Assembly (NCBI RefSeq): GCF_001427105.1
Contig: NZ_LMGI01000001.1
Span: 496,001-560,000 of the forward strand
Length of the DNA stretch: 64,000 nt
Direction of reading: 5' to 3'
DNA from: Sphingopyxis sp. Root154
Lineage (GTDB): Bacteria; Pseudomonadota; Alphaproteobacteria; Sphingomonadales; Sphingomonadaceae
Shown one piece after another: positions 1 through 64,000 of the stretch (the stretch's first letter is position 1; every line of letters begins with the position of its first letter). Position numbers and translations under genes: made by a program. A model generated the notes under the pieces. That model saw nothing but the letters and a program-made list of their open reading frames with translations. It ran no database searches and was not told the origin of the DNA.

Positions 1-965
1 TCGTCGATGAACAAGGGCAGAGTCTGGAGCTGCTGCGCAGCGCGGCTCAGTTGCTGGAACTGCTCCTTGCTGATCTTGCCCATGCGCAGCGCCTCGCCCG
101 ACACCCCCGATTGTTCGGCGAGCACGCGCGTCGCGAGCTGGTCGGCGGACATTTCGAGGCTGAAAAAGGCGACCTTCGCGCCCATATTCTTCTCGGGCAG
201 GATGCCGTCGTCCTCGTCGCGGCGAAAACGCTCGGCGGCGTTGTACGCGATATTGGTCGCGAGCGACGTCTTGCCCATGCCCGGACGTCCGGCAAGGATC
301 ATCAAGTCCGAATTGTGCATGCCGCCAATCTTGGCGTTCATGCTGCCGATGCCCGTGGTGATCCCCGACAAATGGCCGCCCGAATTGAGCGCGCGCTCCG
401 CGGCCTGCAGCGCGGTGAGGCTCGCCTGGTTGAAGCTTTTGACCGACCCCATCTCGGCCTCGCCGCCCGCGACGCGGTAGAGCGCGGTTTCGGCTTCTTC
501 GATCTGCGCCTGCGGATCGACGCGCTCGCTGGTGTCGAGCGCATTGTCGACGAGCGTGCGCCCGACACCCGCGAGTTCGCGGAGCAGCGCGAGGTCGAAA
601 ATCTGCCGCGCAAAGTCGCGCGCGCCGATCAGGCCGGCGCCGCTGCCGGTCAGCTGCGCGAGATAGCCGACGCCGCCGACCGCCTTCATCGCCTCGTCCG
701 CCTCGAAATAGGGCTTGAGCGTCACCGGGGTCGCGATGCTGTTGCGCTCGATCAGCGCCATCGTCTGCTGAAAAATCCGGCCGTGGAGCGGTTCGAAGAA
801 ATGGTCGGGGGTCAGCGCGACCGGCAGATCCTCGACGACTCGGTTGTCGATCAGGATCGCGCCGAGGAACGCGGCCTCGGCCTCGATATTGCGCGGCATC
901 TGGCGCTCGTCGCCACTGGCAACGGCGGTCGGGATAAGGGCTAGTTCGGGCATCGCTGTCTTCAT
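1..965 (-). CDS. dnaB: Replicative DNA helicase DnaB (3' part outside window)
   Basis: Ring helicase that unwinds DNA ahead of the replisome. Reading the minus strand from an ATG at 965 (a second in-frame ATG lies at 953) gives about 321 residues of a protein usually near 500. The DnaB N-terminal domain, beginning around the RNIEAEAAFLGAIL stretch, covers roughly residues 20-125. A linker follows, then the RecA-like domain with Walker A GRPGMGKT and the P-loop lysine near residue 232. The DNA-binding C-terminal part is missing only because the window starts here. No strong Shine-Dalgarno separates the two candidate ATGs. It is divergent from the UPF0262 gene across about 115 bp. Confidence 0.95.
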   Translation of the reverse strand, partial: MKTAMPELALIPTAVASGDERQMPRNIEAEAAFLGAILIDNRVVEDLPVALTPDHFFEPLHGRIFQQTMALIERNSIATPVTLKPYFEADEAMKAVGGVGYLAQLTGSGAGLIGARDFARQIFDLALLRELAGVGRTLVDNALDTSERVDPQAQIEEAETALYRVAGGEAEMGSVKSFNQASLTALQAAERALNSGGHLSGITTGIGSMNAKIGGMHNSDLMILAGRPGMGKTSLATNIAYNAAERFRRDEDDGILPEKNMGAKVAFFSLEMSADQLATRVLAEQSGVSGEALRMGKISKEQFQQLSRAAQQLQTLPLFID

Positions 966-1080
966 GGGCCGGTGCCCGAGGCGGCGCAACCGGCGATGTC
1001 GCCCTGCCTATCATAACTGTGGAATGCTGTGAATAAGTCGGCTTGCCCTTCGCCCCCGGCCAAGTAGAAGCACGAACAGC

Positions 1081-1578
1081 ATGAGCGACGCAGACCCTTC
1101 GAAACAACGGATCATTTCGGTCGAACTCGACGAGGGGTCGATCGTCTGGCGGAATCCCGACGTCGAGCAGGAACGCCGCGTCGCAATCTTTGACCTGATC
1201 GAAGACAACAAGTTCGTGCCGCAGCGCGGACATGAGGATGGCTATGCCGGCCCCTACCGCCTCATGCTACGTGTGGAGGAAGGCCGCCTCATCTTTGAAA
1301 TTTCACGCGAAGATGGGTCGCCGCTCGAGGCGATCATCCTCGGCCTTGGACGCTTCCGCCGTCCGATCCGCGACTATTTCGCGATCTGCGACAGCTATTA
1401 TCAGGCGATCAAGACCTCGACTGCGCAACAGATCGAGACCGTCGACATGGCGCGGCGCGGCCTGCATAACGAGGCGGCCGAAATGCTGATGGACCGGCTC
1501 GACGGCAAGATCGCGGTCGATTTCGACACGGCGCGACGATTGTTCACGCTGATCTGCGTGCTGCACATCAAGGGCTAG
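1081..1578 (+). CDS. UPF0262 family protein
   Basis: 165-residue protein matching the UPF0262 family as I remember it, a small alphaproteobacterial family of unknown function. The internal stretch with [19 protein letters not shown] and the C-terminal [15 protein letters not shown] segment are the recognisable parts. It has no signal peptide, membrane segment or catalytic motif that I can name. The GH25-like gene follows after 2 bases and then cdd by an ATGA overlap, so the three are probably co-transcribed. Confidence 0.85.
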
Positions 1579-1580
1579 CG

Positions 1581-2336
1581 ATGGCGACGGGGGCAATCAG
1601 GGGCGGAAAGACGGCACAGATCGCTGGCGCGTGGCGCGCCGCGATCGCGCGCCTGTTGCGCCGGATCGGCGCCGCGATCGTGCTGTTGCTCTTCGCTGCC
1701 GGCCTTGCACTCTGGTGGGCCGCGCGCTGGACCCCCGACCGCGCGCTCTATCCGACGCAGGGGGTGACGATCGACGCGGGCAACGGCGATGTCCATTGGG
1801 GGTCGATCAAGGCCGCGGGCGCTGATTTCGCTTACATTATGGGAACCGACGGATCGGCGGCCGTAGACCCGAAGTTCGCACGCAACATGACAAGCGCCCG
1901 TGAAGCCGGCGTGCAGGCGGGCGCGATCCACCGCTACAGCCTCTGCCAGCTCGCGACCGATCAGGCCGCCAATTTCATCCGCCACGTGCCGCGCCGCGCC
2001 GACGCGCTGCCCGCCGTCGTCTGGCTCGATTATGCCGATCGCTGCCCCGACCGGCCAACGCGCGCGCTTCTGCTCTCCGAACTCGCCACATTTCTGGCGC
2101 AGATCGAAGCGCATATGGGCAAACAGAGCGTGATCGCCCCCGGCCCGGCGTTCGAGAGCGATTACAAGGTGACGCAAGGCATCGCGCGTACCACATGGCT
2201 GCGCCGCGATTTCTTCGAACCCGATTATGGTGCACACCCTTGGGCTATGTGGCAGGCGAACGACTATGTGCGCCTGTCGGGCGCCGAGGGCACCGTCGGC
2301 TGGAACGCGCTGCGCCCGCAAGGAGAGATGCGATGA
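1581..2336 (+). CDS. Membrane-anchored GH25 (lysozyme-like) domain protein, catalytic acids degenerate
   Basis: 251 residues. One N-terminal membrane segment (about residues 30-48) is followed by a periplasmic GH25 fold: GVTIDAGNGDVHW at 61-73, DFAYIMGTDG at 82-91, VDPKF at 95-99, and AMWQANDYV near the C-terminus. GH25 muramidases normally carry an Asp in the first strand (GiDvSh) and a D-x-E pair in the middle strand. Here the first Asp position is Thr63, and the D-x-E site reads D150-Y-A152, so the presumed general-acid Glu is Ala. The fold assignment is good; muramidase activity is doubtful. The gene overlaps the cdd start by 4 bases (ATGA). Confidence 0.8.
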   Translation: MATGAIRGGKTAQIAGAWRAAIARLLRRIGAAIVLLLFAAGLALWWAARWTPDRALYPTQGVTIDAGNGDVHWGSIKAAGADFAYIMGTDGSAAVDPKFARNMTSAREAGVQAGAIHRYSLCQLATDQAANFIRHVPRRADALPAVVWLDYADRCPDRPTRALLLSELATFLAQIEAHMGKQSVIAPGPAFESDYKVTQGIARTTWLRRDFFEPDYGAHPWAMWQANDYVRLSGAEGTVGWNALRPQGEMR

Positions 2337-2785
2337 CCGAGGACCGTGATGCCCTGATCGACGCCGCGCGCGACGCCGCGAGCCGCGCCTATGCCCCCTA
2401 TTCGGGCTTTCATGTCGGCGCCGCGCTGCTGCTCAAGAATGGCGACATCGTCACCGGCGCCAATGTCGAGAATGCGAGCTACGGCCTCACCCTCTGCGCC
2501 GAAACCGTGGCGGTGGCGAAGATCGTCAACGAGGGCTGGATCGGCGAACTCGCCGAGGTCGCGATCGTCGGCGGGCGCCCTCATGGCGACGAATTGCTGG
2601 GCGCCGCCCCGGTCAATCCGTGCGGCCGTTGCCGCCAGATCCTCAACGAAGCGGCCGAGCAGTCGCAGACCGATATCCTCGTCCATTGCGCCTCGGGTGA
2701 CGGCAAGGAGGTCATGACCTACCGCCTCAGCCAATTGCTGCCGGCCGCCTTCGGGCCCAAGGATCTTGGCCTCATCGCCGACTGA
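2333..2785 (+). CDS. cdd: Cytidine deaminase
   Basis: Converts cytidine and deoxycytidine to uridine and deoxyuridine in pyrimidine salvage. The 150-residue homotetramer-type enzyme shows the CAE motif (Cys55, catalytic Glu57) and PCGRC (Cys97, Cys100), the zinc ligands of this family. The substrate-binding NVENASYG stretch precedes them. The start ATG at 2333 overlaps the upstream stop as ATGA. An open frame continues upstream, but the overlap and the conserved N-terminus set this start. dcd follows after 39 bp, so two deaminases of pyrimidine nucleotide metabolism sit together. Confidence 0.95.
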   Translation: MTEDRDALIDAARDAASRAYAPYSGFHVGAALLLKNGDIVTGANVENASYGLTLCAETVAVAKIVNEGWIGELAEVAIVGGRPHGDELLGAAPVNPCGRCRQILNEAAEQSQTDILVHCASGDGKEVMTYRLSQLLPAAFGPKDLGLIAD

Positions 2786-2824
2786 CCGCTTGCGCAATCG
2801 CGCGGCCCCCGACAAGAAAGCGCC

Positions 2825-3379
2825 ATGGCCATTCTTTCCGACAAATGGATTCGCGAAGCCGCCCGGACGCAGGGCATGATCGAGCCTTTCGTGGAGGCGC
2901 AGCGCCGCGACGGCTGCATCAGCTACGGCCTCTCCTCCTATGGCTATGATGCGCGCGTTGCACCTGAGTTCAAGATCTTCACCAACGTCGACAGCACGAT
3001 CGTCGATCCCAAGGATTTCAATCCGAAGAATTTCGTCGACCGCGAAACCGACGTGTGCATCATCCCGCCGAACAGCTTCGCGCTTGCGCGCACGGTCGAA
3101 TATTTCCGCATCCCGCGCGACGTGCTCGTCATCTGCCTCGGCAAGTCGACCTATGCGCGCTGCGGCATCATCGTGAATGTCACGCCGCTCGAGCCCGGCT
3201 GGGAAGGCCATGTGACGCTCGAATTTTCGAACACCACCCCCCTGCCCGCCAAGATCTACGCCAACGAGGGCGCGTGCCAGTTCCTGTTCCTTCAGGGTAA
3301 TGAGCCGTGCGAGACGAGCTACGCCGACCGCGCGGGCAAATATATGGGACAAAAGGGCGTCACGCTGCCCAAGCTTTGA
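2825..3379 (+). CDS. dcd: dCTP deaminase
   Basis: Deaminates dCTP to dUTP, the precursor of dTMP, in the cytosol. The 184-residue protein has the usual family length. It carries the family's KSTYARCG triphosphate-binding segment and the [12 protein letters not shown] stretch holding the catalytic Glu. The start ATG follows an AAGAAAGCGCC leader. It lies directly downstream of cdd on the same strand. Confidence 0.95.
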
Positions 3380-3458
3380 TACCGCGACTTACGCTAACGC
3401 GCTTGCCCTCACAGCGAAAATTGATAACGTTCCCATAAATCAAAATGGGGATGAGGCC

Positions 3459-5180
3459 ATGAACTTCCGTGCCGTCGCGCTGGCAATCGCCACACTGCTT
3501 TGCTCCACCACCGCGCACGCCGAAGGCTTTCTGAAGGTCGAGGGGACGCAGATCGTCGACGGATCGGGCAAACCCGTCATCCTTCGCGGCATGGGGCTCG
3601 GCGGCTGGATGCTCCAGGAAGGCTATATGCTGAAGCTCGGCGAGGTCGGCCAGCAGCACAAGATCCGCGCGAAACTCGTCGAACTCGTCGGCGAGCAACG
3701 CACCGCCCAATTCTACCGCTCCTGGCTCGACAACCACACGACCGAGGCCGACATCGCCGCGATGGCAAAATGGGGCTTCAACTCGGTGCGGCTGCCAATC
3801 CATTTCGACCAGCTCACCCTGCCCGCCGACAAGGAACCCAAAGCCGGTGAAGACACATGGCACGAGGAAGGTTTCCAACGCATCGACCGCCTGCTCGCGT
3901 GGAGTAAGGCGAACGGCATGTACCTGATTCTCGACCTCCACGCCGCGCCGGGTGGCCAGGGCAATGACCTCGCGATCTCCGACCGCGACCCCGCCAAACC
4001 GTCGCTCTGGCAAAGCGAAGAAAACCAGCGCAAGACCGTAATGCTGTGGACCAAGCTCGCTGCGCGCTACAAGGACGAGCCGTGGATCGGCGGCTACGAC
4101 CTGATCAACGAACCCAATTGGAGCTTTGCCACCCCCGGCAAGGGCAATGGCTGTGACGAAACCGAAAACACGGCGGTCTGGAGCCTGCAACAGAGGATCA
4201 CTGCGGCGATCCGCCAGGTCGACAAGCAGCATATCGTGATCATCGAGGGCAATTGCTGGGGCAATAATTACAAGGGCCTGCCGCCCGCGTGGGACGCCAA
4301 TCTGGTGCTGAGCTTCCACAAATACTGGAACCGCAACGACGCTGCGAGCATCGCCGAGATCAAGGCGCTACGCACCAGCTATAATCGCCCGATCTGGCTC
4401 GGCGAATCGGGAGAGAACAGCAATGGCTGGTTTCGCGATGCGATCGCGCTCGTCGAAGGTGACGGCACCGGTTGGAATTTCTGGCCATGGAAGAAGATCG
4501 GCTTCAACCAGCCGCTCGAGATCGTCGCGGGCGACGGTTGGATGCAGATCGTCGCGTGGATGACCGGCAAGGGACCCAAGCCCGGCGCCGACGAGGCATA
4601 TGCCGCGATGATGCAGCTCGCCGAAAACATCCGCTTCGACAAGAATATCCCGAAGCCCGACGTCATCGACGCAATGTTCCGCCAGCCGCGCGATGCGAGC
4701 CATCGGCCCTTTGCCGCCCGCACACTGGACAGCAAACCGCTGACCATCGCCGCCGCCGACTACGACCTTGGCCCGCCGGGCGTCGCCTATCATGACAGCG
4801 TCGACGCCAATTACCACGTCGCGACCGGCGGCGAGCGGACACCGTGGAACAATGGCACGACCTACCGCAACGACGGCGTCGATATTGCGCGCGCCGCCGA
4901 CGGCACGCCCTATGTCAGCGATTTCGTCACCGGCGAATATATGCGCTACAGCGCCGATGTCGCGAAGGCCGGCCGCTGGACCGTCACAGCGCGCGTGCGC
5001 TCGGCCAAGGGCGGCCGCATCGGCATCGACGAGCGCGGCGTCGCCATTCCCGCGAGTACGGCATGGCAGGTCGCCAAGCTCGCCGATGTCGACCTGCCCG
5101 CCGGGCCCGGCGCTGCCACCCTCCGCGCCATCGATTGCAGCGACTGCGAGGTCGCCGAACTCGTCTTCACCCCGCGCTAA
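3459..5180 (+). CDS. Secreted GH5 glycoside hydrolase (endoglucanase-type) with C-terminal carbohydrate-binding-like domain
   Basis: 573 residues starting with a Sec signal peptide (MNFRAVALAIATLLCSTTAHA). Residues of about 25-450 are a GH5 barrel: the acid/base Glu is in LINEPNW (Glu218) and the nucleophile in WLGESGEN (Glu316). The last 120 or so residues contain YRNDGVDI and look like a beta-sandwich carbohydrate-binding module of the CBM6/35 type seen after cellulases. Substrate is inferred to be a beta-1,4-glucan or related polymer; the exact linkage cannot be read from sequence. The chosen ATG gives a signal peptide; the frame stays open upstream but overlaps dcd there. No other polysaccharide genes adjoin it. 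Confidence 0.9.
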   Translation: MNFRAVALAIATLLCSTTAHAEGFLKVEGTQIVDGSGKPVILRGMGLGGWMLQEGYMLKLGEVGQQHKIRAKLVELVGEQRTAQFYRSWLDNHTTEADIAAMAKWGFNSVRLPIHFDQLTLPADKEPKAGEDTWHEEGFQRIDRLLAWSKANGMYLILDLHAAPGGQGNDLAISDRDPAKPSLWQSEENQRKTVMLWTKLAARYKDEPWIGGYDLINEPNWSFATPGKGNGCDETENTAVWSLQQRITAAIRQVDKQHIVIIEGNCWGNNYKGLPPAWDANLVLSFHKYWNRNDAASIAEIKALRTSYNRPIWLGESGENSNGWFRDAIALVEGDGTGWNFWPWKKIGFNQPLEIVAGDGWMQIVAWMTGKGPKPGADEAYAAMMQLAENIRFDKNIPKPDVIDAMFRQPRDASHRPFAARTLDSKPLTIAAADYDLGPPGVAYHDSVDANYHVATGGERTPWNNGTTYRNDGVDIARAADGTPYVSDFVTGEYMRYSADVAKAGRWTVTARVRSAKGGRIGIDERGVAIPASTAWQVAKLADVDLPAGPGAATLRAIDCSDCEVAELVFTPR

Positions 5181-5255
5181 GGCCGGCGGAACCCATCGCC
5201 TCCCCAAGCGTCCTGTCTGCACAAGCGGACGGGGCGCTCTAGGGAAGGAATGCCC

Positions 5256-5768
5256 ATGTCCATGATCGCTGTCTTCATCGGCCGCCTGTTCATTGCCTTG
5301 ATTTTCATCGTGTCGGGGATCAACAAGCTGATCCATGTGTCCGACACCACCGCGATGATCGCGACCTCCGGCCTGCCCGGTGGTCTCGCCATCCCGGTCG
5401 GCCTGTTCGAACTCATCGCGGGCATCTGCATCGCGCTCGGCATCGCCGTGCGCCTAGTGTCGATCCTGCTCGCGGGCTTCGTCCTTGCCACCATCCTCTT
5501 CTTCCACCGCGAGTTCACCGACCCGGTGCAGGCGATGGCGGCGATGAAGAATCTGGCGATCGCGGGCGGCCTGCTCTGCCTCTTCGGCTATGGCCACACG
5601 CGCTGGAGCTACGACGCGCTGCGCCAGCGCCGCCGCGACGAGCTCGCCACGCATCGGGCACAGCAGCATGCGAGCGACGCCGAACTGCGCGCCGCGCGCG
5701 CCGAGGGCCGCGCCGAAGCGATCGGGACGCCCGTAGTGTTAGAAAAACGCCCCTTCTGGCGCCGCTAG
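5256..5768 (+). CDS. DoxX family membrane protein
   Basis: About 170 residues with four predicted membrane helices (residues about 2-20, 45-65, 68-85 and 95-115) followed by a charged Arg/Ala-rich cytoplasmic tail. DoxX proteins are small inner-membrane proteins linked to redox or sulfur stress in some bacteria; the exact role here is unknown. AAGGAATGCCC places the Shine-Dalgarno six bases before the ATG at 5256, which I prefer over the ATG at 5250 that lies inside that signal. Transcribed alone, 69 bp after the glucanase. Confidence 0.85.
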   Translation: MSMIAVFIGRLFIALIFIVSGINKLIHVSDTTAMIATSGLPGGLAIPVGLFELIAGICIALGIAVRLVSILLAGFVLATILFFHREFTDPVQAMAAMKNLAIAGGLLCLFGYGHTRWSYDALRQRRRDELATHRAQQHASDAELRAARAEGRAEAIGTPVVLEKRPFWRR

Positions 5769-5811
5769 ACCTTCGCGCTTGGCAAGCTTCCCCGCCTGCG
5801 CTAGCCTCCAC

Positions 5812-5827
5812 TTAACGTTTACGTAAA
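5812..5827. promoter_or_regulatory. Candidate operator, imperfect palindrome TTAACGTTTACGTAAA
   Basis: Inverted repeat (6 of 8 arm positions match) ending 12 bp before the ATG at 5840 and abutting its Shine-Dalgarno GGGAGGA. It is nearly the same as the site at 21900, sharing ACGTnnACGTAAAGG. The pattern resembles my recollection of MerR-type LiuR operators that control acyl-CoA and branched-chain catabolism; that link is inference. Confidence 0.5.
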
Positions 5828-5839
5828 GGGAGGATAGCC

Positions 5840-7012
5840 ATGGCGGGGACCCGCGAGTTCGACATCATTGTCTATGGCGCGACCGGTTTCACCGGGCGCC
5901 TTGTCGCCGAATATGTCGCCGCCCATTATGCGGGCCGCAAGGATGCGCCGAAATGGGCGATGGCGGGGCGCAGCGCCGACAAGCTTGCTGAGGTGCGTGA
6001 TCTGATCGGCGCGCCCAAGGACACCCCGCTCGTCGTCGCCGATGCAAGCGATCCGGCGAGTCTCGATGCGATGGCGGCGCGCGCCGAGGTCATCCTGACC
6101 ACCGTCGGCCCGTACCAGCTTTACGGGGGCGAACTCGTTGCCGCGTGCGTAAAGGCGGGCACCGCCTATGCCGACCTTTGCGGCGAGCCCGGCTGGATGC
6201 GCGAGATGATCGACGAACATCAGGACGCGGCCAAGGCATCGGGGGCGCGCATCACCTTCAGCTGCGGCTTCGATAGCATCCCGTTCGACCTCGGCGTCCA
6301 TTTCCTGCAGGCCGAAGCGGTAAAACGCCACGGCAAGCCCGCACCGCGCGTCAAGGGCCGCGTGCGCAAGATGGCAGGCGGCGCCTCGGGCGGCACGATC
6401 GCCAGCCTCACCGAAACGATGAAGGCAATCGCGCGCAAACCCTCGCTTGCACTGCTGCTCAAATCCTCGTTCGCGTTGACCCCGGGCTTCGAAGGACCGT
6501 CTCAGCCGACCGGGCTGATCCCCGAATATGACAGCGCGACGGGAACGTGGACGGCGCCCTTCGTCATGGCGGCGATCAACACCAAGAATGTCCACCGCAC
6601 CAACTTCCTGCTCGGTCATGCATGGGGCGCGGACCTCGTCTACGACGAGATGATGATGACGACGATCGGCGACGCCGGGAAAGCGATGGCGGAAGCGATT
6701 GCCAAGGCGAACCCGTTCGGCGAATCCAAGCTCCAGCCGGGCGAAGGCCCGAGCAAGGAAGAGCGCGAAAACGGCTTCTACGACATCCTCTTCGTCGGCG
6801 AATATCCCGACGGGACGAGCGTTCGTGCAAGCGTCCAGGGCGACCGCGACCCCGGCTATGGCTCGACGTCGAAGATGCTCGCCGAAACGGGCATCGCTTT
6901 GCTCGCGGACAAGGGCCAAGGCGGCATCTGGACCCCGGGTGCGCTGCTCGGCGACGCATTGATCGAGCGGCTGACGGCCAATGCCGGACTGACTTTCCAG
7001 ATCGAGGACTGA
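5840..7012 (+). CDS. Saccharopine dehydrogenase-like NAD(P)-binding oxidoreductase
   Basis: 390 residues with an N-terminal Rossmann fold, IIVYGATGFTGRLVAEYV (residues about 9-26), and the AGRS segment that follows in saccharopine-reductase-like proteins. In this branch the best-known members are trans-acting enoyl reductases and uncharacterised lipid-associated reductases, not true lysine enzymes. A SCGFDSIPFD motif lies near residue 140. The thioesterase starts 7 bp downstream, so the two form an operon, and both likely act on acyl groups. A palindromic operator sits directly upstream. Substrate unknown. Confidence 0.8.
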   Translation: MAGTREFDIIVYGATGFTGRLVAEYVAAHYAGRKDAPKWAMAGRSADKLAEVRDLIGAPKDTPLVVADASDPASLDAMAARAEVILTTVGPYQLYGGELVAACVKAGTAYADLCGEPGWMREMIDEHQDAAKASGARITFSCGFDSIPFDLGVHFLQAEAVKRHGKPAPRVKGRVRKMAGGASGGTIASLTETMKAIARKPSLALLLKSSFALTPGFEGPSQPTGLIPEYDSATGTWTAPFVMAAINTKNVHRTNFLLGHAWGADLVYDEMMMTTIGDAGKAMAEAIAKANPFGESKLQPGEGPSKEERENGFYDILFVGEYPDGTSVRASVQGDRDPGYGSTSKMLAETGIALLADKGQGGIWTPGALLGDALIERLTANAGLTFQIED

Positions 7013-7019
7013 AGACAAC

Positions 7020-7820
7020 ATGACGATCTCTCCCAGCGCGCTCGACGCGCTGCTCTCGACACTGAGCACCGAAGAGGGCGTGGCCAAGGCGCATATCGAC
7101 GAAGGATGGATGCAGGGGCGCACCGCCTATGGCGGGATCAGCTCGGCGGTCGCGCTCGCGGGCACGATGGCGCTCCACCCGACCGACACGCCGCTGCGTT
7201 ATGCGCAGATCAGCTTCGTCGGCCCCGTCGGCGGCGATTGCACCGTCGAAACGCGCGTGCTGCGCCAGTCGAAATCTTCGCTGTTCATCGACGCCGGCGT
7301 GTCGAGCGATCAGGGCTTCGGCACCGCTGCGGTCTTCGCCTTTTCAGGCGACCGCAAGAGCCACCTCGACCATGATCGCCTGTCGGTGCCCGACGCGCCC
7401 GCCCCCGAGACGCTCGCACCGGTGCCCGATCATCACGCGCGCCCGTCTTTCACGCGCCATTTCGACATGCGCCCGACCACCGGCCCGCGCTTCGGGTGGA
7501 AAAGCGATGTCGGCGAATATCTGACCTGGGTTCGCTTCGTCGAGGAGCCCGCGTGCCATCCGGCGGTCGCGCTGCTCGCGATGGGCGACGCCCTTCCCCC
7601 CGCGGCGATGGCGCTGTTCACCGAATTCGGGCCGATCAGCTCGATGAACTGGACGGTCAATATGCTCACCGGCGCGCCGACGACCGACGATGGCTGGTGG
7701 CTGCTGTCAGCCAAGACGGGCTATGCTCGCCACGGGCTGTCGGTGCAGGACATGATGCTGTGGAACCGCGCCGGGGAACCCGTCCTCAGCGGCAGTCAGG
7801 CGATCGCGATCTACGCCTGA
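7020..7820 (+). CDS. TesB-like double-hotdog acyl-CoA thioesterase
   Basis: 266-residue protein with two hotdog halves. The N-terminal half has AHIDEGWMQGRTAYGGISSAVAL, and the C-terminal half carries the WVRF and SMNWTVNML stretches typical of family thioesterases that hydrolyse acyl-CoA. It has no signal peptide. It is second in the operon with the reductase at 5840. Its stop overlaps the 3' end of the convergent histidine kinase gene by 10 bp, so there is no independent terminator between them. Confidence 0.8.
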   Translation: MTISPSALDALLSTLSTEEGVAKAHIDEGWMQGRTAYGGISSAVALAGTMALHPTDTPLRYAQISFVGPVGGDCTVETRVLRQSKSSLFIDAGVSSDQGFGTAAVFAFSGDRKSHLDHDRLSVPDAPAPETLAPVPDHHARPSFTRHFDMRPTTGPRFGWKSDVGEYLTWVRFVEEPACHPAVALLAMGDALPPAAMALFTEFGPISSMNWTVNMLTGAPTTDDGWWLLSAKTGYARHGLSVQDMMLWNRAGEPVLSGSQAIAIYA

Positions 7821-9166
7821 ACCGGCAGCGCGATCACCGCATCGAGACCGCCGCCGGAACGATTGCTCAGCGCCAACACCCCGCCCTCACCCTCGGCGAT
7901 GTCGCGTGCGATCGACAGGCCCAGCCCGGCACCGCCGGTCGCGCGATTGCGCGATTGTTCGCCGCGTGCGAAGGGTTCGATCAGCGTCTTGATCTGCTCG
8001 TCGGTCAGGCCGGGGCCGTCGTCGGAAACGATAATCCGCGCCAATGCTCCGTCGGTGTCAACCGACAGCCGCGCCCGCACGCCATAAGCGATCGCATTGT
8101 CGGCAAGATTGCGCAGCGCACGCTTGAGCAGCATCGGCCGCGCCAGCACGGCGGCGTCGGCAATATCGCCGATTTCGACATCCTTGCCGCGCTCCTGATA
8201 ATCGGCCGCGAGTTCGCCGATCAATTCGCGCAGCGGGATACGCTCGCGCGCCTCGGTTCCCGCACCCGATCGCGCCAGCGCCAAAATATCGCTCAGCATC
8301 GCGGTCATTTCCTCGATGCTCGCGATCATCTTGTCGCGCAGCGTCTCCTCCTCGACCTGCTCGACACGCACGCGCAGGCTGGCGAGCGGGGTGCGCAAAT
8401 CGTGGCCGACGGCACCGAGCATCCGGTCCTTATCCGACAGCATCGCCGAAATTCGGCCGCGATAGGCGTTGAACGCACCGATCAGCTCGCGCACATCCGA
8501 CGGCCCCTCTTCCTCGAGCGGCTCGGCATCGCGCAGCGCCGGATTGGCGCGCGCGGCGCGCGTCAGGTCGCGCAGCGGCCGCGCCGCGCGCCACGCGATC
8601 AGCATGATCGGAACCAGCAGCAACAGATAGAGCGACAGCGTCTGCCAGACGAGGAAACCCTGCAGCCGGTTGCCGCCCGCAGCAATCCGCGTTCGCACCG
8701 CGAAATAGCGCCCGTCGACCTTCGCGACGACAATGACGGCCCGATCTGGAAAGGCGGGCCGGCGCAGTCGCTGCCGTTCGCGCGGCGGGAGCGCCCACGC
8801 GTCGACCATGGTCGCAGGAATATTGGTCTCGCCGAGCAAACCTTCGACATAGGCGGCAAGGTCGGGCACCCGGACGGCGCCGACGGAGATCGGGGGGGGA
8901 TGATCGGAGATCACCAGCTTCTGGGCACGCTCGCGCGCCTCGTGCCGCTCGCGTTCGTTCCGCGGCGGCCTGAAGTCGCCGCGCCGGTCGCGCTCGATCG
9001 CATCGATGATCCGCGCGACGGCCATGCCGCCGCCGTGCGCCAGGGTCTGTTGCCGCATCCCGCGCGACAGCAGCACGAAATTGATCGCCTGCGCGACGAA
9101 CAGCATCACCGCGACCGCAAAGACGAGCTGGCCGACAAGGCTTTTGGGCCACAACCGCAGTTTCAC
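7811..9166 (-). CDS. Two-component sensor histidine kinase
   Basis: 451 residues from a GTG that overlaps the response-regulator stop as GTGA. Membrane helices at about residues 11-31 and 174-192 flank a periplasmic sensor domain. HAMP and DHp follow with the H-box GHDLRTPL (His255), then a HATPase domain with N-box NLADNAIAYG and the GLGLSIA G2 box. It should phosphorylate the regulator encoded just upstream. The periplasmic domain shows no motif I can tie to a ligand. The neighbouring EF-hand protein suggests, but does not show, a calcium or envelope signal. Confidence 0.92.
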   Translation of the reverse strand: MKLRLWPKSLVGQLVFAVAVMLFVAQAINFVLLSRGMRQQTLAHGGGMAVARIIDAIERDRRGDFRPPRNERERHEARERAQKLVISDHPPPISVGAVRVPDLAAYVEGLLGETNIPATMVDAWALPPRERQRLRRPAFPDRAVIVVAKVDGRYFAVRTRIAAGGNRLQGFLVWQTLSLYLLLLVPIMLIAWRAARPLRDLTRAARANPALRDAEPLEEEGPSDVRELIGAFNAYRGRISAMLSDKDRMLGAVGHDLRTPLASLRVRVEQVEEETLRDKMIASIEEMTAMLSDILALARSGAGTEARERIPLRELIGELAADYQERGKDVEIGDIADAAVLARPMLLKRALRNLADNAIAYGVRARLSVDTDGALARIIVSDDGPGLTDEQIKTLIEPFARGEQSRNRATGGAGLGLSIARDIAEGEGGVLALSNRSGGGLDAVIALPVQA

Positions 9167-9897
9167 GCCGCCGGGCCCATCCGCTTGACCTCGCACGCCA
9201 GCGTATAGCCCCCGCCCCACACCGTTTTGACGATCTGCGGATGCGCGGCGTCGACCTCGATCTTCTTGCGCAGCCGGCTGACCAGATTGTCGATCGCGCG
9301 GTCGAAGATATCGGCCTCGCGCCCGCGCACCATGTCGAGCAGGCGGTCGCGGCTCATCACCTGCCGCGGATGGCGGACCAGCGCGTGGAGCAGATGATAT
9401 TCGCCCGACGACAGCGCGACCTCATTGCCTTCGCCATCGACCAGCACGCGCTCGACTTCGCGCAGCACCCAGTCGCCAAAAGCATAATAGGTGCCGCCCG
9501 GATCGAGCGCGCGCCCGCCCTGCTGCGTGCGGCGCAGCACGGTGCGGATGCGCGCGACCAGCTCGCGGGGGTTGAAGGGTTTGACGACATAATCGTCGGC
9601 GCCGATCTCCAGCCCGATGATCCGCTCGGTATCCTCGGCGCGCGCGGTCAGCAGGATGACGGGAATGCTGCTCGTCTCGCGCAAATGGCGGGTCAGCGAC
9701 AGGCCGTCCTCGCCGGGCATCATGATGTCGCTGACGACCAGGTCGACGCCCTGCGCGCGCAGCACCGATCGCGCTTCGGCGGCGCTCGCGACGTCGGTCA
9801 CCGCAAAACCCTGCGCGGTCAGATATTCTCCCAGCGGCTCGCGGATCGACGGCTCGTCATCGATCAGCAGGATGCGGGGCGTGTCGCTATCGGTCAT
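9163..9897 (-). CDS. OmpR/PhoB-family response regulator
   Basis: 244-residue DNA-binding regulator. The receiver domain has the acidic pair DDEPS, the phospho-acceptor Asp57 in VVSDIMMPG, Thr in LLTARAED and Lys in VVKPFNPREL. The C-terminal winged helix contains DNLVSRLRKKIE and VKTVWGGGYTL. The start is set at MTDSDTPRILLIDDE, after which the family N-terminus begins. It overlaps the kinase gene by 4 bases. A direct repeat about 840 bp upstream, before the EF-hand gene, is a candidate target. Confidence 0.93.
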   Translation of the reverse strand: MTDSDTPRILLIDDEPSIREPLGEYLTAQGFAVTDVASAAEARSVLRAQGVDLVVSDIMMPGEDGLSLTRHLRETSSIPVILLTARAEDTERIIGLEIGADDYVVKPFNPRELVARIRTVLRRTQQGGRALDPGGTYYAFGDWVLREVERVLVDGEGNEVALSSGEYHLLHALVRHPRQVMSRDRLLDMVRGREADIFDRAIDNLVSRLRKKIEVDAAHPQIVKTVWGGGYTLACEVKRMGPAA

Positions 9898-10038
9898 CGG
9901 GTTTCCGTCAAAAGAAATGCTAGTTCGCCCACCGGCCGGGGGGGCCGATGGGCGATAGCTGACAGGGACCGGCGCCAAAGGCAATGCCGGGAGGGGAGGA
10001 AGGCCCTACGCTTTGCCGCCGAGTCCCTGCCAAATGGC

Positions 10039-10638
10039 TTACTGGCTCGCGGGAGCGGCCGGAGCCGCGCCGCGCTTGGCGCGCCATGCGCCGCGCTGGG
10101 CCTGACGTTCCTCGGCGGTCACCTGACCATCCTTGTTCGCGTCAGCGGCGTCGAAACGCGCCAGCGCAGCGGTCTGGAACTCGGCCTGGCTGATCGCCTT
10201 GTCGCCATCGGTGTCGGCCTTGCCCATCATGCGGCCGCCCATGCCGTGGTGACCACCGCGCTTGCCATGACCGCCGCGCATGCCGTGACGCTTGCCTTCG
10301 CCGGCTTCACCGGCTTCGGCACGCTTTTCACCGCGTTCGGCGCGCTTGGCGGCACGATCGGCGCCATGCTTGTCCCATTCGGCCTTGCTGATGCTCCCAT
10401 TGCCGTCGGCGTCGAGGCTGGCGAAGATTTTCGCCTGCCGCTCGGCACGCTGCGCGGCGCGGTCGGTGGCGTCGAGTTTGCCATCCTTGTTCGCATCCAT
10501 CTTGGCGAACATCTGCGTAGCCCGGGCCTGCGCGTCGGCTCGGGTCTGCACGGCATTGCCGTCGGCGCCGGGTGCGGCAAGAACGGGCACGGCCACCAAT
10601 GCGGCGGCGAGCGTAAAGAGCGAGGTTTTCTTGTTCAC
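10039..10638 (-). CDS. Exported EF-hand calcium-binding protein
   Basis: 199 residues with a signal peptide ending near AAPGADG. It has four EF-hand loops: DANKDGKLDATD (48-59), DADGNGSISKAE (76-87), DTDGDKAISQAE (142-153) and DANKDGQVTAEE (166-177). The middle linker is rich in Gly, His and Lys/Arg (about 115-138), which could bind metals. The C-terminus is Ala/Pro-rich. It is on the same strand as, and 141 bp upstream of, the OmpR-type regulator. A tandem repeat in its own promoter region fits control by that regulator. Role is inferred to be periplasmic calcium binding or sensing. Confidence 0.88.
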   Translation of the reverse strand: MNKKTSLFTLAAALVAVPVLAAPGADGNAVQTRADAQARATQMFAKMDANKDGKLDATDRAAQRAERQAKIFASLDADGNGSISKAEWDKHGADRAAKRAERGEKRAEAGEAGEGKRHGMRGGHGKRGGHHGMGGRMMGKADTDGDKAISQAEFQTAALARFDAADANKDGQVTAEERQAQRGAWRAKRGAAPAAPASQ

Positions 10639-10738
10639 GTAACGAACTCCTTCATGGGTCTGTCCGGGAATGAGCCGGAACCCGATGAAGCCGTTCTAGG
10701 CGCGGTTTGTCCCAGCGACGTGCCGGATCGACGGAAAA

Positions 10739-10759
10739 TTGTCGCAAACTGTCGCAAAA
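10739..10759. promoter_or_regulatory. Tandem direct repeat TGTCGCAAA with 10-bp period
   Basis: TGTCGCAAA occurs at 10740-10748 and again at 10750-10758, one helical turn apart. It lies about 100 bp upstream of the EF-hand start on the minus strand. OmpR-family regulators commonly bind such same-face direct repeats. The adjacent regulator gene (9163-9897) is the obvious candidate. Binding is inferred. Confidence 0.45.
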
Positions 10760-10771
10760 ACCCCCTGCCGT

Positions 10772-11719
10772 TCATTTCGCCGCAAGCGGCACCGGGAGCA
10801 GATAAGTCATCCCCTTGGTGAAGCCGCGCGGCGCGACCGACACATGGTCCTCGTCATTCAGCACGTCCGCCCGGATTTGCAGCCCCGGATAGGCGCGCCG
10901 TTTCAGTATTTCGACCAGCGCATTGCTGTCCCCAACCATATCCACGCGCTTGTTGAAGCGCGGATCGGCGGCGCGCGCCGCTTCATATTCGCCGGTATAG
11001 ACATAGACTTTCACCGGCATGTCGCGGTTTGCTGCCGCATAGGCCTTTTCCAGCGCGAACATATGCCGCTTGCCGTACCAAAGCGACGGGCTTCCCAGGA
11101 TATAGCCGCTGAACATTTCGGGTTCGGTGAACAATATCTGTGTCCCCAGAAGGGCACCGTAGGAATGGCCGAGAAACAGCTTTTGCCGGGAATCGGTTCG
11201 ATAGCGGCGCGCAACAAAAGGCATAGCCTGATCGCGCAAATAGGTCTGGTATGCGGCGCCCCCGCCGTGGACCGCGTCGGCCGGCGCGTCGCTCGGCCCT
11301 TCGGCGGTCGGGGTATAGTCACGCCGCCGACTCTGCACCGGATCGTCGCCCTTGGCATAGGACAAGCCGACCAGAATGAACTCCTGCACCTTCGGGCCTT
11401 CGACGTTCAATCGCCGAGCAATTTGCCGGACGACCGGGAAGGCATAGTCGGCATCAGTGACGTAGAGCACCGGATAGGCGCGTTGTGGATCCTTTGCATA
11501 AGAGGACGGAAGGCTGACGAAGACCTGATAAACCCGACCCGAAACCGGATCAGGCACGTCCCAAACCTCGCTGCCCAGCAGGGCATAGGGTTTCCCCTGG
11601 CCTTCTTGAACGACCTGCGCCGCGACTGCCTTGCCGTCGGAACCTTCTGTAGCTGCACCGCTACATCCCCAAAGCAGCGCCACACCCAAGGCCGCCGCTG
11701 CCTTATATCCCCCTGCCAT
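10772..11719 (-). CDS. Esterase-like alpha/beta hydrolase lipoprotein
   Basis: 315 residues. A lipoprotein signal (LGVALLWGC, Cys19) directs it to the envelope. The rest fits the putative-esterase (Fes/IroE/esterase D-like) group: the nucleophile elbow is GHSYGA (Ser186), and an Asp/Glu-His pair in NDEDHVS near the C-terminus probably completes the triad. Members cleave siderophore esters, S-formylglutathione or other carboxylic esters. No siderophore genes lie nearby, so the substrate is open. The gene is transcribed toward the EF-hand gene with about 130 bp between. Confidence 0.8.
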   Translation of the reverse strand: MAGGYKAAAALGVALLWGCSGAATEGSDGKAVAAQVVQEGQGKPYALLGSEVWDVPDPVSGRVYQVFVSLPSSYAKDPQRAYPVLYVTDADYAFPVVRQIARRLNVEGPKVQEFILVGLSYAKGDDPVQSRRRDYTPTAEGPSDAPADAVHGGGAAYQTYLRDQAMPFVARRYRTDSRQKLFLGHSYGALLGTQILFTEPEMFSGYILGSPSLWYGKRHMFALEKAYAAANRDMPVKVYVYTGEYEAARAADPRFNKRVDMVGDSNALVEILKRRAYPGLQIRADVLNDEDHVSVAPRGFTKGMTYLLPVPLAAK

Positions 11720-11887
11720 CGCTGCCGAATCTCCGCCGCCCGTCCCTCACTGCCCGCCAATCCGCAATCAGCGACCGGCTGGCAATGGCACCGCGCGGCC
11801 TGAACAGGTCGGCCGTTCATGCCGCGCGGCAGAGTGTTGAAAGAGGGCAACCCGTGCTGGTCCGGCTGCCCTCCCGCGAATATGACC

Positions 11888-12115
11888 CTATGGGCTTACG
11901 GGGGAATCGTCGTCTTTGTCGGCGACCAGGATGATCGCGCCGATGCCAACCAGCAGGCCGACAAGCCCGATGATCCAGCTCGAATTGCCCTCAAGTTCGT
12001 TTTGGCCGTCCGAGCCCGACGCAGCGCGCGCGACGGGCGCTGCAGAGGCGACAACAGGCGCGACGATCATAGACGCTGCGGCGAGTGATATTGCGAGTTT
12101 CCTTAGCATGACCAT
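11888..12115 (-). CDS. Small exported single-span protein with acidic tail
   Basis: 75 residues from the ATG at 12115, which has GGAG six bases upstream; a longer open frame upstream lacks support. An N-terminal signal peptide is followed by a short linker, one membrane helix (IIGLVGLLVGIGAIILVA), and a DKDDDSPVSP tail. I do not recognise the family. The layout resembles short sphingomonad proteins of unknown role. It sits between the acylase and esterase genes on the same strand. Confidence 0.65.
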   Translation of the reverse strand: MVMLRKLAISLAAASMIVAPVVASAAPVARAASGSDGQNELEGNSSWIIGLVGLLVGIGAIILVADKDDDSPVSP

Positions 12116-12267
12116 GTCATTCTCCGTCCAAGGGAATCTACCCTGTCCCCAGCAACGTACCGCAGCATCCATCGATCCGCCACGATCGGAGCCCTGCCTT
12201 CGGTTCGCCCCCGAATTGACACGGGTGGGAGAAAATCGGCGCGCCCCCGCGCCCGGCTACGGCGCCG

Positions 12268-14541
12268 TCACTCCCTGATCCGCACCGGCTTGCCGGCCGC
12301 ATCGGCGGCGATTTCCGCCGTACCGAAGGGCAGGCGATGCCATTTCTTTTCCGAATAGAGATGCGTCTGATCGGCGAAATGCGGCGAGGCCGGATCGGGC
12401 GACTGCGAATAGCTGAGCACCGCATCGGCGACGGGACCGGCGTCATCGAACCCGACGATCTGGATATAGCTCGACCCATGATACGGCGTGATGCCGCCCG
12501 GCACCGGGTTCGACGCCTGGAAGTTGAGCACGCCCGCACCGCCCTCGCCGCCATGCACCGCGATCCGTTCCTTGCCGCGCGGCGCGAACTGGACATCACC
12601 CCAGCGCGCGTCGAGCGCGATCCCCTCCTTGTCGAGCTGCGCCGTCGCGGCGCCCAGCGCGGCGAGCAGCTTCGTCGCGGTGTCGCCGGTCGTCACCATG
12701 TCGCGGGGCGTATGAACGGGATCGGCGACGTCGAACGCCACGCCCCACAGGTCGGGGATACGGCTCGCCGCTTTCCAGAAGACGGTGAACAGATAGGCGC
12801 CGCGGCTGTCGACGTCGAACCGGCGGTCCCATCCTTCCAGCGCCTGGCATCCGCGCGCGACGTCGGACTTGCCGCGGCAGAGGCCCAGCAACCGGTCCAT
12901 CGCCAGCTCGGCCGCCAGGCTCTTGTTGGCAAAGGTCAGTTCCTTCGCCGCGGCATGATCGACCTTGACCCCCGGCTTGCCCCCCTCGCCGTTCAGCATG
13001 CGATCGAGTTCGATAAAGTTCGACCGCGTGCGCAGCGACAAGAGGCTCTCCGCGCGGCCGAGGATCGGCGACAGCGGCGCGTGCGGCATCTTGGCGTTGC
13101 TCATCCAGTAGCTGTCGTTGCTGTTCGCGACATAGTCGCGCCGCGCATAGACCGCCTGCGACGCGGCGGGCATCATTCCGGGAACGGGCGTCCCCGGTGC
13201 GGTATCCCAGTCGCACGACGATCGCGCGCCGTCGAGCAGCGTCATTCGATCCGCGGACAGCGCCGACAGCGGGGTCGCGCACGCTTTCATCTTCTCCGCC
13301 GACAAATTGGGAACCACCGTCACATCGGCGTGCAGCACGTCGCCGTTGCGGTCGGCGGCGATCGTGTTGACCCAGGGAATGCCCAGCGTTTGCTCGACCG
13401 CTGCCCGGACCTCGCCGACATTGCGCGCCCGCGCGATGCGCACCCATGTGCCCAGCGCGCGCTGGTTGCCCTTATTGCCCTCACGCACCGCAAAGGCGGT
13501 GGTGGCATTCCACGCGAGACCCGACGCGGGCAAAACCACAAGCGGGCCATAGCGTGTCGAATAGAGCGTGCGCGTCGCGGCGGCACCGCCGCCCATCGGC
13601 ACGCTGATCGTCCGCGAGGCCATTTTCTCGGACTTGCCGTCGACCAGATAGGCGGTGGGGTCCGATGGATCGATCGTCAGCTGGAACAACGTCGAATGCC
13701 GCGCCGCGGTCACCGTATGCGTCCATGCGACGTCGCGATTGAAGCCGAGGATCGGCAGCGGCGAGCCGGCGATCCCGACCCCCATGACGTCGAGCTTGCC
13801 GGGCACGGTCACATGCATCTGCCAGAATCGGTTGGGCCCGGTCCACGGGAAATGGGGATTGCCGATGACCATGCCGCGGCCGTCGGCGGTCACGTCGCCG
13901 CCGAACGCCCAGCCGTTGCTGCCCATGACCACGTCATTTTGGCCGGGCAAGGCGTCGCCGGGACGCATGGCCTGCTTGCCGCCCGGCGGCGCGGCATTGG
14001 CGATGCCGCTCGCCAGCGCCAGCGTCCCCAGGATCATGTTCTTTTCGTTGAGCCGCAGCAGGTCGTCGGTCGTGATCGGCCGCACCCACGCCTTGCCGCG
14101 GCACGCCTCGGGCACGCCCTCGGGCCCGATTTCGCGCAGCCAGCGATTATAACCGGCGACATAACCGTCGGTCGTCAGCGCCACTTCGCGCCCCTGCGCC
14201 TTCGCGCCCGCCTGCAGGCGCGGCAGGTCGATGACCGACCGGAAAAATAAATCGGACGACAGATTGTCGACGGGGGCAAAGCCCAGCACCGCTTTGGCTT
14301 CGGGGCCAAAATGAAGCGACCGCTCGCCCGCGACCGTCGCGAATTCCTCGGCGATCATGCACAGATTGTCCTGCGCATAGGCATAGCCGACGCCATAGCC
14401 CGCGCCGCGCCAGTCCTTTGCCGTGATATGCGGGATGCCGTAACTCGTCCGGACGATCGTCGCGTCGTAACGCTCCTTCGCCGCCGCCGGCATGACCAGC
14501 ATCGCGCCGGCGAGCGCCGCCGGTATCAGATATTTCGACAT
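12268..14541 (-). CDS. Penicillin acylase-family Ntn hydrolase (S45)
   Basis: 757 residues starting at MSKYLIPAALAG after GGGGGATCG. The signal peptide ends near PAAAKE. As in penicillin, cephalosporin and acyl-homoserine-lactone acylases, the precursor should self-cleave before a Ser at the new beta-chain N-terminus: MGSNGW, Ser208, followed by GNPHFPW. VAWTHTVTAARH near residue 265 matches the family pattern around the active site. The protein would act in the periplasm on an amide such as an acyl-homoserine lactone or other N-acyl compound; which one cannot be decided. No luxI or luxR homologue is seen in the window. Confidence 0.9.
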   Translation of the reverse strand: MSKYLIPAALAGAMLVMPAAAKERYDATIVRTSYGIPHITAKDWRGAGYGVGYAYAQDNLCMIAEEFATVAGERSLHFGPEAKAVLGFAPVDNLSSDLFFRSVIDLPRLQAGAKAQGREVALTTDGYVAGYNRWLREIGPEGVPEACRGKAWVRPITTDDLLRLNEKNMILGTLALASGIANAAPPGGKQAMRPGDALPGQNDVVMGSNGWAFGGDVTADGRGMVIGNPHFPWTGPNRFWQMHVTVPGKLDVMGVGIAGSPLPILGFNRDVAWTHTVTAARHSTLFQLTIDPSDPTAYLVDGKSEKMASRTISVPMGGGAAATRTLYSTRYGPLVVLPASGLAWNATTAFAVREGNKGNQRALGTWVRIARARNVGEVRAAVEQTLGIPWVNTIAADRNGDVLHADVTVVPNLSAEKMKACATPLSALSADRMTLLDGARSSCDWDTAPGTPVPGMMPAASQAVYARRDYVANSNDSYWMSNAKMPHAPLSPILGRAESLLSLRTRSNFIELDRMLNGEGGKPGVKVDHAAAKELTFANKSLAAELAMDRLLGLCRGKSDVARGCQALEGWDRRFDVDSRGAYLFTVFWKAASRIPDLWGVAFDVADPVHTPRDMVTTGDTATKLLAALGAATAQLDKEGIALDARWGDVQFAPRGKERIAVHGGEGGAGVLNFQASNPVPGGITPYHGSSYIQIVGFDDAGPVADAVLSYSQSPDPASPHFADQTHLYSEKKWHRLPFGTAEIAADAAGKPVRIRE

Positions 14542-14659
14542 CGATCCCCCTGTCGGCCCCGCGGCCGCCGTTCCTTTGGTGCGCGGTAAGTGACGGATTC
14601 GCGGCCCGAAATCCAGCACCATTTGGGCGACAAGCCATGAACTAACGGCATGGGATCGA

Positions 14660-14811
14660 GTAGCCAGAAACAGGTAAGCCCCGTCGCATTTCTGCGGCGG
14701 GGCTCCCTAGGTTCCGTCCGAAGACAGGAACCAGATTCTACCTTCTCTTTCGATCGAGTAGATCAATGAAACGCCGCAGGTTCGACGTGGTTCCCGCGGC
14801 GTCCGAATTTT
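14660..14811 (-). ncRNA. Candidate structured RNA with two strong hairpins, one capped by cUUCGg
   Basis: This gap between the DUF1328 stop and the acylase start holds no convincing gene. Read on the minus strand it has a possible stem ACGCCGC/GCGGCGT (14771-14802). Next is a nine-pair stem at 14710-14732 with one bulge and a C-UUCG-G tetraloop. Last is an 11-position stem AGCCCCGCCGC/GCGACGGGGCT (14677-14704). The UUCG loop exists only in the minus-strand transcript, which favours that strand. On the plus strand, T6 follows the first stem, so a plus-strand terminator is the alternative. GATCGAGTAG occurs twice on the plus strand, flanking the two strong stems. No known RNA family recognised. 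Confidence 0.4.
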
Positions 14812-14985
14812 TTATGTGATCTTTCGCGCCGCCGCCGATCCGAGGATCAGGAACAGGACAACGAGCGCAAGGCCGACAAAGAACAGGATCTTGGCAATCC
14901 CCGCCGCGGCACCCGCGACGCCGCCAAAGCCGAGCACTGCCGCGACCAGCGCGATCACCGCAAAGATCAAAGCCCATTTGAACAT
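14812..14985 (-). CDS. DUF1328 (YtjA-like) small membrane protein
   Basis: 57-residue protein reading [20 protein letters not shown] then a glycine/alanine hinge ([15 protein letters not shown]) and a second hydrophobic helix ending in SAAARKIT. This is the typical two-helix DUF1328 layout. AAGGAGACAACAG gives a strong Shine-Dalgarno. Family members are often stress-induced. A candidate EcfG-type promoter (15117-15141) lies about 130 bp upstream. Function unknown. Confidence 0.88.
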
Positions 14986-15116
14986 CTGTTGTCTCCTTCG
15001 ATTGTCCAGAGCAGGACGCCCGGCACCGGCTTCGAAAGCCCGCGAAACAGGTCTTCCGAATGGCGAAACGGCCGGTGGCCGCGCCTCAAGTCTCTGATTG
15101 ATGTGTACGAAGGTGA

Positions 15117-15141
15117 AACGAGGGATGCCAACGAAGGTTCC
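15117..15141 (-). promoter_or_regulatory. Candidate EcfG (general stress sigma) promoter, GGAAC-N16-CGTT
   Basis: Minus-strand GGAAC at 15137-15141 and CGTT at 15117-15120, separated by 16 bases. This matches the GGAAC-N16/17-CGTT consensus for alphaproteobacterial EcfG. It points at the DUF1328 gene, leaving a leader of roughly 125 nt. Confidence 0.5.
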
Positions 15142-15226
15142 TGCCGCTCCTCGATGTCGCGACCGATAGGCTATTGCCTATTCGGCCCGCGATGCGTTTA
15201 TGCGTGCAACGATCGAGGGAGTTCTC

Positions 15227-15730
15227 ATGTATCTATCGTCTTTGAACCGGCTGCTCGCGGCTGCCGCATTGGGCAGCTGCATTCCGGCCGCCGCCTCCGC
15301 CCAGCAGGCCGAAACACCGCCCACCGAAGGCACCGCTTACCTCAACAAACAGATGGCGGCGCTCGCCGAACGCCACGGCGCCGACGGCTGGCGCGTGACG
15401 CCCAGCGGGCTGCGGTGGCGCCGGATCGCGGGCGACGGCAGCGGCGCACACCCCGGCCCGGCCGATAACGTCACCGTCCATTATGTCGGCACCTTTGCCG
15501 ATGGCCGCGAATTCGACAGCTCGGTGCGGCGCGGCGAACCGACGAGCTTCCCGCTCAACCGCGTGATCGAAGGCTGGCAGGAAGGCGTCGCGCTGATGGG
15601 CGTGGGCGATAAGGTCGAACTCGCGATCCCCTGGCAGCTCGCCTACGGCCCCGTCGGCAAGGGCCCGATCCCCGGCGGCGCAACCCTGCTGTTCACGGTC
15701 GAGCTGCTCGGCGTCGAACCGGCTGGATAA
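15227..15730 (+). CDS. Exported FKBP-type peptidyl-prolyl isomerase
   Basis: 167 residues from the ATG at 15227, preceded by GAGGGAGTTCTC; an ATG 27 bases earlier would put extra residues before the signal peptide. Cleavage is likely near ASAQQ. The C-terminal half is an FKBP domain: VTVHYVGTFADGREFDSS, then FPLNRVIEGWQEGVALMGVGDKVELAIP and YGPVGKGPIPGGATLLFTVELL. It catalyses cis-trans isomerisation of prolyl bonds in the periplasm to help folding of exported proteins. Monocistronic. Confidence 0.92.
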   Translation: MYLSSLNRLLAAAALGSCIPAAASAQQAETPPTEGTAYLNKQMAALAERHGADGWRVTPSGLRWRRIAGDGSGAHPGPADNVTVHYVGTFADGREFDSSVRRGEPTSFPLNRVIEGWQEGVALMGVGDKVELAIPWQLAYGPVGKGPIPGGATLLFTVELLGVEPAG

Positions 15731-15774
15731 CCCATAGAGGCGTCGACGAGCGCAATGGCCGAGCCACCGGCACC

Positions 15775-16467
15775 TCAGGAAGCGGCCGCACTGGGGCGCG
15801 GCTGAACGCGCAAGAGCGGAAAGACCGCCTCGAGCGGCTTGGTGTCGGGCAGCACATAGACATATCCACCCTTCTTCTGGAAAAGCGGACGAACGCTCTT
15901 GTTATAGAGCGCCAAGGGGACGTTGATACATCCGAACGTGATGCGGTTGTCGTCGATGCCGGGCGACAACATCCGCTGGCGGCGGCGTTCCTTCTGGCTG
16001 CCCTTCGGGATCGGATGGAGCGCCACCGACGTGGCATAGTCGACCCAGAGCACCCTCTGCCGTCCCGCCGCGATCCCGAATTTCGCCAGAAAACGCCCGG
16101 CGGGCGTGGTCCGCTCGGCGGGGCCGATCTCGGCGAGATCCTTCGATCCAATCCCCGGAGTGGCCTCGTCGCCGGGCGCGACGCCGATGAGCACCGGGGC
16201 GCGGCCGAGCAATTTCCCTTTGGCATCGAACAGGAACATCGATGCCGCAGGTTTGTCGATGATGATGTATGGCAAGGCGCCATTGTCGCCCGACGCGGCT
16301 ACCCAATCGGCGACCCGCGTCGCGGCTTCCGAGCGGGGTTCCGCATCCGGGGTTTCGGCACCACTTACCTGCGACGCCGCCGGCCCTGACGCTGCAGGCT
16401 CCGACAACGCCGCGGACACCGGAACGGTCAGCGCAAATCCCGCCAGCGCCGCGAAGACTTTGATCAT
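15775..16467 (-). CDS. L,D-transpeptidase (YkuD-type) family protein
   Basis: About 230 residues. I start at the ATG at 16467, giving signal peptide MIKVFAALAGFALTVPVSAA; an in-frame GTG at 16479 is the alternative. The YkuD catalytic region has His151 in ALHPIPKGS and the catalytic Cys180 in TFGCINVP, replacing the usual SxGCIRM. Such enzymes make 3-3 cross-links in peptidoglycan or attach proteins to it. The unusual insertion SQKERRRQRM between His and Cys fits the murein-transpeptidase subgroup found in sphingomonads. The neighbouring lipoprotein gene is also envelope-related. Confidence 0.82.
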   Translation of the reverse strand: MIKVFAALAGFALTVPVSAALSEPAASGPAASQVSGAETPDAEPRSEAATRVADWVAASGDNGALPYIIIDKPAASMFLFDAKGKLLGRAPVLIGVAPGDEATPGIGSKDLAEIGPAERTTPAGRFLAKFGIAAGRQRVLWVDYATSVALHPIPKGSQKERRRQRMLSPGIDDNRITFGCINVPLALYNKSVRPLFQKKGGYVYVLPDTKPLEAVFPLLRVQPRPSAAAS

Positions 16468-16489
16468 AGGTCGATGCACTCGAATGAAG

Positions 16490-16517
16490 GGCGCCGTCGC
16501 CCGCGGGCGACGGCGCC
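16490..16517. terminator. Perfect 28-base inverted repeat between lipoprotein and L,D-transpeptidase genes
   Basis: GGCGCCGTCGCCCG is followed directly by its exact reverse complement (two 14-base arms, no spacer). It lies 36 bp after the lipoprotein stop and about 20 bp before the next start. It can fold into a very stable hairpin on either strand. No T-run follows on the minus strand, so it may be an attenuating or RNA-stabilising hairpin rather than a strict terminator. Confidence 0.55.
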
Positions 16518-16553
16518 GAAAATCAGGATCTCAGCAATTACGGCCGTGCCGCA

Positions 16554-16856
16554 TCAATTGCGCGGCCGCTTCGCCTGGGCCTGCTGCATCCGCTGCTCGA
16601 TGCCATCGACGCGGCCGTTGAGCTGATCGAGGCGCTGGCCATTATTCTGCGCCTGTCCAGATGCGGCCTGCGCTTCGGTCAATGCCTGTTTCGCGGTGGC
16701 GTCGGTCGCCTGCAACTGCGCTTCGAGCGCATCGACGCGCTGGCTGACGACGGCGACCTGCTCGCGTACGAAGCCTTTCGTCGCACAGCCGCCCAGACCC
16801 AGGGAAGCGGTCAAAATCACAACCACGGGTGCTAGTTTTTTCAGAGATGGGGACAT
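16554..16856 (-). CDS. Small coiled-coil outer-membrane lipoprotein (Lpp-like layout)
   Basis: 100 residues from the ATG at 16856, which has AGGAG upstream. The lipobox LGLGGC gives lipidated Cys24. The remaining chain is a continuous heptad-like helix (VVSQRVDALEAQLQATDATAKQ, later LNGRVDGIEQRM) without an OmpA domain. It could be a Braun-lipoprotein-like spacer or a stress-induced envelope lipoprotein. A C-terminal lysine for peptidoglycan linkage is absent (end is KRPRN). A candidate EcfG promoter lies about 110 bp upstream, and the L,D-transpeptidase gene follows. Confidence 0.72.
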   Translation of the reverse strand: MSPSLKKLAPVVVILTASLGLGGCATKGFVREQVAVVSQRVDALEAQLQATDATAKQALTEAQAASGQAQNNGQRLDQLNGRVDGIEQRMQQAQAKRPRN

Positions 16857-16964
16857 AGGAATTCTCCTGATCGTTGATGCCCCCCACCCGGCCGGTCCAA
16901 GCCGAGCGACGCCGCGCAAACAACGCGATTCTGTCCGGCTGTGCATCGGTTCAGGCAGATCGAT

Positions 16965-16990
16965 AACGCCGGCATGTCGCGGCGGGTTCC
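16965..16990 (-). promoter_or_regulatory. Candidate EcfG (general stress sigma) promoter, GGAAC-N17-CGTT
   Basis: Minus-strand GGAAC at 16986-16990 and CGTT at 16965-16968 with a 17-base spacer. It is oriented toward the small lipoprotein gene starting at 16856. Confidence 0.5.
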
Positions 16991-17061
16991 GGAGCCTTGC
17001 CGGCGCAAAAAGGCTGCCAGCCAAAGCCCGGAATTACCCCGTCATCGATGCATGATTTTGG

Positions 17062-17135
17062 TGGAGCGGGTAGCGGGAATCGAACCCGCCTAGCTAGCTT
17101 GGAAGGCTAGAGCATTACCACTATGCTATACCCGC
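17062..17135 (-). tRNA. tRNA-Gly (anticodon TCC)
   Basis: 74-nt cloverleaf on the minus strand. The acceptor stem pairs GCGGGTA with TACCCGC. The anticodon arm CTAGC-CTTCCAA-GCTAG gives TCC. The T arm is GCGGG-TTCGATT-CCCGC, and CCA is encoded. It stands alone between the lipoprotein gene and dinB. Confidence 0.97.
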
Positions 17136-17236
17136 ATTCCCAAGGTCGGCGGCGATTGCCATTTTGCCACCTTTGCGTCAAGCGCTTCGTCAAGCGCGCC
17201 ATTGAGAACATCATGGCAACATGCTAAAGATGCGCC

Positions 17237-18367
17237 GTGCAAGACGGCGACGATCATGGACCTGACGACGGCGCGGATGCCCCGGTCCGCAAGATCATCC
17301 ATGTCGATATGGATGCCTTTTATGCCTCGGTCGAACAGCGCGACGATCCGTCGCTGCGCGGCAAGCCCGTCGCGGTCGGGGGTTCGTCGCGGCGCGGGGT
17401 CGTTGCCGCCGCCAGCTATGAAGCGCGCAAGTTCGGCGTCCGCTCGGCGATGCCCAGCATCACCGCGAAGCGCCAGTGCCCCGGCCTGATCTTCGTCCCC
17501 CCGCGCTTCGAGGTCTATCGCGACATCTCGCACCAGATTCGCGCGATCTTCCGCGACTATGCCGACGAGGTCGAACCGCTGTCACTCGACGAAGCCTATC
17601 TCGACGTAAGCGCCGACAAGGCCGGGCTTGGCAGCGCGACCGCGGCGGCGAAACTGATCCGCCAGCGCATCCGCGAAGAAACCGGCCTCACGGCCTCCGC
17701 CGGCGTCTCGTACAATAAATTCATCGCCAAGCTCGCCTCGGATCAGAACAAGCCCGACGGCATCACGATCGTCCCGCCCGGCAAGGGCGCCGCCTTCGTC
17801 CAGACGCTCTCGATCCGCCGCTTCCACGGCATCGGCCCGGTGACCGCGGCGAAGATGGAAGGGCTTGGCGTCTTCTCGGGCGCCGATCTCGCGGACAAGG
17901 ACCCGATGTGGCTCGCCGAGCATTTCGGCAACAGCGCCGAATGGCTCTTCCGCCTCGCGCGCGGGATCGACCATCGCCGCGTCAAGTCGAACCGGCCGCT
18001 GAAATCCTTGGGCGGCGAGCGGACCTTCTTCAACGATCTGATCACCGACACCGAAATCCGCGAGGCGCTCGCGCATGTCTGCACCGTCGTCTGGGACCGG
18101 GCGGCGAAAAAGGGCGCGCGCGGCCGTACGGTGACGCTCAAGCTGCGCTACGCCGATTTCCGGACGATCACGCGGGCGAAGTCGGTCGCCGCGCCGATCC
18201 TCGATGGCAATTCGCTGCTCGCCGCGGGCGAAGCGATCCTCGCGCCCCTGCTCCCGACCGAACAGGGCATCCGCCTGCTCGGCGTCACGCTGAGCAAGTT
18301 CGAGGGGGAAGAGGATGACGAGGACGAGGTTGAGGCGGCACCCGCCGACCTGCTTAGCCTGATTTAG
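17237..18367 (+). CDS. dinB: DNA polymerase IV
   Basis: 376-residue Y-family translesion polymerase. The catalytic carboxylates are Asp24 in HVDMDAFYASVEQ and Asp118-Glu119 in SLDEAYLDV. The thumb-type helix-hairpin segment (RRFHGIGPVTAAKM) and a little-finger domain follow. It starts at GTG, with the conserved fold beginning at KIIHVDMDAF; the extra Asp/Gly-rich N-terminus is not conserved in the family. The C-terminus is acidic (EEDDEDEVEAA) and lacks a clear clamp-binding motif. The stop overlaps the convergent prfC stop by 4 bases. Confidence 0.95.
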   Translation: MQDGDDHGPDDGADAPVRKIIHVDMDAFYASVEQRDDPSLRGKPVAVGGSSRRGVVAAASYEARKFGVRSAMPSITAKRQCPGLIFVPPRFEVYRDISHQIRAIFRDYADEVEPLSLDEAYLDVSADKAGLGSATAAAKLIRQRIREETGLTASAGVSYNKFIAKLASDQNKPDGITIVPPGKGAAFVQTLSIRRFHGIGPVTAAKMEGLGVFSGADLADKDPMWLAEHFGNSAEWLFRLARGIDHRRVKSNRPLKSLGGERTFFNDLITDTEIREALAHVCTVVWDRAAKKGARGRTVTLKLRYADFRTITRAKSVAAPILDGNSLLAAGEAILAPLLPTEQGIRLLGVTLSKFEGEEDDEDEVEAAPADLLSLI

Positions 18368-19959
18368 TCGGCCACCGCGAAACGCCGTTCTTTGGTCGCC
18401 GTAAACCGGATCGCCGGGTGGCGCTGCGTCACATAGCCGACCTCCCACGCATCCTTCGCCATGAACACCGGCGCACCGTCGCGGTCGGTCGCGCTGGCGC
18501 CGCGATGATCGGCCTGAAACGCTTTCAGCGCCGCCGCATCGTCGCTCGCGATCCAGCGCGCGGTGTCCCACGGCGACTGCTCGAGCTTCGCCTCGACCTT
18601 ATATTCGGCATCGAGACGGCTGATCAGCACTTCCAGCTGCAGTTGCCCGACGACGCCAACGATCATGTTCGACCCGATTTCGGGATAGAAGACCTGGATG
18701 ATCCCCTCCTCCGCCATATCGTCGAGCGCCTTCCGCAGCTGCTTGGTCTTCGTCGGATCGACGAGCGCGACGCGGCGCAGCAGTTCGGGGGCGAAGTTCG
18801 GCAGCCCCGTGATCGTAATGTCGGTGCGTTCGGACAAAGTATCGCCGACGCGCAAGGTGCCATGGTTCGGGATGCCGATGATGTCGCCCGGAAAGGCTTC
18901 CTCGGCCATCTCACGGTCCTGCGCGAGGAACAGCATCGGGCGGCTGATCGCGATCGCCTTGCCCGTGCCGCCCTGCATCAGCCGCATCCCGCGTTCGAAC
19001 TTGCCCGAACACAGCCGCATGAAGGCGATGCGGTCACGGTGCGCGGGGTTCATGTTCGCCTGCACCTTGAACACGAAGCCGGTCACCGCGTCGTCGTCCG
19101 GCTGCACCGGTGCGGGTTCGGCAGGCTGCGGCTGCGGTCCGGGTGCGTGGTTCGCCAGCGCCGACAACAGGTCGATGACACCGAATTCCTTCAGCGCCGA
19201 TCCGAAATAGACCGGCGTCAGATCGCCAGCGCGGTAAGCCGCGGCATCGAAGGGCGCATAGCAAGCCGACGCCAGCTCGGTTTCTTCCTTGAGGTGCGCG
19301 AGCCCACGCTCCGAAAGCTCCGCTGCCAGCGCCGGGTCGTCGAGTCCCGCAACCTTCGCGCGGTGACCTTCGTACATGCGCGAGGCGTCGCCGCCCGGCT
19401 TCATGATCGCCGGATCGACGAGGTCGTAGATTCCTTCGAACTGCCCGCCCATGCCCGCGGGCCAGTTCATCGGGCAGACGTCGAGCGCGAGACGGTCGGC
19501 GACCTCGTCGAGCAGTTCGAACGGTGGCAAGCCCTCGCGGTCGACCTTGTTGATGAAGGTGATGATCGGCACCGAGCGGAGGCGGCACACTTCGAACAGC
19601 TTGAGCGTCTGCGGCTCGATGCCCTTCGCGGCGTCGATCACCATCACCGCGCTGTCGACGGCGGTGAGCGTGCGGTAGGTGTCTTCCGAGAAATCCTCGT
19701 GGCCCGGGGTGTCGAGCAGGTTGAAGACGAGTCCCGCATGTTCGAAGGTCATGACCGACGAGGTCACCGAAATCCCGCGCTGCTGTTCGATCTTCATCCA
19801 GTCGGAGCGCGCACGCCGCGCCTGTCCGCGCGCCTTGACCTCGCCCGCGATGTGGATCGCGCCGCCGGCGACGAGCAATTTCTCGGTCAGCGTCGTTTTA
19901 CCCGCGTCGGGATGCGAGATGATGGCGAAGGTACGGCGGTCGGGGTGCTTCTGGGACAT
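18364..19959 (-). CDS. prfC: Peptide chain release factor 3
   Basis: 531-residue translational GTPase that recycles RF1 and RF2 from terminating ribosomes. G motifs are SHPDAGKTTLTEKLL (P-loop), DTPGHEDF and NKVDREG. The RF3-specific KARGQARRARSDWMKIEQQRGISV stretch follows G1. The start is set at MSQKHPDRRTFAIISH; the frame is open upstream but not conserved. Convergent with dinB with overlapping stops. Confidence 0.96.
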   Translation of the reverse strand: MSQKHPDRRTFAIISHPDAGKTTLTEKLLVAGGAIHIAGEVKARGQARRARSDWMKIEQQRGISVTSSVMTFEHAGLVFNLLDTPGHEDFSEDTYRTLTAVDSAVMVIDAAKGIEPQTLKLFEVCRLRSVPIITFINKVDREGLPPFELLDEVADRLALDVCPMNWPAGMGGQFEGIYDLVDPAIMKPGGDASRMYEGHRAKVAGLDDPALAAELSERGLAHLKEETELASACYAPFDAAAYRAGDLTPVYFGSALKEFGVIDLLSALANHAPGPQPQPAEPAPVQPDDDAVTGFVFKVQANMNPAHRDRIAFMRLCSGKFERGMRLMQGGTGKAIAISRPMLFLAQDREMAEEAFPGDIIGIPNHGTLRVGDTLSERTDITITGLPNFAPELLRRVALVDPTKTKQLRKALDDMAEEGIIQVFYPEIGSNMIVGVVGQLQLEVLISRLDAEYKVEAKLEQSPWDTARWIASDDAAALKAFQADHRGASATDRDGAPVFMAKDAWEVGYVTQRHPAIRFTATKERRFAVAD

Positions 19960-20037
19960 GGCGCGGGCGCCTAGCAGGTGGGGCGGGATGTGGAAAGGGG
20001 CTGGCGCGCGCACGCCGATGGCCGCATGATCGCCGCT

Positions 20038-20688
20038 ATGCGCACCCCGCTCGCCCTGGCCTCGCTTGCCGTCGCCCTGATCGCCGCCCCTGCCGCGGCG
20101 CAGTCTTCACCCTTCGTCGGCGAATATAGCCTCGCCGAAGGCCCCGACGTCGGCGGCGGGCTGCTGATCCGCAATGACGGTCGCTTCCAATATATGCTCG
20201 CCGCGGGGGCGCTCGACGAGCAAGCCGAGGGACGCTGGGAAGTTCGCGGCGACATGATCTGCCTCACCACCGATCCCAAGCCGGTGCCGCCCGCATTGGA
20301 GAAGGGCGCGCTGGTCGAAGTAGAGGGCGCCGTCCCTACCCTGCTCGTCACCTGGCCGGGCGGCAAAGGGATTCCGGGGGTCGATTTCACGATCGGTTTC
20401 GACAGCGGCGATCCTATGGAGGACTACACCCAGACCTATGGCTGGACGATGCCCGAAGACGACAAGCGCATCCCGCGCTGGGTCGAGGTGCGCGAACCGA
20501 TCTATGGCATCACGGCGCCGCGTTTCGAGCTGGCCGAAGCCGATGGCGGCAAGCTGCGCGTCATCATCGTCCCCAACGATATCGGTGTCGTGAATTTCGA
20601 GGGCGCCTGTGCAGAGAAGACCGAGCGCGGGCTTACCCTGCATCGCGCGGAGGGCGACATGCGGTTCGTGCGGCTGGGCAGCGAATGA
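20038..20688 (+). CDS. Exported protein of unknown function
   Basis: 216 residues starting MRTPLALASLAVALIAAPAAAQ, a clear signal peptide. The mature part begins with a beta-rich stretch, SPFVGEYSLAEGPDVGGGLLIRNDGRFQYMLAAGALDEQAEGRWE, of the kind seen in small lipocalin-like or META-like exported domains. The rest has no motif I recognise. It diverges from prfC across 78 bp. Product is periplasmic by inference; no function assigned. Confidence 0.75.
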   Translation: MRTPLALASLAVALIAAPAAAQSSPFVGEYSLAEGPDVGGGLLIRNDGRFQYMLAAGALDEQAEGRWEVRGDMICLTTDPKPVPPALEKGALVEVEGAVPTLLVTWPGGKGIPGVDFTIGFDSGDPMEDYTQTYGWTMPEDDKRIPRWVEVREPIYGITAPRFELAEADGGKLRVIIVPNDIGVVNFEGACAEKTERGLTLHRAEGDMRFVRLGSE

Positions 20689-20791
20689 CCGGCTAAAGCT
20701 TGGCTAGAAGCCGTTTACCGCGCATGCTGCAACGCCGGGAATCTGCCATGGCCGACGACATCGACGCCGCCGAAACGCCCGAGCGAGCGCG

Positions 20792-21700
20792 TCACTCTTT
20801 TTTCCCGACGACTGCGCCGGCGCCAACGCCGCCTCCCCCCACGAGTGAAAAGCTTCCCCCCATTTCCGCCGCCGCGGGACCGTAAAAATAGCCGCCCAGA
20901 TTGGCCGAGTAGGTGCCGCCGCCGCTTGTGTTGCCGCTGAACTGGTTGCCCATGCTGATCGATCCGTCGATGCTATGCGTGCCAAGGCTTTTCCGGCTGC
21001 CATTGACCACATTCTGTCCTGTCAGATCCATGTCGAAAGCGAATGTTCCCGCTCCGAAATTTGCGGAGAATGTGCTGGGACCCGAAAGGGCATATACACC
21101 GGCAGCATCCGAAAACTGTCCGTCGATCCTCGTACGATAATTTGACGTCCCGGTCCGCGGCATATCGCTGGCGGCCGTCTGCACCCCGAAGGTGAAGAAC
21201 GCCGTGTCGACATCGAGGTTCGCCCCCTTATCGACGATCGTCTGCAGCGCTCCGTAACTCGCATATGTCAACGCAAGCTCCGTGTTGGCGGCACCGGGGT
21301 TGAACAGGGCGAGATTTTCGCGCTTGTTACCGCTGACCTTTTCGTAAACCGAAATGACCGGAGTGCTTTCGCCAGACTGTCTGTTCGCCGCCGCGAACGT
21401 GGACTGAGGCAGGTTGATCCCCACCACCGTATAGGATTGCGTGCTCGCGTCATATCGCACCAGGGCGCTCGAATTTAGAGCCGCTGCACGCTGCGTTGCG
21501 CCTCCGGTCGATCGCAGAACATTATATTGCATAACCCCCGCGCGGCCGACGAAATCCTCGCTGACCCTCAAATTCGCAAGCGAGGCATTGGGCTGGGCGG
21601 GTGGCGGCGGCGTGGATGTGAGGCCCCCGCCCCCTCCGCCGCCGCAGGCTGACAAAGCGACGCAAGAGAGACCAACAAGCACAAACCGCTGGTAATGCAT
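20792..21700 (-). CDS. TbpB-like surface lipoprotein (transferrin-binding protein-like barrel)
   Basis: 302 residues. The lipobox LSACGG gives Cys19, followed by a GGGGGG tether and a Pro-rich linker. The C-terminal ~110 residues form the small TbpB-type beta-barrel domain: FSANFGAGTFAFDMDLTG, then GTYSANLGGYFYGPAAAEMGGSFSLVG, the family's closing pattern. In Neisseria and Moraxella such lipoproteins bind transferrin, hemoglobin or factor H and reach the surface through Slam. No Slam or TbpA homologue is seen nearby, so the ligand is unknown. The start at MHYQRF is fixed by the lipobox distance. Confidence 0.8.
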   Translation of the reverse strand: MHYQRFVLVGLSCVALSACGGGGGGGLTSTPPPPAQPNASLANLRVSEDFVGRAGVMQYNVLRSTGGATQRAAALNSSALVRYDASTQSYTVVGINLPQSTFAAANRQSGESTPVISVYEKVSGNKRENLALFNPGAANTELALTYASYGALQTIVDKGANLDVDTAFFTFGVQTAASDMPRTGTSNYRTRIDGQFSDAAGVYALSGPSTFSANFGAGTFAFDMDLTGQNVVNGSRKSLGTHSIDGSISMGNQFSGNTSGGGTYSANLGGYFYGPAAAEMGGSFSLVGGGGVGAGAVVGKKE

Positions 21701-21899
21701 AAAATTCCCCCCGAACAATCCCGCCATCTTGCCGCGATCTGTAATCCCGTCAAGGCCGATAAGACGCCCGGTCCGGGCACGCGACATTCTTCGGACGACG
21801 CCTCCCTTCGCGGCGGCGGCGGCCCTTCGGGTGCGCGAAGTCGTCGATCCGATCTTGCCGCCCTTCCCTCTTGCACTCGCCTCCCAAATGAGTCACAAC

Positions 21900-21915
21900 T
21901 TTACGTGAACGTAAA
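21900..21915. promoter_or_regulatory. Candidate operator, near-perfect palindrome TTTACGTGAACGTAAA
   Basis: Inverted repeat (7 of 8 arm positions) 30 bp before the enoyl-CoA hydratase start. It shares CGTnnACGTAAAGG with the site at 5812, so one regulator probably controls both acyl-metabolism transcripts. It resembles LiuR-type operators as I recall them; no MerR-family gene is present in this window. Confidence 0.55.
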
Positions 21916-21945
21916 GGTAAAGCACCCGCGAGAGGATTCTTCCCC

Positions 21946-22749
21946 ATGACCCTTCCGACCTTCGACACGATCAAGCTCGAACTCGCCGACCATGTCGCGA
22001 CGATCACGCTCAACCGACCCGATCGGCTCAATTCGATGCCGCCCGCGATGGCCGATGATATCCGCGAAGCGCTCGACCATCTGCCGGGCATCGGCGCGCG
22101 CGCGCTGCTGATCACCGGTGAAGGCCGCGGCTTCTGTTCAGGCGCCGATCTCGCCGGCGACCGGTCGGCGGGCGGTGCCGTCGGCGGCGGGGCGCGGAGC
22201 CGCAACGCACTGCGCGGCCATTACAACCCGATGCTGCTCGCGCTCGCCAACCTCGACATTCCGGTCGTCACCGCAGTGAACGGCCCCGCGGCGGGCGTCG
22301 GATGCAGCTTCGCGCTGTCGGGCGATTTCACGATCGCGGGCAAGAGCGCCTATTTCCTTCAGGCCTTCGTCAACATCGGCCTCGTTCCCGATGGCGGTTC
22401 GTCGTGGCTGCTGCCGCGCCTCGTCGGTGTCCCGCGCGCGCTGCAAATGATGATGCTGGGCGAAAAGATCGGCGGCGAGCAGGCGGCCGACTGGGGCATG
22501 ATCTACAAATGCGTCGACGATGCCGACCTGATGACCGAGGCGCGGGCGCTCGCAACGCGGCTCGCGAACGGCCCGACCATCGCGCTCGGCACGATGCGCA
22601 AGATATTGCGTGACGGCCTGACACAGGATTTCGCGACCACGCTCGATACCGAAGCCAAGGGCCAGTTCGTCGCGGGCGGCACCACCGACGCGATGGAGGG
22701 CATCATGGCGTTCCAGCAGAAGCGCAAGACCGAGTTCAAGGGGAAGTAA
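21946..22749 (+). CDS. Enoyl-CoA hydratase/isomerase (PaaG-like crotonase)
   Basis: 267 residues of the crotonase superfamily. ITLNRPDRLNSM and GRGFCSGADL form the first half of the CoA pocket. NGPAAGVGCSFALSGDF builds the oxyanion hole. The catalytic loop reads NIGLVPDGGSSWLL with Asp in place of the second catalytic Glu, as in PaaG-like hydratases or isomerases. It likely acts in fatty-acid or aromatic acyl-CoA beta-oxidation; substrate not determinable. Single gene, with an operator palindrome upstream and a repeat hairpin after its stop. Confidence 0.9.
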   Translation: MTLPTFDTIKLELADHVATITLNRPDRLNSMPPAMADDIREALDHLPGIGARALLITGEGRGFCSGADLAGDRSAGGAVGGGARSRNALRGHYNPMLLALANLDIPVVTAVNGPAAGVGCSFALSGDFTIAGKSAYFLQAFVNIGLVPDGGSSWLLPRLVGVPRALQMMMLGEKIGGEQAADWGMIYKCVDDADLMTEARALATRLANGPTIALGTMRKILRDGLTQDFATTLDTEAKGQFVAGGTTDAMEGIMAFQQKRKTEFKGK

Positions 22750-22769
22750 CTCCCGCTCCAACCGCCGTA

Positions 22770-22827
22770 GTCACCCCGGCGAAGGCCGGGGACTCACCGT
22801 CGAGATCCCGGCCTTCGCCGGGATGAC
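22770..22827. repeat. Dispersed palindromic repeat, GTCACCCCGGCGAAGGCCGGG type
   Basis: GTCACCCCGGCGAAGGCCGGGG faces its near reverse complement TCCCGGCCTTCGCCGGGATGAC across about 15 bp. Each half also folds as a small hairpin (CCCGGCgaaGGCCGGG). This matches the widespread REP-like element of sphingomonads and other alphaproteobacteria. It lies between the convergent hydratase and HD-domain genes, where it may also terminate or stabilise both transcripts. Confidence 0.8.
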
Positions 22828-22843
22828 GAACTGCTAATGCAAT

Positions 22844-23446
22844 CTACTCCGCCGCTTCCTCGACCATCACCTTCTTGTAGATGCTGGTGCGCGGATAGGA
22901 GCAGAGGCGCATGACCATCGGCTCGAAAAACTCCAGCGGCTCGCTGTCATAATCGGGGTCGAACGCCGGCGCGTCATATTTCTCGCAGAATTCGGCGCAC
23001 GCCGCATAATGCGGACTATCCTTGAACTGGTCGCGCATGTCGCGGTCGAGCCCGAGATAGTGGAAGAAATAATGACCCTGGAACACGCCATGATGCTGGA
23101 CGATCCACAGATTTTCTTCTGACAGGAAGGGTTTCAGGATCGCCGCCGCGACATCGGGATGGTTGAACGCGCCCAGCGTGTCGCCGATGTCGTGGAGCAG
23201 CGCCATCACGACATATTCCTCGTCGCGGCCGTCACGATGCGCACGCGTCGCGGTCTGCAGGCAATGTTCGAGCCGGTCGACCGGAAAACCGCCATAATCG
23301 CCGCCGAGCAGCTTCAGATGATCGAGGATGCGCTTGCCATTGTTCGGCGCGAACTCCTTCTGCTCGCGCGCGATAATGTCCCAATCTTCCTGCGTCCCGT
23401 CGATCATCGACCGGAATGTGGCGTGATCGTGCGTCATCTCGTTCAT
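22844..23446 (-). CDS. HD-domain protein of the PhnZ / inositol-oxygenase-like group
   Basis: 200 residues starting MNEMTHDHATF. Metal-binding HD residues are visible: His61 in RLEHCLQTATRAH, His85-Asp86 in ALLHDIGDTLGAF and His118-His119 in VQHHGVF. Proteins of this group include di-iron oxygenases such as PhnZ and myo-inositol oxygenase as well as simple phosphohydrolases, so the chemistry is open. No phosphonate genes are nearby. Start chosen at the ATG after a purine-rich leader (GGAGAGGCTGCC). Confidence 0.78.
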   Translation of the reverse strand: MNEMTHDHATFRSMIDGTQEDWDIIAREQKEFAPNNGKRILDHLKLLGGDYGGFPVDRLEHCLQTATRAHRDGRDEEYVVMALLHDIGDTLGAFNHPDVAAAILKPFLSEENLWIVQHHGVFQGHYFFHYLGLDRDMRDQFKDSPHYAACAEFCEKYDAPAFDPDYDSEPLEFFEPMVMRLCSYPRTSIYKKVMVEEAAE

Positions 23447-23480
23447 GGCAGCCTCTCCTGTATTTGAGGCGCAGCCTATC

Positions 23481-24197
23481 CTATTCGTTGTTATTTGCAA
23501 CGTTATAGGCCTTCACCTCGGCCTGCGTCAGGCAGCGCCGCGTAGACTTGTCCTCGGCGTTCGCCAGCGCCTTTTGCTGGTACATCACCTCGGTCAGCAG
23601 CTTGCGCGACACCCCCATGCGGATCAGGAAATCATTGTCCTCGCTCGCGAGCAAAGCGGCATCCTGTTCGATGTCGCCGATCAGCTCCTTGGTCGCGTCG
23701 GTGCCCATCGCGACGCTCATGTCGATCGCGCTGCGGTCGCCGGTGCGCGTGAACATATGGACAATGAACAGCCCGCCGGGATCGATCACGCGCGGCTGAC
23801 CGCCCATGAAGATGAAGTTGCACGCGCTGAAACAGGCCCAACCCGCCGGGATGCGCGTCGTGAGCCCGAAGTTCGAGCGGATGATCCGCCCCGCGGCATT
23901 GCCCGCGCGCGCGTCGCCGCCGGGCGAGCGCAGCCACACTTCGCTGACGTCGGGGTTGGCGGCGAGCGCGGCCTTGAGCCGGTCAGGCAGCCCCGAATCG
24001 ATCCGCCCCTCGGCGAGCAGCACCTTGCCGTTCTTCTTGGCGACGGGTGTCAGCTTCATCGTCGTATTCGCCGACCAGTCGGGGGCCAGCGGGCAGGTCG
24101 GGTTCGCGGGGTCGATCGCGGGCTTGGCTGCCCCGGTCAGGCACGCGATCAGTCCCGCCGCCGCCGTGATGCGGAAGGCTCTACGCCGCAAGGACAT
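23481..24197 (-). CDS. Exported ClpP/crotonase-fold protein (COG3904-like)
   Basis: 238 residues with a signal sequence (ITAAAGLIACLTGAAKPA). The fold resembles the periplasmic ClpP-like group: VWLRSPGGDARAGNAAGRIIR, then the candidate nucleophile Ser124 in WACFSACNFIFMGG, then His in LFIVHMF. Cysteines flanking the Ser could form a disulfide. Protease activity is not proven for this group. The gene's first 17 bases overlap the 3' end of the next upstream gene (24181-24741), so the two are translationally linked. Confidence 0.72.
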   Translation of the reverse strand: MSLRRRAFRITAAAGLIACLTGAAKPAIDPANPTCPLAPDWSANTTMKLTPVAKKNGKVLLAEGRIDSGLPDRLKAALAANPDVSEVWLRSPGGDARAGNAAGRIIRSNFGLTTRIPAGWACFSACNFIFMGGQPRVIDPGGLFIVHMFTRTGDRSAIDMSVAMGTDATKELIGDIEQDAALLASEDNDFLIRMGVSRKLLTEVMYQQKALANAEDKSTRRCLTQAEVKAYNVANNNE

Positions 24198-24741
24198 AGC
24201 GCGCCTGGCCCGGTCCCTTGCACATCCGTTTCGACACGCGCGTTTCCTCGCCCTCTACGATGACGATATCGGTGACGCTCATGCACTGCGAGCCGTCGGC
24301 GAGTTCGTTCTTCGCCGCGATAGTCGATGAGCCGCTGACATTCTGACGCGTTTCGCTCGTCCAGTTCGCGGTCGCGCCGACCTCTTCTCCGCGGGTGACC
24401 TCCTCGGTCGCCGCCGCGGCTTGCACTTGCTCGGCGGGATCGAGGCGGCAGGCGATCGCATCGGTGAGCGTCCCGCTGACCTCCGAAATCGGCACATAGC
24501 TGTAAACGCCGGCCTTGCTCGCCGCGCTGCCGACCGCGTCGTTCAACACATTGCCAAGGATGTTGCGGCCGATGCTGCTGCCCTTCTTGCCTTTGGGGCA
24601 GCCGCCATTGCCCTCCTCGCTCGGTTTCGGCGCGGGCGTCGCCACCTTGCGGAGCAGGCTGCCGAACTGCGCCTGCGCGGGCGTGACGGCCAGCAGGCAC
24701 GCCGCGAGCACCGCCGGGGTCTCCAAAATCTTACGCATCAT
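24181..24741 (-). CDS. Exported protein resembling 17-kDa surface antigen-like proteins
   Basis: About 186 residues from the ATG at 24741, with GGAGG eight bases upstream. The signal peptide ends near AQAQF. A small glycine/alanine-rich segment (IGRNILGNVLNDAVGSAASKAG) is followed by a beta-rich C-terminus with CRLDPAEQ and late cysteines (SQCMSVTDIVIVEGEE, KRMCKGPGQARYVL). That order recalls the C-terminus of Rickettsia 17-kDa-antigen-like proteins; similarity is weak and by eye. Co-transcribed with the ClpP-like gene. Confidence 0.6.
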   Translation of the reverse strand: MMRKILETPAVLAACLLAVTPAQAQFGSLLRKVATPAPKPSEEGNGGCPKGKKGSSIGRNILGNVLNDAVGSAASKAGVYSYVPISEVSGTLTDAIACRLDPAEQVQAAAATEEVTRGEEVGATANWTSETRQNVSGSSTIAAKNELADGSQCMSVTDIVIVEGEETRVSKRMCKGPGQARYVLAA

Positions 24742-24890
24742 CACATCCACCTCCGCCGCGCCCGAAACCGGGCAATCGTGCGACCCCTGTAGGGGCAGTT
24801 CATGCCACCCGCTGTGATTTTCATCAACTCTGCAACTTATGTCATCCAGACAGGTTGAATTAACGCTGAATATGTCACAGTAACGCCGCC

Positions 24891-25337
24891 ATGCTCTCGC
24901 AAAAAACCCGCTATACGATCCGCGCGTTCCAGCATCTTGCCGACCATTGGGGCAAGGGGCAGGTGCAGCTTGCGGATATTGCGGAGGCGCAGAACATCCC
25001 GCCCAAATTCCTGACCGTGATCCTCTCCGAAATGGCGCGCGAAGGCCTGCTAATTTCGCAGCGCGGGCGCGACGGCGGCTACCAGCTCGCCCTGCCCCCG
25101 ATCGACATCAGCTATGGCGATCTCGTCCGGCTGACGCGCGGCTCGCTCGCGCTCGTACCGTGCGCGGCGCGCAATGCGCATGAACATTGCAAGAACTGCC
25201 TGCCCGAATCCGAATGCCGGCTGCGCAGCCTCATGCTCAAGGTCCGCGACGACACCGCGTCGATCCTCGACCGCATCACGCTCGCCGACCCGATCGCGCT
25301 CGAACCCGTGTTCGAGAAGGACGAGGCGGCCGAATAG
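24891..25337 (+). CDS. Rrf2-family transcriptional regulator
   Basis: 148 residues. The N-terminal winged helix has VQLADIAEAQNIPPKFLTVILSEMAREGLL and then RGRDGGYQLA, the Rrf2 signature. Cysteines at 91, 100, 103 and 109 lie where IscR, NsrR and RirA hold an iron-sulfur cluster, though spacing differs from IscR. It probably senses iron-sulfur status, nitric oxide or a redox signal. No isc or suf genes adjoin, so the regulon is unknown. A strong terminator follows 20 bp after the stop. Confidence 0.87.
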   Translation: MLSQKTRYTIRAFQHLADHWGKGQVQLADIAEAQNIPPKFLTVILSEMAREGLLISQRGRDGGYQLALPPIDISYGDLVRLTRGSLALVPCAARNAHEHCKNCLPESECRLRSLMLKVRDDTASILDRITLADPIALEPVFEKDEAAE

Positions 25338-25357
25338 CCACCAGCCCACCGCGCAAC

Positions 25358-25387
25358 AAAAAAGGCCCGCTTTCGCGGGCCTTTTTT
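25358..25387. terminator. Rho-independent terminator after the Rrf2 gene
   Basis: AAAAAAGGCCCGC pairs perfectly with GCGGGCCTTTTTT around a TTTC loop. The T-run on one strand and A-run on the other let it work in both directions, ending the Rrf2 transcript and that of the tRNA-Ala gene. Confidence 0.93.
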
Positions 25388-25391
25388 GTAA

Positions 25392-25467
25392 TGGTGGAGC
25401 CTAGCGGGATCGAACCGCTGACCTCCTGCATGCCATGCAGGCGCTCTCCCAGCTGAGCTAAGGCCCC
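25392..25467 (-). tRNA. tRNA-Ala (anticodon GGC)
   Basis: 76-nt cloverleaf on the minus strand. The 5' end GGGGCCT pairs with AGGCTCC (one G-T pair). D arm is GCTCAGCTGGGAGAGC. The anticodon arm CCTGC-ATGGCAT-GCAGG reads GGC, the T loop is TTCGATC, and CCA is encoded. Confidence 0.97.
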
Positions 25468-25600
25468 GTGCCATTTCGCGGATCGCTCTGGCCAATATTC
25501 CTGGCTGCTGCGATCGGGAGGCCGCCTTTACCAGTGCCGGCGACCGATGCAAGGGGCCAAATGCATCATCCGATGCTTTTTTGGCCCCCCGCGAAAATTA

Positions 25601-25924
25601 TCAGGTTTCGACGTCGTCGTCGTCGGCGGTCGCGACGCCCAGATCGTCGTCACCGCCGAGGTCGACGTCGTTGTCCGGCGAATCGCTGTCTTCGTCGACA
25701 TCGACGTCCAGATCCAGATCCTCGTCGACGCCTTCTTCTTTGACGACCTTGCCGGGCTTCTCGATCTGTTCGAACGGCATCGGCTGTTTCGATTTCAGAA
25801 CCGATTCCGGAATCCAGTTGTAACCGCAATTGATGCAGTTGATCGGATCATCCTTGGTCAAATCATAGAATCGGGTTGCGCATTTCGGGCAGCTACGCTT
25901 CGTGCCCCATTCAGCCTTGATCAT
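25601..25924 (-). CDS. FYDLN acid domain protein (TIGR02300-type)
   Basis: 107 residues starting MIKAEWGTKRSCPKC. A zinc-ribbon is formed by Cys12, Cys15, Cys30 and Cys33 around the diagnostic RFYDLTKDDP stretch. The remaining half is almost entirely Asp, Glu and Val (DLDLDVDVDEDSD), a low-complexity acidic tail. The family is typical of alphaproteobacteria and has no assigned function. It is divergent from aroA across about 125 bp. Confidence 0.92.
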   Translation of the reverse strand: MIKAEWGTKRSCPKCATRFYDLTKDDPINCINCGYNWIPESVLKSKQPMPFEQIEKPGKVVKEEGVDEDLDLDVDVDEDSDSPDNDVDLGGDDDLGVATADDDDVET

Positions 25925-26048
25925 ATATGCCTCGTAACCCTTTGGAACAGGATAAAAATATCGGAAGAGCAACGGAACCTGAATAGCTATCCGTCAAATC
26001 GGCGTGCGCCTTGCCAGATTGCAAGGCCGCTGTCAAAAGCCGCTCGCC

Positions 26049-27377
26049 ATGACCGATCAAACCGCCACGCCGCGCAGCTTTTCCGCTTCCGTTCCGCTCA
26101 AAGGTAGGATCGCGATTCCGGGTGACAAGAGCATCTCGCATCGCTCGCTGATGCTCTCCGCGCTCGCGGTCGGCGAAAGCCGTGTCACCGGCCTGCTCGA
26201 AGGGCATGACGTGCTCGCCACCGCCGCCGCGATGCGCGCGATGGGCGCCGCCATCGAGCGGCGTGAGGACGGCGAATGGCGCATCCACGGCGTCGGCGTC
26301 GGCGGGCTGCTCCAGCCACGCGAAGCGCTCGACATGGGGAACAGCGGCACCTCAACTCGCCTCCTGATGGGCCTTGTCGCCAGCCACGCGATCACCACGA
26401 CCTTTATCGGCGATGCCAGCCTGTCGGGCCGCCCGATGGGCCGCGTCATCGACCCGCTGTCGCAGATGGGCGCCGACATCAGCGCCTCGCCGGGCGGCCG
26501 CCTGCCGCTGATGGTGCGCGGCCTCGCGCCAGCCATCCCCCTGTCCTACCGCCTGCCCGTCGCTTCGGCGCAGGTGAAGAGCGCAATCTTGCTCGCGGGC
26601 CTCAACACGCCCGGCATCACCGAAGTGATCGAGCCCGTCCCGACCCGCGACCATAGCGAACGCATGCTGCGCGGCTTCGGCGCCGACCTGACCGTCGAAG
26701 CCGACCCTGATGGAACGCGCCACATCCGCATCCACGGCGAGGCCGAGCTGAAGCCGCAGACGATCACCGTCCCGGGCGATCCCTCGTCGGCAGCCTTCTT
26801 CATCGTCGCCGCGCTGCTCGTTCCGGGTTCGGACGTCGTCGTCGCCAATGTCGGCCTCAACCCGACGCGCGCAGGTCTCATAGAGATCCTGAAACAGATG
26901 GGCGGCGACATCGAACTGCTCGATGCACGCGAAGTCGGCGGCGAACCCGTCGCCGACCTCCGCGTCCGCCACAGCACGCTGCGCGGGATCGACGTCGATC
27001 CCGCTATCGTGCCGGGCATGGTCGACGAATTCCCGGTCCTGTTCGTTGCCGCAGCATTGGCCGAGGGCCGCACGGTCACCACGGGGCTCGACGAATTGCG
27101 CGTCAAGGAAAGTGACCGCATCGCCGTCATGGCAACCGGCCTGAAAGCAATCGGCGCGCGTGTCGAGGAAAGTGAAGATGGGCTGATCATCGACGGCACC
27201 GGCGGCGATCCGCTGCCCGGCGGCGCGACCATTGCCGGGCACCTCGACCACCGCATCTGCATGAGCTTCGCCGTCGCCGGCCTCGCCAGCAAGGCCCCGG
27301 TGACGATCGACGACATCGCCCCCGTCGCGACCAGCTTTCCCAATTTCGAGGAACTGCTCGCGGGCTTGCAGCAATGA
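26049..27377 (+). CDS. aroA: 3-phosphoshikimate 1-carboxyvinyltransferase (EPSP synthase), class II-like
   Basis: 442 residues. It joins shikimate-3-phosphate and PEP in the shikimate pathway. [11 protein letters not shown] (Lys27), [31 protein letters not shown] and [14 protein letters not shown] are all present. The GDKS, SAQxK, R-x-H-x-E and N-x5-TR type motifs are those used to define the class II (CP4-like) enzymes, as opposed to the E. coli class I form. The start ATG at 26049 begins the protein just before the fold. The stop overlaps the cmk start (ATGA). Confidence 0.95.
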
Positions 27378-28003
27378 TCATCGCCGTCGACGGGCCCACC
27401 GCGTCGGGAAAGGGCACGATCGCCAAAGGGCTGGCCGCGCATTTCGGCCTGCCCGTGCTCGACACCGGATTGCTCTACCGCGCGGTCGGTTACCAGACGC
27501 AGCTTAACCATGGCGACGCCGACAATGCCGCCGATGCGCTCGCCGCGTGCAGCTTCCCCGACAGCCTGCTCGACGATCCGGCGCTGCGTTATGAAACCAC
27601 CGGCGGGCTCGCCAGCCGCGTGTCGATCCATCCCGCCGTGCGTCAGGCGCTGTTCCAGCGCCAGGTCGATTTCGCGAACCAGCCGGGCGGCGCCGTGCTC
27701 GACGGGCGCGACATCGGCACGGTCATCGCGCCGCACGCCGATGCCAAGCTGTTCGTCACCGCCAGCCCCGAGGAGCGCGCGCGCCGCCGCCATGCCGAGA
27801 TGCTCGCCCGCGGCGTCGACGTCGGTTTCGATGCCGTGCTCGCCGACGTTCACGCCCGCGACGCGCGCGACACCGGCCGCGCCAACGCCCCGCTCCTCCG
27901 GGCCGAAGACGCCATGCTGCTCGACAACACGGGCATGGACAAGGACGCCGCGCTCGCCGCCGCGATCGCCTTTGTCGAAGAGCGTCGGAAGACCCGCGGC
28001 TAG
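27374..28003 (+). CDS. cmk: Cytidylate kinase
   Basis: 209 residues. It phosphorylates CMP and dCMP with ATP. P-loop is [16 protein letters not shown] (from residue 5). [29 protein letters not shown] supplies the lid and CMP-binding arginines. It is translationally coupled to aroA by the ATGA overlap and lies in the conserved order aroA-cmk-rpsA. Confidence 0.95.
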
Positions 28004-28050
28004 AACCGGCTTTCCGCCTTGCCTTTGGGGGGGGCCAAGACTATATGCGC

Positions 28051-28070
28051 GCCGTCCGACGGGCTTTTTT
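28051..28070 (+). terminator. Possible weak terminator after cmk
   Basis: CCGT-CCG-ACGG (28052-28062, four pairs, three-base loop) is followed by GC and six T residues. The stem is short, so read-through into rpsA is likely. Confidence 0.35.
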
Positions 28071-28280
28071 GCAGGTCGAGGCATGGGCAAACCGCCGCTC
28101 GAAACCGAGTGCCGGGCGTGATGGGATGCACCCGTCGCGCCCATTCTGCTTTGTCCATGACTTGCCGGTGAGCGGTTCGAAGGATGCTGTGTCCTGCATC
28201 CGGCAGGCATGGCAGATCGGCCATTAAGACCAGCGGATCCAACCGCTTGGCCGGAACAAATGAAGTAAGGAAACACATCT

Positions 28281-29993
28281 ATGGCCACTACGGCTTTCCC
28301 GACGCGCGACGATTTCGCCGCGATGCTCGATGAATCGCTTGGTGGTGCCGACGGCGGCTTTGAAGGCCGCGTCGTCAAGGGCACCGTGACCGCGATTGAA
28401 AACGACCTGGCAGTGATCGACATCGGCCTGAAGAGCGAAGGCCGCGTGCCGCTTCGCGAATTCGCGATGCCGGGCCAGAAGGCCGACATCAATGTCGGTG
28501 ACGAAGTCGAAGTCTATGTCGACCGCGTCGAAAACGCCAATGGCGAAACCATGCTGTCCCGCGATCGCGCCCGCCGCGAAGCCGCCTGGGATCGCCTGGA
28601 AGAAGAATTCAACAAGGAAGCCCGCGTCGAAGGCGTCATCTTCGGCCGCGTCAAGGGCGGCTTCACCGTCGACCTCGGCGGCGCCGTGGCGTTCCTTCCC
28701 GGTTCGCAGGTCGACATCCGCCCCGTGCGCGACGTTGGCCCGCTGATGGACCTGCCGCAGCCTTTCCAGATTCTGAAGATGGATCGCCGCCGCGGCAATA
28801 TTGTCGTGTCGCGCCGCGCCATCCTCGAAGAAACGCGCGCCGAACAGCGCTCGGGCCTGATCCAGAACCTGGAAGAAGGTCAGATCATCGAAGGCGCCGT
28901 CAAGAACATCACCGACTATGGTGCGTTCGTCGACCTCGGCGGCATCGACGGCCTGCTCCATGTCACCGACATGAGCTACAAGCGCGTCAACCACCCGAGC
29001 GAAGTCATCAACATCGGTGACAATGTCCGCGTCCAGATCATCCGCATCAACCGCGACACGCAGCGCATCAGCCTCGGCATGAAGCAGCTCGAAAGCGATC
29101 CGTGGGAAGGCGTCGCCGCCAAGTACCCCGTCGGTGCGAAGCTGTCGGGCACCGTCACGAACATCACCGATTATGGTGCGTTCGTCGAACTCGAAGCCGG
29201 CATCGAAGGCCTGGTCCACGTCAGCGAAATGTCGTGGGTCAAGAAGAACGTCCACCCCGGCAAGATCGTTTCGACGAGCCAGGAAGTCGACGTCATCGTT
29301 CTCGAAGTCGACAGCGACAAGCGCCGCATCTCGCTTGGCCTCAAGCAGGCCCAGTCGAACCCCTGGGGCGCGTTCGCCGAAACGCATCCGGTCGGCTCGG
29401 TCGTCGAAGGCGAAGTCAAGAACGCGACCGAATTCGGTCTGTTCGTCGGCCTGCCGGGTGACGTCGACGGCATGGTTCACATGTCGGACATCGCCTGGGG
29501 CATCTCGGGCGAAGAAGCGCTGCACCTCCACCGCAAGGGCGAGGCCGTGCAGGTCGTCGTTCTCGACGTCGACGTCGAGAAGGAACGCATCAGCCTTGGC
29601 ATCAAGCAGCTTGAAAAGGGTGCTCCGGCCGTTGGCGGCGGCGCCGCTGCGACTGGCTCGGTGAAGAAGAACGACGTCATCACCGTCACCGTCCTCGAAG
29701 TCCGCGACAACGGCCTCGAAGTCCAGGCTGGCGAAGATGGCGCCACCGGCTTCATCAAGCGCGCCGACCTCGGCCGCGACCGCGACGAACAGCGCGCCGA
29801 ACGTTATCAGGTCGGCCAGAAGTTCGATGCGATGGTCATCGGCTTCGACCGTTCGAAAAAGCCGAACTTCTCGGTCAAGGCGATGCAGATCGCCGAAGAG
29901 AAGGAAGCCGTCGCACAGTACGGCTCGTCGGACTCGGGTGCATCGCTTGGCGACATCCTCGGCGAGGCTCTGAAGGCCGGCAAGAAGGACTAA
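28281..29993 (+). CDS. rpsA: 30S ribosomal protein S1
   Basis: 570 residues, full length for proteobacterial S1. Six S1 RNA-binding repeats can be followed, with repeated GAFVDLGGIDGLLHVTDMS, GAFVELEAGIEGLVHVSEMS and GLFVGLPGDVDGMVHMSD segments. It delivers mRNA to the 30S subunit. The 277-bp upstream gap after cmk probably contains its own promoter and leader; no gene is seen there. A strong terminator follows. Confidence 0.97.
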   Translation: MATTAFPTRDDFAAMLDESLGGADGGFEGRVVKGTVTAIENDLAVIDIGLKSEGRVPLREFAMPGQKADINVGDEVEVYVDRVENANGETMLSRDRARREAAWDRLEEEFNKEARVEGVIFGRVKGGFTVDLGGAVAFLPGSQVDIRPVRDVGPLMDLPQPFQILKMDRRRGNIVVSRRAILEETRAEQRSGLIQNLEEGQIIEGAVKNITDYGAFVDLGGIDGLLHVTDMSYKRVNHPSEVINIGDNVRVQIIRINRDTQRISLGMKQLESDPWEGVAAKYPVGAKLSGTVTNITDYGAFVELEAGIEGLVHVSEMSWVKKNVHPGKIVSTSQEVDVIVLEVDSDKRRISLGLKQAQSNPWGAFAETHPVGSVVEGEVKNATEFGLFVGLPGDVDGMVHMSDIAWGISGEEALHLHRKGEAVQVVVLDVDVEKERISLGIKQLEKGAPAVGGGAAATGSVKKNDVITVTVLEVRDNGLEVQAGEDGATGFIKRADLGRDRDEQRAERYQVGQKFDAMVIGFDRSKKPNFSVKAMQIAEEKEAVAQYGSSDSGASLGDILGEALKAGKKD

Positions 29994-30020
29994 TTTCCTT
30001 CTTCCGCCGTCAGGCGAAAC

Positions 30021-30056
30021 AAAAGGCCCGCAGAGTGTCCCTCTGCGGGCCTTTTT
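30021..30056 (+). terminator. Rho-independent terminator of rpsA
   Basis: AAAAGGCCCGCAGAG pairs with CTCTGCGGGCCTTTT around TGTCC: 15 perfect pairs ending in a T-run, 28 bp after the rpsA stop. Confidence 0.95.
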
Positions 30057-30195
30057 CTTTCAGCGATATATTTTGATCGAACAAGGATTCGTGATACCTT
30101 CTCCGCGCGTTGGGAGGGGTCTCACGCAAAATGGGCCGGCAACGACCGGACGCCTGCTTCGGCGGGAGAAGCGTGATATATAATAGGGGAAGCTC

Positions 30196-30474
30196 ATGAT
30201 CCGGTCAGAACTGGTTCAAAAGATCGCAAGCGAAAACAGCGATTTGAGGCTCGAGGAAGTCGAGCGCATCGTCGACACTTTCTTCGATTCCATCGTCGAC
30301 CAGCTCGCCTCTGGCGGGCGTGTCGAACTGCGCGGCTTCGGCGCTTTCTCGACCCGGTCGCGCGACTCGCGCACCGGCCGCAACCCCCGGACGGGTGCGG
30401 CGGTCGATGTGAAGGCGAAAAACGTGCCCTATTTCAAACCGGGCAAGGAAATGCGCGAACGTTTGAACGGCTAA
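30196..30474 (+). CDS. ihfB: Integration host factor subunit beta
   Basis: 92-residue HU/IHF-family DNA-bending protein. [50 protein letters not shown] covers the flexible arm and its proline-containing tip. Position directly after rpsA is the conserved proteobacterial location of ihfB. Shine-Dalgarno AGGGGA precedes the ATG. Confidence 0.94.
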
Positions 30475-30514
30475 AACCGGGCGCCGCGCCGCGGCGCCGG
30501 TCCAGCGGTCGCCA

Positions 30515-31282
30515 TCAGTTCTTGAGCCGGTATCCGGTGCGGAACATCCAGAAGATGACGCCCAGGCACAGCGCCAGGAACAGCGTCACCGCGCCCATGC
30601 TGACTTCGATCCCGACGTCGCCCTTGCCAAAGAAGGTCCAGCGGAAGCCACTGATCAGATAGACGACGGGGTTGAACAGGGTCACCGTCCGCCAGGCCGC
30701 GGGCAGCATGTCGAGCGAATAGAAAGCCCCGCCCAAAAAGGTCAGCGGATAGATGACCAGCATCGGGATCACCTGCAGCTGCTCAAAGCTCTGCGCCCAG
30801 ATGCCGATGATGAAGCCGAACAGGCAGAAGGTCACCGCCATCAGGATCATGAACGCCGCCATCAACAGCGGGTGCGCGACCTGTACGTCGACGAACAGGT
30901 GCGCGGTCGCAAAGATGATCGACCCGATGATCACCGATTTCGTCGCCGCGGCGCCGACATAGGCGATCACCGTTTCCAGCGGCGACAGCGGCGCCGACAG
31001 CATTTCGTAAATCGTCCCCGTCCATTTGGGCATATAGATGCCGAACGAGGCGTTGCTGATGCTTTCGGTGAACATCGTCAGCATCATCAGCCCGGGCACG
31101 ATGAACGCCCCATAGGGCACATTGCTGACCTCGGTCATGCGGCTGCCGATCGCCGATCCGAAAACGACGAAATAGAGCGCCGTGGTGATGACCGGCAGCA
31201 TCAGGCTGGTCCAGAAGGTGCGCCCGAAGCGCGCCATTTCAAAGGCGTAAATCGCGCGCACGCCGCGCCAGTTCGCGGTCAT
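30515..31282 (-). CDS. ABC-2 type transporter permease
   Basis: 255 residues with six predicted membrane helices and the ABC-2 layout seen in drug, polysaccharide or lipid exporters (YadH-like). Its start overlaps the stop of the ATPase gene as ATGA, so the two make one exporter, probably as a dimer of each. The substrate cannot be inferred. Confidence 0.9.
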
Positions 31283-32226
31283 GCGGCTTCTCCCTTTGCG
31301 CCGTTCGATTCGTGCACCAGCCCGACGAAAATATCCTCGAGCGAGCTTTGCCGCGTGTGCAGGTCCTTGAACTGGACTCCGATGTCGGTCATCCGCCGCA
31401 GCAGCGAGGGCACCCCGGTCGCCTCGGCCTGGCTGTCGAATTCGTACACGAGCTCATGCCCTTCGCCCGCCAGCGCAAGCTTCCAGTCGGCAAGTTCGGC
31501 GGGCACGGACTCCAGTTGTTCGGCCAGATTGAGCGTCAGCGTCTTGCGCCCCAGCTTCTTGATCAGCGCATCCTTCTGCTCGACCAGGATCAACCGCCCG
31601 CCGGTGATCACTCCGACGCGGTCGGCCATCTCCTCGGCCTCCTCGATATAGTGCGTCGTCAGGATGATCGTGACGCCGCGTTCGCGAAGGCCGCGCACCA
31701 TGTTCCACATGTCGCGGCGCAGCTCAACATCAACCCCCGCGGTCGGCTCGTCGAGGAACAGGATTTCGGGCTCGTGGCTGAGCGCCTTGGCGATCATCAC
31801 GCGGCGCTTCATCCCCCCTGACAATTCCATGATCTTCGAATCGCGCTTGTCCCACAAGGACAGGTCGCGCAGCAGTTGCTCGATGAACGCGGGGTTCCGC
31901 GGCTTGCCGAACAGCCCGCGCGAGAAGCTCACCGTCGCCATCACCGTCTCGAACGCGTCGGTGTGCAATTCCTGCGGCACCAGCCCGATCATTGTCCGGG
32001 CGGCGCGATAATCGCGCGCATGATCGTGCCCGGCGACGGTCACGCTGCCCGCGGTCGCGGTCACGATCCCGCAGACGATGCTGATCAGCGTCGTCTTGCC
32101 GGCGCCGTTCGGCCCGAGCAGCGCGAAAATCTCGCCCTTGTTGATGGATAGGTCGACATCGCTCAAGGCTGTGTGACCGCTTTTATAGGTTTTCCCGAGG
32201 CCGGAAATTTCAAGGACTGGAGTCAT
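31279..32226 (-). CDS. ABC transporter ATP-binding protein
   Basis: 315 residues from the ATG at 32226. Walker [12 protein letters not shown]-loop VPQELHTD, signature [10 protein letters not shown], Walker [13 protein letters not shown] and the switch His in [11 protein letters not shown] are all intact. The C-terminal ~85 residues are an extra domain of the DrrA/CcmA-like export ATPases. Partner of the overlapping permease gene. In the region upstream, the tRNA-Leu gene is on the other strand. Confidence 0.93.
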
Positions 32227-32317
32227 GTCACGCCGTCTAGCCGAGCCGCCGCATGGCGTGAAGCGCCAAACATCGCTTGACCTCCATCGGCCCATCGGCT
32301 TGACCGGCGTCGGTCAT

Positions 32318-32403
32318 GCGGACGTGGCGAAATCGGTAGACGCAGCAGACTTAAAATCTGCCATCCTCTGGGTATGCGGGTTCAAGTCCCGCCGTCCGCA
32401 CCA
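32318..32403 (+). tRNA. tRNA-Leu (anticodon TAA)
   Basis: 86-nt class II tRNA with long variable arm. Acceptor stem GCGGACG pairs with CGTCCGC. The anticodon arm GCAGA-CTTAAAA-TCTGC reads TAA. Variable arm CATCCTCTGGGTATG follows, T loop is TTCAAGT, and CCA is encoded. Confidence 0.97.
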
Positions 32404-32476
32404 GCCTTGCGATAGATCAGACAGCAAGCCGGATGCCCACTTCCGGTTTTGCCCGGCATCTCTATGATGCATTTCG

Positions 32477-33994
32477 ATGCCGCCGAAAACAGACATGCCG
32501 AAGCCCGGGCCCAAGACCCTCCTGCCCAAGATCATGGTCGGCTTCGCCCTCCTGTCGCTCGCCAGTTGCGGCCTGTTCGGCGAACGCGGCCCGGTCAGGA
32601 TCGCCGCCATCGGCGCGCTCAATCCCGCGGCGACGCCGCTTGGCGGCGAGCTGTCGGCCGCCAATGCCGCGCTGCTCGACGCGACGTCGCAGGGGTTGGT
32701 CAGCTACGACGGCGAGGGACAGATCGACACCGGCCTCGCCGATCGCTGGACCGTCACCACCGACGGGCGCAGTTATATCTTCCGTCTGCGCGAAGCCAAA
32801 TGGACCAATGGCCGCAAGGTCACGGCAGAGGATGTCGCCGCGATCCTGCGGTCCTATCTCGCTCCCGCCAGCCGCCACGTCCTGAAGAGCGATTTTCCCG
32901 AGATCGAGACGATCAAGGCGATGACCGACACCGTCATCGAAATCCGCCTTTCGGTGCCGCAACCCGCAATCCTCGAACTGCTCGCGCAGCCCTCGATGGC
33001 GATCGTCAACCGCGGCATGGGCTGGGGGCCGATGCGCGCGCGCAAGATCGGACGCGCGGTGCTGCTCTCGCCCGTCCCCGACCCGCTCGCCGAAGATCAG
33101 GAGGCGGCCGAAGCCGCCGCCAACGACCCCGCCGCCTCGATCGAGCTTGTCGGTACCTCGCCAGCCGGCGCGCTCGCGCGCTTCAAGAACGGCTATGCCG
33201 ATGGTGTCGTCGGTGGCCGCTTTTCGACCCTTCCCTATTTCGCCGCGTCGAACATCGGCCGCTCGCGCCTCGTCGTCGACCCCGTCCCCGGCCTGTTCGG
33301 GCTGTCGTTCGTCCGTGCCGAAGGGTTCCTTGCGACCGACGCCAACCGCGACGCGCTCGTCCGCGCGGTCCGGCGCGAGCGGCTGATCGAGGCGTTCGGG
33401 CTCGCCGAATGGCAGCCGCAGGTCACACTCCGCCCCGCGCTCTATGCCCGCGATGGCGGCCCCGCTCCCCTCGTCCCCACCTGGGCCGAATATGACGAGG
33501 CGTCGCGCCTCGCGCAGGCGAAACGCACCGTCGATGCCTGGCGCGGCGCCGGGCGCGAGATCGAACCCCTGCGCATCGCCGTCCCGGACACCCCCGGCGG
33601 CCGCATTCTGTTCGCCTATGTGTCCGCCGATTTCAAAGCGATCGGAGTGCCGAGCCAGCGCGTCCCGATGGCGGCGACCGCCGACCTCCAGCTGATCGAC
33701 GAAGTCGCGCCGAACGACGATGCGCTGTGGGCGCTGCGCCGCATCTCGTGCCGCCGCGACACGCTCTGCAACCGCGAGGCGCAGGAACTGATCGACCAGG
33801 CGACCGCCAATATCGACGCCGGCCAGCGCCGGGTGCAGGTGAGCGAGGCCGAAGCCGTTCTCGGACGCTATGCCCCCTTTATCCCGCTCGCGACGCCGCT
33901 GCGTTGGTCGGTCGCGTCGCAGCGCCTTACCGGCCTGCGCGCGAACGGCCGCGCGCAGCACCCATTGAATCATGTGATTGCCTTACCTAACTAA
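32477..33994 (+). CDS. Family 5 extracellular solute-binding lipoprotein (peptide-type ABC)
   Basis: 505 residues. The lipobox LLSLASCG gives Cys31. The body matches oligopeptide/nickel-type binding proteins: GLVSYDGEGQIDTGLADRW followed by SYIFRLREAKWTNGRKVTAEDVAAIL is the hallmark. No permease or ATPase of an Opp/Dpp system is adjacent, so it is an orphan binding protein; it might serve a distant transporter or act as a chaperone or sensor. Confidence 0.85.
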   Translation: MPPKTDMPKPGPKTLLPKIMVGFALLSLASCGLFGERGPVRIAAIGALNPAATPLGGELSAANAALLDATSQGLVSYDGEGQIDTGLADRWTVTTDGRSYIFRLREAKWTNGRKVTAEDVAAILRSYLAPASRHVLKSDFPEIETIKAMTDTVIEIRLSVPQPAILELLAQPSMAIVNRGMGWGPMRARKIGRAVLLSPVPDPLAEDQEAAEAAANDPAASIELVGTSPAGALARFKNGYADGVVGGRFSTLPYFAASNIGRSRLVVDPVPGLFGLSFVRAEGFLATDANRDALVRAVRRERLIEAFGLAEWQPQVTLRPALYARDGGPAPLVPTWAEYDEASRLAQAKRTVDAWRGAGREIEPLRIAVPDTPGGRILFAYVSADFKAIGVPSQRVPMAATADLQLIDEVAPNDDALWALRRISCRRDTLCNREAQELIDQATANIDAGQRRVQVSEAEAVLGRYAPFIPLATPLRWSVASQRLTGLRANGRAQHPLNHVIALPN

Positions 33995-34036
33995 TACAGC
34001 GGCGCTTCAAGTTCGAGCGCTTTTGAAAGGACCCAA

Positions 34037-34459
34037 ATGGCCCCTTCGCCCCCGAATCCCGACGCGATCTTCGACGCGCTGATCTCGAATCGAAGCGACC
34101 CCGCGGCGCTGCGCAAGCGCGTCGAGACGCTGGAAATCCTGCTCGAACGCAGCTTTGTCATCCCCGGTATCAACCGCCCCGTCGGCCTCGACGCGATCGT
34201 CGGCCTCGTCCCCGTCGTCGGCGACGTCATTGCCGCGACGATGGGCGCCTACCTCATCTGGGAAGCGCGCAACCTCGGCATGCCGAAATGGAAGATTTGG
34301 CGCATGGTCGGCAATCTCGGCGTCGACACCGCGCTCGGCGCAATCCCGCTCGTCGGCGATGCCTTCGACTTCTTCTTCCGGTCGAACACGCGCAATCTCA
34401 AGATCATCAAGAAGCATCTCGACAAGCATCATCCGGGCACGATCATCATCGACCAATAG
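34037..34459 (+). CDS. DUF4112 domain protein
   Basis: 140 residues. GINRPVGLDAIVGLVPVVGDVIAATMGAYLIWEA and VDTALGAIPLVGDAFDFFFRSN carry the twin PVVGD/PLVGD patterns of DUF4112 membrane-associated proteins. Role unknown. It lies between the binding protein and the S9 peptidase on the same strand. Confidence 0.88.
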   Translation: MAPSPPNPDAIFDALISNRSDPAALRKRVETLEILLERSFVIPGINRPVGLDAIVGLVPVVGDVIAATMGAYLIWEARNLGMPKWKIWRMVGNLGVDTALGAIPLVGDAFDFFFRSNTRNLKIIKKHLDKHHPGTIIIDQ

Positions 34460-34533
34460 GCGCGACGCCGTCTTCCCTTGGGGTGTCTAATGCTGCTAGC
34501 ACAGCGCCACCACACCCCAGGGGAGACTATTGA

Positions 34534-36648
34534 ATGATCCGCGCCAGCCTTGCCGCGCTTGCCCTCAGCTGTTCGATCACCGCGGTCGCGACCGCGGCGC
34601 CGCAGGAAAAAGACCCCTATCTCTGGCTCGAGGACATCGAGGGCGCAAAGGCGCTCGATTGGGTCAAAAAGGAAAATGCGGCCACCGACAAGCTGATCAC
34701 CGGCCGCCCGGGGTTCGAGGCCGACCGCAAGCGCGCGCGCGAAATCCTCGACGACGACCGCCAGATCGCCGAGCCCGGTGAGGTCATGGGCGACACGATC
34801 ACCAATTTCTGGCGCGACGCGATCAATCCCCGCGGCATCTGGCGTCAAAGCCCGCTCGACGCCTACCTCGCGGGCAAGCCCGTCTGGACGACGCTGATCG
34901 ACGTCGACGCACTCGGCAAGGCCGAGAAACAGAGCTGGGTGTGGCACGGTGCCGACTGTCTCGCCCCCGATTACAAGCGCTGCCTCGTCTCGGTAAGCCC
35001 CGGCGGCACCGACGCCGACGTCGTCCGCGAATGGGACCGCGCGACCAAAAGCTTCGTGGGCGACGGCTTCACCCTGCCGCAGGCGAAGAGCAGCGTGACG
35101 TGGGAGGACGCCGACACCCTGCTCGTCGCGACCGATTATGGCGCGGGCAGCATGACCGCCTCGGGTTACCCGCGCATCGTCAAGCGCTGGAAGCGCGGCA
35201 CGCCGCTCGCGTCGGCCGAAACGCTGGCCGAGGGCGAGCATGAAGATGTCGGGATGAACGTTTTCGCTTTCACCGACGGTGGCAAGCGCTGGCCGATGAT
35301 CAGCCGCGGCAAGACCTTCTACACCACCGACTATCTGATCCGCAGCGTCAGCGGCGATCGCTATCATTCGACGATCATCCCCGACACCGCCAGCGTTCGC
35401 GACGTGCTCGGCGGACAGGCGATCATTTTCCTCAACAAGGATTTCGGCGCAGGCTTTCCCGCAGGCTCGCTGATCTCGCTGTCGCTCGACGACATGTCGG
35501 CGGACCGGCAGGTCCCGATCGTCCCGGTCATGACCCCGACGAAGGCACAGGCGATCGAGGATGTCTCGGCGACCGACAATATATTGTGGGTAAAGGCACT
35601 CGACGATGTCGAGGGCAAGCTGTTCGCGCTGCGCCGCGATCCGAAGACCGGCAATTGGAGCCAGAAGGAGGTTCCGCTCGCCGCCAACGCGACCGTCAAC
35701 ATCGCGGGCGCGATCGGCAAGCGCGACACGATCTTCGCGAGCGCCGAGACGATGCTGATGCCCCCGACCCTCTACGCCGTGTCCGAAACCACCGCACCGC
35801 AGGCCGTACAGAGCCTGCCCGCGACCTTTGACGCGAAGGACATGAGCGTCGAAAAGCGCTTCGCGACGTCGAAGGACGGCACCAAAATCCCCTATTTCAT
35901 AGCGCGCAGGAAGGGCACGACCGGCCCGGTCCCGGCGCTCGTCCACGCCTATGGCGGCTTCCGCGCCGCGCAGACGCCCGGCTATCTCACGGGCCAGCCG
36001 TATCGCGCCGGGCCGCTCGGGCTGTTCTGGGTCGAGGACGGCAACGCCTATGTCCTCGCCAACATTCGCGGCGGCGGCGAATATGGCCCCGCCTGGCATC
36101 AGGCCGCGCTCCGCGAAAAGCGCCAGAACAGCTTCGACGATCTCCACGCGGTCGCCGAGGATCTGGTGAAGACCGGCGTCAGCGCGAAGGGCAAGATCGC
36201 GATCTCGGGCCGCTCGAACGGCGGCGTGCTCGTTGGTGCGGCGATGACGCAGCGCCCCGACCTCTATGGCGCCGTGATCTCGGGCTCGCCGATCAAGGAT
36301 ATGTGGCGCTACGACAAGATGCTCGCGGGCGCCTCATGGGTCGCCGAATATGGCGATCCCGACGTGCCCGAGGATTGGGCCTTCTTGTCGAAATATTCGC
36401 CCTATCATAACATCCGCAAGGGCGTGAAATACCCGCCGATCTTCCTCTATCTTTCCACCAAGGACGACCGCGTCCACCCCGGCCACGCGCGCAAATATGC
36501 CGCACGGCTGATGGAGAACGGCAACCGCGTCTATTATCACGAATATCTGGAAGGCGGCCATTCGGTCGGCGCCGACCATGCCGAGGATGCGGTGCGCGCC
36601 GCGATGCTCCACGGCTTTCTGACGCGCGAACTGGTGGAGAAGAAATAG
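34534..36648 (+). CDS. Prolyl oligopeptidase family serine peptidase (S9A), exported
   Basis: 704 residues with a signal peptide (ALALSCSITAVATAAPQ). The N-terminal propeller domain starts at DPYLWLEDIEGAKALDWVKKEN. The C-terminal alpha/beta-hydrolase domain has the nucleophile Ser561 in GRSNGGVL, the acid in TKDDRVHPGHA (Asp644/645) and His in EGGHSVGAD. These enzymes cut short peptides after proline or related residues, here in the periplasm. Convergent with the actR gene. Confidence 0.93.
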   Translation: MIRASLAALALSCSITAVATAAPQEKDPYLWLEDIEGAKALDWVKKENAATDKLITGRPGFEADRKRAREILDDDRQIAEPGEVMGDTITNFWRDAINPRGIWRQSPLDAYLAGKPVWTTLIDVDALGKAEKQSWVWHGADCLAPDYKRCLVSVSPGGTDADVVREWDRATKSFVGDGFTLPQAKSSVTWEDADTLLVATDYGAGSMTASGYPRIVKRWKRGTPLASAETLAEGEHEDVGMNVFAFTDGGKRWPMISRGKTFYTTDYLIRSVSGDRYHSTIIPDTASVRDVLGGQAIIFLNKDFGAGFPAGSLISLSLDDMSADRQVPIVPVMTPTKAQAIEDVSATDNILWVKALDDVEGKLFALRRDPKTGNWSQKEVPLAANATVNIAGAIGKRDTIFASAETMLMPPTLYAVSETTAPQAVQSLPATFDAKDMSVEKRFATSKDGTKIPYFIARRKGTTGPVPALVHAYGGFRAAQTPGYLTGQPYRAGPLGLFWVEDGNAYVLANIRGGGEYGPAWHQAALREKRQNSFDDLHAVAEDLVKTGVSAKGKIAISGRSNGGVLVGAAMTQRPDLYGAVISGSPIKDMWRYDKMLAGASWVAEYGDPDVPEDWAFLSKYSPYHNIRKGVKYPPIFLYLSTKDDRVHPGHARKYAARLMENGNRVYYHEYLEGGHSVGADHAEDAVRAAMLHGFLTRELVEKK

Positions 36649-36660
36649 GCTCTCGCCAGC

Positions 36661-37194
36661 TTAGCGGATCTGCCGTTTCTCCAGCTTCCGCGCCAGCGTA
36701 CGCCGGTGCATCCCAAGCCGGCGCGCAGTCTCCGAAATATTGAAGTCGGTCTCGACCAAAACCTGGTGGATATGCTCCCACTCGACGGTCTTGATCGACG
36801 ACTGGCGGTCGCCCACCGGCGTTTCGGCATTGCCTTCGGAGCGGTCGAACGCCGCCTCGATGTCGTCGGTGTTCGACGGCTTGGCGAGATAATAGGAGGC
36901 ACCCAGCTTGATCGCCTCGACCGCGGTCGCGATGCTCGCAAAGCCCGTGAGCACGACGATCCGCATCGTCGCATCGCTCGCGCGCAGCGCCTGCACGCAC
37001 GCGAGCCCTGACGCACTGCCCAGCTTCAGGTCGACGACCGCATAGCCCGGCCGGAACTTCTGCAAAAGCGCGGCCATTTCCTCGGGGCTATGCGCGACCT
37101 CGGCCGTATAGCCGCGCCGCTCGAACGAGCGTTTCAGCGTCCGCGCGAACGTCTCGTCATCCTCAACGATCAGCAATTTCCGCGTTTCGCTCAT
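36661..37194 (-). CDS. regA: RegA/ActR/PrrA-type redox response regulator
   Basis: 177 residues, the usual length of RegA-family regulators. The receiver has EDDETFART, phospho-acceptor Asp55 in YAVVDLKLG, and Lys in YYLAKPSNTDD. A short linker precedes the C-terminal Fis-type helix-turn-helix FNISETARRLGMHRRTLARKLEKR, nearly the family consensus. It controls respiratory and other redox genes in alphaproteobacteria. The start overlaps the kinase stop (ATGA), making it the last gene of the cyo-SURF1-regBA run. Confidence 0.93.
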   Translation of the reverse strand: MSETRKLLIVEDDETFARTLKRSFERRGYTAEVAHSPEEMAALLQKFRPGYAVVDLKLGSASGLACVQALRASDATMRIVVLTGFASIATAVEAIKLGASYYLAKPSNTDDIEAAFDRSEGNAETPVGDRQSSIKTVEWEHIHQVLVETDFNISETARRLGMHRRTLARKLEKRQIR

Positions 37195-38498
37195 GCCTTC
37201 TCTCCACCGGGCCGTGCGACCGCCGAAATCGGCAGCGTGATCCGCACCAGCGCGCCGCCCGCATCGCGGTTCGCCACGGTCGCCCCGCCGCCAAGCTTGC
37301 GCAAGACGTTGACGAGCAGGAACAGCCCGAGCCCGCCGCCCGGACGCCCCTTGGTCGACCGGTAGGGCTGGCCGAAATTCGCGAGCATCTCGTCGCTGAA
37401 CCCGGGTCCATGGTCGGCGATCTCGATCACCGCCATGTCGCCGTCACGCGTCGCGCTGACGCCGATCCAGTCGGGCGACACTTCGGAGGCATTGTCCATC
37501 ACATTGTCGATCACCTGCCGCAGCGCGGGGTCCGACACGATCGCGACGTCGGCGCCGAAGCGGTCGTTGAACTCGACGGTGCCGGGTCGCCGCAAGGTGC
37601 GTGCGCCGGTAACGATATCGGTCAGGAAGGCGCGCATCGTCGTCAATTGCGGCGCCTCGCCGCGCGCCTCGCCCGCCGACATCAGGATGCCGCTGACGAT
37701 CGCCTTGCAGCGCTGCACCGCCGCATCCATGTCGGCCAGATCCTCCTGCATCTCGCGATCCTTCGCGAGCCGCGGCGCCGCCTTCCAGTCGCCGATCAGC
37801 ACCGACAGCGTCGACAGCGGCGTCCCGAGTTCATGCGCCGCACCCGATGCAAGCAAGCCCATGCGCACGATATGATCCTCCTCCGCCGCGCGCTGACGGC
37901 TCGTCGCGAGCGCCGCGTCGCTGTCGCGCAGATTGCGGTTGATCCGCGTAACAAAGGCGACGAACAGCACCGCGATCAGCAGGAAACAGACGAAGCTGCC
38001 CTTCAGATACAGCCCCATCGGATCGTCGGCATAGGCGGGCGGCAGCACGAGCGGCGTCGGATCGATGCGCAGCGCAGCGAGCGCCGCCAGCGCCGCGACG
38101 ACGATCGCCCACGACGAGCGCGGGGTGAGCAGTATCGCGCCAATCACGACCTGCAACAGGAACAGCGAGGCGAAGGGATTGGCGAGCCCGCCGCTATGAT
38201 GCAGCTGCCACCCGAGCGCCGCGACGTCGAACAGCAGCACCGCGGTCAGTTCGGCATTGGTCACCGCGCGGCCACGGCGGAGCAGGGCGATACTCGCGAA
38301 GTTGATCGCGATCAGCACCATGATCGCGGCGAGCAAGGGCGCGTGCGGCAACGCAATGCCCATCGGCCCGCTGACGATCCCGATCGTCGCGAGCTGCCCC
38401 CCGACCGCGATCCAGCGCAGCTGGATCAGCAGCGTCATATTGCGGCGGCCGGCGGGGGCTCTGGCCGGCGCGGCCGGCGGGATCGTCGGACTGGTCAT
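37191..38498 (-). CDS. regB: RegB/ActS/PrrB-type quinone-responsive sensor kinase
   Basis: 435 residues starting at the ATG overlapping the SURF1 stop. Six membrane helices precede the kinase core. The quinone-binding signature GGLANPF lies at residues 103-109. H-box ASGAAHELGTPLST has His222. Cys264 in VQRCKAIVSG sits where RegB carries its redox-active Cys265. The catalytic domain ends with GGGLGLFLLVNVLRKLGG. It senses the ubiquinone pool and controls RegA phosphorylation in the family. Being co-transcribed with a quinol oxidase makes that role very likely here. Confidence 0.93.
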   Translation of the reverse strand: MTSPTIPPAAPARAPAGRRNMTLLIQLRWIAVGGQLATIGIVSGPMGIALPHAPLLAAIMVLIAINFASIALLRRGRAVTNAELTAVLLFDVAALGWQLHHSGGLANPFASLFLLQVVIGAILLTPRSSWAIVVAALAALAALRIDPTPLVLPPAYADDPMGLYLKGSFVCFLLIAVLFVAFVTRINRNLRDSDAALATSRQRAAEEDHIVRMGLLASGAAHELGTPLSTLSVLIGDWKAAPRLAKDREMQEDLADMDAAVQRCKAIVSGILMSAGEARGEAPQLTTMRAFLTDIVTGARTLRRPGTVEFNDRFGADVAIVSDPALRQVIDNVMDNASEVSPDWIGVSATRDGDMAVIEIADHGPGFSDEMLANFGQPYRSTKGRPGGGLGLFLLVNVLRKLGGGATVANRDAGGALVRITLPISAVARPGGEKA

Positions 38499-39199
38499 CA
38501 ATCGCGAATACGCCACAGCCGCCATGCAAAAAAGAGGCTGAGCGCACAAAGCGCAAACCAGGTCAGCGCATAAACCAGATGATTGTCGGGAAAGCGCACC
38601 ACGGTGAGCCCACCGACGGGATAGCCGCCGGGATTGGGCTTCGCGTCGGCATCGACGAAATAGGGCGCGGCGCCCCGCAATCCCCTCGCCTTCGCGATCG
38701 CCGCGACATCGCGCGAAAACCAGCGATCCGCCGCCGCGTTGTTCGAGCGAAGAAAGGCGCCCTCGGGCTCGGTCACCCGCAAGAGGCCGGTCACCGTCAC
38801 CGGCCCCGCGACATTGCCCGCCGCCCGCGCCGCCGCATCGCGCCGATCCTTCGGCACGAAACCGCGATTTACCAGCAAGACGAACCCCGGCGTTTCAAGC
38901 GGGGTCAGCACCCAATAGCCGGGACCATGGTCGGTCACCGCCTGCACCAGCGTCTCACAATCATGTCGGAAAGCGCCCGTCGCTGCCACGCGGCGATAGG
39001 CATCATCCTTCGCGTCGACGGCATCCCACGCACCCGGCCCCGGCGCCGCTACCGGCGCCGCATGGATACGCGCCTCGACCGCCTCGACCAGCTCATGCTT
39101 CCACACGCGCCGCTCGAGCTGCCAGATGCCAAGCGCCGCGAGGCCGATCGCCGCGATCAGCGCCGCTGCGGCAAAGGCCGCGCGGCGGGGGTGTGTCAC
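38498..39199 (-). CDS. SURF1 family oxidase assembly factor
   Basis: 233 residues from a GTG that overlaps the cyoD stop (GTGA). Two membrane helices at the ends (AAFAAAALIAAIGLAALGIWQLERR and LVYALTWFALCALSLFFAWRL) flank the periplasmic SURF1 domain with the YRRVAATGAF, VNRGFVP and GGYPVGG patterns. SURF1 proteins help insert heme into the high-spin site of heme-copper oxidases. Its location implies service to the Cyo quinol oxidase, as reported for the Surf1q type in Paracoccus. Confidence 0.9.
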   Translation of the reverse strand: MTHPRRAAFAAAALIAAIGLAALGIWQLERRVWKHELVEAVEARIHAAPVAAPGPGAWDAVDAKDDAYRRVAATGAFRHDCETLVQAVTDHGPGYWVLTPLETPGFVLLVNRGFVPKDRRDAAARAAGNVAGPVTVTGLLRVTEPEGAFLRSNNAAADRWFSRDVAAIAKARGLRGAAPYFVDADAKPNPGGYPVGGLTVVRFPDNHLVYALTWFALCALSLFFAWRLWRIRD

Positions 39200-39591
39200 G
39201 GCACCTGGCCCGTCGTACCTGCCGTCTGGCTCGTCGGTTCGTGCGGCATCGGCATCATGTTGGTGTTGAGGTGGTGCATCACCCACAGCGATCCCGCGAG
39301 CATGATCACCACGACGATCACGGTGAAGATCAGCGAGGTCAGCGACCAGCCGCCCTCGGCCTTTGGCGTCATATGGAGGAAGAATACCATGTGGACGACG
39401 ATCTGGACCACGGCAAAGCCCATGATGATCGCGCCCGTCGCGCCTGCACTCAGCGGCATCGTCATCACCAGCCAGAAGGGGATGGCGGTCAGGATCACCG
39501 ACAGGACAAAGCCGATGACATAGTCGCGCATCGACGCGTGCGGCATCTCGATCTCGTGGTGCGCGTCGTGCGCGTGCGTATCGGCGCTCAT
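39196..39591 (-). CDS. cyoD: Cytochrome bo-type ubiquinol oxidase subunit IV
   Basis: 131 residues with three membrane helices and the His/Met-rich ends of CyoD ([15 protein letters not shown] at the start, [15 protein letters not shown] near the end). ATGA overlap with cyoC. Confidence 0.93.
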
Positions 39592-40214
39592 CGCAGCACT
39601 CCCATCAGATAGACAAAGGTGAAGACACCGATCCACACGACATCGAGGAAGTGCCAGAACATGCTGAGGCACATCACGCGGCGCTTGTTCGCGGCGATCA
39701 GCCCGTGCTTCGACAGCTGGAACATCAAGGTCACCAGCCAGATGATGCCGAAGGTGACGTGCAGCCCGTGCGTGCCGACGAGCGTGAAGAAGCTCGACAG
39801 GAAGGCGCTGCGCTGCGGCGTCGCGCCGATCTCGATCAGGTGGTGGAATTCGTAAAGCTCGATCCCGAGGAAGGCGAGCCCGAACAGCGCGGTGACCGCG
39901 AGCCAGATCTGCACGCCCTTCACCTTGCCCTGCTGCATCTGCAGCACCGCAAAACCGTAGGTGATCGACGAGAAGAGCAGCATCGCGGTATTGAGCGCGA
40001 TCAACTTCAGGTCGAACAGATCCTTCGGCGCCGGCCCCGCCGCATAGCTGCCGCCGAGCACGGCATAGCAGGCAAAGAGGATCGCGAAGATGAGGCAATC
40101 GCTCATCAGATAGATCCAGAAGCCCAGCATCGTGCTGTGCCCCTCGGGATGCGCATGGTCGTCGAGGTCGTAGAACTGGACGGGCGCGTCGGCGGTTATC
40201 GTCTTGGCACTCAT
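39588..40214 (-). CDS. cyoC: Cytochrome bo-type ubiquinol oxidase subunit III
   Basis: 208 residues starting [14 protein letters not shown]. Five membrane helices, with [26 protein letters not shown] and [16 protein letters not shown] as the CyoC landmarks. It stabilises the oxidase core without metal cofactors. Confidence 0.95.
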
Positions 40215-40218
40215 CGCA

Positions 40219-42228
40219 TCAGGCTCCGGCCGCCAGCTGGCGGGTGCGCGCTTCCTCGACCGCGGTGACCGTCGCCGCCGGGATGTCGAAATCGCGCTTG
40301 TAGTTGAAGGTGTGATAGATCGCGCCGACGATCGTCGCGGCAAAGCTCAGCGCGACGAGCCACCAGATGTGCCAGACCAGCGCGAAGCCCATGACGAGGC
40401 AGAAGCCCGACAGGATCATCCCCGTCCCGGTGTTGCTCGGCATATGGATGTCGCGATAGCCATCGACCGGCCGCTGGTGCCCGCGCTTCTTCATGTCGTA
40501 CCATGCGTCGAGATCGTGGATGACGGGCGTGAAGGCGAAATTATAGTCGGGCGGCGGCGAACTGGTCGCCCATTCGAGCGTGCGGCCGTCCCACGGATCG
40601 CCGCCCGTGGTGTCGCGCAATTCCTTGCGGCGCCAGATGCTGACGCCGAACTGGATCAGCATCGCACCGATGCCCGCGGCGACGATCAGCGCGCCTATCC
40701 CTGCGATCACGAACCAGATCTGCAGGCTCGGATCGTCGAACACGCGCATGCGCCGCGTCACGCCCATCAGGCCGAGGATATAGAGCGGGGTGAAGGCGAC
40801 CCAGAAACCGACGACCCAGCACCAGAAGCTGATCTTGCCCCAGAACACGTCGAGCTTGTAGCCGAACGCCTTGGGCCACCAGTAATTGATCGCCGCGAAC
40901 AGGCCGAACAAGACGCCGCCGATGATCACGTTATGGAAATGCGCGATCAGGAACAGCGAGTTGTGGAGCACGAAGTCGGCGGGCGGCACCGCGAGCAGCA
41001 CGCCGGTCATGCCGCCGATGACGAAGGTCAGCATGAAGGCGACCGTCCACATCATCGGAAGTTCGAAACGGATACGGCCGCGGTACATGGTGAACAGCCA
41101 GTTAAAGAGCTTGGCCCCCGTCGGGATCGAGATCACCATCGTCGTGATGCCGAAGAAGCTGTTGACGCTCGCCCCCGATCCCATGGTGAAGAAGTGGTGC
41201 AGCCAGACGAGATACGACAGGATCGTGATGCAGATCGTCGCATAGACCATCGAGGTATAGCCGAAGAGCCTTTTGCCCGAGAAGGTCGAGGTGACTTCGG
41301 AAAAGACGCCGAACAGCGGCAGCACGAGGATATAAACCTCGGGGTGACCCCAGATCCAGATCAGGTTCACATACATCATCGGCGATCCGCCGAGGTCGTT
41401 GGTGAAGAAATTGGTGCCGACATAGCGGTCGAGCGTCAGCAGCACGAGCGTCGCGGTCAGGATCGGGAAGGATGCCACGATCAGGATGTTCGCGCAGAGC
41501 GAGGTCCAGGTGAAGACGGGCATTTTCATCAGCCCCATGCCCGGCGCGCGCAGCTTCAGGATCGTGACGATCAGGTTGATCCCCGACAGGGTGGTGCCGA
41601 CGCCGGCTATCTGTAAGCCCCAGATATAATAGTCGACGCCGACGTTGGGGCTGTAGGCGATGCCCGACAAAGGCGGATAGGCAAGCCAGCCGGTCTGTGC
41701 ATATTCGCCGATAAACAGCGAGACCATCGTCAGCACCGCACCCGCGGTCGTCATCCAGAAACTGAAATTGTTGAGGAAGGGGAAACTGACGTCGCGCGCG
41801 CCGATCTGCAGCGGCACGACATAGTTCATCAGCCCGGTGATGAACGGCATCGCGACGAAAAAGATCATGATCACGCCATGCGCGGTGAACACCTGGTCAT
41901 AATGATGCGGGGTCAGGTAACCTTCGGACCCGCCGAACGCCATCGCCTGCTGCAACCGCATCATGATCGCATCGGCAAAACCGCGCAGGAACATGATGAG
42001 CCCCAGGATCATGTACATGATCCCGATGCGCTTGTGGTCGACGGTGGTGAACCACTCGGTCCACAAATAGCCCCACAGGCGATATTTGGTGATCAGGCCG
42101 AGCACGGCGATGCCGCCAAGGACGACGCCGATGAAGGTAATGACAAGGATCGGCTCGTGCAGCGGCAGCGCCTCGAGCGACAGCTTGCCAAGGATCGGGC
42201 CGGTTTCGGGTGCGGGGTGCGGGGTCAT
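40219..42228 (-). CDS. cyoB: Cytochrome bo-type ubiquinol oxidase subunit I
   Basis: 669 residues, full length for CyoB. Low-spin heme ligand lies in [11 protein letters not shown]. CuB and cross-linked Tyr are in [15 protein letters not shown], further CuB ligands in WLHHFFTMG, and the paired heme histidines in [11 protein letters not shown]. It reduces oxygen to water with ubiquinol and pumps protons. The proton-channel segments are intact by eye. Four bases separate it from cyoC. Confidence 0.97.
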
Positions 42229-42245
42229 GGTGATCTCGGCTCGGT

Positions 42246-43427
42246 TCAGGACATCGGGCGGGTGGCGGCGGGCGCGCGCAGCGCCGTGCGTTCGGGCTTG
42301 GCCGGGACCGGCAGTCCCTCACCCTTCAGCTTTTCCGGTGCAACCGGCTTCGCGTCGGGGCGGTCGTTCGACATCACCGGCGAACTGCAAGCGGCCGCGA
42401 CATAACGCATGCTCCAGCGCGCAGCGTCGACGGTGCCGCGCGCGGCGAACTTGTCATAGGTGACCTGCCGGACATTGCCGATGCCCGCGATGCCCGCGCC
42501 GCCCGCGGCGTCGAGCGACATCATGTCGTGCATGCACATCTTGCCGGGCTCGACGCACATGTTGACGACCGCGTCGAACAGCTGCGGATCGCTCGCGGCG
42601 AAGCGGCGCACCGGCTCCTTGTGCGTCGGTTTTTCGAGCTTCAGATATTCGTCGCGGCTGAGGTCGCTTTCGGCCGAAGCCTTGGCGGTCGCGACCCATT
42701 TGTCGAACTCGCCCGCGGGCAGGCTCTTCACCGCGAAGCGCATGTTCGAAAAGCCCCAGCCCGAATAATTGGCCGAAAAGCCCTCAAACTCGCCGGTCTT
42801 GTCGAACACGCCGTGGAGCTTCGTCTCCATGCCCGGCATCGCGTAAATCTGGCCAGCGAGCGCGGGCACGTAAAAGCTGTTCATCACCGACGAAGAGGAG
42901 ATGCGAAAGCGGATCGGCCGGTCCACCGGCAGCGCCAGCTCGTTCACCGTCGCCACGCCCTGTTCGGGATAGATGAACAGCCATTTCCAGTCGAGCGCGA
43001 CCACCTGCACGTCGAGCGGCTTCACTTCCGCCGCGACAGGCTTTCCCGGCGCCGTGCGCGCGAGCGGGCGATAGGGATCGAGCAGATGCGTCGCGACCCA
43101 TGTCACCGCGCCCAGGCAGATGATGATCAGGAGCGGCGCCGACCAGATGACCAGCTCGAGCTGCGTCGAATGGTCCCAGTCGGGCTTGTACGTCGCCTCC
43201 TTGTTCGACGCGCGATACTTCCACGCGAAGAAGATGGTCAGCCCCATCACCGGCACGATGATCAGCAGCATCAGCACGGTCGACAGGACGATCAGGTCGC
43301 CCTGCTGGCGCGCGACGTCACCGGCGGGATCGAGCACGACCAGCCCGCAGCCAGACAACAGGGGCAGCGCGGCGAGCAGCGGCAAGAGCCGCAATCGGGC
43401 GGGAAAACGGGGGAGATTGCTTGGCAT
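42246..43427 (-). CDS. cyoA: Cytochrome bo-type ubiquinol oxidase subunit II
   Basis: 393 residues. Lipobox LPLLSGCG, two membrane helices, then the cupredoxin-like domain ([41 protein letters not shown]). It lacks the CuA Cys and His ligands, which makes this a quinol rather than a cytochrome c oxidase. The C-terminus carries the ubiquinol oxidase extension and an additional Pro/Ala-rich tail. First gene of the operon, with a palindromic promoter element 38 bp upstream. Confidence 0.95.
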
Positions 43428-43464
43428 GATGCGCGCCTAGGCCTCCTTTGTTGCACTGCACATA

Positions 43465-43477
43465 GGACATTTTGTCC
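43465..43477. promoter_or_regulatory. Palindrome GGACATTTTGTCC upstream of cyoA, candidate RegA-type box
   Basis: Inverted repeat with five-base arms and a three-base centre. It lies 38 bp before the cyoA start and 120 bp before the divergent transporter. It matches about 8 of 11 defined positions of the RegR/RegA consensus GNGRCRTTNNGNCGC as I remember it. As regBA are the last genes of the operon, this could be an autoregulatory site. Confidence 0.4.
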
Positions 43478-43596
43478 AATCCCGCGACCGTTCGTGATCG
43501 CGCAGGGGCATTTTCATTCGGGGTAATTTTGCCCTATGACCGACTCGTGCCGCCGCATCTTGTCTTGCGGAGGGCGCCAGCTCAAGGATTGTTACC

Positions 43597-44934
43597 ATGG
43601 CTGCCGATACCGTGCCCACCACCGAGGTCGAACGCGACGCCCGCGCCCTCCATGGCGCCGACGAACCGGGGGCACACCGCATCGACCCCGCGGAGATCGC
43701 GATCGGCGTCATCATTGGTCGCACGTCCGAATTCTTCGACTTCTTCGTCTATGCGATCGCGTCGGTGCTGGTGTTTCCGAAGCTCGTCTTCCCGCACCTC
43801 GACCCGCTGACGGGCACGCTCTGGTCGTTCGCGATCTTCGCCCTCGCCTTCGTCGCGCGCCCGGTCGGCACGATCATCTTTACCGCGATCGACCGCGCCT
43901 ATGGCCGCGGCGCCAAGTTGACCGTCGCGCTGTTCCTTCTCGGCGGCTCGACCGCGGCGATCGCCTTTGTCCCCAGCTATGAATCGGCCGGGATCGGCGC
44001 CGCGCTCCTCCTCGCGCTGTTCCGCATGGGTCAGGGCGTCGCGCTCGGCGGCTCGTGGGACGGCCTCGCCTCGCTGCTCGCACTCAATGCGCCCGAGAAC
44101 AGGCGCGGCTGGTACGCGATGATCCCGCAGCTCGGCGCGCCGCTCGGCCTCATCGTCGCCAGCCTGCTCTTCATGTTCCTGATTTCGGCGCTCCCTGCCG
44201 AGGATTTCCTCGCCTGGGGCTGGCGCTATCCCTTCTTCGTCGCCTTTGCGATCAACGTCGTCGCGCTGTTCGCGCGGCTGCGAATCGTCGTGACCCCCGA
44301 ATATGCCGAATTGTTCGAGAACCGCGCGCTCCAGCCCGCGCCGCTGCTCGAAACGGTACGGTCCGAATGGAAGACGATCGTCATCGGCACCTTCGCCCCG
44401 CTCGCCAGCTTCGCGATGTTCCACATGGTCACCGTCTATCCGCTGTCATGGGTGTTCCTGTTCACCGACGAAAGCCCCGTCCGATTCCTGATGATCGAGG
44501 CGATCGCCGCGGTCATCGGCATCGGGACGATCATCGCCTCGGGCGCGCTCGCCGACCGCTTCGGCCGCCGCACGCTTCTCGCGGCCACCGCCGCCGCGAT
44601 CGCGGCATTCAGCGGCTTCGCGCCGCAATTGCTCGACGCCGGCGAAATCGGCGAGGCGACCTTCATGATCCTCGGCTTCGCGCTGCTCGGCCTGTCGTTC
44701 GGCCAGTCGTCGGGCGCGCTCTCGTCGAACTTCCAGCCGCGCCACCGCTACACCGGTTCGGCCTTCACCTCTGACCTCGCCTGGTTGTTCGGCGCCGGTT
44801 TCGCGCCGATGGTCGCGCTCTGGCTCTCCAGCCAGTTCGGGTTGATCGCCGCGGGCGCCTATCTGCTTTCGGGCGCGATCGGCACGCTCGTCGCACTCTG
44901 GCTCAACCGCGAACTCGCCAGCACGATCGGCTAA
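43597..44934 (+). CDS. MFS transporter, metabolite:H+ symporter (MHS)-like
   Basis: 445 residues with about 12 membrane helices. IIGRTSEFFDFFVYAIAS in helix 1, ARPVGTIIF and DRAYGRGAKLTVALFLLGGSTAAIAFVP form the first MFS signature. The second copy is ALADRFGRRTLL. It resembles the ProP/ShiA/KgtP group that imports organic acids or betaines with protons. Substrate unknown. Divergent from cyoA. Confidence 0.87.
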   Translation: MAADTVPTTEVERDARALHGADEPGAHRIDPAEIAIGVIIGRTSEFFDFFVYAIASVLVFPKLVFPHLDPLTGTLWSFAIFALAFVARPVGTIIFTAIDRAYGRGAKLTVALFLLGGSTAAIAFVPSYESAGIGAALLLALFRMGQGVALGGSWDGLASLLALNAPENRRGWYAMIPQLGAPLGLIVASLLFMFLISALPAEDFLAWGWRYPFFVAFAINVVALFARLRIVVTPEYAELFENRALQPAPLLETVRSEWKTIVIGTFAPLASFAMFHMVTVYPLSWVFLFTDESPVRFLMIEAIAAVIGIGTIIASGALADRFGRRTLLAATAAAIAAFSGFAPQLLDAGEIGEATFMILGFALLGLSFGQSSGALSSNFQPRHRYTGSAFTSDLAWLFGAGFAPMVALWLSSQFGLIAAGAYLLSGAIGTLVALWLNRELASTIG

Positions 44935-44946
44935 CCCGCGCACCGC

Positions 44947-45441
44947 ATGGAATTCAGGGCGAAGATCGAACGCAAAGGGATCAATCCCTATGTGCTCGTC
45001 AGCGCCGCGCGGGCGCGGCGGATCAAGGCCGGCTGGAAAAAGCCCCTGCCCGTCCTGGTCCAGGTGAACGGCCAGCCCGACCCGGCATGGCGGGTTAACA
45101 TGATGCCGGCGGGCGACGGGAGCTTTTACCTCTATCTCGACGGCATCGTCCGCAAGGCGTCGGGCACCGATGTTGGCGACACGGTCGACGTGTCGGTCGC
45201 CTTCGATCCCGCCTACCGCAGCGGCCCGCAAGACGAGATGCTGCCCGAATTTGCGGCTCGCCTCGATGAGGACGCCGGGGTCAGGGCCCGATGGGACGGC
45301 CTCGCGCCCAGTCTCCAGAAGGAAATCCTGCGTTACCTCGCCAATCTGAAATCGGAAGCGGCAAGGCGGCGCAACATCGATCGCGCGATCGGCGTCCTCG
45401 GCGGTGCGAAGGCGCGTTTTCTGGCGCGCGACTGGAACTAA
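44947..45441 (+). CDS. DUF1905 / YdeI-type protein
   Basis: 164 residues. The first ~90 are a DUF1905 beta domain (VLVQVNGQPDPAWRVNMMPAGDGSFYLYLDGIVRKASGTDVGDTVDVSVAFD). The end carries the YdeI/OmpD-associated helical motif (LAPSLQKEILRYLANLKSEAARRRNIDRAIGVL). Members are small cytosolic proteins of unclear role, sometimes linked to cationic-peptide tolerance. 12 bp after the transporter gene. Confidence 0.82.
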   Translation: MEFRAKIERKGINPYVLVSAARARRIKAGWKKPLPVLVQVNGQPDPAWRVNMMPAGDGSFYLYLDGIVRKASGTDVGDTVDVSVAFDPAYRSGPQDEMLPEFAARLDEDAGVRARWDGLAPSLQKEILRYLANLKSEAARRRNIDRAIGVLGGAKARFLARDWN

Positions 45442-45777
45442 GCGACGCGTCCCACACGGCGTCATCGCCGATGGCACAATGCGTTCGGCAACCGACGCCA
45501 TACCGGGCGCCGGGATGCCCACCGGGAGGCGCTTGCTCCCTGTAAATATGCGGGTGACCTGCCCCGCCTCATCGCACGATACGGACAATTCCGCGAGAAG
45601 CGGAACGTACGCAGCGGGCCATCGGATATGAACTCGGTGAAAGGCGCGCGCTTGGCCTCGCGCGTCTCGAACACCTTTCTAAAATGAAATGAAATTATTT
45701 AAGTTGTCATATGACTGATAATTGATAATGTGAGTCGGGAATGGCGCATCAAGCGCTGACGACGGGAGAATGGGCGC
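45442..45777. other. 336-bp intergenic region before the GntR regulator, with candidate operator
   Basis: No gene is convincing here. The proximal half is GC-rich like its surroundings. The last ~100 bp are clearly AT-rich (around AAATGAAATGAAATTATTTAA) and contain the perfect palindrome GTCATATGAC (45706-45715). This is probably the promoter-operator of the downstream regulator. Confidence 0.6.
45706..45715. promoter_or_regulatory. Palindrome GTCATATGAC, candidate GntR-family operator
   Basis: Perfect 10-base palindrome within an AT-rich promoter, 62 bp before the regulator's GTG. Its CATATGA core recurs as TATATGA twice before the TonB receptor gene (46609 and 46631), suggesting one regulator acts at both. 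Confidence 0.45.
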
Positions 45778-46551
45778 GTGAGGCAGGGCGGGACCGACGC
45801 TGTGCATGGCGATCGGCTGGCGCTTCGCAAGCGGCGGCCGTCGCTGGTCGACGCCGCTTGCGAACATATCCGCGCAAGCATCCTGTCCGGCGCGCACTGG
45901 CCCGGCTCGCAGCTTCCGACCGAGGCCGAATTCGTCGACGTGCTCGGCGTGAGCCGGACGGTCGTCCGCGAAGCGGTCGCCCGCCTCGCCGCTGCGGGAT
46001 TGGTCGAGGCACGACAGGGCAAAGGCCTCTTCGTCAGCGAGACCGCCCGCTATCAGGCATTCCAGATCACGCGCGAAGAGGTCGAAAATCTCAGCGACGT
46101 GATCCAGTTGCTCGAGCTGCGGCTCAGCGTCGAAACCGAAATGGCTGCGCTGGCCGCCGAACGGCGCAGCGAGGTCGATGTGATGAGCATGCGCCAGCAA
46201 CTCAAGGCGCTTGGCGAGGCGGCGATCGGCCTTGAGGATTCGGTCAAGGCCGACGTCGAGTTCCACAACGTCATCGCGCGGGCCAGCAAGAACACCTATT
46301 ACGCCAAACTGATCGATTTCCTGGGCGTCCGGCTGGTCCCGCCGCGCTCGCTCTATCTGCGTCAGGGGCAAAGCTATGTCGGCGCGCGGTACAAGGCGGT
46401 GATCAGCGAAGAGCATGAGGCGATCCTCGACGCGATCATCCGCCGTGATCCCGACGCCGCACGGGTGGCGGCGCGGAGCCATATGAGCAGCAGCCTCAAG
46501 CGGCACCGCGATTTGCAAGATTTCATGTCCTCGCACAGCCCAACGGGCTGA
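45778..46551 (+). CDS. GntR-family (FadR/FCD subfamily) transcriptional regulator
   Basis: 257 residues. The winged helix covers about 22-85 (GSQLPTEAEFVDVLGVSRTVVREAVARLAAAGLVEARQGKGLFV). The FCD ligand domain follows, with metal-site residues in DVEFHNVIARASKN and EEHEAILDAI. FCD regulators of this kind respond to sugar acids, uronates or other organic acids. The GTG start overlaps a tiny ATG frame (ATG GGC GCG TGA), which may couple translation. It sits upstream of the TonB receptor and is the likely regulator of the locus. Confidence 0.88.
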   Translation: MRQGGTDAVHGDRLALRKRRPSLVDAACEHIRASILSGAHWPGSQLPTEAEFVDVLGVSRTVVREAVARLAAAGLVEARQGKGLFVSETARYQAFQITREEVENLSDVIQLLELRLSVETEMAALAAERRSEVDVMSMRQQLKALGEAAIGLEDSVKADVEFHNVIARASKNTYYAKLIDFLGVRLVPPRSLYLRQGQSYVGARYKAVISEEHEAILDAIIRRDPDAARVAARSHMSSSLKRHRDLQDFMSSHSPTG

Positions 46552-46608
46552 ACCACCAACATCAATGACCTGAAGGACAACTCAGGCACCGCATTACGTC
46601 CAACAGAA

Positions 46609-46640
46609 TTATATGATCAATCTGCTTAACTTATATGATG
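46609..46640. promoter_or_regulatory. Twin TTATATGAT repeats upstream of the TonB receptor
   Basis: TTATATGAT at 46609 and again at 46631, 22 bp (about two helical turns) apart and ending 21 bp before the TTG start. The core resembles the palindrome before the GntR-type gene. Confidence 0.45.
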
Positions 46641-46659
46641 TCTTACAGGGAGAGGTCCA

Positions 46660-49443
46660 TTGAAGATTAGTCTTCGCGCTTCCGTGGCGCTGATTGCGCT
46701 CGCCAGCGGCGCACATATCGCAGAGGCGCAAACCGCGCCGGCGGCCGAACCGTCCGCAAATCAGTCAGCCGTGGCTACGGCGCCAAGTGATGCGCAGGAT
46801 GGCGAGGACATCGTCGTCACCGGCATCCGCCAGAGCCTTGCCCGCGCCGCCGAGATCAAGCGCGAGTCGACCGCAGTGGTCGATTCGATCGTCGCCGAGG
46901 ATATCGGCAAGCTTCCCGACATGACGACCGCGTCGGCGCTCCAGCGCGTGCCAGGGGTGCAGGTGGTTGTGGGCGGCAACAACGAAATCGTCGGCGCGCG
47001 CATTCGCGGCCTCGACGACATCATCACCACGCTCAACGGACGCGAGATTTTCACCGGTGTCGGTCGCGGCTTCTCGTTTCAGGATCTGCCGGCCGAAGCG
47101 CTTGCCGGCGTCGACGTCTACAAGTCCAATTCGGCCGAACGGCTCGAAGGCGGCGTGGCGGGCGGCGTCAATATGCGCCTGCGCCGCGCGCTCGACTTCA
47201 AGGAGCTGACGATCGCGGGCAGCGCGCGGGCGACCTATCTGCAGGAGGCCGGTTCAAAGAATACCTATAATCCGGCGGTAAGCCTGCTCGTCGCCAACCG
47301 CTGGGACGCAGGCGAAGGCGAGATCGCGGCGATGGCCAGCGTCTCCTATCAACGCAACAAATATGCCCGGCCGGTCGCGTGGAACGACTGGACACGCGCG
47401 ACCAGCGCCGGCCCCGCCGGCTCGCCCCAGAACCTGCACTCGCCCACCGGCTTCGCCGCGGCGATCGAATTCGGCAAATACGAACGCCCGCAGGCCAATT
47501 TCTCGCTCGAATGGGCGCCTGACACCGACACCAAAATCTATGTCGAAGGCCTGTTCGCCGGCTATCGTGGCGACGTCTATCAGGCACGCCCGACCTTCCG
47601 CGCCTTCACCGGCACGTCGTTTGAAGCGACCGCCGGCGATACCTGCGAAGATTTCGCGGTCGGACCCGACGGCTATTATTCGGGCAATGTGCGCAGCCCG
47701 ACCAATCCGACGGGCACCGGCACGATCCGCCAGCTGTGCAACGCCACCGGCTACACGGCGCGCAACCTCGAATATTATACCGCAACCGTCGCCAACAAGG
47801 CGCGCACCGACATCTATGTGATCGCCACCGGCTTCAACAAGGAGATCGGCGCGCTCACCTGGAATACCGACATCTCCTATGAAACCTCGACCAACAGGAA
47901 CAACAGCTTTCGCGTCGATATAGGCAAGCGCATCGCCGAACTGGTCCAGGTCCGCGATAACAATCACGAGGTGCAGGCAACGATGCCCGGCAATCCCATG
48001 AACGACCCGGCCGGTCTGGCGTTCGTCAATGGCATGACCGAAGACATCAACCGTAGCCGCGGCACATTGTGGTCGGTCATGAGCGACGCCAAATACGACT
48101 TCGACGGGTTCCTCGACTATGTCCAGGCAGGCGTTCGCGTCGCGAGGCGCAAGGCTGGGTTCGAGCAGTATCTCGGCGGCCCGCCGGCACCCGGCGGTTC
48201 GTTCGCGACCCCGCTGGCCAGCGCCGGCCTCCCCACCGATATTCTGTCGCAGGCTCCCGGGGTGCCGCAAATGAATGACGGCGCATCCTTCCTGCAGATC
48301 GACCCAAGATATCTGACGCAGGAAGCGATCAAGCGGCAGCTGCGGACGCTATACCGCATCTCGCCGGATACGCCCGCCTTCGACCCGACGCGCGACTATG
48401 ATGCGCAGGAAAAAAGCTATGCCGGCTTCCTGCAGGCGGGATATAAATTCTCGCTGACCGATGCGATCTCGGTCGACGGCATGGTTGGCGCCCGCCTGAC
48501 CCGCACCGACCGCGACATCGCGGGGTCGGGCCGCGTGACCGATCCGGCGACGGGCACGTCGCGCGTCGTGCTGGTCAATCGGTCGACCAGCGACACGGAT
48601 CTGCTGCCCAACGCCAGCGCACGCATCGAGTTCGGTGGCGGCCTCCAGGCGCGTTTCAATTACTCGAAGACACTGTCGCGGCCCAGCTTCGGCCAGCTCA
48701 ACCCCGGCCTCAGCTATGTCGTCTCTTACGTCAACACGATCCAGAACTCCGGATCGGGCGGCAACCCCGACCTCCGGCCGCAGAAGGCCGACAGCTTCGA
48801 TGCGTCGCTCGAATATTATTTCGGCCGCAGCAACTATGTCTCGGTGGTCGGCTTCTATCGCGACATCACCGACCGCATCATCAACGGGACCGAGGTCCGC
48901 ACGATCGACGGCCTGCAATATGTGATCTCGACCCCCCGCAACCTGGGTTCCGCCAAGATCAAGGGCGTCGAAGTGGGTGGCCAGCTGTTCCTCGACTTCC
49001 TTCCCGAAGGGCTCGATGGCGCGGGCGTGATCGGGAACTTCACAGTCATCGACAGCGAGGTGACGACCCCCGGCGACCGGCTTGAGGGCCTGCCGCTGCT
49101 CGGCGTCTCCAAATACAATTACAACATCGGCCTGATTTACGAGAAATACGGCATCTCGGCGCGGATGATCTACACCTATCGCTCCAAATATTTCGACGGC
49201 GATATTACCAATGGCCTCTCGCTCCGGCCGGTCTCGATCCCCGTGGGGCTCAACGGCATTCGCGCCGCGGGGCGACTCGACTTCGGCCTGAATTACGATG
49301 TGACGCCGAATATCACGGTCAGCCTCGCCGGCACGAACATCACCGGCCAGAAGACGCGCAACTTCGAATCGCGCGAGGATTTCGTCCGCGAAGTGCGGAA
49401 CGACGACACGACCTACTCGCTCGGCGTCCGCTTCAACTTCTGA
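46660..49443 (+). CDS. TonB-dependent receptor
   Basis: 927 residues from a TTG preceded by GGGAGAGG. The signal peptide ends near IAEAQT. The TonB box region reads DGEDIVVTGIRQSLARAAEIK. Then come the plug (IGKLPDMTTASALQRVPGVQV, VGARIRGLDDIITTLNGRE) and a barrel closing with ...SLGVRFNF. This is the Caulobacter/sphingomonad type of receptor that often imports oligosaccharides. It lacks an STN domain, so it is a transporter only. It is followed by the PHP-like enzyme after 43 bp. Confidence 0.93.
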   Translation: MKISLRASVALIALASGAHIAEAQTAPAAEPSANQSAVATAPSDAQDGEDIVVTGIRQSLARAAEIKRESTAVVDSIVAEDIGKLPDMTTASALQRVPGVQVVVGGNNEIVGARIRGLDDIITTLNGREIFTGVGRGFSFQDLPAEALAGVDVYKSNSAERLEGGVAGGVNMRLRRALDFKELTIAGSARATYLQEAGSKNTYNPAVSLLVANRWDAGEGEIAAMASVSYQRNKYARPVAWNDWTRATSAGPAGSPQNLHSPTGFAAAIEFGKYERPQANFSLEWAPDTDTKIYVEGLFAGYRGDVYQARPTFRAFTGTSFEATAGDTCEDFAVGPDGYYSGNVRSPTNPTGTGTIRQLCNATGYTARNLEYYTATVANKARTDIYVIATGFNKEIGALTWNTDISYETSTNRNNSFRVDIGKRIAELVQVRDNNHEVQATMPGNPMNDPAGLAFVNGMTEDINRSRGTLWSVMSDAKYDFDGFLDYVQAGVRVARRKAGFEQYLGGPPAPGGSFATPLASAGLPTDILSQAPGVPQMNDGASFLQIDPRYLTQEAIKRQLRTLYRISPDTPAFDPTRDYDAQEKSYAGFLQAGYKFSLTDAISVDGMVGARLTRTDRDIAGSGRVTDPATGTSRVVLVNRSTSDTDLLPNASARIEFGGGLQARFNYSKTLSRPSFGQLNPGLSYVVSYVNTIQNSGSGGNPDLRPQKADSFDASLEYYFGRSNYVSVVGFYRDITDRIINGTEVRTIDGLQYVISTPRNLGSAKIKGVEVGGQLFLDFLPEGLDGAGVIGNFTVIDSEVTTPGDRLEGLPLLGVSKYNYNIGLIYEKYGISARMIYTYRSKYFDGDITNGLSLRPVSIPVGLNGIRAAGRLDFGLNYDVTPNITVSLAGTNITGQKTRNFESREDFVREVRNDDTTYSLGVRFNF

Positions 49444-49486
49444 CCCCGATGACGGCACCGCGAATGACGAAAAACAGGAGGATGGT

Positions 49487-51643
49487 TTGAACAGGAAACG
49501 GATTTTCACCGCGCTCGCGCTGGCAACCGCGCTGACGGCGGGCAGCTTGGCGACAGCCGGCGCGGCGCACGCGCAGGGGGCCGCAACGGTTCTCAACGCG
49601 CCCGACAAGGCGCTGCCCGGCGACGTGCGCGTTGCGCGGACGCAGGACTCGGTGACGATCGACTGGCCCTCGGCGCAGGGCGAGCGCGCGCAGCTCGCTT
49701 TGTCGCTCGATCCCGGCAAGCCGCTGATCGAGGCGGTCTCGATCGCCGGCAAGACGGTGCTTGGCGGAATCGATCCGGCCGGCGTGGTCACCGTCGGCAC
49801 GCGCGATCTCAAAGAAGGCTGGACGGTCTTCTTCGACAATCCGCGGACACGGCCGTTCGAAAGCTTCCCGCTGACGCTGGCACGCAGCGACATCACCGTG
49901 CGCGCGGAGGGCGGCTATACCAAGGTGATCGTCGGCGGCGCGGCCGCCGGGCCGTTCTCCGGCACTTATCAATTCACGATCTATCCGGGCTCGCGGCTGG
50001 TGCGCGCATCGATGGTGATGGCCACGCAGCGCCCAGCCACCGCCTACACCTTCGATGCCGGGCTCAGCGTGGCATCCTCAGCCGCATTGCCGTGGCGCTC
50101 GATCGCCTTCACCGACACCGAAGATGCGATGGTGCGCAAGGAAGGCGATGCATCGCGCAAACCCGCGGTCTCGCCCAAGGTACGCGCCCGTATGATCGTC
50201 GCAGAGGGTGTCGCGGGCGGGTCGCTGGGCGTCGTCCCGCCGCCGCACCAATATTATTACCCGCTCGATTACGCCAACAACGACAATTCGGCATGGTATG
50301 GCAACGATTACCGCAACCTTGCCGGGCGCACGAGCTTCGGCGTGCGCCAGACGCTCGAGGGCGATCGGCGCTACGTGCCGTGGGTCAACGCCCCGCCGGG
50401 CACGACGCAGGACATGGGCGTGTTTCTGCTACCCGACAGTGGCGACGCCGCCAGCGTCACCAAGGCTGCGCTCGCCTATACCCGCGGCGACCGTTTCAAG
50501 GCGCTCGACGGGCACCGCACCTTCACCAGCCACTATCATGTCGAACACACCGAAGCCTTTCTGAACACGGCGCGGTTCCAGCAATCGACGGGCGTACCCG
50601 ACGGGCTGGAGTCCCCGGCCTTCGTCAAGCGCTTCAAGGACATGAACGTCGAGATCGTCCATCTCGCCGAGCTTCATCTCGGCCGCGAGGCGCTCGATCG
50701 CGCCGGCGACCGGCTGACCTTGCTCAAGACGATGCACGCGGAGACCGCGCGGCTGTCGGACGAAAAGCTGCTGCTGCTCCCGGGCGAGGAGCCCAACGTC
50801 CAGCTCGGCGGGCACTGGATCAGCTTCTTCCCCAAGCCGGTCTATTGGACGCTCGACCGCAAGGAGGGGCAGCCCTTCGTCGAAACCGATCCCAAGCTCG
50901 GCAAAATCTATCATGTCGGCTCGCAGGAGGATGTCCTGAAGCTGATGCAGGAAGAGAAGGGGCTGATGTGGACCGCGCATCCACGGATCAAGGGCTCGTA
51001 CGGCTTCCCCGACAAGCACAAGGACACACCCTTCTTCAAAAGCGACCGCTTCCTCGGCGGTGCGTGGAAGAATATGCCGTCGGACTATTCGCTGCCACGC
51101 CTCGGCACGCGGGTGCTCGACACGCTCGACGACATGAACAACTGGGCGGCGAAACCGTCCGAGCGCAAATTCGCCCCCGGCGAGGTCGACGTGTTTCAGA
51201 TCTCCGACGAGAGCGAGCTCTATGCGCATATGAACATCAACTATCTCCGGCTTGACGGGCCATTGCCGCGCTATTCCGACGGCTGGCAGGGCGTGCTCGA
51301 CGCGCTGCGCGGCGGCCGCTTCTTCACAACCACCGGCGAAGTGCTGATCCCCGAATTCACGATCGACGGCGCGAAGAGCGGCGAGGAAGCCGCATTCGGA
51401 CGCAACGCCGTGGTGCGGGCGAAGATCGAATGGACCTTCCCGCCCGCCTTCGCGGAGATCGTCAGCGGCGACGGCGCCAAGGTCTATCGCGAGCGCATCG
51501 ACCTGACCGGCGCCGCGCCCTTCGGCACGCGCGCGATCGAAAAGCGCATCGATCTCAGCGGCCGCAAATGGGCGCGCATCGAGGTGTGGGACGTTGCGAC
51601 GAACGGCGCCTACACGCCCCCGGTATTCCTGAAAGGGAAATAA
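49487..51643 (+). CDS. Exported PHP-like (CehA/McbA-type) metallohydrolase
   Basis: 718 residues from TTG, with AGGAGG just upstream. Signal peptide ends near AHAQG. Residues of about 35-330 are beta-rich without a motif I know. The second half holds PHP-type metal ligands: SHYHVEH (His349, His351, His354), [13 protein letters not shown] (Glu434-Glu435), GGH (His443) and WTAHPR (His498). A terminal [16 protein letters not shown] stretch is also seen in CehA/McbA-family proteins. Probably a periplasmic metal-dependent hydrolase of a phosphoester, carbamate or sugar-linked bond. Substrate unknown. An inverted repeat separates it from kduI. Confidence 0.72.
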
Positions 51644-51657
51644 GAACCTCCCCTGCC

Positions 51658-51697
51658 CGTGCAGTCGTCATCGCTTTCGCGCCCTGACGACTGCACG
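51658..51697 (+). terminator. 13-bp perfect stem-loop between the PHP-like gene and kduI
   Basis: CGTGCAGTCGTCA (51658-51670) and TGACGACTGCACG (51685-51697) around a 14-base loop, then TGGCCTTTTG. It lies 14 bp after a stop codon and 55 bp before kduI. The T-run is short, so partial termination or mRNA 3'-end protection is more likely than full stop. Confidence 0.6.
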
Positions 51698-51752
51698 TGG
51701 CCTTTTGAACCCGGAACGGTGCCGGCCGGCCCGGTCCTTCTTCGGAGCAGCC

Positions 51753-52595
51753 ATGTTCGATCGAACCTATTACGCCACCCATCCCGACATGATGGCGTGC
51801 GTGTCCAATGACGAATTGCGCGATCGCTATCTCATTCAGAATTTGTTCCGCCCCGACACATGCGTGCTCAACTATACGCATGCCGATCGGCTGGTAATCG
51901 GCGGCGTGCTGGTCGAGAGCGGGAGCGTCTGCCTGCCCGATCAATCGGAACCCGCGTCGGCGGCCGGCCACCCGTTCCTCGAGCGGCGCGAGCTTGGCAT
52001 TGTCAATGTCGGCCGCGCCGAAGGAACCGTGACCGTCGATGGCGAGGCGTTCCCGCTCGGCGCGAAGGACAGCCTCTACGTCACGATGGGCGCCAAAGAC
52101 GTCCGCTTCTCGGGCGATGGCGCGCGTTTCTACCTCGCCTCCTCGCCCGCCCACCGCGCCTTCGAGACGCGAAAGCTGCCGCTCGCCAGCGCCAAGATAC
52201 TCGAGCGCGGCAGCCTCAAGGAAGCGAACGACCGGACGATCCATCAGCTCGTCATCCCGGGCGTGTGCGACAGCGCGCAGCTGGCGATGGGCCTCACGAT
52301 CCTCAAGCCGGGAAGCGTGTGGAACACGATGCCGCCGCACGTGCACGAACGCCGGAGCGAGATTTATTTCTACTTCGATCTCGACGATCCCACGCAAGGC
52401 CGGGTGATGCACTTCATGGGTCAGGGCGACGCCACGCGTCATATCGTCATGGCCGACGGCGAGGCGGTGATCTCCCCGCCCTGGTCGATCCACATGGGCG
52501 CCGGCACCAGCGCCTACGCGTTCATCTGGGTCATGGCGGGCGAGAACCAGGACTATGACGACATGAACGTCCTCGACATCTGTCAGCTCGCCTAA
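51753..52595 (+). CDS. kduI: 5-dehydro-4-deoxy-D-glucuronate isomerase
   Basis: 280 residues. It isomerises 5-keto-4-deoxyuronate, the product of unsaturated uronate from pectin, alginate or glycosaminoglycan cleavage, to 3-deoxy-D-glycero-2,5-hexodiulosonate. Zinc ligands sit as in the E. coli enzyme: His196, His198 and Glu203 in [15 protein letters not shown], and His247 in PPWSIHMG. The start is [12 protein letters not shown] with CGGAG upstream. The next enzyme of the route, KduD, is not in this window. No signal peptide, so cytosolic. Confidence 0.94.
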
Positions 52596-52702
52596 CCTAC
52601 TGATATTTAACCGGTAATCTCCAGAAACGGCGAGCGACGGCCTTCAGGCGTCGCAGCGGAGGCGGATCGAGCGGAATTAAACAACCTGATTCAGCATCGC
52701 GG

Positions 52703-53320
52703 TTGACGGAAACATCGCGGTCGGGCCTCTTAGAGGGTGAGAGGAGCGAAACGACGGAACGCGAGGCGCTAGCCGAGTGGGTGGGACGCGAGATCCTGCC
52801 GCACGAACGCGACCTGCGGCTATGGCTGCAGCGACGGCTCGTCGCCGCGGCCGACGTGGAGGACATCGTGCAGGAATGTTATTGCCGCCTTGCCCAGCTC
52901 GATGACGTCGCGCACGTCGCGACGCCGCGCGCCTATCTGTTCACCATGGCGCGCAACCTGGCGCAGCGGCAGCGCAAGCATGCACGCGTCGTCCGGATCG
53001 AAGCGCTGGCGGAAACCTTCGATGCCGAAGCGGAAAGCGACCAGCTCTCGCCCGAGCGGTTCGCCGCGGCACGACAAGAGCTCGAACGCGTACAGGCGGC
53101 GCTCTCCACCCTGCCCGAGCGCGCCCGGCGGATTTTCCTCATGCGCCGGGTCGAAGGGCTGACCCAAAAGGAAATCGCGGCGGCGATGGGCGTGAGCGAG
53201 GCGGTGGTCGAGAATGATGCGAGCCGCAGCCTGCGCGCGATCCTGAAGCTGATCACCGAGCCGGAACCCGAACAGGGAAGATTGTCGGACGGAGGCGTTG
53301 CGCATGCGCGATCACGCTGA
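52703..53320 (+). CDS. ECF RNA polymerase sigma factor (FecI-type)
   Basis: About 205 residues from a TTG; the exact start is uncertain because no clear Shine-Dalgarno is visible. Region 2 includes ADVEDIVQECYCRLAQL and ATPRAYLFTMARNLA. Region 4 reads LPERARRIFLMRRVEGLTQKEIAAAMGVSEAVVENDASRSLRAI. The FecR-like gene overlaps its end by 17 bp, and an STN-domain receptor follows. That is the standard cell-surface signalling trio. Likely targets are the receptor and FAD oxidoreductase genes downstream. Confidence 0.9.
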   Translation: MTETSRSGLLEGERSETTEREALAEWVGREILPHERDLRLWLQRRLVAAADVEDIVQECYCRLAQLDDVAHVATPRAYLFTMARNLAQRQRKHARVVRIEALAETFDAEAESDQLSPERFAAARQELERVQAALSTLPERARRIFLMRRVEGLTQKEIAAAMGVSEAVVENDASRSLRAILKLITEPEPEQGRLSDGGVAHARSR

Positions 53321-54269
53321 AGAGGCCGCCGCCTGGGCACTGCGTCACCCGCTCGATGCGACCGGACGCGCCGAGCTCGAGGCATGGCTGGCACAGGATC
53401 GCCGCCACGCCGGTGCGCTGCTCCGCGCGCAGGCGGGATTGAGTGCGATCGACCGTGCGGTGGCAGAGCGCGCGGTGACAGCGGGCGAGCCTATCGATGT
53501 TGCGTGCGCTCTTCCCCCCGCGACCGCGCCGACGCGGCGGTGGCTGCTCGCGGGCGGTGCCGGCGCGATGGCGGCGGGGATTGCCGGGATCGTCGCCTGG
53601 CCGCACCTGATGGTCGAGCGCGTAACGACCGCACGCGGCGAGATCAGGCGGCTGCCGCTCGCTGACGGCTCGGTTGCCACGATCGACACCAGCAGCAGTT
53701 TGCGCGTCGCCATGGCGGGCGACGCCCGCCGCATCGCACTCCAGGAAGGGCAGGCGTGGTTTCAGGTCGCCAAGGATCGCAAGCGCCCCTTTGTCGTCGA
53801 TGCCGGCATCGCGCAGGTGCGCGCGGTCGGCACCGCCTTCTCGGTGCGCCGCACAGGCAGCGGCGTGCGCGTCGCCGTCACCGAAGGCAGGGTGGCCGCC
53901 TGGGCGACGGACAGCGGCGGGACGATGACGATCCTGGAGGCGGGGCAATATGCCACCTTCCGGCCCGGCGCGGCCGCGCCCGAAATCGCGACCGAGCCCG
54001 CCGCGATCGAGCGATCGCTGGCGTGGCGCAGCGGCGAGATCTCGCTGGAAAACGAGACGCTGGGCAGCGCGGTCGAACAATTCAACCGATACAATCGCCA
54101 GCAACTGGTGATCGCGGACCCCGATCTGGCGAGTGCGCGGCTCGTGGGGCTTTTCCAGGTCGACCGCCCCGCCGATTTCGCTGCGACGTTGACCGCCTCG
54201 CTCGACGTCACCGTCACCACCACCCCGGGCGAGATCCGGCTGGCGCGAAAAAAGAACCCGCTACCCTGA
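53304..54269 (+). CDS. FecR-family anti-sigma regulator
   Basis: 321 residues from ATG 53304, eight bases after GGAGG; a TTG two codons earlier is too close to that signal. The cytosolic N-terminus (EEAAAWALRHPLDATGRAELEAWLAQDRRHAGAL) is the sigma-binding DUF4880-type domain. One membrane helix follows (about residues 82-102). The periplasmic FecR domain has TARGEIRRLPLADGSVATIDTSSSLRV and GQAWFQVAKDRKRPFVVDAG. It passes receptor state to the sigma factor. Confidence 0.9.
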   Translation: MRDHAEEAAAWALRHPLDATGRAELEAWLAQDRRHAGALLRAQAGLSAIDRAVAERAVTAGEPIDVACALPPATAPTRRWLLAGGAGAMAAGIAGIVAWPHLMVERVTTARGEIRRLPLADGSVATIDTSSSLRVAMAGDARRIALQEGQAWFQVAKDRKRPFVVDAGIAQVRAVGTAFSVRRTGSGVRVAVTEGRVAAWATDSGGTMTILEAGQYATFRPGAAAPEIATEPAAIERSLAWRSGEISLENETLGSAVEQFNRYNRQQLVIADPDLASARLVGLFQVDRPADFAATLTASLDVTVTTTPGEIRLARKKNPLP

Positions 54270-54347
54270 CGGAAACCCGCCGGCGCGGACTCTTGGTATC
54301 GAGAGCGCACCGGCAATAGGGCGCCCGATGAAAAGGGGAGGATCGAA

Positions 54348-57269
54348 TTGACGCACGCGCGTATTCATCTGCTGGGAACCGCCGCCGCAATCATATGCGG
54401 CATGACCTCGCCCGCCGAGGCGGCCGCACAGGTCCGCCGTTTCGACGTTCCTGCCCAGGCCGCGCAGACCGGCATCCCGATGTTCGCGCATCAGGCCGGC
54501 ATCCAGATCCTCGCGCCCGGGGCCATTACCGAAGGCTTGCGGGTCAATGGCGTTAAGGGGTCGATGGACGTAGCCGCGGCGCTGCGACTGCTTCTGTCCG
54601 GCACCGACCTGATCCCGGTCAAGGTCGGCAACGCGTTCGTGCTGAAGCGCCGAACGGCGGTCGCGCAGGCAAGCCTGGCGGAGGCCCCCGCGCAACCAGC
54701 TTCCGGCCCTGCGGCCGACACGCAAGCCGGCGAGGACATCGTCGTCACCGGCATCCGCGCGTCGCTTCAGGAGTCGATCAACGCCAAGCGCGAAGCACAG
54801 TCGATCGTCGACGTCATCACCGCGCAGGACATCGGCAAGATGCCCGATCAGAATGTCGCGGAAGCGATGAGCCGCGTGACGGGCGTCCAGATCAGCCGGC
54901 GCGAGGGCGATGGATCGAACTTCACCGTGCGCGGGATTTCGCAGAACCGGCTCGAGATCAACGGCCGCAATTATATCGGGCCGGGCAACGGCGGCAACGC
55001 GGCGCTGGAATCGGTGAGCCCCGAGATCATCTCCTCGATCCTCGTCATCAAGTCGCCCACCGCCGACATGCCCGAGGGTGCGCTCGGTGCGACGGTGAAC
55101 CTCAAGACCAAGCGCCCGCTCGACCTCAAGGACTTCGTCGCCGCCGGACGGATCCAGGGCGCCTATGCCGATCAGGCCGACCATGTCGGCTATCGCGGCT
55201 CGGCGATGATTTCGAAGAGTTTCGGCGAGCGTTTCGGCCTGCTCGCCAGCATCGCCTATTCGGACACGAAGACGCAGGGTCATTCGTTCGATGCCGGCGG
55301 CTGGACACAGACCGGCGCGATCGACGGCAATGGCGACGGCGTGGACGATCCGGGCCTGTATCGCCCGAACCGCTTCATGGCGCGTATCTTCGATCGCGCC
55401 GAACAGCGGCTGACGGTGAATGGCACCGCGCAGTGGCGCCCGACCGACACGCTCGAGATCATCCTCGACGCGACCTTCAACCACCTCAAGCGCCAGCGGA
55501 ACAGCGTCAATTACCAGGTGCTGTTCAACAACAACGACACCGATGCGACCGTAAACGAGAGCAACACGGTCGTCGCCGGCACCTTCACCGGCGTGACCGT
55601 CCGGCCGCTGATCTATGACGAGCCGACCGACCTCAAATCGACCCTGCTCGGCGGATCGGTGAAATGGGAGGGTGACCGCGCGCGCGTGAGCTTCGACATG
55701 TCCTATGCCCATGGCAAGGGCAGCGACGGCGGGCCGGGTGCGTCGTTCGCTTATGTGGTCGTGCCGCGCACGGGCAACACCGCGAACGCGAGCTATGATT
55801 TCAGGGCCGGAAATCCGGTGCCGGATCTCTCGATCGACGCCAATTTCAACCCGAACGACCCCTCGCAATATCAGCTGCTGTCGATCTTCGACTATGACGC
55901 GGTGACCGAGAACAAAGGTTATGACGGGCGGCTGGACTGGGAATATCAGACCGAGTGGGGCATCCTGTCCGCAGTGGAGGCCGGGGTGCGCTACGAGCGC
56001 GTCGAACTGCTCGCCGCCGATCCGCAGAACCTGCCCGTCGCGGCCAGCCTGCTCGCGGCCGGCGACGCGAACGGCGACGGCATCCTGACCGTCGACGAGC
56101 TACCCGGGCTCAACTACGGCAAGGATTATGGCGCCTTCTTCCCCGGCGCCGACGGCGCCTTTCCCCGCGATCTCCTCGGCGGCACGCTCGACAAATGGAC
56201 CGCGCGCGACGGGCTGGGCCTTGCAAGGCCCGATCCCTACGACACGACAATCACCGTCGGCCCGACCTCGATCAAGGACGTCAAGCAGGATACGCTCGGC
56301 GCTTATGTGAAAGGGAATTTCGAAGGCGACATCAGGGGCCTGCATTACGCGGGAAACGCCGGCGTGCGCTATGTCAGCACAGCGCGCGCGACAAAGGGAT
56401 TTCTGTCGCCGACCGCCACGACCATGGTCAAGGCCGATTCCAGCTATTGGCTCCCCAGCGCGAATCTATCGATCGACTTCAACGACGATCTGACGCTGCG
56501 CCTGGCCGCGGCGCAGGTCGTTGCCAGGCCGGGCCTCAATCAGGTCAGCGCGAGCTTCGTGCCCAACACCGTCAACATGACCGGCTCGCGCGGAAATCCC
56601 AATCTCCGGCCGTTCGAGGCGACGCAATATGACGCCACGCTCGAATGGTATTTCGCGCCTTCGAGTTCGCTTACCGGTGCGGTCTTTTACAAGAAGGTCG
56701 ATTCTTTCACGATGAACACCGTGACCCGCGAGTTCATTCCCGGCTTTTCCGAGCGGTTCGGGCTGTTCGACATATCGCAGCCGCAAAATGGTGAGGATGG
56801 CGACATCAAGGGCTTCGAGCTCGCCTATCAGCAAGCCTTCCGTTTCCTGCCCGCGCCGTTCGACAATCTCGGTATCCAGGCGAACTACACCTATGTCGAC
56901 AGCTCGACGCCGCTGGTCGATGCGATCACCGGCGAGCGACTTCCGCTCCCCGGCCTGTCGCGCGATAGCTACACATTGATCGGCTATTATGAGGACGACA
57001 TCTTCTCGGTGCGCGCGGCCTATACCTACCGCAGCAAATATCTGAACTCGGTCGGCGGCGCGGCCAGCGGCGGCAACACCTATATCTCCGCGCGCGGTCA
57101 GCTCGACGCATCGGCGCAGATCAATCTGACGCCCAATCTGCGCCTGACCTTCGAGGGCATCAATCTGACCAAGGCGATCGACCGCCAGTATCTGGGCGAA
57201 CCCGATCGCCTGACGTTCAGCGCACAGGAAGATCGCCGGATCTTCTTCGGCGTGGCCGCCAGCTTCTGA
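54348..57269 (+). CDS. TonB-dependent receptor with N-terminal STN signalling domain
   Basis: 973 residues from a TTG after GGGGAGGATCGAA. After the signal peptide (TSPAEAAAQ) comes an STN domain (RFDVPAQAAQTGIPMFAHQAGIQI ... LLSGTDLIPVKVGNAFVLKR, about 27-105), which contacts FecR. TonB box GEDIVVTGIRASLQESINAK follows, then plug IGKMPDQNVAEAMSRVTGVQISRREGDGSNFTVRGISQNRLEINGR, and a barrel ending ...FFGVAASF. The spacing and wording match sphingomonad receptors annotated for sugar or glycoconjugate uptake. It should both import and sense its ligand. Confidence 0.93.
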   Translation: MTHARIHLLGTAAAIICGMTSPAEAAAQVRRFDVPAQAAQTGIPMFAHQAGIQILAPGAITEGLRVNGVKGSMDVAAALRLLLSGTDLIPVKVGNAFVLKRRTAVAQASLAEAPAQPASGPAADTQAGEDIVVTGIRASLQESINAKREAQSIVDVITAQDIGKMPDQNVAEAMSRVTGVQISRREGDGSNFTVRGISQNRLEINGRNYIGPGNGGNAALESVSPEIISSILVIKSPTADMPEGALGATVNLKTKRPLDLKDFVAAGRIQGAYADQADHVGYRGSAMISKSFGERFGLLASIAYSDTKTQGHSFDAGGWTQTGAIDGNGDGVDDPGLYRPNRFMARIFDRAEQRLTVNGTAQWRPTDTLEIILDATFNHLKRQRNSVNYQVLFNNNDTDATVNESNTVVAGTFTGVTVRPLIYDEPTDLKSTLLGGSVKWEGDRARVSFDMSYAHGKGSDGGPGASFAYVVVPRTGNTANASYDFRAGNPVPDLSIDANFNPNDPSQYQLLSIFDYDAVTENKGYDGRLDWEYQTEWGILSAVEAGVRYERVELLAADPQNLPVAASLLAAGDANGDGILTVDELPGLNYGKDYGAFFPGADGAFPRDLLGGTLDKWTARDGLGLARPDPYDTTITVGPTSIKDVKQDTLGAYVKGNFEGDIRGLHYAGNAGVRYVSTARATKGFLSPTATTMVKADSSYWLPSANLSIDFNDDLTLRLAAAQVVARPGLNQVSASFVPNTVNMTGSRGNPNLRPFEATQYDATLEWYFAPSSSLTGAVFYKKVDSFTMNTVTREFIPGFSERFGLFDISQPQNGEDGDIKGFELAYQQAFRFLPAPFDNLGIQANYTYVDSSTPLVDAITGERLPLPGLSRDSYTLIGYYEDDIFSVRAAYTYRSKYLNSVGGAASGGNTYISARGQLDASAQINLTPNLRLTFEGINLTKAIDRQYLGEPDRLTFSAQEDRRIFFGVAASF

Positions 57270-57283
57270 CCAAGAGGATCACC

Positions 57284-58930
57284 ATGGATCGCAAGCGCTT
57301 CCGCGCCCTCGCCACCCTGTCCGCCTGGCTTATGCCGATGGCGGCCATCCCCTCACCCGTGGCCGCCCAGCCGCATCCACGCGCCGATATCGTCATCTAT
57401 GGCTGCACCTCGGGCGGGGTCGTCGCCGCGATCGAGGCGCGCCGCCTCGGCCGGTCGGTGCTGCTGGTGTGCCGCGAAGACTATCTTGGCGGCATGTCGG
57501 CCAACGGCCTCGGCTGGTCCGACACCGGCAACCATCGCGCGATCGGCGGCCTGTCGCTCGAATTCTACCGCAAGGTGAAGCGATATTATGACGACCCGTC
57601 GGTCTGGGTCCACGCCCCGCGCCCCGCCCAGGCCGAGAATTTCGTCGACGGCGATGCGATGTGGCAGTTTGAGCCGAAGGTGGCCGAGCGCATCTTCGAG
57701 GATTGGGCAAAGCAGGCGGGCGTCACCATCGTGCGCAATCAGCCACTCGACCGGTCGAAGCGCGGCGTCGAGATGGACGGCAATCGCATCACCGCGTTCC
57801 GCTCTAAAACCGGGCAGCGTTTCGAGGGAAAGATCTTCATCGACGCGACCTATGAGGGCGACCTGATGGCCGGCGCGGGCATCAGTTTCACCGTCGGGCG
57901 TGAGGGCAACGCGACCTATGGCGAGACGCTCAACGGCGTCCAGCTCGCGAACACCACCAACCACCAGTTCACGCTCGACATCGACCCGTATCGCGTGCCC
58001 GGCGATCCCTCGAGCGGGCTGGTGCCGCGGATCAGCGCCGAACGCCCGGCCCGCGACGGCACCGCCGACCGCAAGATCCAGGCCTATACCTATCGCATGT
58101 GCCTGACCGACGTGCCAGCGAACCGCGTGCCCTTCCCCAAGCCCGCAGGCTATGACGCGAGCCAGTACATGCTGCTCAAGCGCTATATGGACGCCGGCTA
58201 TCGCGACTATTTCCGGAAGTTCGACCGTATCCCCAACGGCAAGACCGACACGAACAATTTCGGCGCCTTCTCGTTCGACAATATCGGCATGAACTATGGT
58301 TATCCCGAGGGCACCGATGCCGATCGCGCCGCGATCGCGCGCGAGCACACGACTTATCAGCAAGGACTGCTGTGGTTCATGGCGAACGACCCCGGCGTGC
58401 CCGCCGAGACCCGCGCGGAAATGTCGAAATGGGGCCTCTGCAAGGACGAGTTTACCGGCACCGGCCACTGGCCGCGCGAAATGTATGTGCGTGAGGCACG
58501 CCGCATGGTCTCCGACTTCGTGATGGCTGAGCCGCATTTGCGCGGCACCAAACCGACGCCGCGGCCGGTCGGCATGGGCTCGTACAACATGGATTCGCAT
58601 AATGTGCAGCGGATCGTCGACGCACGCGGCTTCGCGCGCAACGAGGGCAATATCGAGATCAGCCCCGGTCGCGCCTATCCGATCAGCTATGACGCGATCG
58701 TGCCGAAGAAACGCGAAGCCGCGAACCTGCTGGTGCCGGTCGCGCTGTCGGCGTCGCATATCGCCTATGGCTCGATCCGGATGGAGCCGGTGTTCATGAT
58801 CCTCGGCCAGTCCGCGGCCGCAGCGTCATCGATCGCAATCGACGACCAGATCGCCGTGCAAGACGTCGACTACGACAAGCTTCGCGCAAGACTGACATCG
58901 GAAGGGCAGATTCTCGAACTTGCGCACTGA
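57284..58930 (+). CDS. Exported FAD-dependent oxidoreductase (FAD_oxidored type)
   Basis: 548 residues. A signal-like N-terminus (MAAIPSPVAAQP) precedes the FAD-binding fold ADIVIYGCTSGGVVAAIEARRLGRSVLLV (G40, G44, G45). Landmarks are EDYLGGMSANGLGWSD, FIDATYEGDLMAGAGISFTVGREG, and a late SHIAYGSIRMEPVFMILGQSAAAAS stretch that closes the FAD site. Such proteins occur beside carbohydrate uptake genes and are often labelled xanthan-lyase-like without evidence. 14 bp after the receptor, so co-transcribed. It may oxidise the imported glycan or its aglycone in the periplasm. Confidence 0.8.
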   Translation: MDRKRFRALATLSAWLMPMAAIPSPVAAQPHPRADIVIYGCTSGGVVAAIEARRLGRSVLLVCREDYLGGMSANGLGWSDTGNHRAIGGLSLEFYRKVKRYYDDPSVWVHAPRPAQAENFVDGDAMWQFEPKVAERIFEDWAKQAGVTIVRNQPLDRSKRGVEMDGNRITAFRSKTGQRFEGKIFIDATYEGDLMAGAGISFTVGREGNATYGETLNGVQLANTTNHQFTLDIDPYRVPGDPSSGLVPRISAERPARDGTADRKIQAYTYRMCLTDVPANRVPFPKPAGYDASQYMLLKRYMDAGYRDYFRKFDRIPNGKTDTNNFGAFSFDNIGMNYGYPEGTDADRAAIAREHTTYQQGLLWFMANDPGVPAETRAEMSKWGLCKDEFTGTGHWPREMYVREARRMVSDFVMAEPHLRGTKPTPRPVGMGSYNMDSHNVQRIVDARGFARNEGNIEISPGRAYPISYDAIVPKKREAANLLVPVALSASHIAYGSIRMEPVFMILGQSAAAASSIAIDDQIAVQDVDYDKLRARLTSEGQILELAH

Positions 58931-59836
58931 CAGGAACCCGGACGCTGAACTGGTTGCACTCGGCAATGGACCATGCCGCCCGGTTCCCGGGAGCGGCGCA
59001 GCGTCTCCGCCGCTATACGCGGGCCGAACATCGGGGTGTCGCGTTCGAGATAGGTGCGGATGAAATCCTGCCGCCATCGCTGCCTGGCACGGTCGCTGTC
59101 GGCAAAGACTTTGCCCGCGGCTCGCTGAACGTCGGAATACCCAAGGTCTTTCTGCGCTCGCATCGGGGATCGAGTCCGGCCTCCGCCCAGACGCGCGGGC
59201 CAGCGAAAAGTCGCTGGTTCGATATGCGATCTGGGAAATGGTGGCAGGGCTTGTATCGAACGAGAGAATTCTCGCTTTTAATTTCAATACTTAGCAGGCC
59301 GCCTCGAAATTTCTCCCCCACATATTCCCCCACATTTTGCGGAAAGTGGGCAATGAATAATCGAACGGCGGTTTAAGCGGGATCAGAATGGAGTTATCCC
59401 AGTCGCGCATTTTTGTCGAGCTCGTGCGATGTTTTGACATCGATTTGGGAGGTTCCAGTCATGTGATTGCACGAGATACAGCTGACCGGTCCCCACCGAG
59501 TGGCCCGGGCGGATTGTTAGTGCAACAAGTTGAGTTGGTACGGGGCGAAGGTCCCAAGCGACAGCACCTGGACACGGCAGCACGCAAGGCAAGTCACACC
59601 ACCCCATCAGCGTCCTCGAGCTCCGGACGGCGCATGCTGGCGTCTGTGGTCGCAGGCTCGCCATCAACAGATTCTGGAAAGGAACAATGCCCGGGGGGAT
59701 TCGGTGCCCGCTAGTCACCATTTGGATGGCCCTTCGCAACTTCCTCTCGGCGCGTCCTTGGCCGAGGAACAGGGAGCACGATTGGGAACCGGCGATGGGC
59801 CGTTGATCGTGAAAGGTTACTTCGGGGAATTATCAT
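58931..59836. other. 906-bp gene-poor, decayed region between two catabolic loci
   Basis: No intact gene is supported. The first third contains the ATPase remnant listed separately. Positions 59240-59350 are AT-rich, with an imperfect tandem CCCCCACAT repeat. The rest has short overlapping frames on both strands without a start signal or conserved motif. Only the last ~60 bp read as the promoter and leader of the aminotransferase gene. Confidence 0.6.
58960..59163 (-). pseudogene. Remnant of a DUF4143-type AAA ATPase
   Basis: On the minus strand the frame reads KDLGYSDVQRAAGKVF ... RWRQDFIRTYLERDTPMFGPRIAAETLRR, which matches my memory of the DUF4143 region of ATP-binding proteins (RWRxDFIRTYLERDIPxLGPRIPAETLRRF). 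After RR the family sequence is lost and the frame shifts. The Walker-bearing half is absent upstream. So this is a short broken fragment, not a gene. Confidence 0.55.
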
Positions 59837-61180
59837 ATGGAAAAGGCGGAACGTGCCGTTGATTCGAGCGGCAGCGATATCGATCTGTCGGCATTCTGGA
59901 TGCCCTTTACCGACAATCGCGCCTTCAAGCGTCAGCCGCGTTTGCTGTCGCGCGCGGCGGGCATGTATTATTACACCCCCGAAGGCCGGGCCATTCTCGA
60001 CAGCACGGCCGGTCTCTGGTGCGTCAACGCCGGCCATTGCCATCCCCGGATCGTCGATGCGATCCGCGCGGAAGCGGGGACGCTCGATTTCGCGCCAACT
60101 TTCCAGCTCGGGCATCCGATAGCTTTTCGGTGCGCAGATGCAGTCGCGCGCATCATGCCGCCCGGCCTCGACCGGATATTCTTCACCAATTCCGGGTCGG
60201 AGTCCGCCGACACGGCGCTCAAGATCGCGCTCGCCTATCAGCGGGCCGTCGGCCAGACCGGGCGCTATCGGCTCATCGGCCGGCAACGCGGCTATCACGG
60301 CACCAATTTCGGCGGCATGTCGGTGGGCGGAATCGGCGGCAACCGGTCGGGCTTCGCGTCCCAGGTTTGGGGCGTCGACCATCTCTCGCACACATACCGC
60401 GCCAGCGCGGCCTTTACGCGCGGCCTGCCACCCGAACAGCCGGACCTGGCACAAGAGCTTGAGCAAATCATCGCCCTGCATGGGGCCGAAACGATTGCCG
60501 CGCTCATTGTCGAGCCGCTCGCCGGATCGACGGGCGTATTGGTGCCGCCACGCGGATATCTGCAACAAGTGCGGGAGATCACGGAGCGGCACGGAATCCT
60601 GTTGATCTTCGATGAGGTCATTACCGGCTTCGGGCGGCTGGGCGCCGCGACGGCGGCTGAATATTTCGGGGTCGTGCCAGACATCATCACCACCGCGAAG
60701 GGACTGACGAGCGGCACGGTTCCGATGGGCGCGGTGATCGCCTCACGCAAGGTGCACGACGCCGTAATCGGCGCCGCTTCGGGACGCGGCATAGAGTTTA
60801 TGCACGGCTATACCTATTCGGGCCACCCGCTCGCCGCAGCGGCCGCCCTCGCCACGTTGGAGGTTTATGCCGAGGAGGCGCTCTTCGAGCGCGCGGCCAC
60901 GATATCGCCCCGTTTCGAAAATGCCATCCACGCGCTTCGCGACGCGCCGCATGTCACCGATATCCGTACTCTCGGCCTCGTGGCGGGCATCGAACTGGCA
61001 CCGCGCCCGGGAGAGCCCGGCATTCGCGCGATGGAAGCCTTTCATCGCTGCTTTGACGATGGCGTGCTGGTTCGCGTGACCGGTGACATCATTGCACTTT
61101 CGCCCCCGCTCACCGTCACCGACGCGCAAATCGACGAGACAGTCAGCACGATACGCGCGGCGCTCGAGGCCGTGGCATGA
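59837..61180 (+). CDS. Omega-amino acid (beta-alanine):pyruvate aminotransferase
   Basis: 447-residue class III, PLP-dependent transaminase. FWMPFTDNRAFKRQPRLLSRAAGMYYYTPEGR and DSTAGLWCVNAGHCHPRIVDA are close to the Pseudomonas omega-APT/BauA N-terminus. The cofactor site has NSGSESADTALKIA, IFDEVITGFGR and the Schiff-base Lys288 in TTAKGLTSGTVPMGA. With the downstream permease and semialdehyde dehydrogenase, it most likely converts beta-alanine and pyruvate to malonate semialdehyde and alanine. The exact amine donor is inferred. ATGA overlap with the permease. Confidence 0.9.
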   Translation: MEKAERAVDSSGSDIDLSAFWMPFTDNRAFKRQPRLLSRAAGMYYYTPEGRAILDSTAGLWCVNAGHCHPRIVDAIRAEAGTLDFAPTFQLGHPIAFRCADAVARIMPPGLDRIFFTNSGSESADTALKIALAYQRAVGQTGRYRLIGRQRGYHGTNFGGMSVGGIGGNRSGFASQVWGVDHLSHTYRASAAFTRGLPPEQPDLAQELEQIIALHGAETIAALIVEPLAGSTGVLVPPRGYLQQVREITERHGILLIFDEVITGFGRLGAATAAEYFGVVPDIITTAKGLTSGTVPMGAVIASRKVHDAVIGAASGRGIEFMHGYTYSGHPLAAAAALATLEVYAEEALFERAATISPRFENAIHALRDAPHVTDIRTLGLVAGIELAPRPGEPGIRAMEAFHRCFDDGVLVRVTGDIIALSPPLTVTDAQIDETVSTIRAALEAVA

Positions 61181-62631
61181 TCGAGCCTGCCGCCGTCAAA
61201 GCGGTTGGGGCTCTCGAAGATCAGGCCGCGCAGCATAGCACTCAGGAGCCGGCTCTCGCGCGCAGTCTCTCAGCGCGTCACGTCGCGATGATCGCGATCG
61301 GCGGCATTATTGGCGCAGGGCTGTTTGTCGGCAGCAGCACCGCGATTGCCACAGCCGGGCCGGCCGTCGTCGTCAGCTATCTGCTGGCGGGGCTGATCGT
61401 GTTGCTGGTGATGCGGATGATAAGCGAGATGGCGATGGCGGTGCCCGGACGGCAGTCTTTTGCCGATTTCGCCCGGCTGGAGCTGGGCAACTGGGCCGGC
61501 TTCATGTCGGGATGGCTCTACTGGTATTTCTGGGTGGTGGTCGTGGCGATCGAGGCGGTCGCAGGCGCGGCGATCATCAACCAGTGGCTGCCGGGCTTTG
61601 CCATATGGGAAATCGGCGTCGTGCTGATGGCGGCGCTGACGGGCGTCAACCTGATGTCCGCCAGGGCCTATGGCGAATTCGAATTCTGGTTCTCGACGCT
61701 GAAGGTCATCGCGATTCTGGTCTTCATTGTGGTCACCGCCAGCTATGCCATGGGCTTCGGTGCGCCGTCCGGTTCGACATTCGGCAACCTCGTCGATCAT
61801 GGCGGCTTTGCCCCCCATGGCTGGGGCGCGGTAATTGCCGGCGTGACGAGCGTCATCTTCTCGCTGACCGGCGCCGAAATCGCTACCATTGCAGCGGCCG
61901 AGTCCAATGCCGGCGAACGGACGATCGCACGGATGGGCGCGAGCGTGGCGCTGCGCATCCTGATATTCTATATCCTCTCGATCATCCTGATCGTGTCGGT
62001 GGTGCCGTGGGACAGCATCGAGCCCGGCTATTCGCCTTTCGCCAGCGCAATGGCGGTCGTCGGCATCCCCCATGCTGAAACGATCGCGAATCTGGTCGTT
62101 CTCATCGCGGTGCTATCCTGCCTGAACTCGGGCCTTTATGTTACGTCGCGCGTCGTCTTTTCGCTTGCGGCGCACCGTGAAGCGCCGGCCGCACTGGCGC
62201 GGATCAATGCCCGCGGCGTCCCGACCCGGGCGATCCTGCTGGGCAGCCTGTTCAGCTATGGCGCGCTCGCCGCATCGGTGCTTTCGCCGGCTGTCGTCTT
62301 CAGCTTTCTCGTCAATGCGTCGGGCGTCATCATGATCGCGCTCTACCTGATGGTGGCCGTCGCGCAGCTGCGCCTGCGCGCGCGGTTCGAGCGCGACGCG
62401 CCCGAAAAGCTGAAACTGCGCATGTGGTTCCATCCATGGGGCAGCCTCTTCGCCATCCTTGCCATGATCGGCGTGATCGTCGCGATGGCGATTACCCCCG
62501 GTCTCGCCATCCAGCTTTATACAAGTCTGTTCACCATCGCGGTCGTCGGCCTGGCCTATCTGGCCGTGAACGCCCGGCGCAGCGTCGCCGACCCTTCCAC
62601 CCCGATTTCTGAAAGCGAGCGTCCATCGTGA
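61177..62631 (+). CDS. APC-family amino acid permease (GABA/beta-alanine permease-like)
   Basis: 484 residues with 12 predicted membrane helices. The first one carries MIAIGGIIGAGLFVGSSTAIATAGPAVVVSYLLAGLIV, the APC/AAT signature, followed by RMISEMAMAVPGRQSFADFA. It resembles GabP and BauD-type importers. Its start overlaps the aminotransferase stop and its stop overlaps the dehydrogenase start, so uptake and catabolism are coupled. Confidence 0.88.
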   Translation: MIEPAAVKAVGALEDQAAQHSTQEPALARSLSARHVAMIAIGGIIGAGLFVGSSTAIATAGPAVVVSYLLAGLIVLLVMRMISEMAMAVPGRQSFADFARLELGNWAGFMSGWLYWYFWVVVVAIEAVAGAAIINQWLPGFAIWEIGVVLMAALTGVNLMSARAYGEFEFWFSTLKVIAILVFIVVTASYAMGFGAPSGSTFGNLVDHGGFAPHGWGAVIAGVTSVIFSLTGAEIATIAAAESNAGERTIARMGASVALRILIFYILSIILIVSVVPWDSIEPGYSPFASAMAVVGIPHAETIANLVVLIAVLSCLNSGLYVTSRVVFSLAAHREAPAALARINARGVPTRAILLGSLFSYGALAASVLSPAVVFSFLVNASGVIMIALYLMVAVAQLRLRARFERDAPEKLKLRMWFHPWGSLFAILAMIGVIVAMAITPGLAIQLYTSLFTIAVVGLAYLAVNARRSVADPSTPISESERPS

Positions 62632-64000
62632 AAATCGTCGAGCATTTCATCAATGGTGCCCATGTTGGAAGCACCGATACGGCCGGGTCATTCGCCGACG
62701 TGTTCGATCCCAATAGCGGCAATGTGCAGGCACGGGTCTCGCTTGCCAGCGTCGAGGATCTGGAGCACGCCATCGCGGCCGCGCAGATCGCGCAGATCGG
62801 CTGGGCCAATATGAATCCCCAGCGCCGGGCGCGCGTCATGTTCCGTTTCAAGGAATTGATCGAACGCGATCGGGCCGAATTGGGCAGGCTGCTGTCTTCC
62901 GAACATGGCAAGGTTCTTGCCGATGCCGATGGCGATATTCAGCGGGGCCTTGAGGTGATCGAATTCTGCTGCGGCGTTCCGCAGCTGCTGAAGGGCGACT
63001 ACAGCTTTGGCGCCGGGCCGGGGATAGACGTGTGGTCGATACGGCAGCCGCTGGGCGTGGTGGCCGGCATCACCCCATTCAACTTCCCGGCGATGATCCC
63101 GATGTGGATGCTGGGCCCCGCGCTGGCGACCGGTAATGCCTTCATCCTCAAGCCTTCCGAACGCACGCCTTCGGTCCCGATGCGGATCGCCGAACTGCTG
63201 ACCGAAGCCGGATTGCCGGACGGCGTCTTCAATGTGATCAATGGCGGCAAGGAGATCGTCGAGGCGATTCTGGATCATCCCGCGATCAAAGCGGTCAGTT
63301 TCGTCGGATCGTCGGACGTTGCGCAGGCGATCTACTCGCGCGGCACGGCAGCCGGGAAGCGCGTGCAGGCAATGGGCGGTGCGAAGAACCACGGCATCGT
63401 CATGCCGGATGCCGACCTCGACCAGACCATAGCCGACATCGTCGGCGCGGCCTATGGCTCCGCCGGCGAGCGCTGCATGGCGCTGCCCGTCATCGTCCCG
63501 GTAGGCAGAGCCACCGCCGAGGCCGTACGCGAGCGGCTGGTCGATGCGATCGACAAGCTCAAAGTCGGCATCTCGACCGATCCGGACGCCGATTATGGGC
63601 CCGTCGTCACCTCAGCGCACCGCGAGCGTGTCGAACAATATATTGAAATGGCGGTCACCGAGGGGAGCGAACTCGTGGTCGATGGCCGTGGCCTTTCGCT
63701 TCAGGGATATGAAGCGGGCTTTTTTCTCGGCCCGACGCTGCTCGACCATGTGACGCCCGCGATGAAGAGTTATCAGGAGGAAATCTTCGGCCCCGTCCTC
63801 CAGATCGTTCGCGCCGAAAGCGCGGAAGAGGCCATCGGGCTCGCGTCGCGCCACCAATATGGCAACGGCGTCGCGCTCTTCACGCGCGACGGCGGCACCG
63901 CGCGAGACTATGCTGCGGATGTCGAGGTTGGCATGGTCGGTATCAATCTACCGATCCCGGTCCCGGTCGCTTATCACAGCTTTGGAGGCTGGAAGCGGTC
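62628..64000 (+). CDS. mmsA: CoA-acylating (methyl)malonate-semialdehyde dehydrogenase (3' end outside window)
   Basis: 457 residues visible of about 500, starting at a GTG that overlaps the permease stop (GTGA). Start reads VKIVEHFINGAHV. GITPFNFPAMIPMWMLGPALATGNAFILKPSERTPS is the MmsA/IolA NAD-binding pattern. The catalytic Cys283 is in GSAGERCMALPVIVPVG. It oxidises malonate semialdehyde to acetyl-CoA or methylmalonate semialdehyde to propionyl-CoA with loss of CO2. Here it would finish beta-alanine breakdown. The C-terminus is cut by the window end. Confidence 0.93.
   Translation, partial: MKIVEHFINGAHVGSTDTAGSFADVFDPNSGNVQARVSLASVEDLEHAIAAAQIAQIGWANMNPQRRARVMFRFKELIERDRAELGRLLSSEHGKVLADADGDIQRGLEVIEFCCGVPQLLKGDYSFGAGPGIDVWSIRQPLGVVAGITPFNFPAMIPMWMLGPALATGNAFILKPSERTPSVPMRIAELLTEAGLPDGVFNVINGGKEIVEAILDHPAIKAVSFVGSSDVAQAIYSRGTAAGKRVQAMGGAKNHGIVMPDADLDQTIADIVGAAYGSAGERCMALPVIVPVGRATAEAVRERLVDAIDKLKVGISTDPDADYGPVVTSAHRERVEQYIEMAVTEGSELVVDGRGLSLQGYEAGFFLGPTLLDHVTPAMKSYQEEIFGPVLQIVRAESAEEAIGLASRHQYGNGVALFTRDGGTARDYAADVEVGMVGINLPIPVPVAYHSFGGWKR

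Follow-up and report, generated by a model that had tools for sequence, protein, structure and literature searches.

A PHP-like protein and KduI in a candidate uronate-harvesting module of Sphingopyxis, adjoining a separate FecIR-type uptake module

Here we report that the eight same-strand genes at positions 45778-58930 of the window (the whole stretch of 64,000 nucleotides analysed, from Sphingopyxis sp. Root154, whose genome comprises 4.73 Mb in five contigs) are two neighbouring modules and not one pathway. Module A holds, in this order, a GntR regulator, TonB receptor 1, a gene for a PHP-like protein and kduI; module B holds an ECF sigma factor, FecR, an STN-type receptor and an FAD oxidoreductase. 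We judge the chances to be about even that module A harvests uronate as a self-contained unit, its PHP-like enzyme freeing a terminal, probably unsaturated, uronate and so replacing the GH88/GH105 step, and the observations behind this proposal are gene order, conservation, gene fusions, co-occurrence and predicted fold.

Annotation with Pfam and NCBIfam bore out the gene content given by an earlier sequence-only reading (eight genes on one strand, with two TonB receptors, a sigma factor with FecR, a regulator and kduI), with the STN domain just below its cut-off, and confirmed that no polysaccharide lyase, glycosidase or KduD is among the eight genes. All lie on the forward strand. Module A begins with a regulator of the GntR/FadR subfamily (45778-46551; GntR and FCD domains over the Pfam cut-off), whose NCBIfam neighbours NanR, UxuR and LldR all score far below their cut-offs, and continues with TonB-dependent receptor 1, which has no STN domain (46660-49443; Pfam, and TIGR01782 with 530 bits against a cut-off of 310), the PHP-like protein (49487-51643) and kduI (51753-52595). 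The last meets the curated equivalog model NF002091 with 365.4 bits against a cut-off of 250 and matches the solved KduI structure 1xru (E 6.7e-72); its listed ORF begins at TTG 51705, and since homology begins at 51753 the true start is probably the ATG at that position. Module B consists of the FecI-like ECF sigma factor (52703-53320; Pfam and TIGR02937 over cut-off), the FecR-type anti-sigma regulator (53298-54269; PF04773, 73.7 against 24 bits), TonB-dependent receptor 2 with its STN domain (54348-57269; Pfam, STN 27.4 against 28.4 bits) and an FAD_oxidored protein with a signal-like N-terminus (57284-58930; PF12831, 333 bits), which adjoins receptor 2 at five further loci as well. Elsewhere in the window, a GH5-type glycoside hydrolase gene about 40 kb from the locus (3300-5180; PF00150, 104.8 bits) is the sole glycosidase among the ORFs scanned; a gene for an MFS metabolite:proton symporter (43597-44934) lies two genes upstream of module A and occupies the same place in three of the 11 remaining Sphingopyxis copies; and after a 906-base gap behind module B, genes for an AptA-type aminotransferase, an amino acid permease and an aldehyde dehydrogenase follow in a row (59837-63998).

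The sequence-only reading had joined the eight genes in one locus, and this unity did not survive comparison with relatives. The PHP-like gene is present in 12 of 60 Sphingopyxis genomes, and is rare in a wider sample of the family (3 of 298 genomes, the host included). In all 11 of the other Sphingopyxis copies it is preceded by the GntR regulator and receptor 1, and in 9 of them it is followed by KduI; the set of ECF sigma factor, FecR, receptor and FAD oxidoreductase adjoins it in only 3, so that, counting the host, four of the examined Sphingopyxis genomes have modules A and B adjoining. Module B stands 300 kb from the PHP-like gene in genome G016 and is found, whole or in part, away from the PHP locus in four further genomes; its neighbours at such sites are M20-type peptidases, an aminotransferase, other receptors, or PNPase and TruB. 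A single eight-gene pathway was rejected because module A recurs without module B, which is mostly not beside it and occurs separately elsewhere. By gene order and Pfam, with the STN domain again just short of its threshold, the adjacent sigma factor, FecR and receptor belong to the FecI-FecR-FecA type; module B forms an independent uptake unit of the FecIR type, and nothing among its annotations ties it to uronate.

Two putative regulatory elements accompany module A. A strong hairpin followed by CCTTTT (51655-51701, forward strand; -33.6 kcal/mol, z -8.4) separates the PHP-like gene from kduI. An alignment of ten Sphingopyxis sequences shows it conserved, and it is a candidate terminator-like element or attenuator; given its position between the genes, kduI may be expressed separately from, or below, its neighbour. 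Locus L039 has a hairpin of different sequence at the equivalent place. Upstream of the regulator gene, the palindrome GTCATATGAC (45706-45715; one match in the window) is a candidate operator, and other loci also carry it, or a one-base variant, ahead of the regulator gene. As an operator it is a weak candidate, because chance alone would give 0.66 matches in the window when one mismatch is allowed and the motif also occurs in the unrelated loci L064, L109 and L131.

The PHP-like protein matches no Pfam family at E 0.001, and PF07470 is absent from it, which places it outside GH88/GH105. Its residues 421-716 align with the CehA/McbA model NF038032 at 36.6 bits, below the cut-off of 80, so that it falls outside that family also. 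Behind a putative signal peptide, the confident AlphaFold2 model (pLDDT 90.7) predicts a super-sandwich (residues ~35-340), a PHP domain (~341-620) and a C-terminal beta domain. The N-terminal half, left unassigned by the sequence-only reading, is thus a predicted super-sandwich, for which PL26 rhamnogalacturonan lyase ranks first in VIA-align; PL26 leads that list only. Foldseek put GH38 mannosidases and YidC in its top rows, at low TM-scores, and the super-sandwich occurs in many proteins unrelated to one another, including YidC and GH38. The PHP part of the model matches solved PHP proteins in fold; a sequence search of solved structures gave chance-level matches only, one with the single protein and two with a profile. 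Nine residues are invariant in 60 PHP-like sequences (H349, H351, E395, H397, E434, E435, H443, H498 and D568) and are candidate metal ligands, identified by conservation rather than by mapping onto a solved metal site; F570 occupies what we take to be the position of the last PHP histidine. The protein is a predicted exported metalloenzyme, with export read from the signal-like N-terminus, and the earlier suggestion of an unusual metallohydrolase as the likely cleaving enzyme is supported. At least 1878 homologues passed the threshold, those in named genomes coming from at least five phyla, with Sphingomonadales, Planctomycetota, Verrucomicrobiota, Bacteroidota and Armatimonadota represented.

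Across 24 distinct loci of sphingomonads, the surroundings of the PHP-like gene were searched with single queries over about 8-10 kb on each side, or less where a contig ended; such searches would miss divergent homologues. They found a TonB receptor in 24, GntR in 19, KduI in 18, DUF4861 in 11, an ExuT-like carrier in 5, a sulfatase in 5, KduD in 3, the FAD oxidoreductase in 3, GH127 in 2 and ManD in 1, with example neighbours checked by Pfam or NCBIfam. Named loci repeating loci of numbered genomes (L027, L028, L029, L034, L042 and L043) were dropped before counting, as were G395 and G397, which we judged, by size and coordinates, to duplicate G256 and G376; G016 and G392, near-identical here, and Sphingomonas BK580, BK235 and S. 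citri, apparently close, were counted separately. The fullest set, in the order DUF4861, carrier, GntR, receptor, PHP, KduI and KduD, occurs in Sphingomonas Leaf343, BK580 and S. citri. The carrier that we call ExuT-like has the D-galactonate transporter family TIGR00893 as its best model (232 bits, below the cut-off of 395), and a homologue 46 percent identical to it adjoins uxaC in the host genome. KduI is missing from six of the 24 loci; in genome G020, ManD (mannonate dehydratase; L021:11340-12587, 734 bits against 550) directly follows the PHP-like gene, at the place where kduI stands elsewhere. ManD belongs to the route for saturated uronates. The uronate link proposed for the locus is supported by KduI and, in relatives, by KduD, the ExuT-like carrier, DUF4861 and, once, ManD. 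Linked lyases were also sought in relatives, where their constant clustering with this set would have pointed to mere loss or displacement in the host; such clustering was not seen, GH88/105 lying near the PHP-like gene in none of the 24 sphingomonad loci in a single-query search. Outside the sphingomonads, the same searches in 61 loci, many of them on short contigs and drawn from Planctomycetota, Verrucomicrobiota, Bacteroidota and other groups, placed KduI near the gene in 2, DUF4861 in 2, a sulfatase in 16 and the FAD oxidoreductase in 2. No conserved operon emerged from the 99 nearest neighbours of these 61 loci, as the commonest Pfam families had only 4 members each; sulfatases and esterases are common near the homologues.

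The relation between the PHP-like protein and GH88/105, which acts on unsaturated uronyl ends, runs through DUF4861 (PF16153). In a search whose length filter admitted fusion-sized proteins only, DUF4861 was fused behind GH88/105 in all 120 proteins listed of 429 found (for example L133:3957-6278), and 4 of the 120 PHP-like homologues listed also have it fused behind them. In the region L133:2680-6278 of Sphingomonas naasensis, the GH88/105-DUF4861 fusion stands beside a TonB receptor and an ORF labelled GH28-like from reading its sequence. We surveyed both families in 52 genomes, 25 with the PHP gene and 27 of the 48 Sphingopyxis without it. In the latter 27, DUF4861 and GH88/105 occurred in the identical 13 genomes; in the 25 distinct PHP genomes DUF4861 was found in 24 and GH88/105 in 19. 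Only five of the 52 genomes carry DUF4861 without GH88/105, and all five have the PHP enzyme: in G376, G398, G401 and G403 DUF4861 lies inside the PHP locus, and in G006, which may have lost GH88/105 to an assembly gap, it is on a different contig from the PHP gene. PL1 and PL22, the only PL families searched, gave no match in these five genomes (PL1, 14 genomes searched, a single match in G016; PL22, 27 genomes searched, matches in five others). Where a Sphingopyxis genome has both genes (11 cases), no GH88/105 gene shares a contig with the PHP gene at a distance under 100 kb, and G256/G395 has the PHP gene with no GH88/105, no DUF4861 and no KduI in the locus. The sharing of DUF4861 and this pattern of co-occurrence suggest that the PHP-like enzyme occupies the place of GH88/105. 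For DUF4861 itself, VIA-align put PL26 at the top in a virtual tie with GH65 and others (14.4 against 14.1), and a limited literature search returned no paper on it.

The sequence-only reading had also offered that the missing enzymes lie elsewhere in the genome, and this was right in part. GH88/105, ManD and DUF4861 are on another contig (C2:2015149-2018656), as is a second kduI (78 percent), from C2:2069931 on, accompanied by kduD (405 against 339 bits) and a kinase-like gene (260 against 700 bits); within the 17 kb after this set come altronate dehydratase, a carrier and uxaC. The host UxaC appears as two overlapping ORFs (L111:17661-19243), possibly through a frameshift. The second KduI is found in 12 of 12 PHP-bearing Sphingopyxis as against 25 of 48 others.

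Placing these results into a pathway, TonB receptor 1 would import uronate-ended oligosaccharides, from which the PHP-like enzyme, with DUF4861 where present, would release the terminal uronate in the periplasm, the super-sandwich domain likely serving in substrate binding or elimination and the PHP metal site in hydrolysis. DUF4861, encoded alongside in many relatives, would be the partner of the PHP-like enzyme. The freed 5-keto-4-deoxyuronate would enter via an ExuT-like hexuronate carrier, and KduI followed by KduD, the latter supplied here from the other contig, would convert it to KDG. We infer that the PHP-like enzyme frees a uronate handled by KduI; export, the substrate, the bond, the roles of the domains and the carrier are likewise what we infer rather than observe. 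However, 19 of the 25 PHP genomes retain GH88/105, and the PHP enzyme is therefore no simple replacement for it. Also weighing against the proposal are G020, with ManD at the kduI position, the six loci lacking KduI, G256/G395, the possible assembly gap in G006, the scarcity of KduI and DUF4861 near the gene outside sphingomonads, where the adjoining genes are mixed, the wide occurrence of the super-sandwich fold and the confinement of the lyase search to PL1 and PL22.

Other explanations have to be weighed against this uronate-releasing role. The PHP-like protein could be an accessory enzyme whose PHP site strips an ester, a carbamate or a phosphodiester while another enzyme frees the uronate. 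Known CehA/McbA hydrolases cleave carbamate esters, in the portion of PMC8292978 considered, and the weak match of the C-terminal 300 residues to the CehA/McbA model, together with the frequent sulfatases and esterases near homologues, agrees with such a role; we nevertheless regard it as rather unlikely, with DUF4861 shared with GH88/105 through fusion and neither PL1 nor PL22 found to carry out the release in the four full-set genomes free of GH88/105. Less likely still, the enzyme might free saturated glucuronate or galacturonate, with KduI acting as a hexuronate isomerase. E. coli KduI helps to convert both hexuronates, according to the part of PMC3578941 consulted, and the ManD gene at the usual kduI place fits this scheme. 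Against it, three loci contain KduD, whose step comes after that of KduI in the unsaturated pathway. The enzyme family that shares DUF4861 is moreover one for unsaturated ends.

It is very improbable that nothing new is present, that is, that module A only imports, the PHP-like protein is peripheral and the GH88/105-KduI-KduD genes of the other contig do the work. Those genes do exist in the host, and GH88/105 is frequent in PHP genomes, but a dedicated second kduI (92-96 percent identity) accompanies the PHP gene in those 9 of 11 other copies, and four genomes hold the set without GH88/105. Coupling of cleavage to FAD oxidation, as the sequence-only reading had proposed, with the oxidoreductase oxidising the sugar before the PHP-like enzyme hydrolyses it, we consider almost certainly wrong. 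An FAD orthologue occurs in 5 of 60 Sphingopyxis, all PHP-bearing (Fisher 0.00015, ignoring kinship), a co-occurrence that favours some link, and FAD_oxidored directly follows the PHP-like gene in two Verrucomicrobiota (L083:3178-4908 and L094:2282-4012), unlike most loci. However, the orthologue is missing from 7 of the 12 PHP-bearing Sphingopyxis, and the FAD gene belongs to module B, moving with its own sigma factor, FecR and receptor, apart from the PHP gene and beside unrelated genes in five genomes; the FAD oxidoreductase is accordingly not supported as a partner of the PHP-like enzyme.

Returning to uronate release by the PHP-like enzyme, we tentatively raise a broader possibility, which we find more doubtful than not: that this protein founds an unrecognised, widespread family of super-sandwich/PHP metalloenzymes that release unsaturated uronate together with DUF4861, a metal-dependent alternative to GH88/GH105 that would explain why a KduI gene can stand with no known lyase or uronyl hydrolase next to it. 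A limited literature search found no paper that connects a PHP domain with uronic acid and polysaccharide utilization, none that connects unsaturated glucuronyl hydrolase with PHP and metal dependence, and none with kduI, sulfatase and Sphingopyxis. Predictions of glycan diet for bacteria rely on lyase and GH88/105 genes, and if the family does perform the GH88/105 step, uronate pathways would be missed wherever it occurs. DUF4861 would gain a role that can be tested, that of a partner to two uronyl-releasing enzymes with no relation to each other, and the case illustrates how a reading of raw sequence can fuse two adjacent uptake modules into one.

Compared with known systems, module A resembles GH88/GH105 with KduI/KduD in having an exported-type protein beside DUF4861, by fusion or neighbourhood, with KduI/KduD downstream and an ExuT-like carrier, but no sequence relation of the PHP-like protein to GH88/GH105 was found, PF07470 being absent, and its predicted fold is different, super-sandwich plus PHP. 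The uronate dehydratases that feed GH105/GH88, ulvan P29_PDnc (PMC8511951) and BcGDH, formerly GH154 (PMC12269599), are similar in that a non-lyase protein makes a saturated uronyl end usable by the KduI route; as the cited portions describe them, they need GH88/105 afterwards, unlike the four PHP genomes without it. P29_PDnc was classed with PL37 (PMC8511951) and BcGDH with GH154 (PMC12269599), and homology of the PHP-like protein to P29_PDnc was dropped, PL37 having been used to predict that enzyme in the part of PMC8511951 at hand. With the CehA/McbA metallohydrolases the C-terminal 300 residues share a PHP fold with HxH and a second domain, but the protein scores below the family cut-off and differs in its N-terminal super-sandwich and its uronate setting. 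PL26 exo-rhamnogalacturonan lyase, with a super-sandwich domain of the kind predicted here, ranks first in VIA-align for both the N-terminal half and DUF4861; it is not known to have a PHP domain, and the PHP-like protein gave no sequence match to it. Module B, finally, is like FecI-FecR-FecA surface signalling in its row of ECF sigma factor, FecR and STN-type receptor, and unlike it in ending with an exported-type FAD oxidoreductase.
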